IMG/VR virus record: IMGVR_UViG_3300042430_000389
Coordinates: 1-39,541 of that record
Reading direction: 5' to 3' (one strand)
DNA: 39,541 nucleotides
Origin: a virus
In this document: in pieces, positions 1 to 39,541 of the stretch
How positions within the stretch are numbered: the stretch's first letter is position 1
How the letters are laid out: each line of letters opens with the position of its first letter
Notes under the pieces: generated by a model
What the model was told of the DNA's origin: nothing
The model's database searches: none
The model's input: the letters and a program-made list of their open reading frames with translations, nothing else
Program-made: the position numbers and the translations under genes

Positions 1-185
1 CTAAGCGACTTTAGGTTTGATGTGGCTAGGAACATGGCACTTGACCTTGTACCTGCTGACGTGGACGTGTGTGTCGTTTTAGACATGGACGAGATTCCTG
101 ACCCTGACTTCTTTGACAAGATAAGACAGGCTTGGAAGCCAGATACCAATAGGGCTTGGGTCATGTGTGACACAGGCAATGTCTG
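1..185. repeat. Terminal repeat, left copy
   Basis: These 185 bases recur at 39357-39541 with four substitutions (positions 128, 138, 139 and 148 here). The copies are in the same orientation and the same glycosyltransferase reading frame, and joining them restores a full-length gene. This is what a circular assembly or a terminally redundant genome gives. The mismatches point to strain variation or assembly from a mixed population rather than exact terminal repeats. Confidence 0.9.
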
Positions 186-897
186 GGCTAGTAACACTCG
201 TGCCCATTCAAGACATGGGTATAGGTGGAAGTATCCATGCCATGAGGTTATCGTACCTATTGGTACGGACAACTCAATAGTAGTTGAAACTTCAATTACC
301 CATAAACCTGATAACGATAAACCTCGTAGCAGTTATCTTTCACTGTTAGAACTTGGTCACGGAGAAGACCCAACAGACCATCGCATGATTGTCTACCTAG
401 CCCGTGAGTATTACTTCAAGGGTATGTGGCAAGAACTTATTGATGTAGGTAAAAAACTAGAAGACATCCCTGGTTGGAATGTTGAACGTGCTCAGACTTG
501 GCGAGGCATAGGCGAAGCCTATTGCAAGTTAGGTAATGACCTAGAAGGTCTGCACTGGTTACAACGTGGTGTTGAAGAATCACCAGATGACTTAGAGGCT
601 TGGTTCCCGTTAGCGTTTTACTACTACGAACGCAAGATGTGGAATCACTGTTATCAAACAGCAATGACCGTTGAGACTGTTAAGTCTCAGGGTAATGCAC
701 ATTATATTGCTGACTCATCAATGTCTTGGAGAATGTACGACTTACTTTCCATTGCGTGTTGGAACTTAGGCAAGAAGGGTTCTGCTAAAAAGTATGCACG
801 CAAAGCAGTTGAACTTAATCCAGACGATGAACGTCTAGTTAAAAACTATGACTTCATTATGACACAAACTGTTAAGGATTATAAGAATGGCTTGTAG
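1..897 (+). CDS. Glycosyltransferase family 2-like protein, 3' part (continues from 39192)
   Basis: The frame is open from base 1. The 5' part lies at 39192-39356, so the joined gene encodes about 353 residues. The N-terminus (MRIAVYAIAKNEAKHVKQW) is typical of family 2 glycosyltransferases, and a DMDE motif (about residues 83-86 of the joined protein) fits the metal/nucleotide-sugar DxD site. The C-terminal half contains helical repeats resembling TPRs (LGNDLEGLHWLQRGVEESPDD; KKGSAKKYARKAVELNPDD). By family knowledge it transfers a sugar, possibly to a virion protein or host surface glycan. The target cannot be read from sequence. It lies among late structural genes and overlaps the next gene by 11 bases. 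Confidence 0.85.
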   Translation, partial: LSDFRFDVARNMALDLVPADVDVCVVLDMDEIPDPDFFDKIRQAWKPDTNRAWVMCDTGNVWASNTRAHSRHGYRWKYPCHEVIVPIGTDNSIVVETSITHKPDNDKPRSSYLSLLELGHGEDPTDHRMIVYLAREYYFKGMWQELIDVGKKLEDIPGWNVERAQTWRGIGEAYCKLGNDLEGLHWLQRGVEESPDDLEAWFPLAFYYYERKMWNHCYQTAMTVETVKSQGNAHYIADSSMSWRMYDLLSIACWNLGKKGSAKKYARKAVELNPDDERLVKNYDFIMTQTVKDYKNGL

Positions 898-1153
898 AAG
901 CGGATGCCCAACTCAAGATCACGCATCTTGGGGTGATTGTTTAAGAGCATCAAACATACAGATGGCAACCGGAGATGCTAACGGAAGTTTAGTTAGTAAC
1001 GGTTGGACAAATAAAAAATGGAACAATGAGTTAAGTCTATACCGTGAGGCTAGGGCTCAGGGTATTCAACCAGAAGGAACATCTACAGCACAGATCCGCA
1101 AGGCTATGGATGTAAGCGACAAAACAGGACACGCATTTGGTAGTGCGCTCTAA
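887..1153 (+). CDS. Small protein with MACRxGCPTQD N-terminus, 88 aa
   Basis: Family not recognised. The ATG lies 11 bases before the end of the glycosyltransferase gene (ATG-N5-TAG), suggesting coupled translation. The N-terminus, MACRSGCPTQDHASWGDC, has three Cys and one His and may bind zinc. The same start (MACRTGCPTQD) opens the 31-residue gene at 39083, so the glycosyltransferase is flanked on both sides by relatives. The remainder is polar (SLYREARAQGIQPEGTS) and resembles a short helical region. It may be a small virion or accessory protein; its function is unknown. Confidence 0.8.
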   Translation: MACRSGCPTQDHASWGDCLRASNIQMATGDANGSLVSNGWTNKKWNNELSLYREARAQGIQPEGTSTAQIRKAMDVSDKTGHAFGSAL

Positions 1154-1165
1154 AAGGAAAATGGT

Positions 1166-2134
1166 ATGGCTAAAAAAATGACAAAGGCTGAGATGGAAGC
1201 CTTTAAGAAAAAGAACTTTGACAAGAGCAAGAAGGTAACTGAAGCACAGTTAAATAAACTTCGTAAAGAAGGAAGTCCAGATAAGGCTATTGCTAAGTAC
1301 AAGAATGATCCAGCAATGCGTGAAGCACTTAACCGCTTCTATGGTAAGGCTCGTGTAGCCAAGACTGCTGGTTCAGCATCATCTTCTTCAACCTCATCCC
1401 AACGTGGTGGACCAGGTGCTAAAATGCCTAAGCGTCCAGCTGGTGGTCCAGGTACCAAGATGACTGCTCGTGATGGTCGTGGTGCTAAGTCAGGTTCAAA
1501 GACATCAACTGGTGCACGTTCAGATGGTTCAGGTTCAAAGAAGAGTGGATCTGCAATTGATGCAGTGAGAAACTCTCCTGAATTTAAGAACTGGAAAAAG
1601 GGTCTTGGTGCAGGAACCGCTACAGTTGCTACAGTTTTTGGACCAGGAAAAGTTAAGGCAGTCGCAGGTATTAAGTCGGCTACTGCTAAACTTGCTGTTA
1701 AACAAAATGCTGCTCGGAATGTTGCTAATCGTGCTACTGCTAAAGCAGAAGAAGCAATCAGACTTCAGAAGGCTGCTACCGCAGCAAAGAATGCTGCTAA
1801 GACCGGTAAGGGTTCTGGTGCAGGTTCTGCAGCCAGGGCTGCTAAGTTGCAGCGTGAGGCTGCTGCTGCTAAGAAGGCGGCAGATGCATTAGCACAGCAA
1901 GCACGTAGTGCTAATGCTCGTGCCAAAACATTAGGTACTCCAAAAAATTCAGCAAAGACTGGTCCTAAGTCTAAGACTGCGTCACCAAAAGCACCTGTAT
2001 CAGGTACCGCAAAGCAGGCAGATGATATGCTAATGAACATGAAGGGTCTTGCTAAGAAGAAGTCCGTTCGTCGTACTGCATATGTTGCTGGTGGTGCTGC
2101 GTATCTATCACGTACACCTAAGGACAAAAAGTAA
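1166..2134 (+). CDS. Lys/Ala/Ser-rich basic protein, 322 aa
   Basis: The ATG at 1166 follows AAAAGG at 8-base spacing; an ATG at 1161 is out of frame. The first 60 residues are helical and charged (MTKAEMEAFKKKNFDKSKK). The next part, to about residue 130, is a disordered Gly/Ser/Lys stretch with repeats such as RGGPGAKMPKRPAGGPGTKM. A long Ala/Lys segment (AAKLQREAAAAKKAADALAQQ) follows. Composition resembles histone H1 or bacterial nucleoid proteins, so DNA condensation or an internal virion role is possible, but this is composition-based inference. It is the first of five basic genes up to 3407, and its stop overlaps the next start (TAATG). Confidence 0.8.
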   Translation: MAKKMTKAEMEAFKKKNFDKSKKVTEAQLNKLRKEGSPDKAIAKYKNDPAMREALNRFYGKARVAKTAGSASSSSTSSQRGGPGAKMPKRPAGGPGTKMTARDGRGAKSGSKTSTGARSDGSGSKKSGSAIDAVRNSPEFKNWKKGLGAGTATVATVFGPGKVKAVAGIKSATAKLAVKQNAARNVANRATAKAEEAIRLQKAATAAKNAAKTGKGSGAGSAARAAKLQREAAAAKKAADALAQQARSANARAKTLGTPKNSAKTGPKSKTASPKAPVSGTAKQADDMLMNMKGLAKKKSVRRTAYVAGGAAYLSRTPKDKK

Positions 2135-2547
2135 TGGCTAGTAAAAAACCTGAAGGTGGCGGTTGGGGTCGCGGTTCGTCCGGCAACCCAACTGGTGGTG
2201 GTGGTAGAGCAAAGTCTAATGTTACAAAGATTGGCAACAAAAAGACTATGGGAAAAACTGAGGCTAAGGTTCGTGTTAAGACTGACAGAATCAAGAAGTC
2301 CCGTGCTGCTGAAGATATGCGCAAAGGTAATTTAGACAACTTAAAGAAAACTTTTGCCAAGCCAAAGACTGCTTCAAAGCCAGTAAGCCTAACTACTAGA
2401 GGTAAGGCTACTGCTATTGCAGGAACCGGTGTTGCTATTGTTGGTACAACTAAGGGTATGAAAAAGGCTGGCGAAAAGAACGCTGAAAGAATTCGCAAGA
2501 ATAAATCAAAGTCTGTACCAGTCCCAAGGGACAGGAAGAAGCAATAA
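2134..2547 (+). CDS. Lys-rich basic protein, 137 aa
   Basis: The start overlaps the previous stop by one base (TAATG). The protein begins with a Gly-rich stretch (GGGWGRGSSGNPTGGGGRAK), continues with Lys-rich helices, and has a hydrophobic stretch near residues 90-110 (KATAIAGTGVAIVGTTKGM). It ends in a very basic tail. No family was recognised. Its composition matches the neighbouring genes at 1166 and 2701, which suggests a shared origin or shared nucleic-acid binding role. Confidence 0.75.
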   Translation: MASKKPEGGGWGRGSSGNPTGGGGRAKSNVTKIGNKKTMGKTEAKVRVKTDRIKKSRAAEDMRKGNLDNLKKTFAKPKTASKPVSLTTRGKATAIAGTGVAIVGTTKGMKKAGEKNAERIRKNKSKSVPVPRDRKKQ

Positions 2548-2699
2548 TGTGTGCTAACTGTGGATGTAACCACATCAATTACAAGCATGAAATGCCTACA
2601 ATGCCAGGTTCTTACAAAGGTATTGACAAAGTAAACTACAACATGCCTAAGGTACCAGCAGTTCCTGCTCGTCCTAAGTCAACCAAGAAGGGTAAGTAA
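2547..2699 (+). CDS. Small Cys protein, 50 aa
   Basis: This short gene is bounded by a TAATG overlap with the preceding basic gene and ends two bases before the next ATG. The N-terminus MCANCGCNH clusters three Cys and a His, suggesting a metal site. The rest is basic and proline-rich (MPKVPAVPARPKSTKKGK). The tight packing on both sides is the main support. Function unknown. Confidence 0.7.
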   Translation: MCANCGCNHINYKHEMPTMPGSYKGIDKVNYNMPKVPAVPARPKSTKKGK

Positions 2700-2700
2700 C

Positions 2701-3117
2701 ATGGCAATGAAACCAGTAAAACCAAAAGTAATGGCTAAGCCAAAGCCACGACCAACAAAGCCAGTGGAAAAGCCAAAGGCTCCACGTGGTAGCAAGTCTG
2801 CCAAACAAATGGGCGACATGAACGCTATGGAAAATGTACGTGTAAACAAGTATTACAAAAACATTGTTTCAAAGGCTGAAGTAAAGGGAATGAAGTCTGA
2901 AGGAAAGTCTCAGTCAAAAACTTTTACTAACGCTAGAGGAGAAAAGTTTGGTGCTAAAACATCAGAGGTTGCAAGAGCCCGTCAGGCGCAACGTGCTGGT
3001 GGAGGAAAAAACCTTGGTCCAATGGAGAAGCCTAAGGCAAAGTCAAGGGCTGTGGTAAGTCGTGCAGTACAACCTGCAAAGCCAAGACGTTTAATGCAGC
3101 GAGCAAAGAAGAAGTAA
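2701..3117 (+). CDS. Lys/Pro-rich basic protein, 138 aa
   Basis: The protein opens with a PKPRPTKP-type low-complexity segment and ends in a basic tail (RRLMQRAKKK). A central part (about residues 40-100) is more balanced and may fold. No family recognised. It sits in the run of basic genes between the glycosyltransferase and the head-tail adaptor, all co-directional with almost no spacing. Confidence 0.75.
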   Translation: MAMKPVKPKVMAKPKPRPTKPVEKPKAPRGSKSAKQMGDMNAMENVRVNKYYKNIVSKAEVKGMKSEGKSQSKTFTNARGEKFGAKTSEVARARQAQRAGGGKNLGPMEKPKAKSRAVVSRAVQPAKPRRLMQRAKKK

Positions 3118-3119
3118 TC

Positions 3120-3407
3120 ATGGTAGCAAAGAAGGACCCACGACTAGCACGTGCAGGTGTTTCTGGCTACAACAAGCCAAAGCGTACACCTAATCATCCC
3201 AAGAAGTCACACGTAGTTGTGGCTAAAGTTGGTACCGAGGTTAAGACTATTCGCTTTGGTCAGCAAGGTGTGTCTGGCTCCCCTAAGAAATCAGGGGAGT
3301 CAGCAGCCTATGCTGCACGTAGACGGTCATTTAAGGCACGTCACGCATCTAATATTAATAAAGGCAAAATGTCCGCAGCATACTGGGCAGATAAGGTGAA
3401 ATGGTAA
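3120..3407 (+). CDS. Conserved basic phage protein (DUF6321-like), 95 aa
   Basis: The sequence has the character of a conserved small phage protein recalled as DUF6321: KKDPRLARAGVSGYNKPKRTPNHPKKSHVVV at the start, IRFGQQG near residue 45, and FKARHASNINKGKMSAAYWADKVKW at the end. The family name is from memory and should be checked. The function is unknown. It is strongly basic like its neighbours but better ordered, and its stop overlaps the next gene's ATG at 3407 (TAATG). Confidence 0.8.
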   Translation: MVAKKDPRLARAGVSGYNKPKRTPNHPKKSHVVVAKVGTEVKTIRFGQQGVSGSPKKSGESAAYAARRRSFKARHASNINKGKMSAAYWADKVKW

Positions 3408-4306
3408 TGGCAACATTCGGTTCAATGACTGATGAGGTTGTGCGTAAACTAGCAGGGTTTACGTTACGTCAAGACCGTCAGACACATCTCACTTCTGCAG
3501 TTAATGCTACAGCAACCACTATTAACGTTGCTTCCGCTAACAACATCTCAACCGGTATCATTCAGATTGATGATGAACTTATCTATGTAGATTCCTATGA
3601 TCGTTCTTCAGGTACCTTAAACATTCCACCATACGGTCGTGGATACAATGGTACATCTGCAGCAACACATCAAACCGGTGCACGTGTAATCATCTCTCCT
3701 ACATTCCCATCTGTAGATGTCAAGGATGCAATTAACGAAACCCTTCTTGCAACCTTCCCGGATCTATACACAACAGGTGTGCACACGTTCTCGTTCTCAC
3801 CAGCAAGATCAACCTACGCCATACCAGATGAAGTAGAAACTGTATTTGCTGTGTCATACCAAACTACCGGTCCAACAAAAGAATGGTTACCAATTCGTAG
3901 TTACCGAATTGATCCTATGGCTAACATAGATGAATTCAATTCTAAGAATACAATCAGCCTATACTCTGGTGTTGAGCCTGGTCGTACAGTACAGATTAGT
4001 TACAGTGCTGCTCCTGCAGTAATGGATAGTAACGATGATGATTTTGAAACTGTTACCGGACTACCAGCATCTTGCAAGGATGTAATTATTCTTGGTGCTT
4101 CTGCACGTCTAGCATCTTACATTGATCCAGGTCGCTTGACCTTTGGTTCTGCTGAAGCAGATCAACAATCACAGATTGCTGGTCGTTCTTATGGTGCTGG
4201 TACTAATGCATCTAAATACTTACTCGCTCTTTACGACAAGCGTCTTGCTGAAGAAGCACGTAAACTTAATGACCGCAACCCAATCCGTATCCACTTCACC
4301 CGATAG
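3407..4306 (+). CDS. Head-tail adaptor / tail tube A-like protein, 299 aa
   Basis: There are two in-frame ATGs, at 3401 and 3407. The second forms a TAATG overlap with the previous stop and is about 10 bases from AAGG, so it is preferred. The N-terminal part has a short helix and then a beta-rich insert (residues about 25-90). The C-terminal region is helical (ILGASARLASYIDPGRL and LYDKRLAEEARKLND), as in podoviral adaptors. Placement before a fibre and a large hub protein fits a gp11-like adaptor role. Assigned by context and architecture, not by a decisive motif. Confidence 0.6.
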   Translation: MATFGSMTDEVVRKLAGFTLRQDRQTHLTSAVNATATTINVASANNISTGIIQIDDELIYVDSYDRSSGTLNIPPYGRGYNGTSAATHQTGARVIISPTFPSVDVKDAINETLLATFPDLYTTGVHTFSFSPARSTYAIPDEVETVFAVSYQTTGPTKEWLPIRSYRIDPMANIDEFNSKNTISLYSGVEPGRTVQISYSAAPAVMDSNDDDFETVTGLPASCKDVIILGASARLASYIDPGRLTFGSAEADQQSQIAGRSYGAGTNASKYLLALYDKRLAEEARKLNDRNPIRIHFTR

Positions 4307-4313
4307 GTAAATC

Positions 4314-5429
4314 ATGGCTCGTAATTATTCCTCTGTTGTTGAACCTAAAACACTAACCGCTAATGTCGGTACCAGTGATGTACAAATCACCCTTAACAAT
4401 GTAACTGGTCTACCTAGTGCACCATATGTCCTAGTCCTTAATCCAGATACTGTAAAAGAAGAAGCAGTTCTAGTAACTGTTGACCAGACTGGTGTAACTT
4501 CTCCAACTCTAAAAGTAGAACGTGCCATTGAAGCACGTAGTGGTTTGGGTACTGCTCAGACTCACAGCGTTGGTAACACTGTTAAGCACATGATTGTTGG
4601 CTCTGACATGCAGATTGTGCATGACCACTTCAGTAACGACAACACGACCACTGGTACTGCACACGGTGCAACTGGTGGTGTTGTTGGTCGTACCAATAGC
4701 CAAACCCTAACTAACAAAACAGTTAACCTAGCAGATAACACATTAACTGGTACTAAAGCACAGTTCAATGCGGCACTATCTGATGCTGACTTTGCTACCA
4801 TTGGTGGCACAGAAACATTAACTGCTAAGACTTTAACAACCCCAACAATTACAAGTCCAGTAATTACTGGTGGTACGATTAATGGTGGTGCTGCATTAAC
4901 AGTTGACTCAACTGAACTTAATAAACTTGATGGTGTTACTGCAACTACTGCTGAACTTAATGGACTTAGTGGAAGAACTGCTTCACGTGCTATAGTTACT
5001 AATGCTTCAGGAATTTTAACTGCAGCCGTTACAACTGATACTGAAATTAGCCGCCTTAGCGGTCTTAGTTCTAATGTTCAAACACAATTAGATAGTCTTG
5101 ATACTGCAAAACTAAATAAGTCTGGTGGCACAGTAACTGGAATCTTAAATGTAGCCAGTGAAGGTGACCTTAGAATTGCTGGAGATTTAGTCAGAGCATC
5201 CGTTGGTGGTACAGGAAGTGCTGCGTCAAGTGGAATTACTACAGTAAGTCATAATCTTGGAACTACACCAAGTTCTGTCGTAGTAACTATGCGCACTGGT
5301 GGTACATCAACTGGCTCTCCAAGAATTTTTTATGTTAGTGCTGTGGATTCAAATTCATTTGATGTTCGTGCTCTTGACACTGGTGGAAACCAGCAATCAG
5401 GAGCATTCTACTGGATTGCAATAGCGTAA
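4314..5429 (+). CDS. Tail fibre / appendage protein, 371 aa
   Basis: Residues about 1-100 form a beta-rich N-terminal domain. Thr/Gly/Asn-rich repeat segments follow (NSQTLTNKTVN, TLTTPTITSPVITGGTINGG, STELNKLDGVTATTAELNGLSG), typical of trimeric fibre shafts. The last 75 residues (SHNLGTTPSSVVV ... FYWIAIA) resemble the C-terminus of the collagen-like fibre at 37157, suggesting a shared tip domain. It probably binds the host surface. It overlaps the hub gene by one base (TAATG). Confidence 0.8.
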   Translation: MARNYSSVVEPKTLTANVGTSDVQITLNNVTGLPSAPYVLVLNPDTVKEEAVLVTVDQTGVTSPTLKVERAIEARSGLGTAQTHSVGNTVKHMIVGSDMQIVHDHFSNDNTTTGTAHGATGGVVGRTNSQTLTNKTVNLADNTLTGTKAQFNAALSDADFATIGGTETLTAKTLTTPTITSPVITGGTINGGAALTVDSTELNKLDGVTATTAELNGLSGRTASRAIVTNASGILTAAVTTDTEISRLSGLSSNVQTQLDSLDTAKLNKSGGTVTGILNVASEGDLRIAGDLVRASVGGTGSAASSGITTVSHNLGTTPSSVVVTMRTGGTSTGSPRIFYVSAVDSNSFDVRALDTGGNQQSGAFYWIAIA

Positions 5430-7657
5430 TGACAGTTAATAGAGACATTACCGAAAGTGTTCCCTATGACATTTCTATTCCATTAACAGAAGCAACTTTT
5501 GAATTAACTGATACAGCATATGATGTTGTCATTGATGACCTACCATTCATTGTAAAGGTAAGTAACCAAGACCCATACCGCCGTGAGACTGCACCATTTA
5601 AGAAGGACCAGTTTGATAATAGTCCTGAACCAGGTGAGCAATCTCTAACTGGTTGGTGGCTACGTTCACAAACATCTTGGCACAACGGTGCTGGCATTAA
5701 GTTCTATGAACCAGGCACAGACTATCAGCATGTAACTCATAGGTTTGCTGACAGTCGTGGTGTAGATGTATGGACTATTGGTGAAGCAAAACTTCTTCCA
5801 GAAGTTATTGATGTTTATACTGGCAATAACTTAATCAATGCTGCTGCTGGTAGTGATGGTACTGATGTGCTTGTATCAGGTGATGCTGTTGGTGCACTGA
5901 AAAAGATTTCCTTTAGCGGTGACAATGATGCAACCACTACAACATATACCATAGCAAGTCACACATCATACCCATTTAGTTCTGTTACTACAGACGGAAC
6001 TAACTACTATGCTACTTGTTCTCGTGCTATCCACACTGGTCCTATTGGCAGTGACTCTGATGTATTAGCATTTAAGTTTAGCAACTCTGGCATAACCAAT
6101 ACTTTTATTCAGTATGTTAAAGGCTACGTTCTGTTTGGTTTAAGCAACTCTATATACAACATGAGTATTATTCCTAGTGGTGCAAGTAGAACAACATCAA
6201 GTCATGGTCACACATCTGGTACTGACACTTTACCATCAGCAGTAAAAACACACATTAACCCAAACTGGCTTTGGAATGATGCAACTGCTGGTCCTGCTGC
6301 TATTTACATGTCTGGCAATGCTGGTAACAATGGTGAAGTATGGCAAGTATTGTTTGATGAAACAACTAATACACTTGACATGCCTGGTGCTACCATGGTT
6401 CTTTCTTTGCCAGATGGCGAAACAGTTAACGCAATCCACTACTACTTAGGTGTACTAGCCGTAGGTACTAACAATGGTTTACGTATCTGTCCTATCAATG
6501 TTAATGGTCAAGTAATTCTTGGTCCACTGCTATATGAAAACGGTTATTATCCAGTTAAAGGATTTACTGAGTCTGGTAACTACATCTACGCAGCAACTAA
6601 AACGGATAATGAGGACAGTACATTTACACATGCTTGTCTTATTCGTGTAGATTTATCTGCACAGTTTGATGATGGTACATATGCATTCGCACATGACCTT
6701 GAGTACCGCAGTTCTGTTAATGAAACCTATTCAGTAAGCACCAAGGCTTTAACTAGCAATGTTGCAACCTTGACAACAAGCCTTCCACATGACTTTAACG
6801 TTGGTAACAGCATCACCGTGACGGGTGTTGATGCTACGTTTAATGGCACATACATTGTGACCGCTAAGACATCTACAACCGTATCCTACGCCAAGACCGC
6901 TACCGATGTTACATCAGTTGCCGTATCACCATATGGTTCAGTAGTTGAAACTTCAAGCAATAGTGAAGCAACTGAAGTATATCAAATTGGTGACCGCATA
7001 GTTATGGTGGTTGAAGAAGAGGGCGATGCCGCAGGTTCTGGTGAACTACACATTCAAAGTGCAACTGTTAAGCGAGACACTGGTTGGTTTACAACAGGTA
7101 AGATTCGCTACGGTACCGTTGAACCTAAGTTTTTTAAGTACATAAACGTACAATGTACTACTGGTCAAGGCGATAACATCCAGGTTTACACTATTGACAA
7201 GAGTGGAATTGAATCATCAGTTGCTGTTCTTTCTGAGGGTCTAAGCAATCAAGATGTTTTTATTTCCACACCAGCCACCAAGCAAGAGTACATGTCGTTT
7301 AAGTTTGTGCTTAACAACCTAACAGATGACCAAGATGTGCCAGTACTAGAGGCTTATCAAATTAAAGCCACACCTGCATCTCGCCGTCAACGCTTGTACC
7401 AGTACCCACTGTCTTGCTATGACCATGAGATGGATAAGTTCAACTCTCTGTTTGGTTACACTGGTCGTGCAATGGAGTTCATTCAACGCATGGAAGCCAT
7501 TGAAGAAACAGGTAAGTTTGTCCATGTTACTGATTACCGCACAGGTGAGCAGTACGATGGAGTAATTGAAGAGGTTCGTTTTACTAACGAATCTTCCCCC
7601 GATAAAGACAACAACGGCTTCGGCGGTTTGTTGTTGGTAACAGTTAGGAAAATGTAG
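5429..7657 (+). CDS. Tail hub / tail tubular B-like protein, 742 aa
   Basis: This is a long beta-rich protein with several repeated blade-like stretches (ISFSGDNDATTTTYTIASH; LRICPINVNGQVILGPLLYENGY), followed near residues 430-500 by an Ig-like insert (VATLTTSLPHDFNVGNSITVTG). The C-terminus (QRLYQYPLSCYDHEMDKFNS ... ESSPDKDNNGFGGLLLVTVRKM) contains a domain often seen in siphoviral and podoviral tail proteins. By size and place it is the likely nozzle or hub, downstream of the adaptor. The exact family is uncertain. Confidence 0.65.
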   Translation: MTVNRDITESVPYDISIPLTEATFELTDTAYDVVIDDLPFIVKVSNQDPYRRETAPFKKDQFDNSPEPGEQSLTGWWLRSQTSWHNGAGIKFYEPGTDYQHVTHRFADSRGVDVWTIGEAKLLPEVIDVYTGNNLINAAAGSDGTDVLVSGDAVGALKKISFSGDNDATTTTYTIASHTSYPFSSVTTDGTNYYATCSRAIHTGPIGSDSDVLAFKFSNSGITNTFIQYVKGYVLFGLSNSIYNMSIIPSGASRTTSSHGHTSGTDTLPSAVKTHINPNWLWNDATAGPAAIYMSGNAGNNGEVWQVLFDETTNTLDMPGATMVLSLPDGETVNAIHYYLGVLAVGTNNGLRICPINVNGQVILGPLLYENGYYPVKGFTESGNYIYAATKTDNEDSTFTHACLIRVDLSAQFDDGTYAFAHDLEYRSSVNETYSVSTKALTSNVATLTTSLPHDFNVGNSITVTGVDATFNGTYIVTAKTSTTVSYAKTATDVTSVAVSPYGSVVETSSNSEATEVYQIGDRIVMVVEEEGDAAGSGELHIQSATVKRDTGWFTTGKIRYGTVEPKFFKYINVQCTTGQGDNIQVYTIDKSGIESSVAVLSEGLSNQDVFISTPATKQEYMSFKFVLNNLTDDQDVPVLEAYQIKATPASRRQRLYQYPLSCYDHEMDKFNSLFGYTGRAMEFIQRMEAIEETGKFVHVTDYRTGEQYDGVIEEVRFTNESSPDKDNNGFGGLLLVTVRKM

Positions 7658-7905
7658 TGAGCAAGAAGCAAGTTAAAGATATCTCAGGTCGCATGGTGGC
7701 TGTAGTAGTTGCATCCGTTATGGGTACCCTTGGTGCTGGTGCAATACTAGGCATTGATACCTGGAAGTCTGCTGCACTAGCAGCAATCATGGGTGTTGCA
7801 GTTGTATCGGAATCCCTTGCTCGTGGATTTCTAACTGATGGCAAACTTGATCAAAAAGAAATTGATGATGCCTTTGCCAAGGCTAACGAGAAGAAGTCTA
7901 AGTAA
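7657..7905 (+). CDS. Small membrane protein, holin candidate, 82 aa
   Basis: A GTG start overlaps the hub stop (TAGTG). There are two hydrophobic segments, about residues 12-31 (MVAVVVASVMGTLGAGAILG) and 36-52 (WKSAALAAIMGVAVVSE), followed by a charged tail with many Lys (DQKEIDDAFAKANEKKSK). That topology and its place three genes before an M23 endopeptidase suggest a holin that releases the lysin. The assignment is by topology and context only. Confidence 0.65.
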   Translation: MSKKQVKDISGRMVAVVVASVMGTLGAGAILGIDTWKSAALAAIMGVAVVSESLARGFLTDGKLDQKEIDDAFAKANEKKSK

Positions 7906-7908
7906 CAA

Positions 7909-8802
7909 TTGAAAAGAAAAATCCAAGTAGGGATTGTTTCTTTTATTGTAGGTTCGTTAATGGTCTTTACACCAACCAATGCATTTGCTGAACAGGCTCT
8001 TGCTGAGGTTACGTGTGCTAAAGGTGACGGAACGGAACAAACATTTTCTATTGGCTGGGATAACAGCAATAGTTTCTTTGACGGTAAGGGCGAGATACCT
8101 CGCTTATTCTGTGAAGGTGGCTACGCACAACCTTACAATTTCTATGTAAGGGATAACCTACCTTTAGATTCTTCACTGCGCTGGTACAACGGCATAGTTC
8201 CTGTCTTAGAACCTGTGCCAAGTCCTAGCCCTGAGCCAGTCGTAAGCGTTGAACCAACTCTGGACCCAGAGCCAACGCCAATACCTGAACCTACTCAAAT
8301 AGAATCACCCTCTCCAGAACCTACAGTAGAACCTAGTCCAACTCCAGAGCCTACGGTTATCCCTTCGGATACTCCAACTCCAACAGTTGAACCTACGATG
8401 GAACCAAGTCCCACCCCTGTAGTAACGCCTAGCGTTATACCCGATCCAGAGCCAACTGAAACCACTCAAAATTTAGAGCCAAGTTTAGAGCCAGTTGTAC
8501 CTGATCCTTCCCCTAGTATAAGTCCCACCCCGGAATTAGTCCCTGAGGAAACCCCAGAACCACAGCCTACAATAGCAATTCCTGCCCCTGTAAGCCCCGT
8601 AGAGACATTTTTAGCCGAGATTGATATCCAACTACCAACCTACCTAGAAAATGTACCCGGTGCCATACAGATTGCAGCCGCAGCGGAAGCGATTATGACT
8701 ATTGGAAGCGACATGACACCTGAAGAGAGAGAAGAATCTCAGGGTGTTGTAGTGGCTGCAGTTATTGTAGGTCAGTTAGCACAAGTCAGGAGACTAAAGT
8801 AA
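7909..8802 (+). CDS. Secreted Pro/Glu/Thr-rich protein, 297 aa
   Basis: A TTG start gives a clear signal peptide (MKRKIQVGIVSFIVGSLMVF, cleavage near AFA-EQA). Residues about 30-100 look folded, with two Cys (C38 and the C in RLFCEGG). A long P-S-P-E-P-T spacer follows (about 100-225), then a conserved-looking C-terminal region (VETFLAEIDIQLPTYLENVP ... VIVGQLAQVRRLK). Secreted Pro-rich proteins beside lysis genes may span the cell wall, but no specific role can be assigned. The start has only weak Shine-Dalgarno support. Confidence 0.65.
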   Translation: MKRKIQVGIVSFIVGSLMVFTPTNAFAEQALAEVTCAKGDGTEQTFSIGWDNSNSFFDGKGEIPRLFCEGGYAQPYNFYVRDNLPLDSSLRWYNGIVPVLEPVPSPSPEPVVSVEPTLDPEPTPIPEPTQIESPSPEPTVEPSPTPEPTVIPSDTPTPTVEPTMEPSPTPVVTPSVIPDPEPTETTQNLEPSLEPVVPDPSPSISPTPELVPEETPEPQPTIAIPAPVSPVETFLAEIDIQLPTYLENVPGAIQIAAAAEAIMTIGSDMTPEEREESQGVVVAAVIVGQLAQVRRLK

Positions 8803-8985
8803 TTGTTTAATAAGATCAAGAAATACTTCAAGGAAATTACGGCTGAGACATACACCTTGGTCGGACTCGGCATTGCTTACTTTACGTTAGACGGCAGTGC
8901 TAAGAAAGTTACAGGAGTTTTAATCATAGTTGGTTTTATTCTGTGGCTAGTAACCATACCCCTAAGAGAAGAGGATGAAGACTAA
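8803..8985 (+). CDS. Two-helix membrane protein, 60 aa
   Basis: The TTG start immediately follows the upstream TAA and is preceded by AGGAG at about 10 bases. Two hydrophobic stretches (TLVGLGIAYFTLDG and KKVTGVLIIVGFILWLVTIPL) are followed by an acidic tail. The stop overlaps the ATG of the M23 endopeptidase by one base (TAATG). It could be a second holin or antiholin. This is a context-based inference. Confidence 0.65.
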   Translation: MFNKIKKYFKEITAETYTLVGLGIAYFTLDGSAKKVTGVLIIVGFILWLVTIPLREEDED

Positions 8986-9416
8986 TGCCTTCACCAATGC
9001 AAGATCCAAAGTATAAAGTAACTACACCCTTCGGTGTCAAGGGACGCATGTGGTCCTCTGGTCGCCACGAAGGAGTGGACTACGCTGCACCAGTAGGTGC
9101 TGTTGTTGTCGCACCATGTGACGGTAAAGTTGCACAGGTTGGACAGTGCTGGGGTTCAGCATTTGGACAACACTCAGTCTTAGTAAAGGTTGATGGCGGA
9201 CATCTTCTATTTGCTCACCTATCTTCTTACAAAGTTAAGAAGGGACAGGTGCTTAAGACCGGAGACTTTATCGGTAAGGTCGGTAAAGAAGGTAATGTCA
9301 CAGGTCCACACCTACACTTGGAACTACAAAAAGGTCCAGGTTGGAAAAAGGGTGGCGGTCTAGATCCTAAGGCTATCATTGGCGAAGTCAAAAAAGCCGA
9401 AGCACCAAAGGCTTAG
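8985..9416 (+). CDS. M23 (LytM) family endopeptidase, endolysin, 143 aa
   Basis: The sequence shows the LytM/M23 zinc-peptidase core: H28 and D32 in RHEGVDYAAP, and the H-x-H motif in GPHLHLELQ (H109, H111). The Gly/Lys-rich beta strands between (VVVAPCDGKVAQVG, GDFIGKVGKEG) are typical. It should cut peptidoglycan cross-links in the host wall. No signal peptide is visible, so export likely depends on the neighbouring membrane proteins. It is the last gene of the rightward arm and is followed by a strong terminator. Confidence 0.9.
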   Translation: MPSPMQDPKYKVTTPFGVKGRMWSSGRHEGVDYAAPVGAVVVAPCDGKVAQVGQCWGSAFGQHSVLVKVDGGHLLFAHLSSYKVKKGQVLKTGDFIGKVGKEGNVTGPHLHLELQKGPGWKKGGGLDPKAIIGEVKKAEAPKA

Positions 9417-9432
9417 TCCTTAAATAAGAATT

Positions 9433-9477
9433 CCCCCCAGAGAGATTTCCTCGTCTCTTTGGGGGGATCTTTTTTTA
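9433..9477 (+). terminator. Rho-independent terminator of the rightward arm
   Basis: A hairpin of CCCCCCAGAGA (9433-9443) and TCTCTTTGGGGGG (9454-9466) is followed by a T-rich run (9470-9476). It lies just after the lysin stop and before the convergent leftward genes. In the leftward direction the hairpin is followed only by a weak T/A stretch. Confidence 0.9.
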
Positions 9478-9591
9478 TTTGTGCTGACAGTAGCAGTCAG
9501 GGTAACTACACTTGGCATGAAGCATTTGAGATATAGACTTGTTTCCTACTTTGCTTGCATCACCTGCGTTCTGACAATTCCTACAGATCAT
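9475..9591 (-). CDS. Small Cys/His zinc-binding protein, 38 aa
   Basis: The protein has CxxC near the N-terminus (MICRNCQNAG) and a C-terminal cluster HAKCSYPDCYCQHK, so four to five Cys plus two His could bind zinc. The ATG overlaps the previous stop by 11 bases (ATG-N5-TAG). I recall similar short Cys proteins in actinophages, but the function is unknown. The gene ends next to the convergent terminator. Confidence 0.8.
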   Translation of the reverse strand: MICRNCQNAGDASKVGNKSISQMLHAKCSYPDCYCQHK

Positions 9592-9781
9592 AGTTCTTTG
9601 TCCTGACACTCCGATCAAAAGAGTTGATGTCACGTTCTAACTTAAGTTCTTCTTTAAGTTTACTAACCTTGCGGTAAGCAGCGTTTAGTTCAGAGTTAAG
9701 AAGAGAACTCTTCCACTGCTCCATCGTGATCATTGCTCTTAGGTGCCGGTTCTCCTGCTTTAGTTTCCTCTTCGTTACCAT
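9581..9781 (-). CDS. Coiled-coil small protein, 66 aa
   Basis: The ATG at 9781 has GAGG at nine-base spacing and overlaps the sigma-like gene by 86 bases in another frame. The peptide is highly charged and helical (KRKLKQENRHLRAMI; YRKVSKLKEELKLERDIN), consistent with a coiled coil. A shorter start at 9733 is also possible. Its stop overlaps the next gene by 11 bases. No family recognised. Confidence 0.55.
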   Translation of the reverse strand: MVTKRKLKQENRHLRAMITMEQWKSSLLNSELNAAYRKVSKLKEELKLERDINSFDRSVRTKNYDL

Positions 9782-10418
9782 CTGATTCATCCTCATCTTT
9801 GAAAGGTGGAAATCCACCAAGGTGTCTTACCATTTTGTTTAGTGCTCGGTTAGCCTGCATCGCTGCTGCTTTTGATGAAGGCTTTTCTGGTAGTGCTTGT
9901 TCATGTAGATCCTGTGAGGTTACTTCCTCACCATAGAACAAGAACACAAGGTTCTGTTCCTTTTCATCTAACATACCAAAGGCTCTGCGAATATCAGCAA
10001 CGTGTGCCATCCAATCATCTGATTGTTCTAGAGACTTAGTTGACCTTCCGGTAGTGGACAATGCGTTCTCTACCTTCTGCCAGTTGTCAGATAAGATAGC
10101 AGGAATCATAGCCTTGACAAACTCTTTACGATACCAGAACACATCCTCTATGCTGTAGCCTTCCTTGTGTGCCTTCTCTCGAATACACATATCGTAAGCA
10201 GCATTGCGCAATGATCTAGCAAACAGTTTATCTGAATCCTTGATATCTTCTTTTAACCACTCTTTAGTTTTTACTGGATGTTCAATGAACCATAGCCACA
10301 GGTGTTGCTCTAGGTCTTGTCTTTCGACCATCGGATACTTGCGACAATACTCGGATGCAATTTGAACAACCATACTTCTATAAGTTTCGATAACTTCATA
10401 GTCAAGTTTACCATTCAT
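9696..10418 (-). CDS. Sigma-factor-like transcription protein, 240 aa
   Basis: The ATG at 10418 has GAGG at about nine bases and overlaps the upstream stop by 11 bases. Features that resemble sigma-70 family proteins are a region 2-like helix pair (SEYCRKYPMVERQDLEQHLW), a region rich in AYDMCIREK, and a later segment IRRAFGMLDEKEQNLVFLFYG, close to the region 4 pattern 'L...e..vl.L.y'. The C-terminus is acidic and disordered. It may direct polymerase to late phage promoters; this is inferred from its similarity and position. Confidence 0.6.
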   Translation of the reverse strand: MNGKLDYEVIETYRSMVVQIASEYCRKYPMVERQDLEQHLWLWFIEHPVKTKEWLKEDIKDSDKLFARSLRNAAYDMCIREKAHKEGYSIEDVFWYRKEFVKAMIPAILSDNWQKVENALSTTGRSTKSLEQSDDWMAHVADIRRAFGMLDEKEQNLVFLFYGEEVTSQDLHEQALPEKPSSKAAAMQANRALNKMVRHLGGFPPFKDEDESDGNEEETKAGEPAPKSNDHDGAVEEFSS

Positions 10419-11166
10419 ACAATTCACCCTCAACAACAAATGATCTGCCGTTGATCGGGACAACTACTGGAGTAACATTGCCTCTACGAATGTAGAGCAT
10501 AGTGAATGCTTGTTGCCAGTTAGCCGAACCTGTGTTCAGGTACGACGCTTGGCTAAGATCCATAAGGTGTCCGACTTCAACTCCGTAGAGACGGTTGTGA
10601 ATCTTCCCGTTGTATCCTTGGTGTTCGTGTTGAATACCCGCTCTATGTGTATGCCCACAGACAACCGAAGCCCCAATCTTGCGAGCCAAAGATAGAGCAG
10701 TCCCACCTGCTTGACGCGAGATGTTGCCTTCATCTCCATGCGCCAGTACCCATCCTGGAGTAAACTGCCAGATAGTATTGTGATAGGTAATCTCGTTCTC
10801 GCGGTAATTGAGTAACTTGGAGTACTCAAGGTCCCGCAAACTGGCGAGTGCTGGTGCGTACTTCTTAACATAGTGTTCGACGCGATCGCCATGGTTGCTC
10901 CTCATTGTGTGGAATGGCTTGTCTCCAAGTTGTTCCTTGAATTCAAGCATAATCTTTGCGGTCTTATCAAGGTTCTTTTGGAGTGTACCTGCGTACTCAC
11001 CAGCCGTACCCTTGTTCCATCGTGATGGTTCCGGACTATCAGACTCATCACCTACACAGTACAGTTCATCGGGTTCGTACTCACCAACAAAGTTCTGTAA
11101 TGCCCGTACCGCACGTGGATCGTGGTATGGGATTTGCATATCAGGTATTACAATAACGCGTTTCAC
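10408..11166 (-). CDS. Calcineurin-like metallophosphoesterase, 252 aa
   Basis: The metallophosphatase motifs are visible in order: D9-x-Q11 with H15, GDE (39-41), NHGDR (91-95), AHGDEG (142-147) and GHTHRA (171-176). The family hydrolyses phosphodiesters or phosphomonoesters with two metal ions. In phages it is often found with replication genes; its substrate is unknown. The gene overlaps the upstream Nmad1-like gene by four bases and the downstream sigma-like gene by 11. Confidence 0.88.
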   Translation of the reverse strand: MKRVIVIPDMQIPYHDPRAVRALQNFVGEYEPDELYCVGDESDSPEPSRWNKGTAGEYAGTLQKNLDKTAKIMLEFKEQLGDKPFHTMRSNHGDRVEHYVKKYAPALASLRDLEYSKLLNYRENEITYHNTIWQFTPGWVLAHGDEGNISRQAGGTALSLARKIGASVVCGHTHRAGIQHEHQGYNGKIHNRLYGVEVGHLMDLSQASYLNTGSANWQQAFTMLYIRRGNVTPVVVPINGRSFVVEGELYEW

Positions 11167-11630
11167 TTCTTTGTATCCTTACTACTCTCCCATGAACCAT
11201 CGAGAACCATAATTCCAATTAGTCCATAGTTGCTAATGTCTATGAATGTATCTCGTAACGATTCATAGTTCGCATCCCTACCAGTTTCAATTAGGTTTGC
11301 TAGTCTTGCTACCTTATCGTGCAGACGTACAGCCAGACCATTGATTGCACCACCGGGTGCACGTGAAATGTTTTCTGAACCGTAGTCTTCGTGCTTCTTG
11401 ATTAGTATCTCTACCGCCTCATCAGAGGCAGACATAACATCTAGATAGAACGCATCTTGACTTGTGATTAGTTCTTTACTGGTGGGACGGATACCGTAAG
11501 TATCACTTCCCCACGTATCACCTTTGCCTCGGTTACCTTCATACCTATATTGGTTATCAGCCGCACCGCTGTAGTAACCGTGCTCTCCAAATCCATAGGT
11601 ATCAAACCATTCATCCTTCATCTTACTCAT
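11163..11630 (-). CDS. Nmad1/DUF1599-like protein, 155 aa
   Basis: The C-terminal half (EILIKKHEDYGSENISRAPGGAINGLAVRLHDKVARLANLIETG ... YESLRDTFIDISNYGLIGIMVL) matches the nucleotide modification associated domain 1 pattern as I recall it. It is all-helical with conserved acidic residues suggesting a MazG-like metal site. The N-terminal 50 residues are Gly/Tyr-rich and may be disordered. A role in nucleotide pools or modified DNA is possible. The gene is coupled to the next gene by ATGA. Confidence 0.65.
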   Translation of the reverse strand: MSKMKDEWFDTYGFGEHGYYSGAADNQYRYEGNRGKGDTWGSDTYGIRPTSKELITSQDAFYLDVMSASDEAVEILIKKHEDYGSENISRAPGGAINGLAVRLHDKVARLANLIETGRDANYESLRDTFIDISNYGLIGIMVLDGSWESSKDTKK

Positions 11631-12244
11631 ACTGCTACCTTCTCCCTAAAGAATTGGTGTCCGTGTTTAATGTACATACTGTTAACATCTTCGCCATCGT
11701 TCATTGGTATTACAATTGTTCCTTGGTTTTCCTTCGCAATCTTCTTCGCAAAATCCGAACCAGGCTGATCCCCGTCAGCAAATACATAGATAGTCTGGAA
11801 GTCTTGGAGGAGTAACGAGTAGTGTCTCTTCCACGAGTTAGCCCCAGGAACGCCAATTGCCGGGATACCACACTTCTGGTGTAATGTGATCGTGTCGATC
11901 TCTCCTTCGCATACCGCAATGAAATCACCTGCCTGTTGAATTGCTTGTACGTTGTATAGTCTTGTCTCTACCCCTGGCATACCCATATACTTTGGTTCAC
12001 TACCATCAATAGATCGGAATCGTATGTCTACTACACCGGTCTCTGTGATGTATGGTATTGCTAGTCTGCCAGCGAATTGCTCATGCCCTAGAAGAGGCTC
12101 CTCTACGTACCCTAGGCGGGCTGTAACCGCGTCTTGCAAGGTTATGCCCCTCGTTGCGAGATACGCTTCTGCTCTTTGCACCGCTTGCCCGTAGTGTAGT
12201 GCTGCTCTGTCCAGTAATTCCTTCTGCGATCTTGACTGCTTCAC
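11627..12244 (-). CDS. Primase Toprim subunit (DnaG-like), 205 aa
   Basis: The protein carries a Toprim domain: CEGEIDTITL (112-121) and VFADGDQPG (154-162), with a GVPGANSW loop between. This is the catalytic half of DnaG-type primase. The GTG start at 12244 is preceded by AAGGAG at nine bases, lying inside the zinc-finger gene, so separate initiation is well supported. The two genes overlap by 164 bases. The start region (LLDRAALHYGQAVQRAEAYLATRGI) is the normal linker found in intact primases. Confidence 0.85.
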   Translation of the reverse strand: MKQSRSQKELLDRAALHYGQAVQRAEAYLATRGITLQDAVTARLGYVEEPLLGHEQFAGRLAIPYITETGVVDIRFRSIDGSEPKYMGMPGVETRLYNVQAIQQAGDFIAVCEGEIDTITLHQKCGIPAIGVPGANSWKRHYSLLLQDFQTIYVFADGDQPGSDFAKKIAKENQGTIVIPMNDGEDVNSMYIKHGHQFFREKVAV

Positions 12245-12455
12245 GAAATCCTACTCCTTCTTTCTCCATAATTATGCTATACGTATCACCTTTTACCCCA
12301 CATCCGAAGCAGTTAAACGCATTTTCCTCAACATTTACTGTTGCTGATGCGTGACCATCATCGTGGAATGGGCAACGTAACTTAACCCAACCGTACTGTT
12401 CTCTTACTGTCGCACCGTAATGCTCCAGTATTGGCTGTATACTGTGCTTCTCCAC
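12081..12455 (-). CDS. Primase zinc-finger (CHC2) subunit, 124 aa
   Basis: The CHC2 zinc finger is clear: C28-P-F-H31 and C49-F-G-C52, with the typical CPFHDDGHASATVN and FNCFGCGVKGD. Residues about 63-84 (MEKEGVGFREAVKIAEGITGQ) continue the DnaG pattern, after which the frame's tail (ASGAKSRSVSRNEG...) reads as low-quality sequence on top of the Toprim gene. So this ORF either ends as a separate zinc-finger polypeptide or once fused to Toprim through a frameshift. It starts at a GTG overlapping the resolvase stop (TAGTG). Confidence 0.75.
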   Translation of the reverse strand: MEKHSIQPILEHYGATVREQYGWVKLRCPFHDDGHASATVNVEENAFNCFGCGVKGDTYSIIMEKEGVGFREAVKIAEGITGQSSTTLRASGAKSRSVSRNEGHNLARRGYSPPRVRRGASSRA

Positions 12456-12790
12456 TAATACCCTGCCTCATCAAGTAACTTATACCAAACCTCTACTGGC
12501 ATAGTGGCGTACCACTTGCCAACATCTGTTGTACCCTTCTTCTTATGGATCACAACACCGGTATCAGCCTTGTCGTTTAACATCTCAACCTCTAGTTCGC
12601 TTAGCCATTGAGATAGTTCCATACGTGCGTGATTCTTTATCTCAAGCACAACGCCAGGAATGCCAGCGATGTCGCCCCGATCGTTACTGCCATTGAGAGA
12701 TCGTCGTTCCACATGCTTTCTACCTCTTCCTATTAGCCAATTAACTACAGCGGTTTCTGCAGCAGTACCTTTCTGCTTGCTCTTACTCAC
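12455..12790 (-). CDS. Hjc-like Holliday junction resolvase, 111 aa
   Basis: A PD-(D/E)XK-type nuclease core is visible: E12, then DRGDIAGIPGVVLEIKNHA with D40, E50 and K52 as the candidate metal-binding and catalytic residues. The length fits archaeal Hjc-type resolvases found in actinophages. It probably resolves branched replication intermediates before packaging. A GTG start overlaps the upstream small membrane gene by one base (TAGTG). Confidence 0.8.
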   Translation of the reverse strand: MSKSKQKGTAAETAVVNWLIGRGRKHVERRSLNGSNDRGDIAGIPGVVLEIKNHARMELSQWLSELEVEMLNDKADTGVVIHKKKGTTDVGKWYATMPVEVWYKLLDEAGY

Positions 12791-12867
12791 TAGTAATCAC
12801 CTCGGTCTATGTAAAGTATTAGTGCAAGTAATGCCGTCAACACTAATCCTATTACCCAGTCAATCAT
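12790..12867 (-). CDS. Single-span membrane mini-protein, 25 aa
   Basis: The sequence MIDWVIGLVLTALLALILYI followed by DRGDY is one hydrophobic span with a charged end. Its ATG overlaps the helicase stop (ATGA) and its stop overlaps the resolvase GTG (TAGTG), so the gene is locked between two translationally coupled neighbours. This gene is too short for many gene finders. Function unknown. Confidence 0.7.
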   Translation of the reverse strand: MIDWVIGLVLTALLALILYIDRGDY

Positions 12868-13646
12868 CTCGCCTCCTCAAGGTCAGCAAGATACATATAC
12901 TCTGGATTGAACTGTAACCACACAGGCGTATTGCCTGATGGATCAGCCTTTCCGTACCGGTTCTTAACAGATGCCACAGCCATCAATCCTTGATGCTGCC
13001 CAAGAGTTAGGATAAGTGCAGGGATCTGGTTAACCATACCTTGAATAGCATCACGTGATGGACAAGGATCAGCACCGTAAGATTCCTTAGTGTGGTGCAG
13101 TACAATCACAGCAGAGTTATTCTTACGTGCTATGTACTTGAGTTCCTGAATCACAGATTGCATACCCACGTGACCATCGCTACCACCATTGTAAACATCC
13201 ATTAAGTTATCCACAATGATTAGTGCAGGTGGTTCACCTAACAGTTCCTCGATAGCACTAACCTCATCAGTTATGTCACCTAGTCCAGGGTTAGAATCGA
13301 ATGACCAGTAGATGTGCTTAGCCCTTGTCAATGCCTGACGTGCCACGTCCGGACTCTCACCGATAACTTGCTCAGCCTCACGCTGAGATACTCCCTCGAT
13401 CATTGAGTACAAACGCATAGCCATAGTGTGAGCATTGGTATCAGCAGAGATGTATAGCGTTGGTTCACGCATACGTAGTGCTAGTGCTAGAGCAAGGGTT
13501 GACTTACCAGCCCCAGGTTGTGCAGCAATTACTGATACTTCTGAACGTCTAAAGACTACTTGATTGTTTTCAAATGCACGAAAGACCGGTAGCATTGGTT
13601 CTCCACCAATATCCTTACGTCCTACGGACCTACCTAATGTCTTCAT
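12864..13646 (-). CDS. DnaB/RecA-like replicative ATPase, 260 aa
   Basis: The Walker A motif is AAQPGAGKST (41-50) and Walker B is ALIIVDN (141-147). A later segment, AVIVLHHTKES, matches the DnaB/RadA core. It lacks the DnaB N-terminal domain, so it is a core-only helicase or loader-like protein. An ATG with GAAGGAGGAAA immediately upstream gives strong initiation. It is adjacent to primase and resolvase genes and is likely the phage replicative helicase. Confidence 0.85.
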   Translation of the reverse strand: MKTLGRSVGRKDIGGEPMLPVFRAFENNQVVFRRSEVSVIAAQPGAGKSTLALALALRMREPTLYISADTNAHTMAMRLYSMIEGVSQREAEQVIGESPDVARQALTRAKHIYWSFDSNPGLGDITDEVSAIEELLGEPPALIIVDNLMDVYNGGSDGHVGMQSVIQELKYIARKNNSAVIVLHHTKESYGADPCPSRDAIQGMVNQIPALILTLGQHQGLMAVASVKNRYGKADPSGNTPVWLQFNPEYMYLADLEEAR

Positions 13647-13704
13647 TTTCCTCCTTCAAGAATGTGTGGGCAGTTTAATGTCTTTACCCAGGACATCTGG
13701 TTGG

Positions 13705-14154
13705 TTAGATCGAATTCCATTCTGGGTCTTTCTTAGTTACCCATTGTGGAGTACATTGATCTGGCGTACCCTTAGGTGTTGGACAGAAGTAGCCCTTCCA
13801 TTCACCCTTAGCACCGCTACCCTTGCGAGTTACCATAGTACCGTGTGAACAGGAACGAGTCCCTGCTACCAGTGGTGCTGCTACAGCCTGTGCTGGTGGT
13901 GGTACTGGTGCAAACGTAGTCTCTTGTACTACTGTCCCACCTAGCGAAGCAACCACTGTATCGATTGCGCTGTTACTGGGAGGCACTGGTTGTGTACCAG
14001 TCAACACCTGTTCCAGTAAAGCAATAACATCTCCTGCACCCTGTGCAATGAGTGCTTCAATGTTACGCAGTAGTTCCTCGGCACTATCACCACGTGCTGT
14101 GACGATCGTACCCTTAGTAGTCTTAACATTGACTACATAGTTTTTCTCTGTCAT
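13705..14154 (-). CDS. Conserved actinophage protein with C-terminal zinc-ribbon-like segment, 149 aa
   Basis: The N-terminal part is beta-rich (NYVVNVKTTKGTIVTARGDSAEELLRNIEAL). The middle is Pro/Ala/Gly-rich and flexible. The C-terminus contains C-S-H-G and C-P-T...C-T-P (SCSHGTMVTRKGSGAKGEWKGYFCP and TPDQCTPQW), which could bind zinc or nucleic acid. Its neighbours (helicase and exonuclease) suggest a DNA-metabolism role such as single-strand DNA binding. It overlaps the exonuclease gene by one base. Confidence 0.7.
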   Translation of the reverse strand: MTEKNYVVNVKTTKGTIVTARGDSAEELLRNIEALIAQGAGDVIALLEQVLTGTQPVPPSNSAIDTVVASLGGTVVQETTFAPVPPPAQAVAAPLVAGTRSCSHGTMVTRKGSGAKGEWKGYFCPTPKGTPDQCTPQWVTKKDPEWNSI

Positions 14155-14801
14155 TACTTACCTTCCTTGTTCCATTCACAATCTTTCTTAAATCCACACA
14201 TCTTGCAATGACTGTAGTTAGGGATGAACAGTGCTTCTTTTCTTGCCCTGTCAAAGTCACCAACTATTTTCTCAATCATCTCTGTCTTGTAAAAGTCTAA
14301 CTCAACCAACGGTGAAGTTACATTCTTACGTGACATCCAGTATGCACCGTATTGTGGTCGCACACCAAATGTTTTCTCCATTCCCACAGCATACAATGCT
14401 AACTGTAGATCTGATGATGGTGTATACATACCCGTTTTTAGGTCAACTATAACCAACTCACCATCAGGAGTTACCATTACTCGGTCGATACCCATCTGTA
14501 CCGGTACTCCACCCATATCTACCATCATAGATATTTCAATGGCAGGCTTGCCATCAGGTGTAGTCCACACACTCCAGCCTAGTTCACCTGTCCGGAACTT
14601 GACCCAAGAGTCCAGCATATTTCTACCCTCTGAGAACCACCAGTTGGCATCTTCACCCTCTGGGTTAGCCTTGGAGGTACGTCCTGCCTTCCTCCACAAT
14701 GCCTCTTCCTGCCCCGTAGAAGCACCGTGAGCGGTTTTCACCCTATCCCACGTATCTTTCCACACCTCGTCCAGAAAATCTGGTTGTAGAGATTTAATCA
14801 T
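14154..14801 (-). CDS. Cas4/AddB-like exonuclease, C-terminal subunit, 215 aa
   Basis: The RecB/Cas4-type PD-(D/E)XK core is present: D106 in GIDRVMV, and D120-x-K122 in VIVDLKTG, followed by DLQLALYA. The C-terminus has C199-x2-C202-x5-C208 (HCKMCGFKKDCEW), as in iron-sulfur Cas4/AddB nucleases. In those proteins a fourth Cys lies near the N-terminus; here it is C25 of the separate upstream gene. The ATG overlaps that gene by four bases (ATGA) and has AGGAGG at seven-base spacing, so it can be initiated on its own. Confidence 0.85.
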   Translation of the reverse strand: MIKSLQPDFLDEVWKDTWDRVKTAHGASTGQEEALWRKAGRTSKANPEGEDANWWFSEGRNMLDSWVKFRTGELGWSVWTTPDGKPAIEISMMVDMGGVPVQMGIDRVMVTPDGELVIVDLKTGMYTPSSDLQLALYAVGMEKTFGVRPQYGAYWMSRKNVTSPLVELDFYKTEMIEKIVGDFDRARKEALFIPNYSHCKMCGFKKDCEWNKEGK

Positions 14802-15004
14802 TTACCTACCTCCTCGTAGAATGCCTTGTCAAAGGCTTCAGTAGCCTCGTGAACAGATGATCCACCGACCAACCACCACGAACCATCCTCCGGTATCTGA
14901 ACCATTCTGGATAGGTAGTACTTCCACCCACAATCTAACCAAGTGGTTAGTTGTGAGTATGATACGTGACTAGGTAAGTCATACCCATTTATCTTTACAG
15001 ACAC
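14798..15004 (-). CDS. Cas4/AddB-like exonuclease, N-terminal subunit, 68 aa
   Basis: The sequence (HVSYSQLTTWLDCGWKYYLSR, GGSSVHEATEAFDKAFYEEVGK) matches the N-terminal part of RecB/Cas4-type nucleases: a helical start with the first cluster cysteine (C25) and the histidine-containing GGSxxHE motif. It is normally fused to the core that here begins four bases upstream of its stop (ATGA). A GTG start at 15004 has AAGGA at about eight bases. It probably assembles with the downstream product. Confidence 0.8.
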   Translation of the reverse strand: MSVKINGYDLPSHVSYSQLTTWLDCGWKYYLSRMVQIPEDGSWWLVGGSSVHEATEAFDKAFYEEVGK

Positions 15005-15043
15005 TATGTGTCCTTCCTGTTGTTGTTTTTTCTAAAACTATAG

Positions 15044-15090
15044 GAGGAGGCAGGGATGTTGAAAGGAGTAAAGACCATCCCCACCTCCTC
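15044..15090 (-). promoter_or_regulatory. Imperfect stem-loop in the leader of the exonuclease operon
   Basis: Arms GAGGAGGCAGGGATG (15044-15058) and CATCCCCACCTCCTC (15076-15090) pair at 13 of 15 positions, around a 17-base loop. It lies 40 bases upstream of the leftward GTG at 15004 and next to an AT-rich tract. It could be an attenuator, mRNA stabiliser or part of an origin. Confidence 0.5.
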
Positions 15091-15100
15091 AGCGGAGGGA

Positions 15101-15200
15101 GTAACTTGCTCAAGGTTACCTATATATATTTAATTATAACTATAACTATATATTTTTATATATATAATTATATATATATAAATAGTCCCATAATTTATAA
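15101..15200. other. AT-rich tract with adjacent hairpin; origin or promoter candidate
   Basis: Positions 15101-15119 form a short hairpin (GTAACTTG / CAAGGTTAC). The following 80 bases are almost only A and T, with TATATA runs and AACTATAACTATA repeats. It is the only such island in the window and sits in a 211-base gap in the leftward operon. An easily melted region or promoter is plausible, but no iteron array is visible here. Confidence 0.4.
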
Positions 15201-15215
15201 CTACTTATACCCAAG

Positions 15216-15545
15216 TTATCGCAAGTCAAACATATCAATTTGTTCATCCTTCGGAAAAATATCCGTGGGAACTAGAACCTTGAAGATCTTCCCATTATCC
15301 TCCGTACCTAGCCCACGGACATTTCCCCTACCTTCGATATCCTTACGTGCCATTGCTTCCGACTCATAAGGACCGAAGAGAAACTGACCGACACCCTTGT
15401 AGTTTACGCCTATAGCGTACACCTCTCGACCTCGACGAGCGTTGTCAATCAATTCCCATACGTCCTCTGCAAGATCATCAACGGACTCGGCTGGTTGTTC
15501 CAGTAATTTTATGAGTGCATCCATTTCTTTCTTGCGCTGACGCAT
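15216..15545 (-). CDS. Hypothetical phage protein, 109 aa
   Basis: The sequence is mixed charged helix (MRQRKKEMDALIKLLEQPAESVDDLAEDVWELID) followed by beta segments (REVYAIGVNYKGVGQFLFGPYESEAMA). The first strand sits behind GGAGG upstream (CAAGGAGGTAACAATG). No family recognised. It precedes the AT-rich tract and is separated from neighbours by more than 100 bases with its own promoter candidate. Confidence 0.75.
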   Translation of the reverse strand: MRQRKKEMDALIKLLEQPAESVDDLAEDVWELIDNARRGREVYAIGVNYKGVGQFLFGPYESEAMARKDIEGRGNVRGLGTEDNGKIFKVLVPTDIFPKDEQIDMFDLR

Positions 15546-15618
15546 TGTTACCTCCTTGTTACTAGAGACCTTGCAGCCCTAGCAAAAGACCTTTGTCTCT
15601 TGATAATAAAATGTTGAA

Positions 15619-15647
15619 ATATATTTAAGCCGATAGAGAACATCAAC
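15619..15647 (-). promoter_or_regulatory. Candidate leftward promoter
   Basis: On the minus strand TTGATG (15642-15647) and TATATT (15619-15624) are 17 bases apart. They lie about 70 bases upstream of the gene starting at 15545. Supported only by motif match. Confidence 0.4.
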
Positions 15648-15653
15648 AATAAC

Positions 15654-15863
15654 TCAGGCATCCTTGACTGCCCTTCTTGCATCACTCTCTACATTGAACA
15701 CCATAGTTTCGTAGTAAGTTGCCGAGATAATAGCATCCTTAACAATCGGATTAGCCTTGGTATTCCACCAGATCCTAGCATCACGATGGAATTCCGGGGG
15801 CAGCGATTGAATCAACTCCCACGATTCTTTGATGTCCTCTAACTGTTCATCTGAAATTTGCAT
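15654..15863 (-). CDS. Hypothetical small protein, 69 aa
   Basis: The ATG at 15863 has GGAGG five bases upstream, so it is preferred over an upstream GTG at 15875. The protein is helical and acidic (MQISDEQLEDIKESWELIQS), with a Trp-rich centre (FHRDARIWWNTK). No family recognised. Confidence 0.7.
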   Translation of the reverse strand: MQISDEQLEDIKESWELIQSLPPEFHRDARIWWNTKANPIVKDAIISATYYETMVFNVESDARRAVKDA

Positions 15864-15880
15864 TGTGTCCTCCACACCCT

Positions 15881-15907
15881 GTTATACCCACTAGAAGTGG
15901 AAGTCAA
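15881..15907 (-). promoter_or_regulatory. Candidate leftward promoter with inverted repeat
   Basis: TTGACT (15902-15907) and TATAAC (15881-15886) are 15 bases apart on the minus strand, with an inverted repeat CCACT-TCT-AGTGG in the spacer. It overlaps the end of the upstream gene and would serve the gene at 15863. The short spacer weakens the call. Confidence 0.4.
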
Positions 15908-16466
15908 CCACGATTAACCATTGTTGTTCTGGATAAATCCTGCGTCTTATCTCGAAGTTGTTGAGGCTAGCCGTTGGCATAAACCAACCGCTGTACCCGT
16001 GTACATCTCTGTGCGTTTCTTGTTCTGCTTCGGTTAACGATCTGTTAACAATGTCGAAGACACCACTGTCACAAGTCCATTGATCTCGGTAGATCTTTAA
16101 TAGATCATCAAGCATCCACAGTTGATTTTGTACTGCCTTGTTTGGATTGCGAACGTCTAAGTTATCCAATGATATGTCTAGTTCTTTCATACCTTTTTGG
16201 TGTGTCTCGAAGTAAGTGTAACGTCTCTCTAACGATTGTATAACAATATCGTCAAACCTTGCTACATTTTTTGCATAGTTCAAGCCGTCAAGTGGACAGA
16301 CTTGGTTGCGCCACCTACCTGCCAGCGTACCACCACCGAAAGCACCACCAAAATAATCCCACCAAGTAGGATTAACCTCACCATAAATGTTAAGGAACTT
16401 ACTTGTATTTTCCCTAGCCTCTTGCAAGTCCTTGCCCTCAGTCAAGAGTATCTGATAAGTATGCAC
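15891..16466 (-). CDS. Hypothetical actinophage protein, 191 aa
   Basis: A GTG start at 16466 with GGAG at about seven-base spacing overlaps the WhiB gene by 29 bases. The sequence has Gly-rich and aromatic motifs (WWDYFGGAFGGGTLAGRW) and a helical centre with several charged residues. The C-terminus contains FEIRRRIYPEQQWLIVVDFHF. No family recognised and no membrane span. Its close coupling to WhiB may mean shared regulation. Confidence 0.7.
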   Translation of the reverse strand: MHTYQILLTEGKDLQEARENTSKFLNIYGEVNPTWWDYFGGAFGGGTLAGRWRNQVCPLDGLNYAKNVARFDDIVIQSLERRYTYFETHQKGMKELDISLDNLDVRNPNKAVQNQLWMLDDLLKIYRDQWTCDSGVFDIVNRSLTEAEQETHRDVHGYSGWFMPTASLNNFEIRRRIYPEQQWLIVVDFHF

Positions 16467-16815
16467 TACGTATCTCCTGTTCTATTCTAATCATTTCTAC
16501 TTGCTTGTCAAGTAATTCGCTGAAGTTTGTTACCGGTATGTCGCGCATAATCCTCTCAGATCTACGCTCAGTAGCGGTCATACCACCCCAGAACCCATAC
16601 TCCTCGTTGTTGATAGCCCACTCACGACACGCCTGTACCTCTGGACAGGTAAGACATACCCTACGTAGGTAGGCGTGTTGCTTTGGTGCAGTCGAGATGT
16701 AACTCTCCCACCTAGTATCTGTGTCGTGGTTCATAGATTCTGCTACGACATAATCGTCATAGAATAAATCTGAATCCAACCCCTTACAGTTTGCATTCTC
16801 AAAGTCAGGTAACAA
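16438..16815 (-). CDS. whiB: WhiB family iron-sulfur regulator, 125 aa
   Basis: Four cysteines fit the WhiB cluster pattern: C10 (ANCKG), C54-x2-C57-x5-C63 (CLTCPEVQAC). The signature YGFWGGMTATERR follows at about 73. WhiB proteins hold a 4Fe-4S cluster and bind the primary sigma factor to control transcription. A TTG start at 16815 with AGGAG at seven bases is chosen over a TTG at 16845; the 11-base overlap with the upstream gene supports it. A C-terminal helical tail extends past the core. This is the key evidence for an actinobacterial host. Confidence 0.92.
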   Translation of the reverse strand: MLPDFENANCKGLDSDLFYDDYVVAESMNHDTDTRWESYISTAPKQHAYLRRVCLTCPEVQACREWAINNEEYGFWGGMTATERRSERIMRDIPVTNFSELLDKQVEMIRIEQEIRSAYLSDTLD

Positions 16816-16981
16816 GATCGTACTCCTCTTCCTCTGCCCATTCAATCTTATTCATTATGTCACTATCTGCTATGTAATCTAGTAGATCAAACACAGCCTC
16901 GCGTTGAGACATACTATACATTCGCTTAGTTAGTTCAGTATCCCACCAATATCCGAATGTCATATGCGCCTTAGCCTTCAT
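16805..16981 (-). CDS. Hypothetical small acidic protein, 58 aa
   Basis: The ATG at 16981 has AAGGGAG seven bases upstream and overlaps the previous stop by 11 bases (ATG-N5-TAA). An aromatic centre (TFGYWWDTELTKRMY) is followed by helical segments and an acidic tail (EWAEEEEYDLVT). No family recognised. It precedes WhiB in the operon. Confidence 0.65.
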   Translation of the reverse strand: MKAKAHMTFGYWWDTELTKRMYSMSQREAVFDLLDYIADSDIMNKIEWAEEEEYDLVT

Positions 16982-17231
16982 CGCTATCTCCCTTGACATA
17001 GTCAATCACAACATCAGCAACTAAGTCAAGTATCAGACTGTAACACTTGGCTCTGATCTCCTCGACAAGTTCAACCCATTGCTCTTCGCTAAGGGCGTAA
17101 CCTTGTTGCTCTACCCAAGGGTCAATCAAACCCTCGGCATCCTCCTTGGTGTAGATGAATGCGTAAACATCATCTGACATATCAACTTGGCGCAGTATGT
17201 CTAGACTGTGCATCAACTCATTAACTTTCAC
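16971..17231 (-). CDS. Hypothetical acidic protein, 86 aa
   Basis: A GTG start with AGGAG at seven bases overlaps the upstream stop by 11 bases (GTG-N5-TAA). The protein is acidic and helical (YTKEDAEGLIDPWVEQQGYALSEEQWVELVEEI; LILDLVADVVIDYVKGD). No family recognised. It lies in a run of small coupled genes before WhiB. Confidence 0.7.
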   Translation of the reverse strand: MKVNELMHSLDILRQVDMSDDVYAFIYTKEDAEGLIDPWVEQQGYALSEEQWVELVEEIRAKCYSLILDLVADVVIDYVKGDSDEG

Positions 17232-17415
17232 GGCATAACTCCTGTACTTCATCATTAATTTCTATGTCTTTTACAATAGCATACTCAAAGTATTTATCTC
17301 CAAGTACACCCAATAGTTCATACACTTCATCAGCAGATAGGCTAAGCCTAACACCTTGAAGTGTCAGTAACCAACCGTCCTTACGGACTTCACTCTTGAC
17401 TAGGCTAGTCAACAT
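17221..17415 (-). CDS. Hypothetical small protein, 64 aa
   Basis: The ATG overlaps the stop of the glutamine amidotransferase by one base (TGATG), with GGAG five bases upstream. The first half is beta-rich (SLVKSEVRKDGWLLTLQGVRLSL), the second is helical and acidic (DEVYELLGVLGDKYFEYAIVKDIEIND). No family recognised. Coupling to the amidotransferase may mean a shared function, but this is inference. Confidence 0.65.
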   Translation of the reverse strand: MLTSLVKSEVRKDGWLLTLQGVRLSLSADEVYELLGVLGDKYFEYAIVKDIEINDEVQELCRES

Positions 17416-18239
17416 CAGTACTCCATTCCATTGTAGTTGTGCTGTGCCACAGTAGGATTGTAGCACAAGCAAGCGACAGCGTGATCGTAACATTCAAGGC
17501 AAGAGTTACATACGGTACATACACCGTCATACAATCCTTCCTCTGTAACCTTACTCATACATACATAGCAGGTATAGTCAACCTGTTCCAACTCTGCGGT
17601 TAGTGCCTTGCGATCTGCATCTAGTAGATCCTCGCTAGACCATAGTCCACGTGAGTAGTAACCCGAACCATAGAACGTGTACGAGTGCTTGTAACTAGAG
17701 TTAGACCACCATACATCCTTGTCCCAAGTACCGAGATCCTCGTTGACAATGTACACAGAGTCACGTAACTCTGGTGCAGTAGTTAGGATAGCCAACTTAC
17801 TACCGGCAGCCCAACCCTCTAACCTCTTGAATGAATCCTTGTCGTCAAGGGATTCGACACCTAGGTTAGGTAAGATATCCTCTGCGAAGATGCGCGTGTC
17901 AGAACGCCGGTCACCCTGCTTGGGGTGGATAGGTAGCATACCGTTGTGACCAAGGATAATGTCCTTGCGACCACCTACCCTGAATGGGTGAGCGTTCTCG
18001 ATAATGCTATCGCCGTGCGTTGTGATACGAGCGTGATACATAGCGACAAAGTCAGTACCTGCACCATCGAGTGCATTGAAGAACTTGTCGATAGTTTTCT
18101 GTGCATTCATACCACGACTCGTAATGATACGGTCGCCGTAGTGAATGGCATAGCCGAACCCGTCAGGGTTATTGTTGCTTGCATTAACAATGCTGTTGTA
18201 GTCAGGAACCTGACCCATTGTTACCATTAATAAACACAC
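17415..18239 (-). CDS. Class II glutamine amidotransferase (Ntn hydrolase), 274 aa
   Basis: A GTG start gives Cys at position 2, the catalytic nucleophile of class II amidotransferases after Met removal. Family motifs follow in order: NPDGFGYA (24-31), YHARITTHG (68-76), NAHPF (82-86), LGHNGML (96-102) and SDTR (113-116). The C-terminus adds a Cys-rich segment (CYVCMSK and VCTVCNSCLECYDH). The reaction is glutamine hydrolysis to release ammonia. The gene immediately upstream encodes an amidoligase-like protein, which suggests a joint amide-bond pathway. The leader carries palindrome site 1. Confidence 0.9.
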   Translation of the reverse strand: MCLLMVTMGQVPDYNSIVNASNNNPDGFGYAIHYGDRIITSRGMNAQKTIDKFFNALDGAGTDFVAMYHARITTHGDSIIENAHPFRVGGRKDIILGHNGMLPIHPKQGDRRSDTRIFAEDILPNLGVESLDDKDSFKRLEGWAAGSKLAILTTAPELRDSVYIVNEDLGTWDKDVWWSNSSYKHSYTFYGSGYYSRGLWSSEDLLDADRKALTAELEQVDYTCYVCMSKVTEEGLYDGVCTVCNSCLECYDHAVACLCYNPTVAQHNYNGMEY

Positions 18240-18261
18240 TTTAGTTTCTCCTTTTCCTAGC

Positions 18262-18277
18262 GATTATAATTATAATC
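18262..18277. repeat. Palindrome site 1 (variant)
   Basis: GATTATAATTATAATC is a perfect 16-base palindrome, a variant of the GATCATAATTATGATC core repeated at five other sites. It lies immediately before the Shine-Dalgarno of the amidotransferase gene and touches the stop codon of the amidoligase gene. It also contains TATAAT in both directions. Confidence 0.8.
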
Positions 18278-19502
18278 ACTCTGTGTTTTCGTCTGGTGTT
18301 ATTTGAAAGTCTGGCAAGTATTGTACCAGATCTGGATACTTACCCTGCTTGCGTACCCAAGAGGCAAACTCCTCAGGGCGTAGCATTACGCTAGCATTAG
18401 CACCGCTTCGTATGTCACGTGTGTACTCAACCGAAGCGTGGCAGAACTGAATGGCACTACGGACACGCTCTACCTTGAGCGAACCCTTGAACATTCTAAC
18501 CTCTACCGTGTGTGTATTCTGCAAGTTGATAGCGTTGTACCTATCGCCACCTCTAGCAGAACTATGACGGCGTTTGATAGTAAGCACGTTATCTATCTTA
18601 GCACCCTCATTAACGATACCATAGTGAGAGTTGCGACCGGCAATGTGGCGACATAGATTCTCATTACGGTTGATCAGATAGGTGAACGCGAGCAAGTGAG
18701 TACGGTCAGTAAACGCTCGCCTATCTATGTGTACGTGTAGCCCACAAGTACCGGCATTCCACGACCTGAACCCTGCATCACGCAACTTATCAAGCGTACC
18801 CCAATCAACGTGATCTTGGTAATACTCAAGCGTTGCAGGGTGAGTGACTATCTCGAAACCAAAGTTAAGTGATGAGTCCTCCTTGAGATACACAAAGTCA
18901 CCCCAAGAATCTGTCATAGTTTCAGCACCCGAAGAGTAGTCACCGTTAGCAGCCTCAACCTCTAACTCCATACCAAAATACAGATGCTTGTCAGATGATC
19001 CGTGAAATACTGGCGTTGGTTTGTAACTGTAGTTGTGTACAAACTCAGAGTCAGGGTGACACATCTCGTCGTGCCACTCATACTGATCACACATTGAACA
19101 CCAGTTAGCAACTCTAGAGATACAACCAGAGCAGTAACAACTATCACCACTACCCACATAGTTAACATCATCAGTAGTAAAGATGCCATCACATCTCTCA
19201 CACTCACGATAGTTCTCTGTGCAATCACCACAGTATTCACCAAGAGTGTAGATACCACTGATCTCATTATCTAAATGGTAGTCACCACAGTCAGCACACT
19301 TATTAGTGCAGGTGTCACAGGCATAGACATCTTCGTACGTGAACTCGCGAGTCGTGTAGTTCCAATGTCCTTTCTGTGTCGTGTAATGCCGTTCGTTATC
19401 GGCATCATAATCAAACGCATCACCACAAGAGTAACACGTTATCGCAACAACAACTTCGATAGACTCGTTGTTACTATCAACAGAGTCAATGATCTCAGTC
19501 AC
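18276..19502 (-). CDS. Amidoligase (COOH-NH2 ligase-like) with N-terminal zinc-finger array, 408 aa
   Basis: The N-terminal 150 residues contain multiple CxxC-type pairs (CYSCGD, CDTCTNKCADCGD, CGDCTENYRECERC, CYCSGC, WCSMCDQ), probably zinc-binding treble-clef units. The catalytic part shows FGMELEVE (176-183), KEDSSL (207-212), FEIVTHP (216-222), CGLHVHID (253-260), RYNAINL (321-327) and TVEVRMFKG (332-340), matching the putative amidoligase family as I know it. Such enzymes join amines to carboxyl groups with ATP. The GTG start has AGGAG at six bases, preceded by palindrome site 2. The partner amidotransferase is downstream. Confidence 0.85.
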   Translation of the reverse strand: MTEIIDSVDSNNESIEVVVAITCYSCGDAFDYDADNERHYTTQKGHWNYTTREFTYEDVYACDTCTNKCADCGDYHLDNEISGIYTLGEYCGDCTENYRECERCDGIFTTDDVNYVGSGDSCYCSGCISRVANWCSMCDQYEWHDEMCHPDSEFVHNYSYKPTPVFHGSSDKHLYFGMELEVEAANGDYSSGAETMTDSWGDFVYLKEDSSLNFGFEIVTHPATLEYYQDHVDWGTLDKLRDAGFRSWNAGTCGLHVHIDRRAFTDRTHLLAFTYLINRNENLCRHIAGRNSHYGIVNEGAKIDNVLTIKRRHSSARGGDRYNAINLQNTHTVEVRMFKGSLKVERVRSAIQFCHASVEYTRDIRSGANASVMLRPEEFASWVRKQGKYPDLVQYLPDFQITPDENTE

Positions 19503-19516
19503 CGTTATCTCCTAAC

Positions 19517-19534
19517 TGATCATAGTTATGATCA
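19517..19534. repeat. Palindrome site 2
   Basis: TGATCATAGTTATGATCA is an 18-base palindrome with one mismatch at the centre. It sits in the leader of the amidoligase gene, between promoter copy A and the Shine-Dalgarno. Confidence 0.85.
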
Positions 19535-19573
19535 CTCGGTAAGTTGGTCAGCACCTTGCCCACCAACAGATCC

Positions 19574-19603
19574 ATCTTAGCATACAGGTACATAGCCCGT
19601 CAA
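19574..19603 (-). promoter_or_regulatory. Leftward promoter copy A (TTGACG-18-TAAGAT)
   Basis: On the minus strand TTGACG (19598-19603) and TAAGAT (19574-19579) are 18 bases apart. The surrounding 33 bases are nearly identical to the promoter at 20828-20857. It lies upstream of the amidoligase gene and inside the end of the 35-aa gene at 19600. Between promoter and palindrome is a short hairpin GTTGGT/ACCAAC. Confidence 0.7.
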
Positions 19604-19707
19604 ATCCTAATCTTCTTAGCCCACTCGCGCTCGAGTTGGTCATAGATAGGGGTATCTGAATGGGGTACAGGTGTACCCTTGAATAGATTTACAATGAACT
19701 TAAACAC
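19600..19707 (-). CDS. Hypothetical mini-protein, 35 aa
   Basis: The GTG at 19707 has AAGGAG seven bases upstream and overlaps the previous stop by eight bases. The peptide is basic with one hydrophobic run (MFKFIVNLFKGTPVP) and a charged end. The downstream promoter copy overlaps its 3' end. No family recognised; it is supported mainly by the ribosome binding site and overlap. Confidence 0.55.
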   Translation of the reverse strand: MFKFIVNLFKGTPVPHSDTPIYDQLEREWAKKIRI

Positions 19708-19954
19708 GTGCGTACTCCTTTGATAGTTGTGGTCTTGCGGGTGGTTGCTTACTTACATAGACTCTAGCGTGGAACTCCTTGTTGTGCAAGTTAATACCAG
19801 CACACAACTCAGATACCCACCGGTAGGGTTTACTCTGGGTATCACAGTCAGAGCAGGTGAAATACCACCTGTCCTTGCCAAAGAACTCACGCAGAATACC
19901 AATACGATCAGAGTCCTTGTTGATTCGATAGGTTACTACCTCAGACATAGGCAT
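19700..19954 (-). CDS. Hypothetical protein with Cys/His motif, 84 aa
   Basis: The ATG at 19954 has GAGGAG seven bases upstream. A candidate metal site reads C-S-D-C (FTCSDCD) followed by C and H residues (ELCAGINLHNKEFHA). A beta-rich start (EVVTYRINKDSDRIGILREFF) comes before. It overlaps the upstream gene by 14 bases. No family recognised. Confidence 0.7.
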   Translation of the reverse strand: MPMSEVVTYRINKDSDRIGILREFFGKDRWYFTCSDCDTQSKPYRWVSELCAGINLHNKEFHARVYVSKQPPARPQLSKEYARV

Positions 19955-20108
19955 ACTTCATCTCCTCTTCACACTTGTCCGAGCATACATAGACCTCGTG
20001 GTAGTGGTCAAGCATTACAGGTATATCGTGTTGCACAGACATAGGTTCTCTACACAAGAAACACCACGCTTCCACGAACCGATCACGATTTACTAATAGT
20101 GCAGTCAC
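19941..20108 (-). CDS. Small zinc-finger protein (treble-clef-like), 55 aa
   Basis: The peptide VTALLVNRDRFVEAW-CFLC (C16, C19) and later VYVCSDKC (C42, C46) gives two Cys pairs spaced like a small FCS/treble-clef zinc finger. The GTG start overlaps the upstream stop by four bases (GTGA) and has AAGGAG at six-base spacing, so initiation is well supported. Function unknown. Confidence 0.75.
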   Translation of the reverse strand: MTALLVNRDRFVEAWCFLCREPMSVQHDIPVMLDHYHEVYVCSDKCEEEMKYAYV

Positions 20109-20332
20109 TTGATACTCCTTAAGAAAGCAAACGATCCACCGTCATTAACCTTTTCCAGCATAGCACCCAGAGAATCCACTGCTGTACCGCGCAGGATTTT
20201 CTTTTGACTATCCTCTGGTATCGTGTTGAACAAAGCCACAAGTGGGTGACCTGACCGTAATTCATAGGTGCATTCGATCTCGAACTTAACCTTTACCTGA
20301 TCATAATTATGATCACTTGTTGGCTTAGCCAT
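20105..20332 (-). CDS. Hypothetical protein, 75 aa, with palindrome inside the gene
   Basis: The start at 20332 (ATG with GAGG about 10 bases upstream) overlaps the upstream membrane gene by eight bases. The first codons (MAKPTSDHNYDQVKV) translate the 18-base palindrome as SDHNYDQ. The remainder has a beta strand run (KVKFEIECTYELRSG) and a helical end. A later start is not available in frame. No family recognised. Confidence 0.65.
   Translation of the reverse strand: MAKPTSDHNYDQVKVKFEIECTYELRSGHPLVALFNTIPEDSQKKILRGTAVDSLGAMLEKVNDGGSFAFLRSIK
20298..20315. repeat. Palindrome site 3 (inside a coding region)
   Basis: TGATCATAATTATGATCA is a perfect 18-base palindrome. Unlike sites 1, 2 and 4 it lies within a gene (near its 5' end, codons 6-12), so it is not simply a leader element here. 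Confidence 0.85.
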
Positions 20333-20483
20333 TCTTACTTTTCCTCTCACTCTGTAATTCCCACGAAACTTGCAGGATCTGGCGCACATAGTCCTCGCAC
20401 TCACGATTCAGGCGCACCACACGCCACACTAGACCCACGATTACCATTAGCAACAGTAGATCGAACCCGTTAATTGTCTGCAT
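20325..20483 (-). CDS. Small membrane protein with single N-terminal span, 52 aa
   Basis: The ATG overlaps the stop of the upstream gene (TAATG) and has GAGGAG at about five bases. One hydrophobic span (LLLLMVIVGLVWRVV, residues about 9-23) is followed by a charged cytoplasmic tail with several Arg/Glu and a C-terminal helix. Function unknown. The gene is too short for many gene finders. Confidence 0.72.
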   Translation of the reverse strand: MQTINGFDLLLLMVIVGLVWRVVRLNRECEDYVRQILQVSWELQSERKSKNG

Positions 20484-20746
20484 TACTTCTCCTCTAGTAG
20501 GTGAGCCACAGCCCGTAGTGTAGCCTGTGCCTGTGCGACAGCAGACAGTAGTCTGCCCTCGGATACAGCATCAAGGATAGCCTGAGCCTGCTTGCGCTCA
20601 AAGTCCACCCGATCCTGATAGGAACTGAAAGACTCACGATAAGCCATACGCTCATCAAATGTCATACCAGTTTCAATGTCTAAGTGCAATGCCTTGACAG
20701 CACCGAACTTACTTACATCCTCTTGCTCTAACCAAAAGTCAGCCAT
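20483..20746 (-). CDS. Hypothetical helical protein, 87 aa
   Basis: Alternating acidic and basic helices (DERMAYRESFSSYQDRVDFERKQAQAILDAV, LSAVAQAQATLRAVAHLLEEK) suggest a helical bundle or coiled coil. It is the first gene of the leftward arm, and its leader carries palindrome site 4 and promoter copy B. No family recognised. As the first early gene it may be made soon after infection. Confidence 0.72.
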   Translation of the reverse strand: MADFWLEQEDVSKFGAVKALHLDIETGMTFDERMAYRESFSSYQDRVDFERKQAQAILDAVSEGRLLSAVAQAQATLRAVAHLLEEK

Positions 20747-20760
20747 TTAACTAACCTTTC

Positions 20761-20778
20761 TGATCATAATTATGATCG
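20761..20778. repeat. Palindrome site 4
   Basis: TGATCATAATTATGATCG carries the perfect core GATCATAATTATGATC. It is 15 bases upstream of the ATG at 20746, with the Shine-Dalgarno AAAGG between them. A second inverted repeat, GGTGATCACC, lies just on the promoter side. Confidence 0.85.
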
Positions 20779-20827
20779 CCTTGCGGTGATCACCACCAGA
20801 TTGTGTCCTTCACAACCTGATGTATCC

Positions 20828-20857
20828 ATCTTACCACACAGGTACATAGTCTGTCAA
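20828..20857 (-). promoter_or_regulatory. Leftward promoter copy B (TTGACA-18-TAAGAT)
   Basis: TTGACA (20852-20857) and TAAGAT (20828-20833) are 18 bases apart on the minus strand. The surrounding sequence repeats promoter copy A at 19574-19603. The start is about 80 bases upstream of the first leftward ATG (20746), and palindrome site 4 lies in its leader. It probably starts the early operon. Confidence 0.75.
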
Positions 20858-21069
20858 GGATAAAATGCACCTATTTTTCCTGCACCTTTTACAGCACCTG
20901 CCCGTACCGTACACAGCACCTCTATGCGCACGCAGGCGCACCCCTGCGCTCGCACTCGCCTATGTGTATGCGTGTGTATGTGTATGCATACGGGTGTGGG
21001 TGTGCCTATGTATGGGTGTGGGTGTACCGGTGGCTACGGGTGGGTGTTGCCTAAGTGCAACTAGGTTGC

Positions 21070-21087
21070 TGATCATAATTATGATCA
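21070..21087. repeat. Palindrome site 5
   Basis: TGATCATAATTATGATCA, perfect 18-base palindrome in the intergenic control region, immediately next to the GTTGC inverted-repeat array. Confidence 0.88.
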
Positions 21088-21097
21088 CTTAGTGATC

Positions 21098-21113
21098 GTT
21101 GCTAATTGGTAAC
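21098..21113. repeat. GTTGC inverted repeat R1
   Basis: GTTGC-TAATTG-GTAAC. The first copy of the GTTGC-N6-GYAAC family; it is followed by GCCTAGC, so the wider unit is about 23 bases (to 21120). Confidence 0.75.
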
Positions 21114-21146
21114 GCCTAGCCTTACGCCTAGCCCTAGCCCGTAGGC

Positions 21147-21162
21147 GTTGCGTATTGGTAAC
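21147..21162. repeat. GTTGC inverted repeat R2
   Basis: GTTGC-GTATTG-GTAAC, 49 bases after R1, followed by GGGTAGC. Confidence 0.75.
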
Positions 21163-21191
21163 GGGTAGCGCGTATCTAATCGGGTGATCTT

Positions 21192-21207
21192 GTTGCTAAT
21201 GGGTAAC
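21192..21207. repeat. GTTGC inverted repeat R3
   Basis: GTTGC-TAATGG-GTAAC, 45 bases after R2. It is followed directly by GGTTACGCTTAGC, which makes a nested GTAAC-G-GTTAC inverted repeat. Confidence 0.75.
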
Positions 21208-21237
21208 GGTTACGCTTAGCGCGTAAGTCTGGCGCGT

Positions 21238-21253
21238 GTTGCGTATCTGTAAC
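21238..21253. repeat. GTTGC inverted repeat R4
   Basis: GTTGC-GTATCT-GTAAC, 46 bases after R3, followed by GCTTAGC. Confidence 0.75.
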
Positions 21254-21263
21254 GCTTAGCTTT

Positions 21264-21279
21264 GTTGCGTATCTGCATC
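21264..21279. repeat. GTTGC inverted repeat R5 (degenerate)
   Basis: GTTGC-GTATCT-GCATC, 26 bases after R4. The left arm and the N6 match the other copies; the right arm has one change (GCATC for GCAAC). Confidence 0.5.
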
Positions 21280-21287
21280 AAGTTGCC

Positions 21288-21305
21288 TGATCATAATTAT
21301 GATCA
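21288..21305. repeat. Palindrome site 6
   Basis: TGATCATAATTATGATCA, perfect 18-base palindrome, just downstream of R5 and next to the R6 repeat. Confidence 0.88.
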
Positions 21306-21314
21306 CTAGGAATT

Positions 21315-21330
21315 GTTGCGATCTTGCAAC
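21315..21330. repeat. GTTGC inverted repeat R6
   Basis: GTTGC-GATCTT-GCAAC, a perfect 5-base inverted repeat with six-base spacer, 10 bases after palindrome site 6. Confidence 0.75.
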
Positions 21331-21353
21331 GGATTCAAAGAAAGCCCAGGCGG

Positions 21354-21371
21354 TAGTTGAACTTTCAACTA
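21354..21371. repeat. Inverted repeat TAGTTGAA-CT-TTCAACTA
   Basis: Perfect 8-base arms around two bases. It is enclosed by a wider AGCCC ... GGGCT pair (about 21343-21379). It lies between the leftward and rightward units; a hairpin or operator is plausible. Confidence 0.5.
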
Positions 21372-21543
21372 ATTGGGCTGGCGTTGCCGGTTTCTAGGGG
21401 TAAATGCGGCGGATTCTCGACACGCCCGAAAACCCTTGCAAATAAAGGGAAAAAAAAAGTTTTCCCAAATGTTGCCGTTTTCTCGTTTTTTGTGGTACTT
21501 TTGGTACATCAAGCCAAACGGGCTTGGTAGAAAAGGAAAAAAA

Positions 21544-22071
21544 ATGAGTACCAAAGAAAAGGAAAAGGTAGGCGCGAAAGTTGCGCTAGTCGGCGAGATC
21601 AAAAAGATCGTTGCCAAAGAGCAACAAACCGTTGAATACATTGCAGGTATTCTCAAGGGTTTAGTTGATGCAGGACACTCTCACCGTTCAATCGTTGCTG
21701 AATGGTCAAAGCAGGCAGGGCGCAAGATCAGCGTTGCCACTATCTCGCATCACGTTGCAATCGCTGACTCAAAGAGTGGCGCAAATGCTCAAGCCCTGCT
21801 GAAAGAGTTGCAAGGCAACAAGATCACCGTTGAGCAGGTTCGCACCTTGACCCCTGCAAAGGCAAAGGAACTCGAGTTAATGTCCGCACCTGTCCGCAAG
21901 GTTCGCACGCCTAAGCCAAAGGCAAAGGCAACCAACGCACCTGCACCTGCTGAGCAGATCAACGCAATCAACAAGGCAATCCAGACAGGTAAGACATTGA
22001 GCGCACAAGATCGCGCCAATGCAATCAAGGCAACTCAAGCCCTGCTTGAAATGCTAATCGCTACAAGTTAG
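21544..22071 (+). CDS. DNA-binding regulator or ParB-like protein, 175 aa
   Basis: The ATG follows AGGA and is the first Met after a 5' leader with a hairpin. Residues about 1-35 are Lys/Glu helical. The central part (GHSHRSIVAEWSKQAGRKISVATISHHVAIADS) reads as a helix-turn-helix. Next comes a stretch resembling the ParB-type linker (ALLKELQGNKITVEQVRTLTPAKAKELE), then a Pro/Ala/Lys linker and a C-terminal helix. It sits alone between the two arms, flanked on both sides and within by GTTGC inverted repeats, and is followed by a terminator. It is the best candidate to bind one of the two repeat families. Confidence 0.7.
   Translation: MSTKEKEKVGAKVALVGEIKKIVAKEQQTVEYIAGILKGLVDAGHSHRSIVAEWSKQAGRKISVATISHHVAIADSKSGANAQALLKELQGNKITVEQVRTLTPAKAKELELMSAPVRKVRTPKPKAKATNAPAPAEQINAINKAIQTGKTLSAQDRANAIKATQALLEMLIATS
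21610..21625. repeat. GTTGC inverted repeat R7 (inside the regulator gene)
   Basis: GTTGC-CAAAGA-GCAAC, a perfect copy inside the 5' part of the helix-turn-helix gene, 66 bases after its start codon. Confidence 0.65.
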
Positions 22072-22085
22072 CAACACAAGGAAAG

Positions 22086-22108
22086 CCCCCGCGAAAGCGG
22101 GGGTTTTT
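22086..22108 (+). terminator. Rho-independent terminator after the regulator gene
   Basis: A perfect 7-base stem (CCCCCGC / GCGGGGG) with a GAAA loop is followed by TTTTT. It ends the single-gene transcript before the late operon. Confidence 0.92.
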
Positions 22109-22237
22109 CTATGCCCAAAAATAATGCAGCACCCAAAGCTTTGATGCGGATAAACAACGAGCAGACAGTCAAGCATTAACATTCATTCGTTGTTATTAAA
22201 CATCACCCCCCACCCCACCCCCGTAGGGGGGGTATGT

Positions 22238-22253
22238 GTTGCGATAACGCAAC
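22238..22253. repeat. GTTGC inverted repeat R8
   Basis: GTTGC-GATAAC-GCAAC, a perfect copy downstream of the regulator gene. Confidence 0.75.
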
Positions 22254-22265
22254 GAGCTGCGAGGT

Positions 22266-22281
22266 GTTGCTGAAAAGCAAC
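22266..22281. repeat. GTTGC inverted repeat R9
   Basis: GTTGC-TGAAAA-GCAAC, a perfect copy 28 bases after R8. Confidence 0.75.
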
Positions 22282-22468
22282 CTATGACCCCCCAGTTATT
22301 AAGGGCGGAGGAATAGTATATACATTACTCTCACATATTATTTTCTGCTGTGTTTCCGTATGGTTATTGAGTTTTCTTAATGTGACGTAAATTACTTTAT
22401 AAATTTTTGGTAACAAATCGTTACAGGGTCTTTATAATGGGGTTAGTATATATGTAAGGTTATTTTAC

Positions 22469-22516
22469 GCAAACCCTGTCGGTTTGCTAGTATATAATAC
22501 ACCGCTTGTTGCGGTG
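22469..22516 (+). promoter_or_regulatory. Candidate late promoter flanked by two inverted repeats
   Basis: TATAAT at 22493-22498 lies between GCAAACC-CTGTC-GGTTTGC (22469-22487) and CACCGC-TTGTT-GCGGTG (22500-22516). No good -35 is seen at the normal distance, so it may need an activator or the phage sigma-like factor. It precedes the terminase gene. Confidence 0.5.
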
Positions 22517-22559
22517 TTGTATGTGTGTTGTATTTGGATGTTGTTTAGGATGTGTTTCG

Positions 22560-24452
22560 GTGGCTGCTAGGACAGGTGCATTGCACCATACGGTAATTAA
22601 GCAGAATGAGGACCAAGCGAAATTTCTGGCTTCTGTAGCGTCAGGCGTATCAGAACACGCTGCGCTGGGTATAGTAGGTCGTAAACCTGCTGCCTTAAAG
22701 ACGTGGCTCCGGGACCCTAAGTTCGCTATGAAACTTGAGGATGCGCGGGGCGAGTCTAACGCCCTTATGAGCGAGACCCTGGTTAATGGCAAAAAGATTG
22801 ACTTTGCCACCTTCTCCAAGGAGTTCCTAGGATCTGAGGTATTCCCTCATCACCAGTCTTGGATTGATGTTTTAGAGGGGCAAGCCCCATCTTGGCTCCA
22901 CCCATCTATGACCTTTGAACCTAGCAATCGCCGCCGTATGTTAATCAACGTACCGCCCGAGCATGCTAAGTCTACGGTTCTAACGGTTGGCTACGCTACC
23001 TACCGTATTGCAATGGATCCCAACATCCGCATTGTTATCGTATCCCAAACCCAGACCCGTGCTAAGGAATTCTTGTATTCCATTAAACAACGTCTGACAG
23101 AAGACAACTGGGCCAAACTCCAAGGTGTCTATGGACCAGCCGGTGGCTGGAAGGAAACAGCGGATCAATGGACTGCCGACCGTATCTACTTGGAACGTTC
23201 ATCTGGCGAGAAGGACCCAACCGTCCAAGCCATTGGTATGGGGCAACAGATTTACGGTACTCGCGCAGACCTGATTATTTTGGACGACGTGGTCACTACT
23301 ACCAACGCCCACGAATGGGAGAAGCAACTCAACTGGTTGCAAAAGATGGTTATTACCCGTGTCGGAGCAACCGGTATGCTCATTATTGCAGGGACTCGAG
23401 TCTCTTCGGTAGACCTCTATAAAGAGATCCGCAACCCAGATAACTGGTCTGGAGACAAATCCCCCTTTACTTATTTGGCTATGCCAGCAGTTCTAGAGTT
23501 CGCTGATAAAAAGGAAAACTGGAAGACGCTCTGGCCCATCTCCGACCGTGTTTGGGATGGTGCAGATCCAGATAACGAAGATGACTCAGAACTTTTAGTA
23601 CAGGACGAAAATGGATACTACCCTAAATGGGATGGAAAACGCCTCTTCCAACGACGCAGTGAGGTTAACCCATCTACATGGGCTCTCGTATACCAACAGC
23701 AAGATGTCGAAGAAGACGCGATCTTTCCCCCTGCGCTTGTTAACTCCTGCGTTAACCGCATGCGCAAGCCTGGTCCTCTCAACATGGGCGCGCCTGGACA
23801 TCCATCGGGAGGACAATGGGTAACCATTCTGGGCTTTGACCCTGCTATGTCAGGGCATGCTGCTATGGTTGCTTATGCTGTAGAGCGTGAGTCCGGAGAG
23901 CGTATGGTTCTGGATGTGTATAACATGGCAGATCCAACCCCCCAAAAGATCAGAGCACTCATGGAAGACTGGGTGCTTAAGTTTAGACCTATTGAATTAC
24001 GCGTTGAAATCAACGCACACCAGAAAGCCTATTCCCTAGACGAGGATCTGCGGATGTGGATGGCTAATCGCGGTGTACAGATGAGAGAACACTTTACTGG
24101 TAAGAATAAGTGGGATGTTAGTTTCGGTGTGGCTTCCATGTCGAATCTCTTTGGTGCAATGCGCGATGGCAAATTCATTGGGGGTAATCTAATTACCCTA
24201 CCGGATGCAAGTAACGAGCATATCAAGGCTCTTGTAAACCAGTTAATTACCTGGAAACCAGATACCAAGAACAAGACTGACGTAGTCATGGCTCTTTGGT
24301 TCTGTGAGATTCGGGCTAAGGAACTAGTTCAAAGCAGTATGAACCGAGTTCACCACATGAACTCAAGGTATGCAACTAGAAGAAACATGTCCCAGCGAGC
24401 AGTTATTGATTTAGATGAACTTGCTGCAGATCAACAAGTAATTTATATTTAG
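22560..24452 (+). CDS. terL: Terminase large subunit with N-terminal helix-turn-helix-like region, 630 aa
   Basis: A GTG start at 22560 has AGGA nine bases upstream; the in-frame ATG at 22506 lies inside the upstream hairpin and gives a Cys-rich unlikely leader. Walker A reads NVPPEHAKST (about 131-139) and Walker B LIILDD. The nuclease part has GFDPAMSG (D about 427), RVEINAHQ and KTDVVMALW. Residues about 15-60 (EDQAKFLASVASGVSEHAALGIVGRKPAALKTWLRDPKF) resemble small-terminase DNA-binding helices. No separate small terminase is seen, so the two activities may be fused. Confidence 0.93.
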   Translation: MAARTGALHHTVIKQNEDQAKFLASVASGVSEHAALGIVGRKPAALKTWLRDPKFAMKLEDARGESNALMSETLVNGKKIDFATFSKEFLGSEVFPHHQSWIDVLEGQAPSWLHPSMTFEPSNRRRMLINVPPEHAKSTVLTVGYATYRIAMDPNIRIVIVSQTQTRAKEFLYSIKQRLTEDNWAKLQGVYGPAGGWKETADQWTADRIYLERSSGEKDPTVQAIGMGQQIYGTRADLIILDDVVTTTNAHEWEKQLNWLQKMVITRVGATGMLIIAGTRVSSVDLYKEIRNPDNWSGDKSPFTYLAMPAVLEFADKKENWKTLWPISDRVWDGADPDNEDDSELLVQDENGYYPKWDGKRLFQRRSEVNPSTWALVYQQQDVEEDAIFPPALVNSCVNRMRKPGPLNMGAPGHPSGGQWVTILGFDPAMSGHAAMVAYAVERESGERMVLDVYNMADPTPQKIRALMEDWVLKFRPIELRVEINAHQKAYSLDEDLRMWMANRGVQMREHFTGKNKWDVSFGVASMSNLFGAMRDGKFIGGNLITLPDASNEHIKALVNQLITWKPDTKNKTDVVMALWFCEIRAKELVQSSMNRVHHMNSRYATRRNMSQRAVIDLDELAADQQVIYI

Positions 24453-24459
24453 GAATAAT

Positions 24460-26214
24460 ATGACTTTGTCAATCGACCAAATTAGCGACAAGGTTAGTAT
24501 CCTCACGCAACGTAACGCTACACGCGATTCACGCATGCGGGATATTACCGAAGTACGCCGTGGTAACATGGAAGCAGTCTATCCAGACATGTTCCCTGAA
24601 GGCTTATCAAAGCCGATGATTGCCAACTTTGTGGACGTTGCAGCCCGTGACATTGCAGAAGTACTAGCACCGCTACCTTCAGTTAACTGCTCATCCATTA
24701 ATAGCAAGTCAGAGAAATCAAAGAAGATTGCTGACAATCGTTCAATGATTGCCAACAACTACATTCAGTTCTCTAAACTGCAAACACAGATGTACACTGG
24801 TGCAGACTGGTATAATACTTATGCCTTTTTGCCCATTGTAGTTGAGCCTGATTTCCAGGCTAGAATGCCACGTATCCGCATAGAAAACCCTATGGGTGCT
24901 TACCCTGAATATGACCGCTATGGGCGATGCATTTCATTCACAAAGAAGTATTACAAAACACTGGGAGAGTTAGCAAACGAGTTCCCCGAATACGAGACCC
25001 GTATTATCGGTAAACTCGGACGTGACATGGAAAACATGAACACGTTGCTTGAGTTGGTGCGCTATGAAGACGCAGACCAAATCGTGCTCTTCCTACCGCA
25101 GCGCGATAATCTTGTGCTGCGTAGCACGAGAAACCCACTAGGAAAAGTTTCCGTCGCAATTGCCCGTCGTCCAGGAATTGATCCGGACGATCCGAGAGGT
25201 CAGTTCGATGATGTACTTTGGGTTCAAATTGCTCGTGCTAGATTTTCTTTGCTTGCTATGGAAGCAGCAGAAAAGTCAGTACAGGCTCCTATGGTTGTAC
25301 CACAGGACCTACAAGAATTTACATTTGGTCCAGATGCCGTACTTCGTACATCTAACCCAGCAGGCGTACGCCGTGTAGGACTGGAACTACCACCAGCAGC
25401 ATTCCAAGAACAGCAAGTTCTTGAAGCAGAAATGCGTATGGGCTCACGTTACCCTGAAGGTCGCTCTGGTCAAATTGATGCAAGTATTATTACTGGTTCT
25501 GGTGTTCAAGCACTACTTGGTGGCTTTGATACTCAGATCAAGGCTGGACAAATGATTCTGGCTGAAGCCTTTGAGCATGTTGTTAAACTTTGCTTTGAGA
25601 TGGATGAGAAACTATTCCCAGGTGAAAAGAAGCAGAATGGTGTATTCCAGGGTGCTCCTTATGAACTAGCATACTCACCAGAAAAAGATATTGCTGGACA
25701 GTATGAAGTTCAAGTACGCTACGGTTTGATGGCTGGTCTTGATCCATCACGTGCTCTTATCTTCTCTCTACAGGCTTTACAAGCCAATCTAGTTTCTAAA
25801 GACTTTATCATGCAAGAACTGCCATGGAATATGAATGTTTCACGCGAGCAGGAACGCATTGATATAGAGCGGATGCGCGATTCACTATCGGCATCTCTTG
25901 CTGCTACAGCCCAAGCAATCCCGCAGATGGCATCACAGGGACAAGATCCTTCCGCGATTATTTCAAAGATTGCTCAGACTATCAAAAAGCGTCGTGAGGG
26001 CTTATCTATCGAAGAGGCTGTTGCTCAGGCGTTCCCTGCGCCTGAACCAGTTCAGCAAGCACCAGCACCAACAATGAGTGAAGCACTTGGTGCAGCACCT
26101 CCTCAACCTCAACCAGAGATGCCTCCAGCACCTCCAGAAGCAGCAATGCAGGCTCAGCCACAGCAGGCTCCTCCTACTGATGTAGCATCAATCCTTGCTC
26201 AGATCGGTGGATAA
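24460..26214 (+). CDS. Portal protein, 584 aa
   Basis: It follows terminase directly and precedes the protease. The start (DKVSILTQRNATRDSRMRDITEVRRGNMEAVYP) and the middle (WYNTYAFLPIVVEPDFQARMPRIRIENPMGAYPEYD) fit podoviral-type portals. The C-terminus is Pro/Gln-rich (PAPEPVQQAPAPTMSEALGAAPPQPQPEMP), probably disordered. A phage portal forms the DNA channel at the capsid vertex. The assignment rests on gene order, size and fold character. Its stop overlaps the next ATG (TAATG). Confidence 0.85.
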   Translation: MTLSIDQISDKVSILTQRNATRDSRMRDITEVRRGNMEAVYPDMFPEGLSKPMIANFVDVAARDIAEVLAPLPSVNCSSINSKSEKSKKIADNRSMIANNYIQFSKLQTQMYTGADWYNTYAFLPIVVEPDFQARMPRIRIENPMGAYPEYDRYGRCISFTKKYYKTLGELANEFPEYETRIIGKLGRDMENMNTLLELVRYEDADQIVLFLPQRDNLVLRSTRNPLGKVSVAIARRPGIDPDDPRGQFDDVLWVQIARARFSLLAMEAAEKSVQAPMVVPQDLQEFTFGPDAVLRTSNPAGVRRVGLELPPAAFQEQQVLEAEMRMGSRYPEGRSGQIDASIITGSGVQALLGGFDTQIKAGQMILAEAFEHVVKLCFEMDEKLFPGEKKQNGVFQGAPYELAYSPEKDIAGQYEVQVRYGLMAGLDPSRALIFSLQALQANLVSKDFIMQELPWNMNVSREQERIDIERMRDSLSASLAATAQAIPQMASQGQDPSAIISKIAQTIKKRREGLSIEEAVAQAFPAPEPVQQAPAPTMSEALGAAPPQPQPEMPPAPPEAAMQAQPQQAPPTDVASILAQIGG

Positions 26215-26732
26215 TGACTACGATCATTGCTGTACAAAACAGCAAGGGTTTTGTCTTTGCTGCTGATGCACAAGTAACTGACACTGAACGACCATACATG
26301 CATAAAAGCATGAAGAAGGTTGTTGAAGTTAATGGTTATGTTATGGCTGGTGCAGGTAACTCACGATGCTGTGATGTTATCTTATTTGGCTGGAAGCCAC
26401 CTGTATACGACGGAACAGAACCCTACACTTTTATGGTGTCAAAGTTTATTCCTGAGATGCGCAAACAGCATGAAGATGCTGGTATAACCCTTAAGGAAGA
26501 CGAAGACTTTGTTTTCCTAGTTGGTTTTAGTGGAAAAGTATTTCATATTGCTGGTAACTATGCGGTACTAGAAACCAATACTGGTTTGTATGGCATAGGA
26601 ACTGGAGCGGCATATGCGCTTGGTGCTTTAGCCCAAGGTGCAACAATACAAGAAGCAATAAAAGTTGCTAAGAAATTTGATATTAACACTGGTGGAAGAA
26701 TCCAGATAGTTGAAAGAGGTTACCATGGCTAA
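26214..26732 (+). CDS. HslV/proteasome-like Ntn hydrolase, candidate prohead protease, 172 aa
   Basis: After Met removal the sequence starts TTIIAVQNSKGFVFAADAQVT. Compared with HslV, Thr1, Asp17 (in AADAQVT) and Lys33 (in HKSMKKV) fall exactly at the catalytic positions. The C-terminal part (YGIGTGAAYALGALAQGATIQEAIKVAKKFD) also matches the proteasome/HslV fold. Located between portal and scaffold/capsid genes, it may process capsid proteins in place of a serine prohead protease. Neither an HslU partner nor a propeptide is seen. The next gene overlaps by eight bases. Confidence 0.87.
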   Translation: MTTIIAVQNSKGFVFAADAQVTDTERPYMHKSMKKVVEVNGYVMAGAGNSRCCDVILFGWKPPVYDGTEPYTFMVSKFIPEMRKQHEDAGITLKEDEDFVFLVGFSGKVFHIAGNYAVLETNTGLYGIGTGAAYALGALAQGATIQEAIKVAKKFDINTGGRIQIVERGYHG

Positions 26733-27153
26733 AGGCGGACCACGCCCATACCGGACAACAAGCCAAGAAAAGGCTGTATCGGGTCCAGGTAAACTATCTG
26801 AGCGTACAGACATGGTTCCATCAGGTGGAGCATACGGTGATCGTAAACAATACGAAGAACAAGTTGCTGGCGCACCTATTTCAAAAGGTACTTCAACGCC
26901 AAGGATGCAAGCACAATCTGCTCCAGCAAAAAAAATTGCTTCATTGTTTGATCCAACAAGCAATCCAGATCAACCAGTTACTGATGGCGTTCCTATAGGT
27001 CCTGGTTATTCACCACCACCTCCAGTTAACTCTAAGTACGCTATGGTCGCTAAGTACATGGACCAATTAGAAACTATGGCAGCAGATCCATCTGCTCCTG
27101 ATACATTCAAAACTTTTGTAACATACGTTCGTCAAGAAGCATCTAAGGCTTAG
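26725..27153 (+). CDS. Hypothetical disordered protein, 142 aa
   Basis: An ATG at 26725 with GAGG five bases upstream is preferred. The protein is Gly/Pro/Lys-rich at the start (MAKGGPRPYRTTSQEKAVSGPGK) and ends in a helix (SKYAMVAKYMDQLETMAAD...TFKTFVTYVRQEASKA). It lies between the protease and the giant protein, with an eight-base overlap. Its position suggests a head assembly or internal virion role. No family recognised. Confidence 0.7.
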   Translation: MAKGGPRPYRTTSQEKAVSGPGKLSERTDMVPSGGAYGDRKQYEEQVAGAPISKGTSTPRMQAQSAPAKKIASLFDPTSNPDQPVTDGVPIGPGYSPPPPVNSKYAMVAKYMDQLETMAADPSAPDTFKTFVTYVRQEASKA

Positions 27154-27156
27154 TTT

Positions 27157-27324
27157 ATGATTTTGGCTCGCAACATTGCAGCATTTACCAATATGTTTGG
27201 TTTGAAGAACGCTGATGTTGTCATGCCCTTTTCCCTTGTGAACTGGGATACTGAAGATGAACGCGATCAGTTCTTAACTGAACTCCTAGTAATGAACAAT
27301 GGCTACAAGGTTGGTGACGAGTAA
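27157..27324 (+). CDS. Small protein, 55 aa
   Basis: The ATG three bases after the previous stop opens a frame that ends in a TAATG overlap with the giant gene. The sequence (MILARNIAAFTNMFGLKNADVV ... FLTELLVMNNGYKVGDE) is balanced and reads as a folded small domain. Function unknown. Its weak Shine-Dalgarno is compensated by tight packing. Confidence 0.65.
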   Translation: MILARNIAAFTNMFGLKNADVVMPFSLVNWDTEDERDQFLTELLVMNNGYKVGDE

Positions 27325-30300
27325 TGGCACTAATCGGTAGAGACAGTATTTTTGAAAACATTAAGTCTAATGTTGAAGATAACACTGCAGATTTAATTAC
27401 TAGTATCGCTAACACAACTGTTGGTAAAAAAACGTTTGAGGTACTAGAGCGGGCTGCTGAGCCATACCGCGATACCGTAGCACCAAACTTAACTGCTGCC
27501 CTAATGGTTGCTAACCGTAACTACCAGAATCAAAATAAAGGCAAATCATTAACTGAGTTATACGATTACGCTAAAAAAGATGCAGTAGCATCATCTCAAG
27601 AATATTACGACAACGATCCATCACAAGCATGGCGACGTAAGATTTCTCCAGGACGTGCACTGGTTGCACTTATAGGTGACATTAAGCGCGGCGAACAGGC
27701 TACAGACAAAATTGATTGGTCTAATGCTAGTTCAGTAGAGTCTGTATTTACTTCTGGTTCTGCACAGTTTTACTCTGGTCTTGGTGATATCGGCTTTAAC
27801 TTACTTGATCCATTATTTGCTGTAGCAAAGGCTGGTAAGGTTGCTAAGATAGAAGCACTTAACCGACCGCTTACACCAGGTGGTGTAGTAAAGCGTAAAG
27901 TTAATACAGGTCGCATGGAAACCCTTGTTGATGATATTAACAAAGCAGCAGCAAATAAGCCAAGTCCAATCAAACCACTCTTTGATTTAATTGATACTGG
28001 CGATGTTCTTGCTGTACAGAGTTACGGATTTGTAAGTCGTTCAAGTAATTCTAACAAACTTGCTCAAGCACTAATTGATGCTAATCAACTTGGTGGTCGT
28101 CAGTTGTCTGCTGAAGTTGCAAAGATTGCAATTGGCGATACTGCATCATTTTCCGCATTGACTCGTAAGTACCCACAGTTAACGGCACAGATGAATGCTG
28201 TTACCGGACGTATTGACTTTGTTGAAAACCAAATCAAAACAATCCAAGATACTATTCAGCCAGTTCCAACTAAGCGTGGAAAACTAACTGCTGAAGAAAT
28301 CAAGGGCATCGAAGCATTTAATAAAAAAGCAAATGCTGAGATTAAAGAACTTAAGAAGCAGAAGAAAACGGCAGAGAAAGAACTTAAGCCACTTGCTAGA
28401 GAAGAAGCCTTTCAGAGCAGAGTTGGTGCAGTTCCTTTAACAGCAGAAGAATCTGCAGTTCTTGCACGTGAGGGAGGACAGCAGACTGTATTCCAATCTG
28501 CAACTACATCTACTTGGTCTCGCTCTGAGTTCATTGAACAGCGTCGTGCTCGTTCAGCAGCATTAAATGCTCGTGGTTTCTGGAATGACTTTGGTGAAGA
28601 TACTCCAACATATGCAAATGAAATGTTTCAGGCTACAAAGGCTGAGGCACGATTTATTCGTGTAGTAGACTGGTTTAGTCCTAACGGTAAGTTGCATGAA
28701 ACACCTGCCGGTATTGCAATCATTGATGGTATACCTGGACACTTTAGTCAGCAGGAAGTAGATTCACGTATTCGTGCTGCTGTTCGCAAGGGTGACATGA
28801 CAGTTGCTGAGGCAAAAAGATGGTCACAGTCTTACTCAAAGAAAAACGAATCTTCAGAACGCTTTCAGTTCCTAGATAAACTTGAAGAAAGAAGTTTTGT
28901 TGGAATCTTAAAGAAGCAGTTCCCTGAACTTGCAGAAAAGTTTACAGCAGAACAGAATGAACTACTATACCAGGTTGTTCGCAGTATGTTACAGACTACG
29001 CGCGCTAAGCGTCGTGAACAAATTGGTGACATCATTGACAAGAACTACACAATGGTTGATACACGAACTGGTAAACTTGTAGTTAGCAGTCATATTAAGA
29101 ATCTTGTTGAACAGGGCGCAAAGCGTATTGCAGAAAAAGAAGGCGCACCTGAAATAACTAAGACTCACATTAAACTTGCAGAAAAAGCACTACGAGAGAA
29201 TCCGTCTTTAACTTCACAAATTCCTAATACTCACTTTTCTACAGATCTAAACGAAGTTGCATCTATCATACGAGAAGATCCTTTCTTGTTCCAGGATGTT
29301 ATGCGTCGTGTTGCAAATGGTGATACAGAAGTCCTTGCTCAGGTACGTAAGTACAACGAAGGAGCAGTGCAAAGCACCCCATCCGGTATTGCACTTCCAT
29401 TCGAGGCTGCTGGCGCAGTAGGAAAACAAGGATACGACAAGGTAGTTAACGCACTAGATACGTTCTACACATTTGTATGGAAGCCAACTACCCTACTTAG
29501 CCTTAAGTACACAACACGTAACGTATTTGAAGGATACCTTCGCGTTGCTGCATCTATGGTTGACATGAACTCCGCATATGGCTACGGCTGGAGCGAGATG
29601 GTTCGTGGATTTAATGCAGGTAAACTAACTGGTGCAATCAATGCGGTAGAAAACGTAGTAGAACGTAGTCAAGCAAAGTCTGCTAGTCGTAAATTTGACG
29701 ATCTAAACAATGAACTAGTTATTTCAGACGCAAAAATCTACACATCTGTTGGTCCTTTAACCAAGAGTGGTAGAAAGATTGCTGCTAAAGCAATCACTGA
29801 TACCCGTAAGGCTGCAGACAAGGGAGTATTCCAGGCAAACGATGGTTTGTCTATGACTATTGCTGTTGTCGAAGGTAGGTTCAGAGCGGTAAGCAAGATT
29901 GCTGAAGGCAATGCACCATCACCTGCAGCCATAGAGATTAACTCTGCCTACAATGAACTACGTAACAAGATTGTTAGTGGTCAACCTGGAGGAGACTTCC
30001 TACCGATACTCTTTGATGAGGACTTTAGATCAGCAACTGCTAGACTAATTCAGTTAGATCCAGAAGATGGCTATGCAGCACTAAAGTATCTAGATGAAAT
30101 TATTGATGAAGCATCACAGAAGATTAACAAAGTTAATACTTCAAGATCTGGACCAATAATGAAGACCCACAAAGAAGAACTAGTGTTCTTCTTGGATAGA
30201 GTAAAACTTCATACTGCTCACCTTCGTACTTTCCTTGATGAAAGAAATGCAATAGGTGGTAAGATTGTTGAAGCATCTGGTAAGATAAAGCCAAACATTA

Positions 30301-32864
30301 AGCGTAGTTTTGAAAAAGACGTTACGCTACCTGGTGGTGCTACAATTGGTGGTGCTCTTTCTGGTAAGTCCGGCGAGGCTATGCGTGGATCAACCAGTGC
30401 TCATAACTCTAGCATCCGTTTGCTTGATAGAGATATTCGTGTAACGGGTGCTCACATTCTAAAGAGTGGTAATCGTAGCGCACCTATTGACATTGATAGT
30501 TCTATGTGGGCTTCTGCTCATGCTGAATACATTAACAACGTAGTAATGAACGATGTTGTTGCCAGAAGAGCGGTTGAAATGTTTGCTGATGGAGCAAGCA
30601 TTCAAAAAGTTCAAGCAGAACTGCAACGCTTCGTAAAGAGCAACGACAAAGATGCCTTGATCTGGAGAAGAGAACGCAAGGTTGACTACGAAAATCGCAA
30701 CGAAATGGTTCCAACAAGTTGGAAAGATGAAGTTGACGCTATTATTGAAGGTCAAGTTCTTTTATACCTACGTCCGGTAGATGCATTTGGCGATGAATTA
30801 ATGATTAAAGCAGCAAGAGGTGGACTAACTGCTGCTGATTCATCTAAGATTCCTATGTCCTTGCGTGAACGAGTTCAAGGTGATACTGCAATTACTGCGT
30901 TGAACGCAGCAACAATGGGTAAGAACATTGTTCGTACAATTTTCCACTTCATTGGAACGCTACCTGAAGATCATTTGATTCGTCATCCGTTCTACAACAT
31001 GGTATACACCAGTGAAGCAAACCGTTTAGCAAGAATGCTTGATGCTCAGGGTAAGGATCCTGGTGCATACGCAGCACAGATTCGTTACAATGCTACTTCT
31101 CGTGCATACAAAGAACTTATGCAGCGTATGTATAGCGTTGAACGCTACACCGATCTTGCAACTTTAATGCGCTTCGTAGCACCATTCTACATGGCACATC
31201 AGAACTCAAGTCGCTTCTGGTTAGGTACATCTATCCGCAATCCTGAGGTTGCAATTGCACTTGCCAAGGGATACAACGCACCATTCCGTGGTGGATTCGT
31301 AGAAGATGAAAATGGTGATAGTGTATCATGGAGCAATCCTTGGACATCATCACGTAATCTTGCTATTGTAAAGATTGATTCATTGCCTATCAGCAAGAAT
31401 CTAAAGAACAAGATTAAAGACTCTACCGGTCAAGACTTTATTGGTTTACCTCCAGGTCAAATGGATGTTATTACACAAGGTCAACTGCCTATCGTACAGA
31501 CTCTTGGTGGTCCAGTAGGTCAAGTTGGTGGCACACTATTTCTTGGTTGGTTGTCTGACAAGACGTATGATCCAAATACCGTACTCGGTAAGATGGGTAT
31601 GAACGTAGATGACTTCCAAAAATACATGATGCCATACTACGAAAAAACTTATGGTGGCAGTATAGCAAGTCAAGTAGGTTCTGCTATTAACCCACTTACA
31701 ACTAACTCATGGATTCTATCTGGTTTATCTGCTGTATCAGAAGGTAAGATACCATTCCCAGAAGTAGAAGCACGTTTCCGTGCACGTAAAGAAGCAGCAT
31801 ATGACATGCTTGTTATTGAGAATACGCTTAACGGTCAGAGTATTGGTCACGATAAGTTATCTGAAATGGCTGACGAACGTGCAAGAAACTCACTATACGT
31901 AGAAGCAGCGTTCTCATTCGGTGGTCCTGTTGTTGCTGGTAAACTAGGAAACGAACAGTTCCGTCAGTTGAACCAAGAATACACTATGCTACAAAAGCAG
32001 TATGGTGATCCTGATGCAGCATCAATTGCGTTTACTAAGATTATTGAAGAACGATACAATAATCCGCGTTACGTAGATGCTATTACTCGTGTAGTAACTA
32101 CTCGTTCTGCAAGCAATAAGTTTGGTTTATGGGCTACTCCAGCAACAAGCAATGCGCTAATGAAGAACAAGTCATTAGTAGAATCTGTAGATGCTTCATA
32201 TCCAGACAATTCAATTGTCGGTGTAATGTTTAATCAGGGCAACACTGCAACTGATTACAGTCCAATTATTGACGACAACTACTTCTCTACAACAATCAAT
32301 GGTAAGCCAATTCGTCAGAAACTTACTAACGATGTAGAGCGTAGACGTTCTCAGCAATACTCGCAAGCATGGGAAACTTACATGAATGCGATTGAGTTCA
32401 TCGAAGATGATGCTAAGTCTCGTGGTATTCAAAAGGGAACAGACGTTTACAATGAATACTATGGTGCGTGGAAGAAGCGCGCTGAGAATATGGTAGCAGA
32501 ACAGTTCCCATTATGGGGGGATCGCAATAAGGGATTCACTCAGAACGAGTCTGATAACAGTGTCAAGGTAATCGAACGCTTCTTAGCAGATGAAAAATAC
32601 ATGAGTACCGTTGGTAATGATCTCGGTAGTGCTCAAGCATTGAAACAATATGTTGAGGGCAGAGAAGTTATTATTGCTGAACTTGAAGCATGGAGAGCAG
32701 CAACTGGTACCAAGAGTATAGATGCAAAGACTAACGTCTGGTTTGCTGACTGGAGAGATCGAATGGTTGATGAAATCATTAGACAACATCCAGAGTTTAA
32801 GCCTATCTATACTCGTTACTTACAAGACGATACATTCAATCAACTAGTGGATTACTCCTCGTAA
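27324..32864 (+). CDS. Giant virion protein, 1846 aa
   Basis: This is one gene of 1846 codons, about 14 percent of the window. The protein is mainly helical and mixed-charge, with a Lys/Glu coiled-coil stretch near residues 325-360 (IEAFNKKANAEIKELKKQKKTAEKELK), and conserved-looking blocks such as TRNVFEGYLRVAASMVD and LMRFVAPFYMAHQNSSRFW. No enzyme motif (such as a transglycosylase or peptidase) could be recognised by eye. Its size and placement between portal and scaffold resemble internal ejection proteins of podoviruses. Two helical companions follow. The role is inferred from context. Confidence 0.75.
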   Translation: MALIGRDSIFENIKSNVEDNTADLITSIANTTVGKKTFEVLERAAEPYRDTVAPNLTAALMVANRNYQNQNKGKSLTELYDYAKKDAVASSQEYYDNDPSQAWRRKISPGRALVALIGDIKRGEQATDKIDWSNASSVESVFTSGSAQFYSGLGDIGFNLLDPLFAVAKAGKVAKIEALNRPLTPGGVVKRKVNTGRMETLVDDINKAAANKPSPIKPLFDLIDTGDVLAVQSYGFVSRSSNSNKLAQALIDANQLGGRQLSAEVAKIAIGDTASFSALTRKYPQLTAQMNAVTGRIDFVENQIKTIQDTIQPVPTKRGKLTAEEIKGIEAFNKKANAEIKELKKQKKTAEKELKPLAREEAFQSRVGAVPLTAEESAVLAREGGQQTVFQSATTSTWSRSEFIEQRRARSAALNARGFWNDFGEDTPTYANEMFQATKAEARFIRVVDWFSPNGKLHETPAGIAIIDGIPGHFSQQEVDSRIRAAVRKGDMTVAEAKRWSQSYSKKNESSERFQFLDKLEERSFVGILKKQFPELAEKFTAEQNELLYQVVRSMLQTTRAKRREQIGDIIDKNYTMVDTRTGKLVVSSHIKNLVEQGAKRIAEKEGAPEITKTHIKLAEKALRENPSLTSQIPNTHFSTDLNEVASIIREDPFLFQDVMRRVANGDTEVLAQVRKYNEGAVQSTPSGIALPFEAAGAVGKQGYDKVVNALDTFYTFVWKPTTLLSLKYTTRNVFEGYLRVAASMVDMNSAYGYGWSEMVRGFNAGKLTGAINAVENVVERSQAKSASRKFDDLNNELVISDAKIYTSVGPLTKSGRKIAAKAITDTRKAADKGVFQANDGLSMTIAVVEGRFRAVSKIAEGNAPSPAAIEINSAYNELRNKIVSGQPGGDFLPILFDEDFRSATARLIQLDPEDGYAALKYLDEIIDEASQKINKVNTSRSGPIMKTHKEELVFFLDRVKLHTAHLRTFLDERNAIGGKIVEASGKIKPNIKRSFEKDVTLPGGATIGGALSGKSGEAMRGSTSAHNSSIRLLDRDIRVTGAHILKSGNRSAPIDIDSSMWASAHAEYINNVVMNDVVARRAVEMFADGASIQKVQAELQRFVKSNDKDALIWRRERKVDYENRNEMVPTSWKDEVDAIIEGQVLLYLRPVDAFGDELMIKAARGGLTAADSSKIPMSLRERVQGDTAITALNAATMGKNIVRTIFHFIGTLPEDHLIRHPFYNMVYTSEANRLARMLDAQGKDPGAYAAQIRYNATSRAYKELMQRMYSVERYTDLATLMRFVAPFYMAHQNSSRFWLGTSIRNPEVAIALAKGYNAPFRGGFVEDENGDSVSWSNPWTSSRNLAIVKIDSLPISKNLKNKIKDSTGQDFIGLPPGQMDVITQGQLPIVQTLGGPVGQVGGTLFLGWLSDKTYDPNTVLGKMGMNVDDFQKYMMPYYEKTYGGSIASQVGSAINPLTTNSWILSGLSAVSEGKIPFPEVEARFRARKEAAYDMLVIENTLNGQSIGHDKLSEMADERARNSLYVEAAFSFGGPVVAGKLGNEQFRQLNQEYTMLQKQYGDPDAASIAFTKIIEERYNNPRYVDAITRVVTTRSASNKFGLWATPATSNALMKNKSLVESVDASYPDNSIVGVMFNQGNTATDYSPIIDDNYFSTTINGKPIRQKLTNDVERRRSQQYSQAWETYMNAIEFIEDDAKSRGIQKGTDVYNEYYGAWKKRAENMVAEQFPLWGDRNKGFTQNESDNSVKVIERFLADEKYMSTVGNDLGSAQALKQYVEGREVIIAELEAWRAATGTKSIDAKTNVWFADWRDRMVDEIIRQHPEFKPIYTRYLQDDTFNQLVDYSS

Positions 32865-32882
32865 ATTTAATAAGGAAAATTA

Positions 32883-33734
32883 ATGTCTGAAATGTCTGGA
32901 CCAGGTTCTGGTGGTAGTTATGGTAGCACCACACTAAATAACAGCAATGTTGCTGTTGCTACCCGCGAGGGCGATCCCGTTGTAAAAGAAAAAGATAACA
33001 GTGGTTTTAGTCAAAGAAGTACAAGTTACAATTTTACTACAAAACAACAGGCTAACTTTTCTCTTGAGCAAGCATGGTTAGATATGTTTGGTGAAAAACC
33101 AAGTGCTAAAATTAAAAGAGAATTTTATTCTTTACTTAACAAAATGGAAAAAGATACTGCAGGCAAAACAAAAGCCTCCGGTGCTGGTGGCTCTAGCACG
33201 CAAACTAGCACTAGTTACACATTTAGTACAGCAGATGTATTGTCTGAATTTGTACAGAAGTATACTCCATCCATGTTCAAGCAAGGTAAACTTGGTGAAA
33301 CTGCTGCAAAAATATTTGACGATACCGTAACCTTTGCAAACAATATGGGTGTTTCTATATCTCCAAACACTGTTCTTTCTGATGTAACAAATAATATCTT
33401 AAAGAAAACTACAACTAAAGATATTAAAGATTACTATCGAAATCAAGCAATTAAGATGTATCCTGACTTTGCTAAGCGTTTACAGGAAGATGATAGATTA
33501 ACTGTACGTGATCTTGGTGCGTCCTACATAAACAAGTTTGCAACTATGTTTGATAAGGATGAAACCCAGATATCACTAACAGATCCAGATCTAATGGATG
33601 CACTTTCAAAGAATAAAAGTATGTCAGAATTTACCGCAAGCCTAAAGAAGCGTTCAGATTATGGTGTTACTAATTTTGCTAAGCAAGAAGCATCTGATTT
33701 AGCCGGAGCATTTAAGAGAGTTATGGGTTTCTAA
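32883..33734 (+). CDS. Candidate internal virion protein, 283 aa
   Basis: The first 60 residues are Gly/Ser/Asn-rich, then comes a helical domain, a Gly/Ser linker (TKASGAGGSSTQTSTSYTFS) and a helical C-terminus. A Tyr/Phe-Ser/Thr motif repeats (TSYNFTT, TSYTFST). Its partner at 33735 follows without spacing. It is likely part of the ejection apparatus by context; no family recognised. Confidence 0.65.
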   Translation: MSEMSGPGSGGSYGSTTLNNSNVAVATREGDPVVKEKDNSGFSQRSTSYNFTTKQQANFSLEQAWLDMFGEKPSAKIKREFYSLLNKMEKDTAGKTKASGAGGSSTQTSTSYTFSTADVLSEFVQKYTPSMFKQGKLGETAAKIFDDTVTFANNMGVSISPNTVLSDVTNNILKKTTTKDIKDYYRNQAIKMYPDFAKRLQEDDRLTVRDLGASYINKFATMFDKDETQISLTDPDLMDALSKNKSMSEFTASLKKRSDYGVTNFAKQEASDLAGAFKRVMGF

Positions 33735-34604
33735 ATGGCAACAACAAACTTTGATGTATTCAAGTCGGAACTACAAAATGTCTTTGGTGTATTTGATCCA
33801 GCAGATGATGCCTGGTTAAATGAAATTTGGACTGCTGGACAAACAAAGTTAAATGAAGGAATCTCCTCAGCATCGATTCCAGACTTACTACTAGATGATC
33901 CTAAACTTGTAAACTATCGTTCTAGATTTTCTGGACTGTTTAAGTTACGTGAACTTGCAAAGACTCAACCGGTATCTTACGTTCCAAACATTGCTACGTA
34001 TGTAGCATCCGAACGTGAGTTAATTGGTAAGTTAAGATATTACGGACTTAATGATTTAGCAACGCAGAAAAACGTTGCTGATATTATTGGTAACGATGTG
34101 TCTATTACTGAAGCAGAAGGCAGAATTGTAGATGGTTATTTGGCTATCAAGAATGCTGATAGTGCTTTGACCGAACAACTTAAAAAAGAATTCCCAACAC
34201 TAGGTGATGCAGACTTTGTTAGTGCTTTACTCTCAAAGAAGGGTGAAGGCGTAGACTTCCTTAAGACTAAGGTTGCTCGTGCAGGTATTGAAACATCTGC
34301 AGTTGCTACTGGTATTAAGTCTCAGATTGGTGCTGAAGAACTACGCAAGCGTGGAATTACACGCGAGACAGCACTTGAAGGATTCAAGGCTGTCAAGTCT
34401 CAACAGGCTGGTGTAGAACAAGCAGCACGAATGTTTGGTGACACCACAACTGGAGAAGAACTTCAAAAGCAATTAGAACAAGAAACCTTTGGAATCTCTG
34501 GTGAGCAGGAAAACGTAAAGAGACTGAAGTCTCAGGCTCGTGCTCAGTTTGCAGGACAATCCGGAATTGCAACTGGTTCTATATCGCGTAAGCGACAAGT
34601 ATAA
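33735..34604 (+). CDS. Candidate internal virion protein, 289 aa
   Basis: The sequence is helical throughout (FDVFKSELQNVFGVFDPADDAWLNEIW), with a C-terminal stretch rich in Glu/Gln/Ala (EELQKQLEQETFGISGEQENVKRLKSQARAQFAG) and a basic tail (SISRKRQV). It starts immediately after the previous stop. Similar helical proteins in podoviruses form the inner core around the portal. This is a position-based inference. Confidence 0.65.
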   Translation: MATTNFDVFKSELQNVFGVFDPADDAWLNEIWTAGQTKLNEGISSASIPDLLLDDPKLVNYRSRFSGLFKLRELAKTQPVSYVPNIATYVASERELIGKLRYYGLNDLATQKNVADIIGNDVSITEAEGRIVDGYLAIKNADSALTEQLKKEFPTLGDADFVSALLSKKGEGVDFLKTKVARAGIETSAVATGIKSQIGAEELRKRGITRETALEGFKAVKSQQAGVEQAARMFGDTTTGEELQKQLEQETFGISGEQENVKRLKSQARAQFAGQSGIATGSISRKRQV

Positions 34605-34609
34605 ACTCT

Positions 34610-34677
34610 CGTTGGATCGACCAGCCCCAACGTAGTAATAGACTGGTAGTAGAAGCCGCATTACCCTCCCCAGGTAA
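34610..34677 (+). promoter_or_regulatory. Two stem-loops in the scaffold/capsid leader
   Basis: CGTTGG (34610-34615) pairs with CCAACG (34627-34632), and TTACC (34661-34665) pairs with GGTAA (34673-34677). They fill the 118-base gap before the scaffold gene, the largest gap in the late operon before the capsid. They may be an RNA processing or translation-control element for highly expressed genes. Confidence 0.5.
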
Positions 34678-34722
34678 CTGCGCGGTCTACGTTAACTCAA
34701 ATAGATATGGGAGATAGTTACG

Positions 34723-35232
34723 ATGAGTAACAACAATCAAGACTGGTTAGAAGAACTCGATGAAGATTTCGATCTTGAATACGAGTTTGACGAAGAACCT
34801 CAGCGTGGTCGTCGCGGTAATCCAGACGATGCTCTGAAAAAGGTTCGTCGTGCAGAACGTGCTAAAGAAAAGCGAATCAAGGAACTCGAATCTGAATTGT
34901 CATCGTTGAGAAAGTTTCAACGTGATTCAGTTGTTCAATCCGTTTTGAACGAGAAGGGTGTAAGCAATAAAGTTGCATCTTTCATTCCATCTGATCTAGA
35001 GACAACGCCTGAGGCGATCAACTCTTGGTTAGAACAGAATGCTGATGTTTTCGGTATTCAAATTGCTCGTCAAGAATCCGTTCTTAATGAGCAAGATATT
35101 AGTACGCTTCGTCAAATTGACGATGCCACATCTAATGCCCTCTCCGTGGAAGCAAGCAATGATATTATGTCAATGATTGCTAACGCATCAAGTGCTGACG
35201 AAATCATGGAAATGATTTACGGAAGCGAATAA
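34723..35232 (+). CDS. Scaffolding protein, 169 aa
   Basis: It is strongly acidic at the N-terminus (WLEELDEDFDLEYEFDEEP), then has a charged coiled coil (VRRAERAKEKRIKELESELSSLRK) and a helical C-terminus (ISTLRQIDDATSNALSVEASNDIMSMI). It sits directly before the capsid gene. This is the usual architecture and location of a phage scaffold that templates capsid assembly. Assigned by architecture and context. Confidence 0.8.
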   Translation: MSNNNQDWLEELDEDFDLEYEFDEEPQRGRRGNPDDALKKVRRAERAKEKRIKELESELSSLRKFQRDSVVQSVLNEKGVSNKVASFIPSDLETTPEAINSWLEQNADVFGIQIARQESVLNEQDISTLRQIDDATSNALSVEASNDIMSMIANASSADEIMEMIYGSE

Positions 35233-35260
35233 TCGTACAAATCAACCGTAAGGAAATATC

Positions 35261-36271
35261 ATGCCGAATACAGGCTTATCCGGTGGCAGTGCCGGTACTA
35301 ACGGCGGTCTTGGTGGTGGCGCATACGCCTCCGCTAACAACGTTGGTGCTTTCACCCCATCTAACGGTGCTGGTTTAGTTCAGAAGGCGTACGATCGCCT
35401 TGTTGAATTTGAACTACGCGCTACCCCATTGCTACGTTCAGTAGCAGACAAGAAGCCTGCTCGTCAGGCTATGCCAGGTTCTTCTGTAGCACTACAGATT
35501 TACAACGACCTAGCAAAGGTAACATCAGAACTATCTGAAGATGTAGATCCAGCAGCAGTTGCTCTTGGTACTCCAGATATCGTAACCGTAACCCTAAAGG
35601 AATACGGTAACGCTACTCTAGTAACCAAGAAGTTGCAGTTGCTATCTCTTGCAGACGTAGATCCTGCTGTTGCAAACATCATTGCATTCAACATGGCTGA
35701 TAGCATTGATGACCTAGCACAGGAAGCACTGCTTGCAGGTACTAACGTACTATACGCAACCGGTGGAACAACCACAGCAACCACAACTTCAGGCATCACT
35801 TCAGATGATACACTATCTGCTGCTGATATCCGTCGTGCAGTTGCTAAGTTGCGTACCAACAAGGCTAACGGACGTAAGGGTTCACTATACTGGTGTGGTA
35901 TTCACCCAGAAGTTTCCCATGACCTTCGTGCCGAAACTGGTGCTGCTTCATGGCGTAACCCACACGAGTACCAGAGCAACGATGCAATCTGGGCTGGCGA
36001 AATTGGTCAGTTTGAAGGTGCATACTTCATTGAGTCCCCACGTCTAAAGAAGGCTAATGACGGAGCAAGCAGCATTCCTGTTTACCGTACATTCCTTTGT
36101 GGACAGCAGGCACTTGCTGAAGCAGTGGCAGAAGAGCCACACGTAGTTATTGGTCCAGTTACTGACCGCTTGATGCGTCACCGTCCAATCGGATGGTACG
36201 GCGTTCTTGGTCATGCTGTATACCGTGACGAAGCACTCTTCCGTATTGAGTCCGCTTCAAGCATTGCTTAA
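35261..36271 (+). CDS. Major capsid protein (possibly N4-gp56-like), 336 aa
   Basis: The Gly-rich N-terminus is followed by the pattern of major capsid proteins: helical FELRATPLLRSVADKKPARQ, a beta-rich central part with TPDIVTVTLKEYGNATLVTKKLQ, and a C-terminus IGWYGVLGHAVYRDEALFRIESASSIA resembling N4-gp56-type capsid proteins from memory. The position after a scaffold and before three consecutive hairpins agrees. The family label should be checked; the capsid role is well supported. Confidence 0.85.
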   Translation: MPNTGLSGGSAGTNGGLGGGAYASANNVGAFTPSNGAGLVQKAYDRLVEFELRATPLLRSVADKKPARQAMPGSSVALQIYNDLAKVTSELSEDVDPAAVALGTPDIVTVTLKEYGNATLVTKKLQLLSLADVDPAVANIIAFNMADSIDDLAQEALLAGTNVLYATGGTTTATTTSGITSDDTLSAADIRRAVAKLRTNKANGRKGSLYWCGIHPEVSHDLRAETGAASWRNPHEYQSNDAIWAGEIGQFEGAYFIESPRLKKANDGASSIPVYRTFLCGQQALAEAVAEEPHVVIGPVTDRLMRHRPIGWYGVLGHAVYRDEALFRIESASSIA

Positions 36272-36339
36272 TTAGCGACGCTAATCTCATCCCCAGGTCA
36301 TATAGTGGTCCTGGGGGTGGGGTTATGTTTCTAACATAA
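36271..36339 (+). promoter_or_regulatory. Three stem-loops after the capsid gene
   Basis: ATTAGC-GAC-GCTAAT (36271-36285), CCCCAGG-N12-CCTGGGG (36291-36316) and TTATGTT-TCT-AACATAA (36323-36339) follow each other before the next ATG. None is followed by a T-run, so a strong terminator is not shown. They may slow transcription, protect capsid mRNA or mark a processing site. Confidence 0.6.
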
Positions 36340-36352
36340 AAGGAAAATTATA

Positions 36353-36604
36353 ATGGCTTACTTATTCGTACCACCAACGGTGGATGAAGGACCTATGGGT
36401 GGTAACTGGCTCTTTGCTAGGTACACACGCAAGCAAGGTGTAACAGTCCTAAAAATTGATGGCGAATATTACGAAGATCGTTTTCCTATTCAAGATGATA
36501 TTGCTATTGCAGAATATGTTTACATGGGTGGTCATGAGTACTACATTACAGAACAAGAAAAAGATGACCTTGAAGCGGCTGGCTATGAGGTGTTCACAGT
36601 ATGA
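36353..36604 (+). CDS. Small head/tail protein, 83 aa
   Basis: The Tyr/Gly-rich beta character (YLFVPPTVDEGPMGGNWLFARYTRKQGVTVLKIDGEYYEDRF) is common in small head-tail genes after the capsid. The Shine-Dalgarno AAAAGGAAAATTATA precedes the ATG. It ends with an ATGA overlap with the next gene. Its function cannot be read from sequence. Confidence 0.7.
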   Translation: MAYLFVPPTVDEGPMGGNWLFARYTRKQGVTVLKIDGEYYEDRFPIQDDIAIAEYVYMGGHEYYITEQEKDDLEAAGYEVFTV

Positions 36605-36827
36605 CACTTCTAGAGTCCTTGACGGTTGTATCGTTAAGTATAGGTATCCTGACCGTACTGGGTAAGTTATTTATAGTAACTCCATTGAAATCTTACATTA
36701 AAGAATTAACACATCCTATTCAACCTAGTGCCAATGGTGGTCGCAGTCTTCCGGACATTGCCCGTACGGTGGATAGAATTGAAAAACGTTTAGATGAACA
36801 CATTACATTACATCTTAAGGATGAACT

Positions 36828-36831
<4 letters not shown>
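36601..36831 (+). CDS. Single-span membrane protein, 76 aa
   Basis: One N-terminal hydrophobic span (VVSLSIGILTVLGKLFIVTPL, about 8-28) is followed by a charged helical tail (ARTVDRIEKRLDEHITLHLKDEL). Both ends overlap neighbours by four bases (ATGA). Such proteins in actinophages are sometimes holin-like (DUF2746-type), but it lies in the head-tail region here. Function uncertain. Confidence 0.7.
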
Positions 36832-38925
<2,094 letters not shown>

Positions 38926-38926
<1 letters not shown>

Positions 38927-39093
38927 TGGATGATTTAATTTGGTACGACATAACTTGCCACACAGATGGTTGCGACTGGAATAACGTAACTGTTCATGGT
39001 CAGGGTCCAGAGAACACAACATTTATGTGTGGTCCCTGCGGTGGCATGGTAGATGATTGGAAAGTTTCAGAGGACCAGACAGATGGCTTGTAG
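38926..39093 (+). CDS. Zinc-ribbon-like protein, 55 aa
   Basis: The ATG at 38926 makes a TAATG overlap with the fibre gene and is preferred to an upstream in-frame ATG. The Cys pairs C-H-T-D-G-C and C-G-P-C (ITCHTDGCDWNN; TTFMCGPCGGMVDDW) fit a small zinc ribbon. It precedes the MACR mini-gene with an 11-base overlap. Role unknown. Confidence 0.75.
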
Positions 39094-39178
39094 AACAGGA
39101 TGCCCAACTCAAGACTGTGAATCCTACGCAGATTGCTGTAAGGGTGTAGCAATTAATAAGTCCAGTTTAAGACCGTAA
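39083..39178 (+). CDS. MACR mini-protein, 31 aa
   Basis: The sequence MACRTGCPTQDCESYADC carries four Cys in the first 18 residues and two more C-terminal ones; it parallels the first 18 residues of the 88-aa protein at 887. The ATG overlaps the upstream stop by 11 bases, with the same bases (ATGGCTTGTAG) as at 887-897. It lies 13 bases before the glycosyltransferase start. A small metal-binding or partner protein is a possible role. Confidence 0.72.
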   Translation: MACRTGCPTQDCESYADCCKGVAINKSSLRP

Positions 39179-39191
39179 GGGGATAACTGCA

Positions 39192-39541
39192 ATGAGGATA
39201 GCAGTCTATGCTATAGCCAAGAATGAGGCTAAGCACGTTAAGCAATGGGTAGAGGCAACCAAAGGTGCCGATGTCCGAATTGTCCTAGATACTGGGTCAG
39301 AAGATAACACCTATGACCTACTCCAGAAATACCCCGTAGAAGCCCACAGAGCCACGCTAAGCGACTTTAGGTTTGATGTGGCTAGGAACATGGCACTTGA
39401 CCTTGTACCTGCTGACGTGGACGTGTGTGTCGTTTTAGACATGGACGAGATTCCTGACCCTGACTTCTTTGACAAGATAAGACGGGCTTGGAAATCAGAT
39501 ACCGATAGGGCTTGGGTCATGTGTGACACAGGCAATGTCTG
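39192..39541 (+). CDS. Glycosyltransferase family 2-like protein, 5' part (continues at position 1)
   Basis: The ATG at 39192 has AAGGGGATAACTGC upstream. The frame is open to the window end and continues exactly into the frame at position 1: CTA-AGC-GAC-TTT at 39357 equals bases 1-12. The N-terminus MRIAVYAIAKNEAKHVKQWVE ... VLDTGSEDNTYDLL is typical of family 2 glycosyltransferases, with NEA and DTGSED nucleotide-binding segments. Within the 185-base overlap, four base differences change Q to R, P to S and N to D. Confidence 0.87.
   Translation, partial: MRIAVYAIAKNEAKHVKQWVEATKGADVRIVLDTGSEDNTYDLLQKYPVEAHRATLSDFRFDVARNMALDLVPADVDVCVVLDMDEIPDPDFFDKIRRAWKSDTDRAWVMCDTGNV
39357..39541. repeat. 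Terminal repeat, right copy
   Basis: Equivalent to bases 1-185 with four substitutions at window positions 39484, 39494, 39495 and 39504, all within 21 bases. It is the right copy of the end-to-end repeat. Confidence 0.9.

Follow-up and report, generated by a model that had tools for sequence, protein, structure and literature searches.

Introduction

Cas4 proteins have a PD-(D/E)XK nuclease core and four cysteines, one N-terminal and three C-terminal, whose cluster has been termed a staple essential for structure; zinc can also occupy the Cys4 sites of this fold (PMC3466216). In the Cas4, AddB and AdnA relatives we examined, the four cysteines and the active site all lie on one chain. A single polypeptide is usual, if not strictly defining, among the PDDEXK_1/Cas4-like relatives examined, whereas the phage clade described here uses two genes. 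We found no description of a split or two-subunit Cas4 or related nuclease in the openly accessible literature, the coverage of which is incomplete.

The locus lies in a viral stretch of 39,541 nt (the window; positions 1 to 39,541 of IMG/VR record IMGVR_UViG_3300042430_000389) and consists of a gene for a small protein, N, followed by a gene for a larger one, C. The actinophage Cas4-family exonucleases of phrog_1870, such as Propionibacterium phage Kubed gp36, Thermobifida phage P318 orf15 and Mycobacterium phage Miramae gp67, have the same domain, motifs, four cysteines and replication-module context as the window pair, but each is one gene and one chain, with ~26-32% identity to the window C. 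Gene 76 of the cluster A phages is also an actinophage Cas4-family exonuclease (PMC5712189). Homologues of C were found at below 60% identity in phages of Propionibacterium, Mycobacterium, Rhodococcus, Gordonia and Thermobifida, and in all such members examined (annotated records and a scan with alignment A4) the nuclease is a single gene. A further single-gene exonuclease copy, P318-like and 92% identical, was seen in contig L185 (348-1303); the matched span is not one frame in full, while the domain-length ORF is intact.

The best PDB sequence match is mycobacterial AdnAB, in which the nuclease is the C-terminal domain of the helicase-nuclease AdnA; the window pair has no fused helicase. ACE1, an Argonaute-associated Cas4 family protein (9iab, 9iac), is a stand-alone nuclease of similar length but, unlike the window pair, is a single chain and linked to Argonaute. 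The CRISPR Cas4 proteins (SSO0001, Pcal_0546 and type I-C Cas4) share the PD-(D/E)XK core and the one-plus-three cysteine layout with the window pair and differ from it in being single chains that act in CRISPR adaptation. C alone scores 28 bits against TIGR00372 (CRISPR-associated Cas4), below the equivalog cut-off of 65, and general Pfam and Rfam scans, as distinct from a dedicated CRISPR search, found no cas1 or cas2 among the neighbours and no CRISPR repeat in the window.

Two overlapping genes span one predicted nuclease

An earlier note on this DNA had proposed an iron-sulfur exonuclease split between two coupled genes. The two ORFs on which it relied, their overlap and the ribosome-binding site ahead of the second were all confirmed, on the minus strand, as was the placement of one cysteine on the 68-aa product and three on the 215-aa product (Table 1). 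The two proteins match complementary parts of the Pfam PDDEXK_1 profile (PF12705), N covering positions 1-50 and C positions 70-246. Plain concatenation of N and C scored 68 bits over profile positions 1-246/247, compared with 40 bits for C alone and ~21.5 bits for N alone, the last slightly below the cut-off of 22 bits. The phage exonuclease family phrog_1870 is divided in the same manner, with N matching positions 11-67 (8.3e-10) and C positions 78-288 (4.6e-42); N also matches phrog_69. A scan of the whole virus record found no other PDDEXK_1 gene. Judged by these profile matches, N and C jointly span one PDDEXK_1/Cas4-type nuclease.

Table 1. Features of the N/C locus in the window, and in-frame TAG codons at the junctions of three related loci.
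Feature	Position	Strand	Remarks
Gene N (small subunit), 68 aa	14798..15004	-	GTG start, TGA stop included; matches PDDEXK_1, phrog_1870, phrog_69
Gene C (large subunit), 215 aa	14154..14801	-	ATG start, stop included; matches PDDEXK_1, phrog_1870
AGGAAGG Shine-Dalgarno of gene N	15012..15018	-	7 nt 5' of the GTG of N
AGGAGG Shine-Dalgarno of gene C	14809..14814	-	7 nt 5' of the ATG of C
ATGA stop-start overlap of N and C	14798..14801	-	
Cys25 codon of N, putative first cluster ligand	14930..14932	-	present in 95/95 distinct N+C pairs
His52 codon of N, within motif I (GxxxHxxxE), presumed metal ligand of the active site	14849..14851	-	95/95
Asp106 codon of C, motif II, GIDRV	14484..14486	-	95/95
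Asp120-Leu121-Lys122 codons of C, motif III, VDLKTG	14436..14444	-	D120 and K122 in 95/95
Cys199 codon of C	14205..14207	-	absent only where a contig ends within the locus (two loci)
Cys202 codon of C	14196..14198	-	kept in all untruncated loci
Cys208 codon of C	14178..14180	-	kept in all untruncated loci
Gene after C, 149 aa, L5/D29 gp49-like (PF25690)	13705..14154	-	1-nt overlap with the end of C (TAATG)
Single in-frame TAG between N and C, locus L073	2249-2251		TTG start of C directly after
Single in-frame TAG between N and C, locus L081	2941-2943		TTG start of C directly after
Single in-frame TAG between N and C, locus L180	3205-3207		TTG start of C directly after

Distribution of the divided organisation

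The queries for scans of IMG/VR were the C protein and alignments of N and of C, and the best 80 loci per scan were taken. Among the matches listed, N and C were separate ORFs in 166 of 166 distinct N+C DNA pairs, down to ~40% identity. Tallies that include duplicates came to at least 251 split and at least 85 single-gene loci. The genus Planktophila belongs to the Nanopelagicales, an order abundant in fresh water. The cultured Planktophila phages F5 (OX376641) and E7 (OX376640), described in PMC10202952, both carry the split, the F5 type at 40% identity to the window over C, and the main text of that paper does not mention their divided nuclease. The earlier note had allowed that homologues might be single genes, with the split confined to this assembly; every clade member with enough upstream sequence, E7 and F5 included, turned out to be divided, and single genes were found only in other phage groups. 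By this comparison, the split is real, old and fixed across a large group of probably freshwater phages.

In a tree of 62 representatives, split and single-gene forms stood apart except for the single-gene Kubed protein, which was nested on a very long branch. Grouping the split forms in one clade was not rejected (p-AU 0.28), yet this is no proof of one origin; the topology may reflect a single origin of the split, or a re-fusion. A host origin was also considered; the matches in a search of genome contigs were all weak, and most were to long RecB/AddAB-like proteins.

Signature residues, selection and predicted structure

The four-cysteine pattern of the family, one N-terminal and three C-terminal, is present in the window pair, yet it is spread over two chains. 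The active-site H, D, (D/E)xK and QxxxY motifs are likewise all present, the histidine on N and the others on C, where the QxxxY motif (Q133, Y137) is conserved. His52, which the earlier note did not mention, lies within GGSSVHEATE and is the conserved motif-I histidine of RecB/Cas4 proteins. Across 95 distinct N+C pairs, Cys25, His52 and the D, D, K and Q residues were invariant. Because the catalytic histidine is also on the small subunit, the active site would be shared between the chains, as the Cys4 site would. The finding is thus stronger than the earlier note had it: as read from these alignments, the organisation is fixed and the active site is divided as well as the cluster site. Purifying selection acts on both N and C (dN/dS about 0.1), with values of ~0-0.14 for N and 0.06-0.16 for C when the window was compared with 11 relatives.

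For structure prediction we folded the relative L081 in place of the window pair, reading its junction TAG as Gln to obtain a natural N-C chain, which aligns end to end with single-gene proteins. Alignments that mixed C-only and full-length rows (A5, A7 and A8) were misaligned and were left out; A9 and A6 were kept. The AF2 model of the read-through chain reached pLDDT 85.7 and pTM 0.84. Its only stretch below pLDDT 50, residues 63-67, lies between helices 43-61 and 70-89 and adjoins the split at residue 69, which places the split in a predicted flexible inter-helix loop. When mapped on the single-gene relatives from Mycobacterium, Propionibacterium and Thermobifida phages, the split point again lies in an inter-helix loop. 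In structural alignments with VIA-align, the L081 chain matched AdnA best (Z 16.4; 225 residues, 3.4 A), followed by ACE1 (15.4), AddB (15.1), Dna2 (12.9) and Cas4 I-C (11.8), each over nearly the whole model; Cas4 proteins ranged from 8.2 to 11.8. The Cas4/AddB-type assignment in the earlier note stands as to the AddB/AdnA/Cas4 fold, but among solved structures the L081 chain comes nearest to AdnA and ACE1, with AddB itself behind them.

These data bear on whether C alone might be the enzyme, with N a remnant or a protein of some other role. D106, D120, K122 and three of the cysteines are all on C, the core of the window C forms in an AF2 model of C by itself, and other genes can lie between N and C. 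Against this, N retains exactly the cysteine and the histidine that complete the sites of C in all 95 pairs, N and C have equally low dN/dS, and among the matches listed every locus with C but without N is cut by a contig end. Furthermore, the cysteine segment of C (194-204) falls below pLDDT 50 when C is folded alone and is at 87-88 in the joined L081 chain, the two runs having used different alignments; the models would fit a requirement for N in the ordering of this segment. We regard C acting alone as unlikely, and favour a nuclease assembled from N and C.

Junctions between N and C

The junction varies widely across the clade. N and C overlap by 20, 14, 11, 8, 4 or 1 nt or abut directly as TAG-TTG, and among the 166 distinct pairs in the matches listed, C is in frame 1 relative to N in 72, in frame 2 in 65 and in frame 0 in 4. 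The remaining 25 pairs are separated by gaps of 72-955 nt, mostly occupied by another gene. Inserted genes were recognised in nearly all gaps examined: a zinc-ribbon-like ORF of 35/36 aa (L032, L041), ORFs of 26 aa (L083), 48 aa (L097), 58 aa (L064), 62-73 aa (L075, L134, L145, L247), about 105 aa (L219, L243), 129-134 aa (L087, L089, L100, L101) and 164-171 aa (L050, L088, L095), and two genes in L208. These are ordinary ORFs of unrelated small genes, many with stop-start overlaps of their own at the start or end, and small phage genes seem to be tolerated as insertions at the junction. By eye, the inserts of L050 and L095 resemble PD-(D/E)XK proteins; the L050 insert had no Pfam match. About 64 of the 166 junctions have no simple Shine-Dalgarno core ahead of C, so the strength of coupling probably varies.

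Programmed recoding (frameshifting, stop read-through or ribosome hopping) would yield one full-length chain from such loci, and is suggested by L073, L074, L081 and L180, where the halves share one frame with one TAG between them. However, a 260-aa gene has TAG as its stop in L081 and TAA in its L180 orthologue, indicating that TAG is an ordinary stop in that group. The same-frame loci with TAG directly followed by TTG (L073, L081, L180) offer a natural control of the divided layout. The spread of relative frames and the gapped pairs also argue against recoding, as does the retention of a stop and a start wherever the frame is shifted. In the window itself, a TAA in the frame of C stands directly ahead of its ATG, and no RNA structure was detected at the junction (z -0.01). 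Recoding is thus very improbable as an account of the split. Together, the occurrence of all three frames, the gapped pairs, the use of TAG as a stop and the lack of Rfam matches in the window and seven insert-bearing loci exclude an indel or assembly error, a programmed frameshift shared by all loci, and an intron of a known family.

That the window contig carries an indel from sequencing or assembly, or a pseudogene in decay, is suggested only by the unusual organisation itself and is scarcely credible, since two cultured phages share the split with many independent contigs, a finding that refutes the frame-restoring indel limited to this assembly that the earlier note had considered, and since both parts are under purifying selection with their signature residues kept. 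Joining of the halves after expression, by a split intron in the RNA or a split intein in the protein, could be imagined from the sequence lying between them in some loci, but has next to nothing to recommend it given that the inserts are ordinary overlapping ORFs, that no Rfam match was found in the window or in 7 insert-bearing loci, and that N and C terminate with no added intein-like sequence and together match the single-gene protein along its whole length.

Proposed mechanism and significance

Taken together, we propose that N and C are co-translated subunits that assemble into one Cas4/AdnA-type PD-(D/E)XK nuclease with a shared active site and Cys4 site, a reading to which we give a probability of about 0.8. 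Ribosomes would end N at its TGA and (re)initiate immediately at the overlapping ATG of C, aided by the AGGAGG, such that both chains would be produced together from one mRNA. N is predicted to supply the first helices, Cys25 and the catalytic His52, while C would supply the core sheet, D106, D120/K122 and the other three cysteines. The chains would then join through the helices flanking the split, completing a metal-dependent active site and the Cys4 staple. Since neither chain holds the whole active site or the whole cluster site, the two probably must join to work. By analogy with the family, the Cys4 site probably holds Fe-S, though the possibility of zinc in such sites makes this less than certain, and we infer catalysis by His/Asp/Asp/Lys. 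The role is probably DNA end or ssDNA processing in phage replication and recombination, because the replication operon that contains N and C also encodes a DnaB-like ATPase and a primase. In its fullest form, the proposal is of an obligate two-subunit Cas4-type nuclease whose Fe-S and catalytic metal sites are completed only across the interface, long fixed in a large actinophage clade with the junction as a tolerated insertion site; this we consider reasonably likely.

A fixed natural split with the first cysteine and the catalytic histidine on one subunit would allow direct tests of cluster assembly and of how activity is licensed, and would also let gating of activity by subunit supply be examined. 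The presence of the split in cultured Planktophila phages (Nanopelagicales) adds to its interest. The organisation is also an annotation hazard, as it can appear as a hypothetical 68-aa ORF beside a seemingly truncated nuclease.

Genome context

The overlap at the end of C indicates that the coupled gene chain continues past C into the L5/D29 gp49-like gene (Table 1), the product of which is a possible functional partner of the nuclease. In Kubed and P318 the module runs exonuclease, helicase, Holliday-junction resolvase, primase, and the window has a module of the same kind with matching gene order. The DnaG-type primase of the window is also spread over two overlapping genes (11627-12455, minus strand), with the CHC2 zinc finger at 12081-12455 and Toprim at 11627-12244; the Kubed primase is divided likewise (gp31/gp30).

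The window also carries a WhiB gene. WhiB is found in cultured Nanopelagicales phages (PMC10202952), and as the window shares with these phages both WhiB and a nuclease of the split group, the host of its virus is likely actinobacterial and probably freshwater. Two further genes on the plus strand encode repeat-rich proteins: a 589-aa protein with long collagen-like G-P-T repeats (37157-38926), probably a tail fibre or surface protein, and a secreted-looking 297-aa protein with a long Pro/Glu/Thr/Ser-rich repeat region (7909-8802).

Follow-up and report, generated by a model that had tools for sequence, protein, structure and literature searches.

Repeated palindromes in the early region of an uncultured phage genome as probable operators of a co-varying helix-turn-helix regulator

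The window, a 39,541-base virus record analysed over its full length, contains six copies of a short palindrome in its early region. These palindromes are probably operators for a dimeric helix-turn-helix (HTH) regulator that the phage itself encodes at 21544-22071 and that would most likely act as an early-operon repressor. This reading is favoured because every site changes with the regulator while the flanking bases are largely conserved and the terminase stays conserved. What the sequences show directly is the set of sites, how these change symmetrically and in concert, which gene co-varies with them and where they stand relative to promoters and gene starts. Among the three candidates of the original prediction, a repressor with its operators is strongly favoured, since the sites change jointly with the neighbouring HTH gene.

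Palindromic sites in the window

As listed in Table 1, TGATCATAATTATGATCA was found six times within ≤3 mismatches, all at 18.26-21.31 kb, and no further site of this kind was detected elsewhere in the window at the same threshold. Three copies are exact, two have one mismatch and site 1 has three. Dinucleotide-shuffled sequences gave a mean of 0.02 TGATCATAATTATGATCA-like sites and never six, which bears out the earlier claims that the near-identical palindrome is repeated six times and that chance is an unlikely source. Sites 1, 2 and 4 had been placed directly ahead of the Shine-Dalgarno (SD) sequences of leftward genes, and site 3 inside a gene. Both placements held: the distances from centre to start codon are 30, 23 and 23 nt for sites 1, 2 and 4, and site 3 is intragenic. 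Sites 5 and 6 had been described as flanking the GTTGC array; both are in fact embedded in it, the array elements spanning 21046-21330.

Table 1. Sites, predicted promoters and genes of the window.
Feature	Coordinates	Strand	Description
Operator site 1	18261..18278	.	CGATTATAATTATAATCA, 3 mismatches to TGATCATAATTATGATCA; between stop of amidoligase-like gene and SD of 17415-18239 gene
Operator site 2	19517..19534	.	TGATCATAGTTATGATCA, one mismatch; between promoter P2 and SD of 18276-19502(-)
Promoter P2	19574..19603	-	TTGACG-N18-TAAGAT by sequence match, a homologue of P1 and conserved among relatives; transcripts predicted to begin about 42 nt ahead of the site 2 centre
Operator site 3	20298..20315	.	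Exact palindrome; 17 nt past ATG of leftward gene 20105-20332
Operator site 4	20761..20778	.	TGATCATAATTATGATCG, one mismatch; between promoter P1 and SD of 20483-20746(-)
Promoter P1	20828..20857	-	TTGACA-N18-TAAGAT by sequence match, conserved among relatives; transcripts predicted to begin about 52 nt ahead of the site 4 centre
Operator site 5	21070..21087	.	Exact; non-coding, within GTTGC array
Operator site 6	21288..21305	.	Exact; non-coding, within GTTGC array; about 240 bp ahead of regulator gene
Regulator gene	21544..22071	+	175-aa HTH protein, proposed cognate DNA-binding partner; divergence tracks operator type
Predicted HTH	21682..21768	+	Regulator codons 47-75; helices 47-58 and 64-75
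WhiB-like gene	16438-16845
Sigma-like gene	9696-10442

Concerted change of sites and regulator in close relatives

Relatives were IMG/VR contigs found with early-region genes and the palindrome itself as queries; all are metagenomic contigs and some are fragments. The type A spelling, TGATCATAATTATGATCA, is shared by the window, G001, G009 and G010. Type B, TGATTATAATTATAATCA, was found in G003 and G008, and type C, TGATTGTAWWTACAATCA, in G004. The sites of these relatives occupy the same loci and their flanking bases are largely conserved, with the spelling switched jointly across each genome. Sites missing at the same loci in related phages had been named as a refutation of the original prediction; the comparison found the sites present, with their letters changed. 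The changes between types are limited to a few symmetric bases and preserve the palindrome; at position 5, T replaces the C of type A in both B and C. GATC methylation or restriction sites were considered and rejected, types B-E having no GATC.

When the genes of the window were compared with those of each relative, 21544-22071(+) was the outlier near the sites. Its product is 93-94% identical to the regulators of type A, 75-80% to those of type B (75-76% over the best segment) and about 32% to that of type C, while the terminase stays 96-100% identical across types and the product of the neighbouring gene 20483-20746 stays at 92-100%. The GTTGC array was rejected as the main target of the same regulator, because the array persists in type C, where the regulator is only about 32% identical.

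Regulator distance was correlated with operator distance when terminase was controlled for (r = 0.40, permutation p = 0.0004). Within two clades whose terminases are at least 96% identical, the regulator-operator rho was 0.93 and 0.53 (combined p = 0.0012), and the terminase-operator rho was 0.14 and -0.01. The second clade comprises seven phages with terminases at least 96% identical, regulators 27-96% identical and operator spellings that match, and is an independent replication of the co-change of regulator and operator.

The HTH of the regulator is enriched in residues that distinguish type A from type B (8/22, Fisher p = 0.021). It also holds six of the nine positions at which type C agrees with B against A (H47Q, K56A, V64Q, H69Q, H70Y and A74V). 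Several type-specific residues are located in the predicted recognition helix.

Distant relatives with private palindromes

A de novo palindrome search was combined with a terminase-based scan, and the operator set of each genome was seeded by the palindromes found in that genome. At the same locus, distant relatives have palindromes of their own, in 4-9 copies, along with an HTH gene of their own, and about twelve spellings were found overall. These include TTATTCTAATTAGAATAA (five copies in G007), ACTTTAnnTAAAGT (paired in tandem, at four positions of G006), CTAACAGTACTGTTAG (L042 and L046), CTAACGKTAMCGTTAG (L045), CTGACGGTACCGTCAG (L043 and L062), CTGACAGTACTGTCAG (L047 and L052), GTATCCTnnAGGATAC (nine copies in L063), GTATCTTnnAAGATAC (L073) and CCTATCAnnTGATAGG (L079). 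In all but L079, the terminase-proximal sites have an HTH-type gene of 174-208 aa between or next to them. The regulator gene of the second clade begins about 170-210 bp downstream of the terminase-proximal site, and another site follows directly after the end of the gene.

Against the curated cut-off of 27 bits, the L045 regulator scored 29.3 with the LacI HTH, the L042 regulator was barely under it with LacI (26.6) and the G007 regulator was under it with ArgR (24.1); the window protein scored with none. When profiles of the two regulator groups were compared, only 12 HTH columns aligned, so the groups are at most possible homologues, although their helix order is predicted to be similar. 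Scans reaching 8 kb from the terminase revealed no palindrome family in the group with 63% terminase identity and several others, and there is none comparable in the isolate LanE43-AprF5 (OX376641). No DNA near-identical to the window was detected among named phages.

The regulator protein and its possible fold relatives

The regulator aligns as an HTH protein. Its AlphaFold model has an all-helical HTH fold with a mean pLDDT of 76.7, and helices 47-58 and 64-75 reach a pLDDT of about 90. Against Pfam the window regulator had no convincing relative, including no ParB match. At E≤1, tblastn gave no match in 50,697 phage records, named phages included, and bacterial genomes gave no confirmed match and no prophage. 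Foldseek against viral structures returned nothing significant. Against the PDB, Spo0J and KorB came out on top for the window model, and SopB, VirB and Noc were among the top matches for a model from the second clade; none of them is significant (E 0.7 and higher).

These fold matches, together with canonical bacterial parS in several relatives, would fit a ParB/KorB-like protein on centromere-like sites, acting in partition or compaction instead of, or besides, gene regulation. We regard such a role as improbable, given that nine records had no match to the ParA family, that the Pfam ParB match is absent and that the sites are tied to leftward gene starts, as is not required of a centromere. 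The exact bacterial parS lies beside this locus in some relatives and is absent from the window; where it occurs it would fit episomal maintenance, which we take only as a lead.

Position of the sites relative to promoters and gene starts

An SD-supported leftward start was found 8-45 nt downstream of the site centre at 40 of 85 sites, compared with 11.6% of positions (p = 5e-16, a value that overstates independence as the 85 sites include homologous copies). The same test on the rightward strand gave 1 of 85. In the five clade members tested, TTGACR-N18-TAANAT is located upstream of the centres of site 2 (42 nt) and site 4 (49-52 nt). Strong promoter matches were confined to the leftward strand and were mostly 20-80 nt upstream of a site, and no rightward promoter was scored near any site. 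Thus placed, the palindromes fall in the 5′ leader or among the first codons of early leftward genes, which would suit a transcription roadblock.

The HTH dimer, bound in the leader between the promoter and the ribosome-binding site or within the opening codons of an early leftward gene, would block transcription of the early leftward operon. The early genes would then be silenced later in infection, or in a cell that already holds the same phage type. A joint shift in the specificity of regulator and operators would give types blind to one another, comparable to heteroimmune temperate phages. We infer direct binding, dimerisation and repression rather than activation, and likewise the roadblock and the immunity-like role. 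Activation from a site downstream of a promoter would be unusual but conceivable. Autoregulation is no more than a possibility, which was counted against the operator interpretation: in the window's clade the regulator is rightward, with sites 5 and 6 at 240-470 bp ahead of it and no clear promoter match.

The same placement bears on whether the palindromes act as RNA hairpins ahead of the ribosome-binding site, bound by an RNA-binding protein or nuclease that affects translation, processing or stability. About half of the sites closely precede an SD and would be transcribed, and the predicted leader fold of site 2 forms the hairpin; that of site 4, however, does not, and sites 5 and 6 precede no leftward gene. 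Imperfect pairs in 103 distinct sites showed no bias in the RNA sense (18 G-U vs 17 A-C), no Rfam match exceeded the gathering score, and the product of the co-varying gene is an HTH protein, like those of the LacI-like and ArgR-like relatives. Hairpin action is accordingly given a low probability, and the RNA processing or stability elements proposed earlier are disfavoured by the absence of G-U bias and by the missing hairpin in the predicted site 4 leader.

The palindromes might instead be promoters supplying (bidirectional) -10 hexamers, TATGAT and CATAAT, and TANNNT is indeed kept in each half-site of types A-E. However, no TTG-type -35 with a TANNNT -10 was scored at the window palindromes, all five clade members tested have their TTGACR-N18-TAANAT promoters about 42-52 nt before sites 2 and 4, and CTAACAGTACTGTTAG, CTGACGGTACCGTCAG and GTATCCTnnAGGATAC have no -10 hexamer. 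The idea of -10 hexamers, raised when the palindromes were first noticed, therefore fails, and we consider it very unlikely.

Comparison with known repressor systems

In the KorB/OB regulon of plasmid RK2, an HTH dimer acts on dispersed palindromic operators, and the C1 repressor of phage P1 has many asymmetric operators dispersed over one phage genome. The operators proposed here resemble those of P1 C1 in being multiple and dispersed in one phage genome and differ from them in being palindromic. The likeness to the KorB/ParB HTH superfamily lies in this proposed arrangement and in a weak resemblance of predicted fold, not significant, with no Pfam ParB match and no ParA.

Cluster A mycobacteriophages (L5, Bxb1, Trixie) have 20-30 asymmetric 13-bp stoperators per genome and a monomeric Rep (gp71-type) repressor, and joint divergence of repressor and stoperator motif between related phages leads to heteroimmunity (PMC6550527, PMC9283540). 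Shared with Cluster A are the many copies of one short site, some of them in short intergenic spaces, the HTH repressor (a proposed one here), and the joint divergence of regulator and site motif; the behaviour is analogous, not homologous. Unlike the orientation-dependent, asymmetric 13-bp stoperators, the present sites are near-perfect palindromes of 16-18 bp. They number 4-9 per genome and lie in the early region (six at 18.26-21.31 kb in the window), unlike the 20-30 spread over the whole genome in Cluster A. The window regulator shows no homology to L5 Rep, with no tblastn match at E≤1 and nothing of note in Pfam, and the integrase or parABS of Cluster A phages was not found here. Bound repressor stops RNA polymerase in Cluster A, whereas here the position of the sites between promoter and SD is compatible with such an action. 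By analogy, the present system is one that would work like stoperators yet stands outside that family.

The SPBRE motif of Bacillus phage SPbeta was known only as a sequence and was later shown to be bound by the phage master repressor MrpR at many promoters (PMC10516654). Like SPBRE, the present element was first recognised from sequence alone. Unlike it, SPBRE is a 15-bp motif recognised by a protein of tyrosine-recombinase fold in an integrating prophage (PMC10516654).

Host, life style and significance

The window is a phage genome, with terminase, a tape-measure-size gene, endopeptidase, primase and helicase; its WhiB-like and sigma-like genes are included in Table 1. Genes for WhiB and a sigma factor are likewise present in two cultured Ca. 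Planktophila phages (PMC10202952). Among named phages, one of these two, LanE43-AprF5, has the terminase closest to that of the window, at 54% identity. Because whiB and sigma genes occur in Ca. Planktophila phages and LanE43-AprF5 has the nearest terminase, the host is likely a freshwater actinobacterium.

A search of nine records, seven of which measure 39-41 kb, gave no integrase, resolvase or ParA (PF00589, PF00239, PF13614). Lysogeny is therefore not demonstrated, and this was counted against the operator interpretation, although the phages may be maintained in other ways. Speculatively, and with a rather small chance of being right in full, these integrase-free phages, probably of freshwater Nanopelagicales, may have diversified a repressor-operator immunity (about twelve spellings) in an episomal or pseudolysogenic state, some of them segregating via the host parS instead of their own ParAB. 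If so, phages of very abundant lake bacteria would compete to a large extent through their immunity types.

A putative regulator family and its candidate operators could thus be identified from sequence alone in uncultured actinophages; distant relatives of these that are in culture lyse Ca. Planktophila. Immunity-like specificity types would turn over among phages with 96-100% identical terminase. The roughly twelve natural operator spellings, with their regulators, are a ready test set for the evolution of DNA-binding specificity; some of these regulator-operator sets are separated by no more than a few residues of the HTH and one base pair in each half-site. They may also offer a handle on why virulent-looking phages retain repressor-like systems.

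Mixed spellings and recombination

Matching between operator and regulator is imperfect. Some genomes carry mixed spellings: site 1 of the window and site 58 of G010 are type B, and several L047 sites are likewise spelled for another type. In G008 the gene between two sites is absent and both sites are apparently fused. Mixed spellings and this fusion, which shows that copies recombine, would suit a mobile or self-homogenising repeat (small insertion or gene conversion) with no protein partner, but this is hardly probable when the clades agree in where the sites stand relative to start codons, the spelling co-varies with one gene and type changes are restricted to few symmetric bases. One exact match in the 154,941-bp contig L014 is probably due to chance or unrelated.

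Site 1 of the window has the type B spelling (TGATTATAATTATAATCA) with one mismatch. Over 18200-18399, around this site, the window is 98.5% identical to the type B genome G003 vs 94% to G001, and directly left of the site it is closest to G001. This switch of local identity from G001 to G003 suggests recombination in the region of site 1.

Probable recombination between operators, and the GTTGC array

The related contig G008, which carries the type B operator spelling, lacked a homologue of window gene 20105-20332 (L034/G008, oriented position 2160). A single operator palindrome was found at the junction; on its left it is flanked by sequence belonging to one site, and on its right by sequence belonging to a different site. 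Because the gene is missing and one operator has the flanks of two sites, the G008 junction is probably the product of recombination between operators. The GTTGC near-palindromes (Table), spaced about 26-52 bp apart, were kept in operator types A, B and C, and the array was absent from the more distant L042-type clade. Are these elements origin iterons, or a second family of binding sites?

Table. Positions of the sequence features
Feature	Location	Strand	Remark
GTTGC array, 7 near-palindromes GTTGCn6GnA(A/T)C	window 21046-21330		surrounds sites 5 and 6
Stable hairpins opening both leaders	window 20790-20822 and 19540-19567	minus	predicted fold
parS GTTTCACGTGAAAC	L042:7406, L047:5667, L062:3267, L102:7070, L104:7426, L112:70, L050:9		

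Bacterial parS in related phages

Exact matches to bacterial chromosomal parS were located upstream of terminase in seven relatives, against a chance expectation of 0.005 in 1.25 Mb. The parS-operator distance was ~20 bp in three of them. A search of the window for exact parS found none. AATGTTTCACGTGAAACC was present in 83 viral contigs. A phage with such a site may be able to use the host ParABS system.

Leader hairpins

Each leader hairpin (stems AUCAGGUUGUG-CACAAUCUGGU and GUUGGU-ACCAAC) lies directly 3′ of a predicted transcription start, and the fold z-scores of the two leaders were -4.1 and -3.0. Elsewhere between leftward genes, window 15120-15182 is very A+T-rich and contains near-palindromes (TAATTATAACTATAACTATATATTTT...); relatives have TGATTATAATTATAATTA-like sequence at the corresponding place.

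Follow-up and report, generated by a model that had tools for sequence, protein, structure and literature searches.

The window, by which we mean the whole stretch of DNA analysed, is a viral record of 39,541 bases from IMG/VR, in which genes for the large terminase (TerL), a portal, a major head protein, a split primase, a DnaB-like helicase, a RusA-like resolvase, an exonuclease, WhiB, a sigma factor and an amidoligase were called with PHROGs. Replication and regulatory genes make up a leftward arm and packaging and structural genes a rightward arm, and between the two lie a control region and a gene for a 175-aa helix-turn-helix regulator (the slot gene; Table 1). By TerL, the closest named records are Planktophila phages LanE43-AprE7 and F5 (53.6% identity), described in PMC10202952 as freshwater actinophages with Ca. 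Planktophila as host. Like the window, these phages measure about 39 kb and carry WhiB and sigma factor genes; unlike it, LanE43-AprE7 has, in the 11 kb of its TerL region, neither the GTTGC array described below nor a dispersed palindrome family of at least four copies. The integrase models PF00589 and PF00239 each matched 0 of 10 records (39-40.6 kb), which argues against an integrating temperate phage, and a TerL search of a collection of genome contigs gave no match. An alternating GT-rich stretch occupies 20940-21045, of which relatives keep the type and not the length. The GATase-like and amidoligase-like genes adjoin (17415-19502), with a candidate operator 15-22 nt ahead of each start; both are also absent from the two records without slot gene that were tested for gene content.

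Table 1. Sites and other features of the window, with palindrome and repeat families of related loci
Feature	Position or locus	Strand	Remarks
Candidate operator GATTATAATTATAATC, two mismatches	18262-18277		22 nt before GATase-like gene start (18239)
Candidate operator GATCATAGTTATGATC	19518-19533		15 nt before amidoligase-like gene start (19502)
Candidate operator	20299-20314		5' part of leftward gene 20105-20404
Candidate operator	20762-20777		15 nt before leftward start 20746; predicted start of leftward promoter lies about 45-60 nt upstream
Predicted leftward early promoter TTGACA-18-TAAGAT	20828-20857	-	conserved
GTTGC-N6-GCAAC site GTTGCCTAAGTGCAAC	21046-21061		exact; just left of operator 21070-21087
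Candidate operator TGATCATAATTATGATCA, 18 bp	21070-21087		left bracket of GTTGC array
GTTGC-N6-GTAAC array site	21098-21113	+	asymmetric class; TAGC tail
GTTGC-N6-GTAAC array site	21147-21162	+	TAGC tail; same in 6/6 clade members
GTTGC-N6-GTAAC array site	21192-21207	+	TAGC displaced
GTTGC-N6-GTAAC array site	21238-21253	+	TAGC tail
Degenerate array site GTTGCGTATCTGCATC	21264-21279	+
Candidate operator TGATCATAATTATGATCA, 18 bp	21288-21305		right bracket of GTTGC array
GTTGC-N6-GCAAC site	21315-21330		just right of operator 21288-21305
Slot gene, 175-aa helix-turn-helix regulator	21544-22071	+
GTTGC-N6-GCAAC match within slot gene	21610-21625		coding sequence
Strong GC stem-loop directly after slot gene	22086-22103		then TTTTTCT on +; terminator-like on -
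Leader stem-loop GTTGCG-ATAA-CGCAAC	22238-22253		6-bp stem, 4-base loop
Leader stem-loop GTTGCT-GAAA-AGCAAC	22266-22281		6-bp stem, 4-base loop
Promoter-like GTAACA-17-TATAAT	22410-22438	+	upstream of terminase gene
Palindrome family GATTATAATTATAATC	L132, L134
Palindrome family GATTGTATTTACAATC	L133
Palindrome family GTATCC-N4-GGATAC	L167, L033
Palindrome family CTATACTTTAGTATAG-like	L085
Palindrome family ACTTTAGTTAAAGT	L164		tandem pairs
Palindrome family CTAACAGTACTGTTAG	L137, L138
Palindrome family CTGACRGTACYGTCAG	L145, L173, L139
Palindrome family CTAACGGTAACGTTAG	L140
ACACCAGYAAT-like repeat	L137, L138, L136, L139, L140, L145, L173		between two inner operators

The GTTGC sites: array, coding copy and leader hairpins

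Nine exact GTTGC-N6-GYAAC sites and one degenerate site (21264) were found, all inside 21046-22281; the remainder of the window held no exact match, and a reversed-pattern control gave 0. Allowing up to one mismatch, 28 strand-matches were counted in the window against 5.7 +/- 2.9 in shuffled sequence, none of 100 shuffles reaching 28, and in a relative (G001, a record of 40,282 bases) 10 of 10 forward matches fell within the corresponding 1.24-kb region. The earlier note, which had described a clustered family of nine sites around a lone gene, was thus right about the clustering and about each site that it listed, with its position and six-base spacer; its count omitted the exact site at 21046, and the ten sites are not a homogeneous family, as they comprise a seven-site array, one coding copy and two leader hairpins. 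Four direct copies in one orientation, 45-49 bp apart (spacings of 49, 45 and 46, as had been reported), lie in a non-coding stretch, as do direct repeats of the iteron type, and the TAGC tail that all four had been said to share is in register in three of them and displaced in the copy at 21192.

The array recurs site for site in L007, L009/L131, L010/L132, L011/L134 and L133, the last having a diverged slot gene. Six distinct clade members were compared, L009 being set aside for its near identity with L131. Between 21046 and 21330, 67 of the 70 columns in half-sites were invariant among them; the counts were 26 of 42 for spacers, 27 of 48 for operators and 81 of 141 for the rest of that stretch, and only 4 of 2000 shifted site sets were equally conserved. 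A non-random, strongly conserved array in a control region between divergent arms is therefore supported. The copy at 21610 is not exact in two of the six clade members, being absent in L133 and carrying one mismatch in L134, and on this comparison is probably not functional. A scan for tandem arrays gave 14 scattered matches in the genome contig collection (one, L235, was examined further) and 11 stretches in viral contigs, seven of them in the phage group of the window and the other four unrelated by tblastn; an early paired-motif scan, which was no census, had many apparently unrelated contigs among the matches listed.

The two copies nearest the terminase gene differ in kind. In relatives, the presumed counterpart of the 22238 copy keeps the stem with an altered sequence; in other lineages a counterpart hairpin is found at the equivalent position, next to that same G-rich flank, with a stem of GTTGCC, GTCACC, GGCATC, GTCGGC or GTCGTC and a loop of 3 to 5 bases. 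Among the 10 of 15 aligned sequences that have 4-base loops, all 60 cells pair and five of the six pairs are altered on both sides. Symmetric change alone does not separate a hairpin from the site of a dimer; a hairpin is favoured for the counterpart because loop length varies and because L137 and L138 share an operator type and differ in the stem. By this alignment evidence the 22238 and 22266 copies belong to a predicted, conserved leader hairpin element beside the terminase gene. That all GTTGC copies might act as hairpins of RNA or of a single strand (stems of 5-6 bp, loops of 4-6 bases), for example as leader structures, draws on these 6-bp stems with their A-rich loops and on the covarying counterpart; as an account of the array it is very improbable, given that the array half-sites are conserved in sequence, beyond pairing, and that a GTTAC-N6-GCAAC copy in L167 and L033 would leave an A-C mismatch in the rightward RNA. 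A scan with Rfam returned sub-threshold matches only. Further conserved hairpins were noted in the terminase leader at 22470-22520, with stems GCAAACC/GGTTTGC (GCGAACC/GGTTCGC in relatives) and CACCGC/GCGGTG.

The slot protein and a second, dispersed palindrome

In relatives the slot gene occupies the same locus and encodes about 174-203 aa; it runs rightward in the clade of the window and leftward in other lineages. Homology of the slot proteins across lineages was established by profile comparison only for W with L133 and for B with C, so that genes of different lineages are called the 'same slot gene' by their position, size and layout. For the 175-aa protein nothing reliable was found in Pfam, PHROGs, NCBIfam or PDB sequences (neither Pfam nor NCBIfam matched it to the ParB family), a phage collection gave no match, and an alignment-based rescan of viral contigs gave no new relatives. 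Its counterpart in L140 clears the Pfam cut-off for the LacI helix-turn-helix (29.3 against 27 bits). Residues 8-111 of an AlphaFold model (pLDDT 77.5 from the alignment with L133 added, which was used; 67 without L133) gave ParB as the top structural alignment with a Z of 7.5, at which chance matches occur, and the DNA-binding domains of Spo0J, Noc and KorB at Z 5.6-7.1. ParB-family matches ranged from Z 7.5 to 4.2, below the reliable range, the second rank was taken by an unrelated helical fold, Raf1 (Z 7.3), and Foldseek E-values exceeded 0.8. The model thus weakly suggests a DNA-binding domain of the ParB/KorB type. As the protein begins where ParB residues from about 98-125 onwards align, with few residues preceding, it would have no CTPase (CTP-binding clamp) domain; its C-terminal helices may serve in dimerisation. 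The earlier view of the lone gene as encoding a DNA-binding regulator is borne out to this extent.

The gene lies directly upstream of TerL, which raises the reading that it encodes a small subunit of the terminase and that packaging takes place at the sites by the large terminase gene. Two small terminases did appear in an early, poor Foldseek list, and the contigs of relatives often end 20-500 nt upstream of TerL (over 80 TerL loci, 0.5-0.6 ends per kb at risk, against 0.1-0.2 beyond 1.5 kb), a cluster that suggests either hypervariability or genome ends. These ends are scattered with no single point, and for that reason the cluster was not put down to one physical genome end upstream of TerL. 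With the slot gene of other lineages reversed in strand and part of the early arm, with 23 of 41 loci keeping TerL and no slot gene, and with a helix-turn-helix-like segment of its own already at the N-terminus of TerL (by eye), the small-terminase reading is hardly credible. This segment, at the start of TerL (22560-22800), resembles that of small terminases, and apart from it no gene for a small terminase was recognised.

The control region also holds sites of a second family. A palindrome of 16-18 bp, GATCATAATTATGATC, occurs six times between 18262 and 21304 (0.2 expected at up to three mismatches): exactly at 20299, 20762, 21071 and 21289, with one mismatch at 19518 and with two at 18262, where it reads as another operator type (GATT). 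The copies at 21071 and 21289 bracket five of the GTTGC sites. Across 14 loci, 33 of 93 such palindromes sit 8-25 nt ahead of a leftward gene start (starts taken from a simple script) compared with 3.8 at random and a maximum of 11 in 1000 simulations, counts that are not independent since several of the loci are close relatives. A de novo search for inverted repeats recovered one dispersed family in each relative, differing in sequence between lineages (Table 1), and none in shuffled sequences.

Presence of the palindrome follows that of the slot gene. Among 41 loci, namely all 36 of the 80 TerL loci that have at least 2.5 kb upstream together with L131, L007, the window, L033 and L085 (where TerL lies outside the locus and distances were counted from the locus end), 18 carry a slot gene and all 18 a palindrome family of 3 to 11 copies in the stretch covered, which in the three-copy locus measures only 1.86 kb. 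Absence of the gene was defined as no match to models built from these same slot proteins; by that definition none of the 23 remaining loci has a family of at least four copies, and four have three weak copies. This co-occurrence is not phylogenetically independent, as in all 23 gene-less loci TerL is only 65-70% identical to that of the window.

The sequence of the palindrome also changes with that of the protein. In L133 the slot protein is 32% identical to that of the window and five of five palindromes are altered in both half-sites, to GATTGTATTTACAATC, while the GTTGC sites remain; of the other 21 window proteins found there, 19 are 84-98% identical, the exonuclease 65% and the product of 20105-20404 62%. 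L132 and L134 have a Q-type recognition helix and a palindrome altered in nearly all copies, and again the GTTGC half-sites stay. One mosaic operator in L134 and the GATT reading at 18262 count against the link. In a manual alignment, recognition-helix residues 17, 18 and 22 (LacI-style numbering) read V/I-A-H where the palindromes have GATC and Q-S/A/T-Q where they have GATT; CTAAC goes with x-M-R, CTGAC with x-K-R. In general, G favours histidine or lysine and A favours glutamine. Separately, a 16-mer, TGTTTCACGTGAAACC, which we take to be one base off the canonical bacterial parS, adjoins the rightmost operator in four contigs (L137:4516, L144:8, L145:4528 and L173:3266); it is not special to these, being present in at least 120 stretches of the viral collection.

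These co-changes bear on the central proposal of the earlier note, that the 175-aa product binds GTTGC-N6-GYAAC, either for autoregulation or in an origin or partition complex, which would leave the other palindromes to another protein. The GTTGC sites do flank and overlap the gene, and their 16-bp length is within the range of the 13-16 bp inverted repeats bound by ParB-type proteins. Against this, the half-sites are unaltered when the protein changes, and GTTGC arrays accompany slot proteins that cannot be aligned and are absent from slot lineages B, C and D, which makes the proposal improbable. An autoregulated switch still fits the protein, through the GATCATAATTATGATC palindrome and not through GTTGC. 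A partition origin has no support: PF13614, the sole ParA model used, matched 0 of 10 records (39-40.6 kb) and 14 of 14 controls, so a ParA-type ATPase appears to be absent.

Proposed early-gene repression and a candidate origin

The reading that we prefer, with a probability of about 0.58 on the present comparisons, is that two families of sites overlap in the control region, the GATCATAATTATGATC palindromes being operators of a dimeric 175-aa repressor and the GTTGC array belonging to another factor, most likely as the repeats of an origin. The sites, their placement and their co-divergence with the protein are observed; from these we infer binding, dimerisation and repression. A dimer of the protein would occupy the six GATCATAATTATGATC sites, ahead of leftward early genes, past the leftward promoter and twice within the control region, and would shut off leftward replication and host-takeover genes by blocking either elongation or initiation, and it would control its own gene as well. 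The array at 21046-21330 would be bound by a phage or host factor common to several lineages and would form the repeat array of a replication origin, whose use the bracketing operators could conceivably control.

Nine of the 18 slot loci have GTTGC arrays of at least four sites, and the types of slot protein among them do not align with one another (for example L167, L033 and L085); such arrays are missing from other lineages that do have slot proteins (the L137, L145 and L164 types). As the arrays accompany unalignable types, the slot protein is probably not what binds them. None of the 36 window proteins tracks presence or absence of the array, which is what one would expect of a host factor, or of a conserved phage protein that also occurs elsewhere. 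The TerL N-terminus was considered as the binder and rejected: that of the window is closer, by eye, to that of L137, which has no GTTGC sites, than to that of L167, which has them.

Instead of being an origin, the array could recruit a transcription factor, from host or phage, by which the divergent early promoters are activated. Each bracketing operator has a GTTGC site on both sides at a start-to-start distance of about 25 bp, giving symmetric site-operator-site modules (21046/21071/21098 and 21264/21289/21315); the bracketing operators contain -10-like sequence, with a leftward promoter-like match whose -10 lies inside operator 21071, and the lack of a tracking window protein is what a host factor would give. 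A consensus scan, however, gave no promoter-like match for the array sites between the operators themselves, and the 14 matches in genome contigs follow no host pattern, so that activation as the sole role of the array seems unlikely.

Within the preferred two-family reading, the chances that the array is an origin are about even. Lineages B and C, which have no GTTGC arrays, carry in the same operator-bracketed place an array of an 11-bp repeat, found by a repeat finder in seven of eight loci (not in L148), ACACCAGYAAT-like, with a 22-bp period in L139 and situated about 1.35-1.5 kb upstream of TerL. A repeat array bracketed by operators suggests an origin. The cumulative GC-skew minimum falls at 20-21 kb; it agrees with an origin but does not distinguish one from transcription, because it coincides with the divergence of transcription, which by itself might produce it. 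No replication initiator or repA-like gene was recognised among the proteins scanned with PHROGs, and DnaA boxes were not in excess (9 against 12 expected).

Relation to known repressor systems

Cluster A mycobacteriophages offer a close likeness. Their stoperators lie in short gaps between genes, where the repressor halts elongation (PMC9283540, PMC6550527). As these papers describe it, a small phage regulator of the L5 gp71 type acts there through numerous sites spread over the short gaps within early operons, as proposed here, and site consensus and repressor diverge together between phages, as they do among our loci. Longer slot-lineage loci hold 5-14 copies each, which agrees with many dispersed early-region sites of the stoperator type. 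In cluster A the site is a 13-mer without symmetry that follows the direction of transcription and, in the same accounts, is bound by a monomer, whereas the sites of the window are perfect or near-perfect palindromes without orientation. No sequence relationship of the 175-aa protein to the cluster A repressor was seen in Pfam, PHROGs or NCBIfam.

KorB of plasmid RK2 has palindromic sites. Its operators (OB) are dispersed, it has a ParB-type DNA-binding domain, weakly suggested for the phage protein too, and it acts as a repressor beyond partition; KorB uses a CTP-dependent clamp for long-range action, according to PMC11790492, whereas the phage protein starts at the putative DNA-binding domain, and no ParA partner was found for it with PF13614. 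Repeat arrays in actinophages without integrase are also known from the RedRock and Miko prophages, which are extrachromosomal and have parABS and RepA/RNA origins; in RedRock parS, as given in PMC7157519, an 8-bp motif stands next to parAB in eight direct copies, whereas the array of the window has the form GTTGC-N6-GYAAC and is found with neither parA nor a repA-like gene. The system would be a variant of dispersed-operator repressor systems. No description of such a system in these phages was recognised in text searches of an open-access library that lacks subscription journals.

Our broadest suggestion, possible if somewhat doubtful, is that phages of the present group, which belongs to a wider family infecting the abundant freshwater Nanopelagicales, carry a swappable specificity cassette: a stoperator-like repressor of the ParB type without CTPase, acting on dispersed palindromes of at least seven sequence types, with operators bracketing a lineage-specific origin array, so that one protein would control early transcription and replication and define immunity groups. 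If this is true, the H/GATC, Q/GATT, M/CTAAC and K/CTGAC combinations would constitute a natural specificity series from one phage group, a short candidate origin segment would be on offer, and repressor-operator co-evolution and immunity grouping would become directly testable in relatives of phages of dominant freshwater bacteria. Phages without integrase may then still carry repressor-type immunity.

Follow-up and report, generated by a model that had tools for sequence, protein, structure and literature searches.

Proteasome homologues encoded by phages have already been described, and the HslV-like protein reported here is a further member of this assemblage. Three phage-associated groups, PPH, AAH, and CPH, lack both an assigned function and an AAA+ partner (Fuchs, Alva, Lupas 2021, PMC8665760) and belong, like the protein reported here, to the phage-encoded proteasome-like proteins of group I. 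The PPH are defined by a length of ~140 residues and a missing second helix (H2), and no AAH was reported in actinobacterial phages by the 2021 survey (PMC8665760). Phage members of PHROG 1040 (such as Vibrio phage phi 3 gp135, Geobacillus virus E3 GP65, Moorella phage MTATph1, and Tenacibaculum phage pT24) belong to the same family by profile, are likewise phage-encoded, and share a Thr/Ser1-Asp17-Lys active site; those examined occur in large phages, in regions of nucleotide-metabolism or hypothetical genes away from the head genes, whereas the gene described here follows the portal gene. Tailed-phage head maturation proteases, such as phi 3 gp072, are also encoded between portal and capsid, though in phi 3 the annotated gene is separate from the HslV-family member of the same genome.

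The gene is located in a 39.5-kb virus record (the window, used here for the whole stretch of DNA that was analysed) from a freshwater actinobacterial virus, with a WhiB gene in the window pointing to an actinobacterial host. The features of the window that bear on the gene are as follows.

12864-13646, - strand: DnaB-like helicase of the replication block, the homologue of which lies directly beside the HslV gene in the relatives G001 and G003
16438-16845, - strand: WhiB-like regulator (PF02467, E 1.9e-12)
22506-24452, + strand: terminase large subunit, TerL (phrog_38)
24460-26214, + strand: portal protein (phrog_104), its stop sharing one base with the HslV-like start (TAATG)
26214-26732, + strand: HslV/proteasome-like Ntn hydrolase ORF (phrog_1040), 172 aa, ATG start
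26725-27153, + strand: phrog_8200 protein, with an ATG at 26725 that overlaps the HslV-like stop by 8 nt (TTG at 26710 in the ORF list)
27324-32864, + strand: giant virion-type protein, 1846 aa (phrog_10618)
34723-35232, + strand: scaffold-like protein (DUF4355-like, phrog_7813)
35261-36271, + strand: major capsid protein, MCP (phrog_1357, PF13252)

The + strand order is thus TerL, portal, HslV-like, phrog_8200, the 1846-aa protein, two ~285-aa proteins, scaffold, and MCP. The original prediction, made from the DNA alone, had placed the gene between the portal and the capsid module, which is correct in that it lies between the portal and the scaffold/MCP; the MCP is not adjacent, however, being 8.5 kb downstream and separated by the 147-aa, 1846-aa, two ~285-aa, and scaffold proteins.

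The ORF matched phrog_1040 ("peptidase HslV family") across its whole length (PHROGs; E 1.2e-32) and the Pfam Proteasome family (PF00227; 25.2 bits versus a gathering score of 22.4), and its product matched solved HslV chains (phmmer; E 2e-5). The HslV-family match is far above chance. The top PDB sequence hits of the ORF, to dTor, were rejected as spurious repeat matches. A single-chain AlphaFold model of the product, built with 25 phage homologues, had a pLDDT of 90.3 and a pTM of 0.88, and all 1000 realigned PDB chains had Z ≥ 8 against it (best, 17.5), indicating a proteasome-type Ntn fold. The nearest structures, the beta-proteobacterial proteasome homologue (BPH; Z 17.5), HslV (Z 17.2-17.4), and Anbu (Z 16.9), are effectively tied. 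The best structural match, BPH 5ovt (rmsd 3.0, 159 aligned residues), has the same compact subunit, but only 19% identity to the phage protein. With HslV (ClpQ, of HslUV) the protein shares fold, length, a Met-Thr start, and the Thr1/Asp17/Lys triad; it differs in an additional residue before the Lys, in the lack of any HslU seen in the phage, and in scoring 32.2 versus 157.75 and 33.8 versus 137 bits against the NCBIfam equivalog cut-offs (TIGR03692 and NF003964, respectively), both of which a cellular HslV control clears (271.8 and 279.6 bits). Scores so far under the cut-offs identify the protein as a proteasome-like homologue and not HslV itself. Helices at residues 50-59 and 70-88 of the model precede the next strand; as the PPH lack helix H2, which the model (172 aa) possesses, membership in that group is excluded. 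Based on its predicted fold, the protein is probably a group I type threonine peptidase with an HslV/BPH-like subunit, and the HslV-like Ntn hydrolase first proposed for this ORF is borne out by PHROGs, PF00227, phmmer, and the model. Close pairs of the gene have dN/dS values of 0.06-0.13, by which it is under purifying selection and its product almost certainly functional.

Conservation of the predicted active site was counted over 97 distinct homologues, out of 136 in all.

26217-26219, + strand: codon of Thr1, the predicted nucleophile (residue 2 with Met); Thr in 95/97, Ser in 1 (pT24), gap in 1
26265-26267, + strand: codon of Asp17 (residue 18 with Met); Asp in 94/97, Glu in 2, gap in 1
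26316-26318, + strand: codon of the catalytic Lys34 (residue 35 with Met); Lys in 96/96 homologues having a residue there
26598-26606, + strand: G-[S/T]-G motif, aligned with the HslV GSG (Ser124 region); Gly in 94, Thr in 56 or Ser in 38, Gly in 94, with Thr in the window

The oxyanion Gly47 is also kept (95/97), and the Met-Thr start means that removal of the Met would expose Thr1. Of the triad originally proposed to be in register with HslV, Thr1 and Asp17 stand, while Lys33 does not; residue 33 is variable (K, P, T, R, H, Q, S, or V) and, counted without the Met, the invariant Lys is residue 34, since HslV is one residue shorter than the phage proteins between Asp17 and the Lys. Thr1, whose variability among homologues was to have counted against the original prediction, is as conserved as listed above. 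Judged from the aligned homologues, the active site is intact and conserved, and the enzyme is apparently active.

Several relatives of the window do not possess the gene. A first count gave 46 loci without HslV beside the portal, mostly fragments that are undecidable for absence, and was rejected as a count of HslV-less relatives as the near-complete G001, G002, G003, and G048 carry the gene elsewhere; as the other loci are mostly fragments, the absence is instead based on six near-complete contigs from one related clade (G040-G045, 37.6-41.9 kb) and on complete Streptomyces phages. No homologue was detected in G040-G045 using hmmsearch --max (best E 0.14), and the three with complete gene maps (G041, G043, and G045) begin and end at different genes, so gaps at contig ends cannot account for all of the absences. 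These three have 57-58% (TerL), 56-59% (portal), 38-39% (scaffold), and 47-48% (MCP) identity to the window. The gene is also absent from the complete genomes of four Beephvirinae-type Streptomyces phages, of which Immanuel3 has an MCP 53% and a portal 46% identical to those of the window. Both sets of HslV-less genomes retain TerL, portal, scaffold, and MCP. The HslV-less clade could represent a different assembly variant (MCP of 395 aa versus 336 aa), and there is a slight chance that extreme divergence rather than true absence applies in these genomes.

In relatives with an empty slot, the phrog_8200 gene lies directly behind the portal; in L090, with a portal 72% identical to that of the window, it starts at the same TAATG with no HslV between. 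If the HslV-like gene had displaced a prohead protease, another protease would be expected in the HslV-less slots, and this candidate scenario was rejected, as the slots hold no substitute, only an empty junction or an ORF of 72-86 aa without a family match. These small ORFs (L095:2780-3028, L099, L110, L131, L143:3853-4107, and others) have a strongly acidic C-terminus (EEEED/DEDED), and in L161-L165 the HslV gene starts ~250 bp past the portal, leaving room for such an ORF. A further difference in this part of the genome is that the Streptomyces relatives have their giant-protein block separated from the scaffold/MCP genes by arrays of 14-22 tRNA genes (16040-17988 in L085 and equivalents in L086-L088); the window has no annotated tRNA and no room for one at this site.

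The position of the gene is not fixed. It is next to the portal in 115 loci, including the window's own clade, and outside of the head cluster in five genomes: in G001 and G003 it is in the replication block, adjoining the DnaB-like helicase, and in G002, G048, and G050 it closes the early block and is transcribed from the other strand than the late operon, as are most of the relocated genes. In G053, the HslV N-terminus is at a contig end. In G002, G048, and G050 the gene follows one for a glycosyltransferase-like protein, recognized by eye and without a family match; such a protein is coupled directly upstream of the relocated gene in three genomes, at the loci below.

L179:9715-10305: glycosyltransferase-like ORF
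L332:13735-14319, - strand: glycosyltransferase-like ORF
L333:7792-8454, - strand: glycosyltransferase-like ORF

The gene also appears to have moved between phage lineages. L128 and L154 are 86% identical in HslV and 56% in the portal, and L078 and L153 are 68% and 52% identical, respectively. Phages that have no HslV at that position possess portals with 74-79% identity to the portals of L128 and L078. G001 and L063 have portals that are 87% identical, yet L063 has its HslV behind the portal and G001 has a version only 29% identical, in the replication block. On the portal tree, the state 'next to portal' changes at least nine times. The HslV and portal trees disagree and, as read from these comparisons, the gene has been exchanged horizontally between phage lineages, independently of the portal. 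A cellular origin was pursued without success, as the genome contigs searched gave no relative and the tree left the phage group unrooted; 396 Actinomycetota yielded just two matches, one to a stretch of 45 residues on a single contig and the other to a canonical HslV that neighbours HslU. This HslV/HslU pair (L348 / G209:C56) is from a lone actinobacterial assembly (1/296) and may belong to a contaminating contig.

The original prediction also held that the protein matures the capsid or the giant protein. Under a version of this reading restricted to a phage subgroup, it would be a prohead/ejection-protein protease that cleaves the scaffold, the capsid, or the 1846-aa protein, consistent with a gene that in the window and the 115 loci lies between the portal and the scaffold/MCP and is coupled to the portal stop. 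Translational coupling behind the portal implies late, structural-phase expression at that site, an arrangement typical of morphogenetic genes that argues against an accessory role. Nevertheless, a prohead protease should be kept with the MCP and scaffold, and two clades, represented by near-complete and complete genomes, retain the same capsid genes without HslV. The gene sits in the replication or early block of other relatives, its tree differs from that of the portal, and the slot, where empty of HslV, holds no other protease. A capsid propeptide that tracks HslV was sought and rejected; the MCP has a Gly-rich N-terminal extension (~20 residues, 35261-35340), but it is confined to the closest relatives of the window. 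In Vibrio phage phi 3, the HslV-family gene adjoins an exonuclease gene and the annotated head maturation protease is 58 kb away, between portal and MCP. A gene that is dispensable, relocates, and is exchanged in this way probably encodes an infection-time protease and not a shell-maturing enzyme; the role first assigned to it is probably wrong, and the prohead reading is now improbable even for a subgroup. This comparison counters the positional argument by which a protease next to the portal is taken for a prohead protease.

Two other readings were considered. In one, the protein supplies the proteolytic component of a hybrid machine, in which its ring would dock on an AAA+ unfoldase of the host (ClpX, ClpC, or Mpa/ARC) and divert the breakdown of phage or host proteins. 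The window ORFs that were scanned included no AAA+ unfoldase, in agreement with the original prediction that the phage has no unfoldase gene, and proteasome-family subunits occur in 131 of 296 sampled Actinomycetota, both of which favor a borrowed partner. HslU exceeded the cut-off in just 1/296 of the same sample and, with no unfoldase in the scanned phage ORFs, is itself an unlikely partner. Novel proteasome homologues, phage ones included, nonetheless occur without a co-occurring AAA+ partner (Fuchs et al. 2021, PMC8665760), and a hybrid machine is unlikely, if somewhat less so than a prohead protease. Least probable of all is that this Ntn hydrolase does something other than degradation, such as specific processing, connectase-like ligation, or the hydrolysis of small amides. 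The ligase connectase does belong to the proteasome-like family (PMC8665760) and the window encodes an amidoligase/GATase pair, but the model has no connectase-type insert or extra domain, being a compact subunit like BPH/HslV, and the amidoligase does not co-occur with HslV. A link to this pair was rejected on its patchy distribution (amidoligase in 10/33 related genomes and absent from many with HslV), and the HslV-less G041, G043, and G045 carry it. In the window, the class-II glutamine amidotransferase-like gene (GATase_4; 17415-18239, - strand) adjoins that of the amidoligase (Amidoligase_2; 18276-19502, - strand).

The reading favored here, at a probability of roughly 60%, is that the HslV-like protein is an accessory threonine peptidase that acts inside the host cell during infection and is not the prohead protease. 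Removal of the Met would expose Thr1, the subunits would form a single or double ring, possibly the self-assembling chamber of the original prediction, which may cut unfolded or peptide substrates, either host proteins or, as quality control, phage proteins. It would do so without a dedicated unfoldase, by analogy with the ATPase-free action proposed for BPH-like homologues, or would rely on a housekeeping ATPase of the host. On this view, the location behind the portal would reflect a place where an inserted gene can be expressed and would not point to function. More speculatively, phages of the dominant freshwater Actinobacteria might carry their own unfoldase-independent, proteasome-like chamber to remodel the proteome of the infected cell (host shut-off, amino-acid recycling, or counter-defence), as a mobile module with an early or late expression class that varies by lineage; this wider scenario is tentative and has the odds somewhat against it.

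What is new relative to the earlier descriptions is the way in which the gene has been relocated, lost, and exchanged across the family, together with the host setting, a conserved proteasome homologue now being known from phages that infect Nanopelagicales-type hosts. Such hosts are amongst the most abundant freshwater bacteria. Two cultured relatives of the window, Planktophila phages E7 and F5 (OX376640 and OX376641), both carry the HslV-like gene, in E7 directly behind the portal (L084). As these phages are in cultivation, isolated on 'Ca. Planktophila' (PMC10202952), and carry the gene, the role of viral proteasome homologues is directly testable.

Two further features of the window were noted outside of the HslV-like region. 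A DnaG-like primase (11627-12455, - strand) is encoded in two overlapping ORFs, with a CHC2 zinc finger and a Toprim domain, and similar overlapping pairs are present in relatives. Downstream of the MCP, a tail fibre of 589 aa (37157-38926, + strand) contains collagen repeats (E 3.7e-35).
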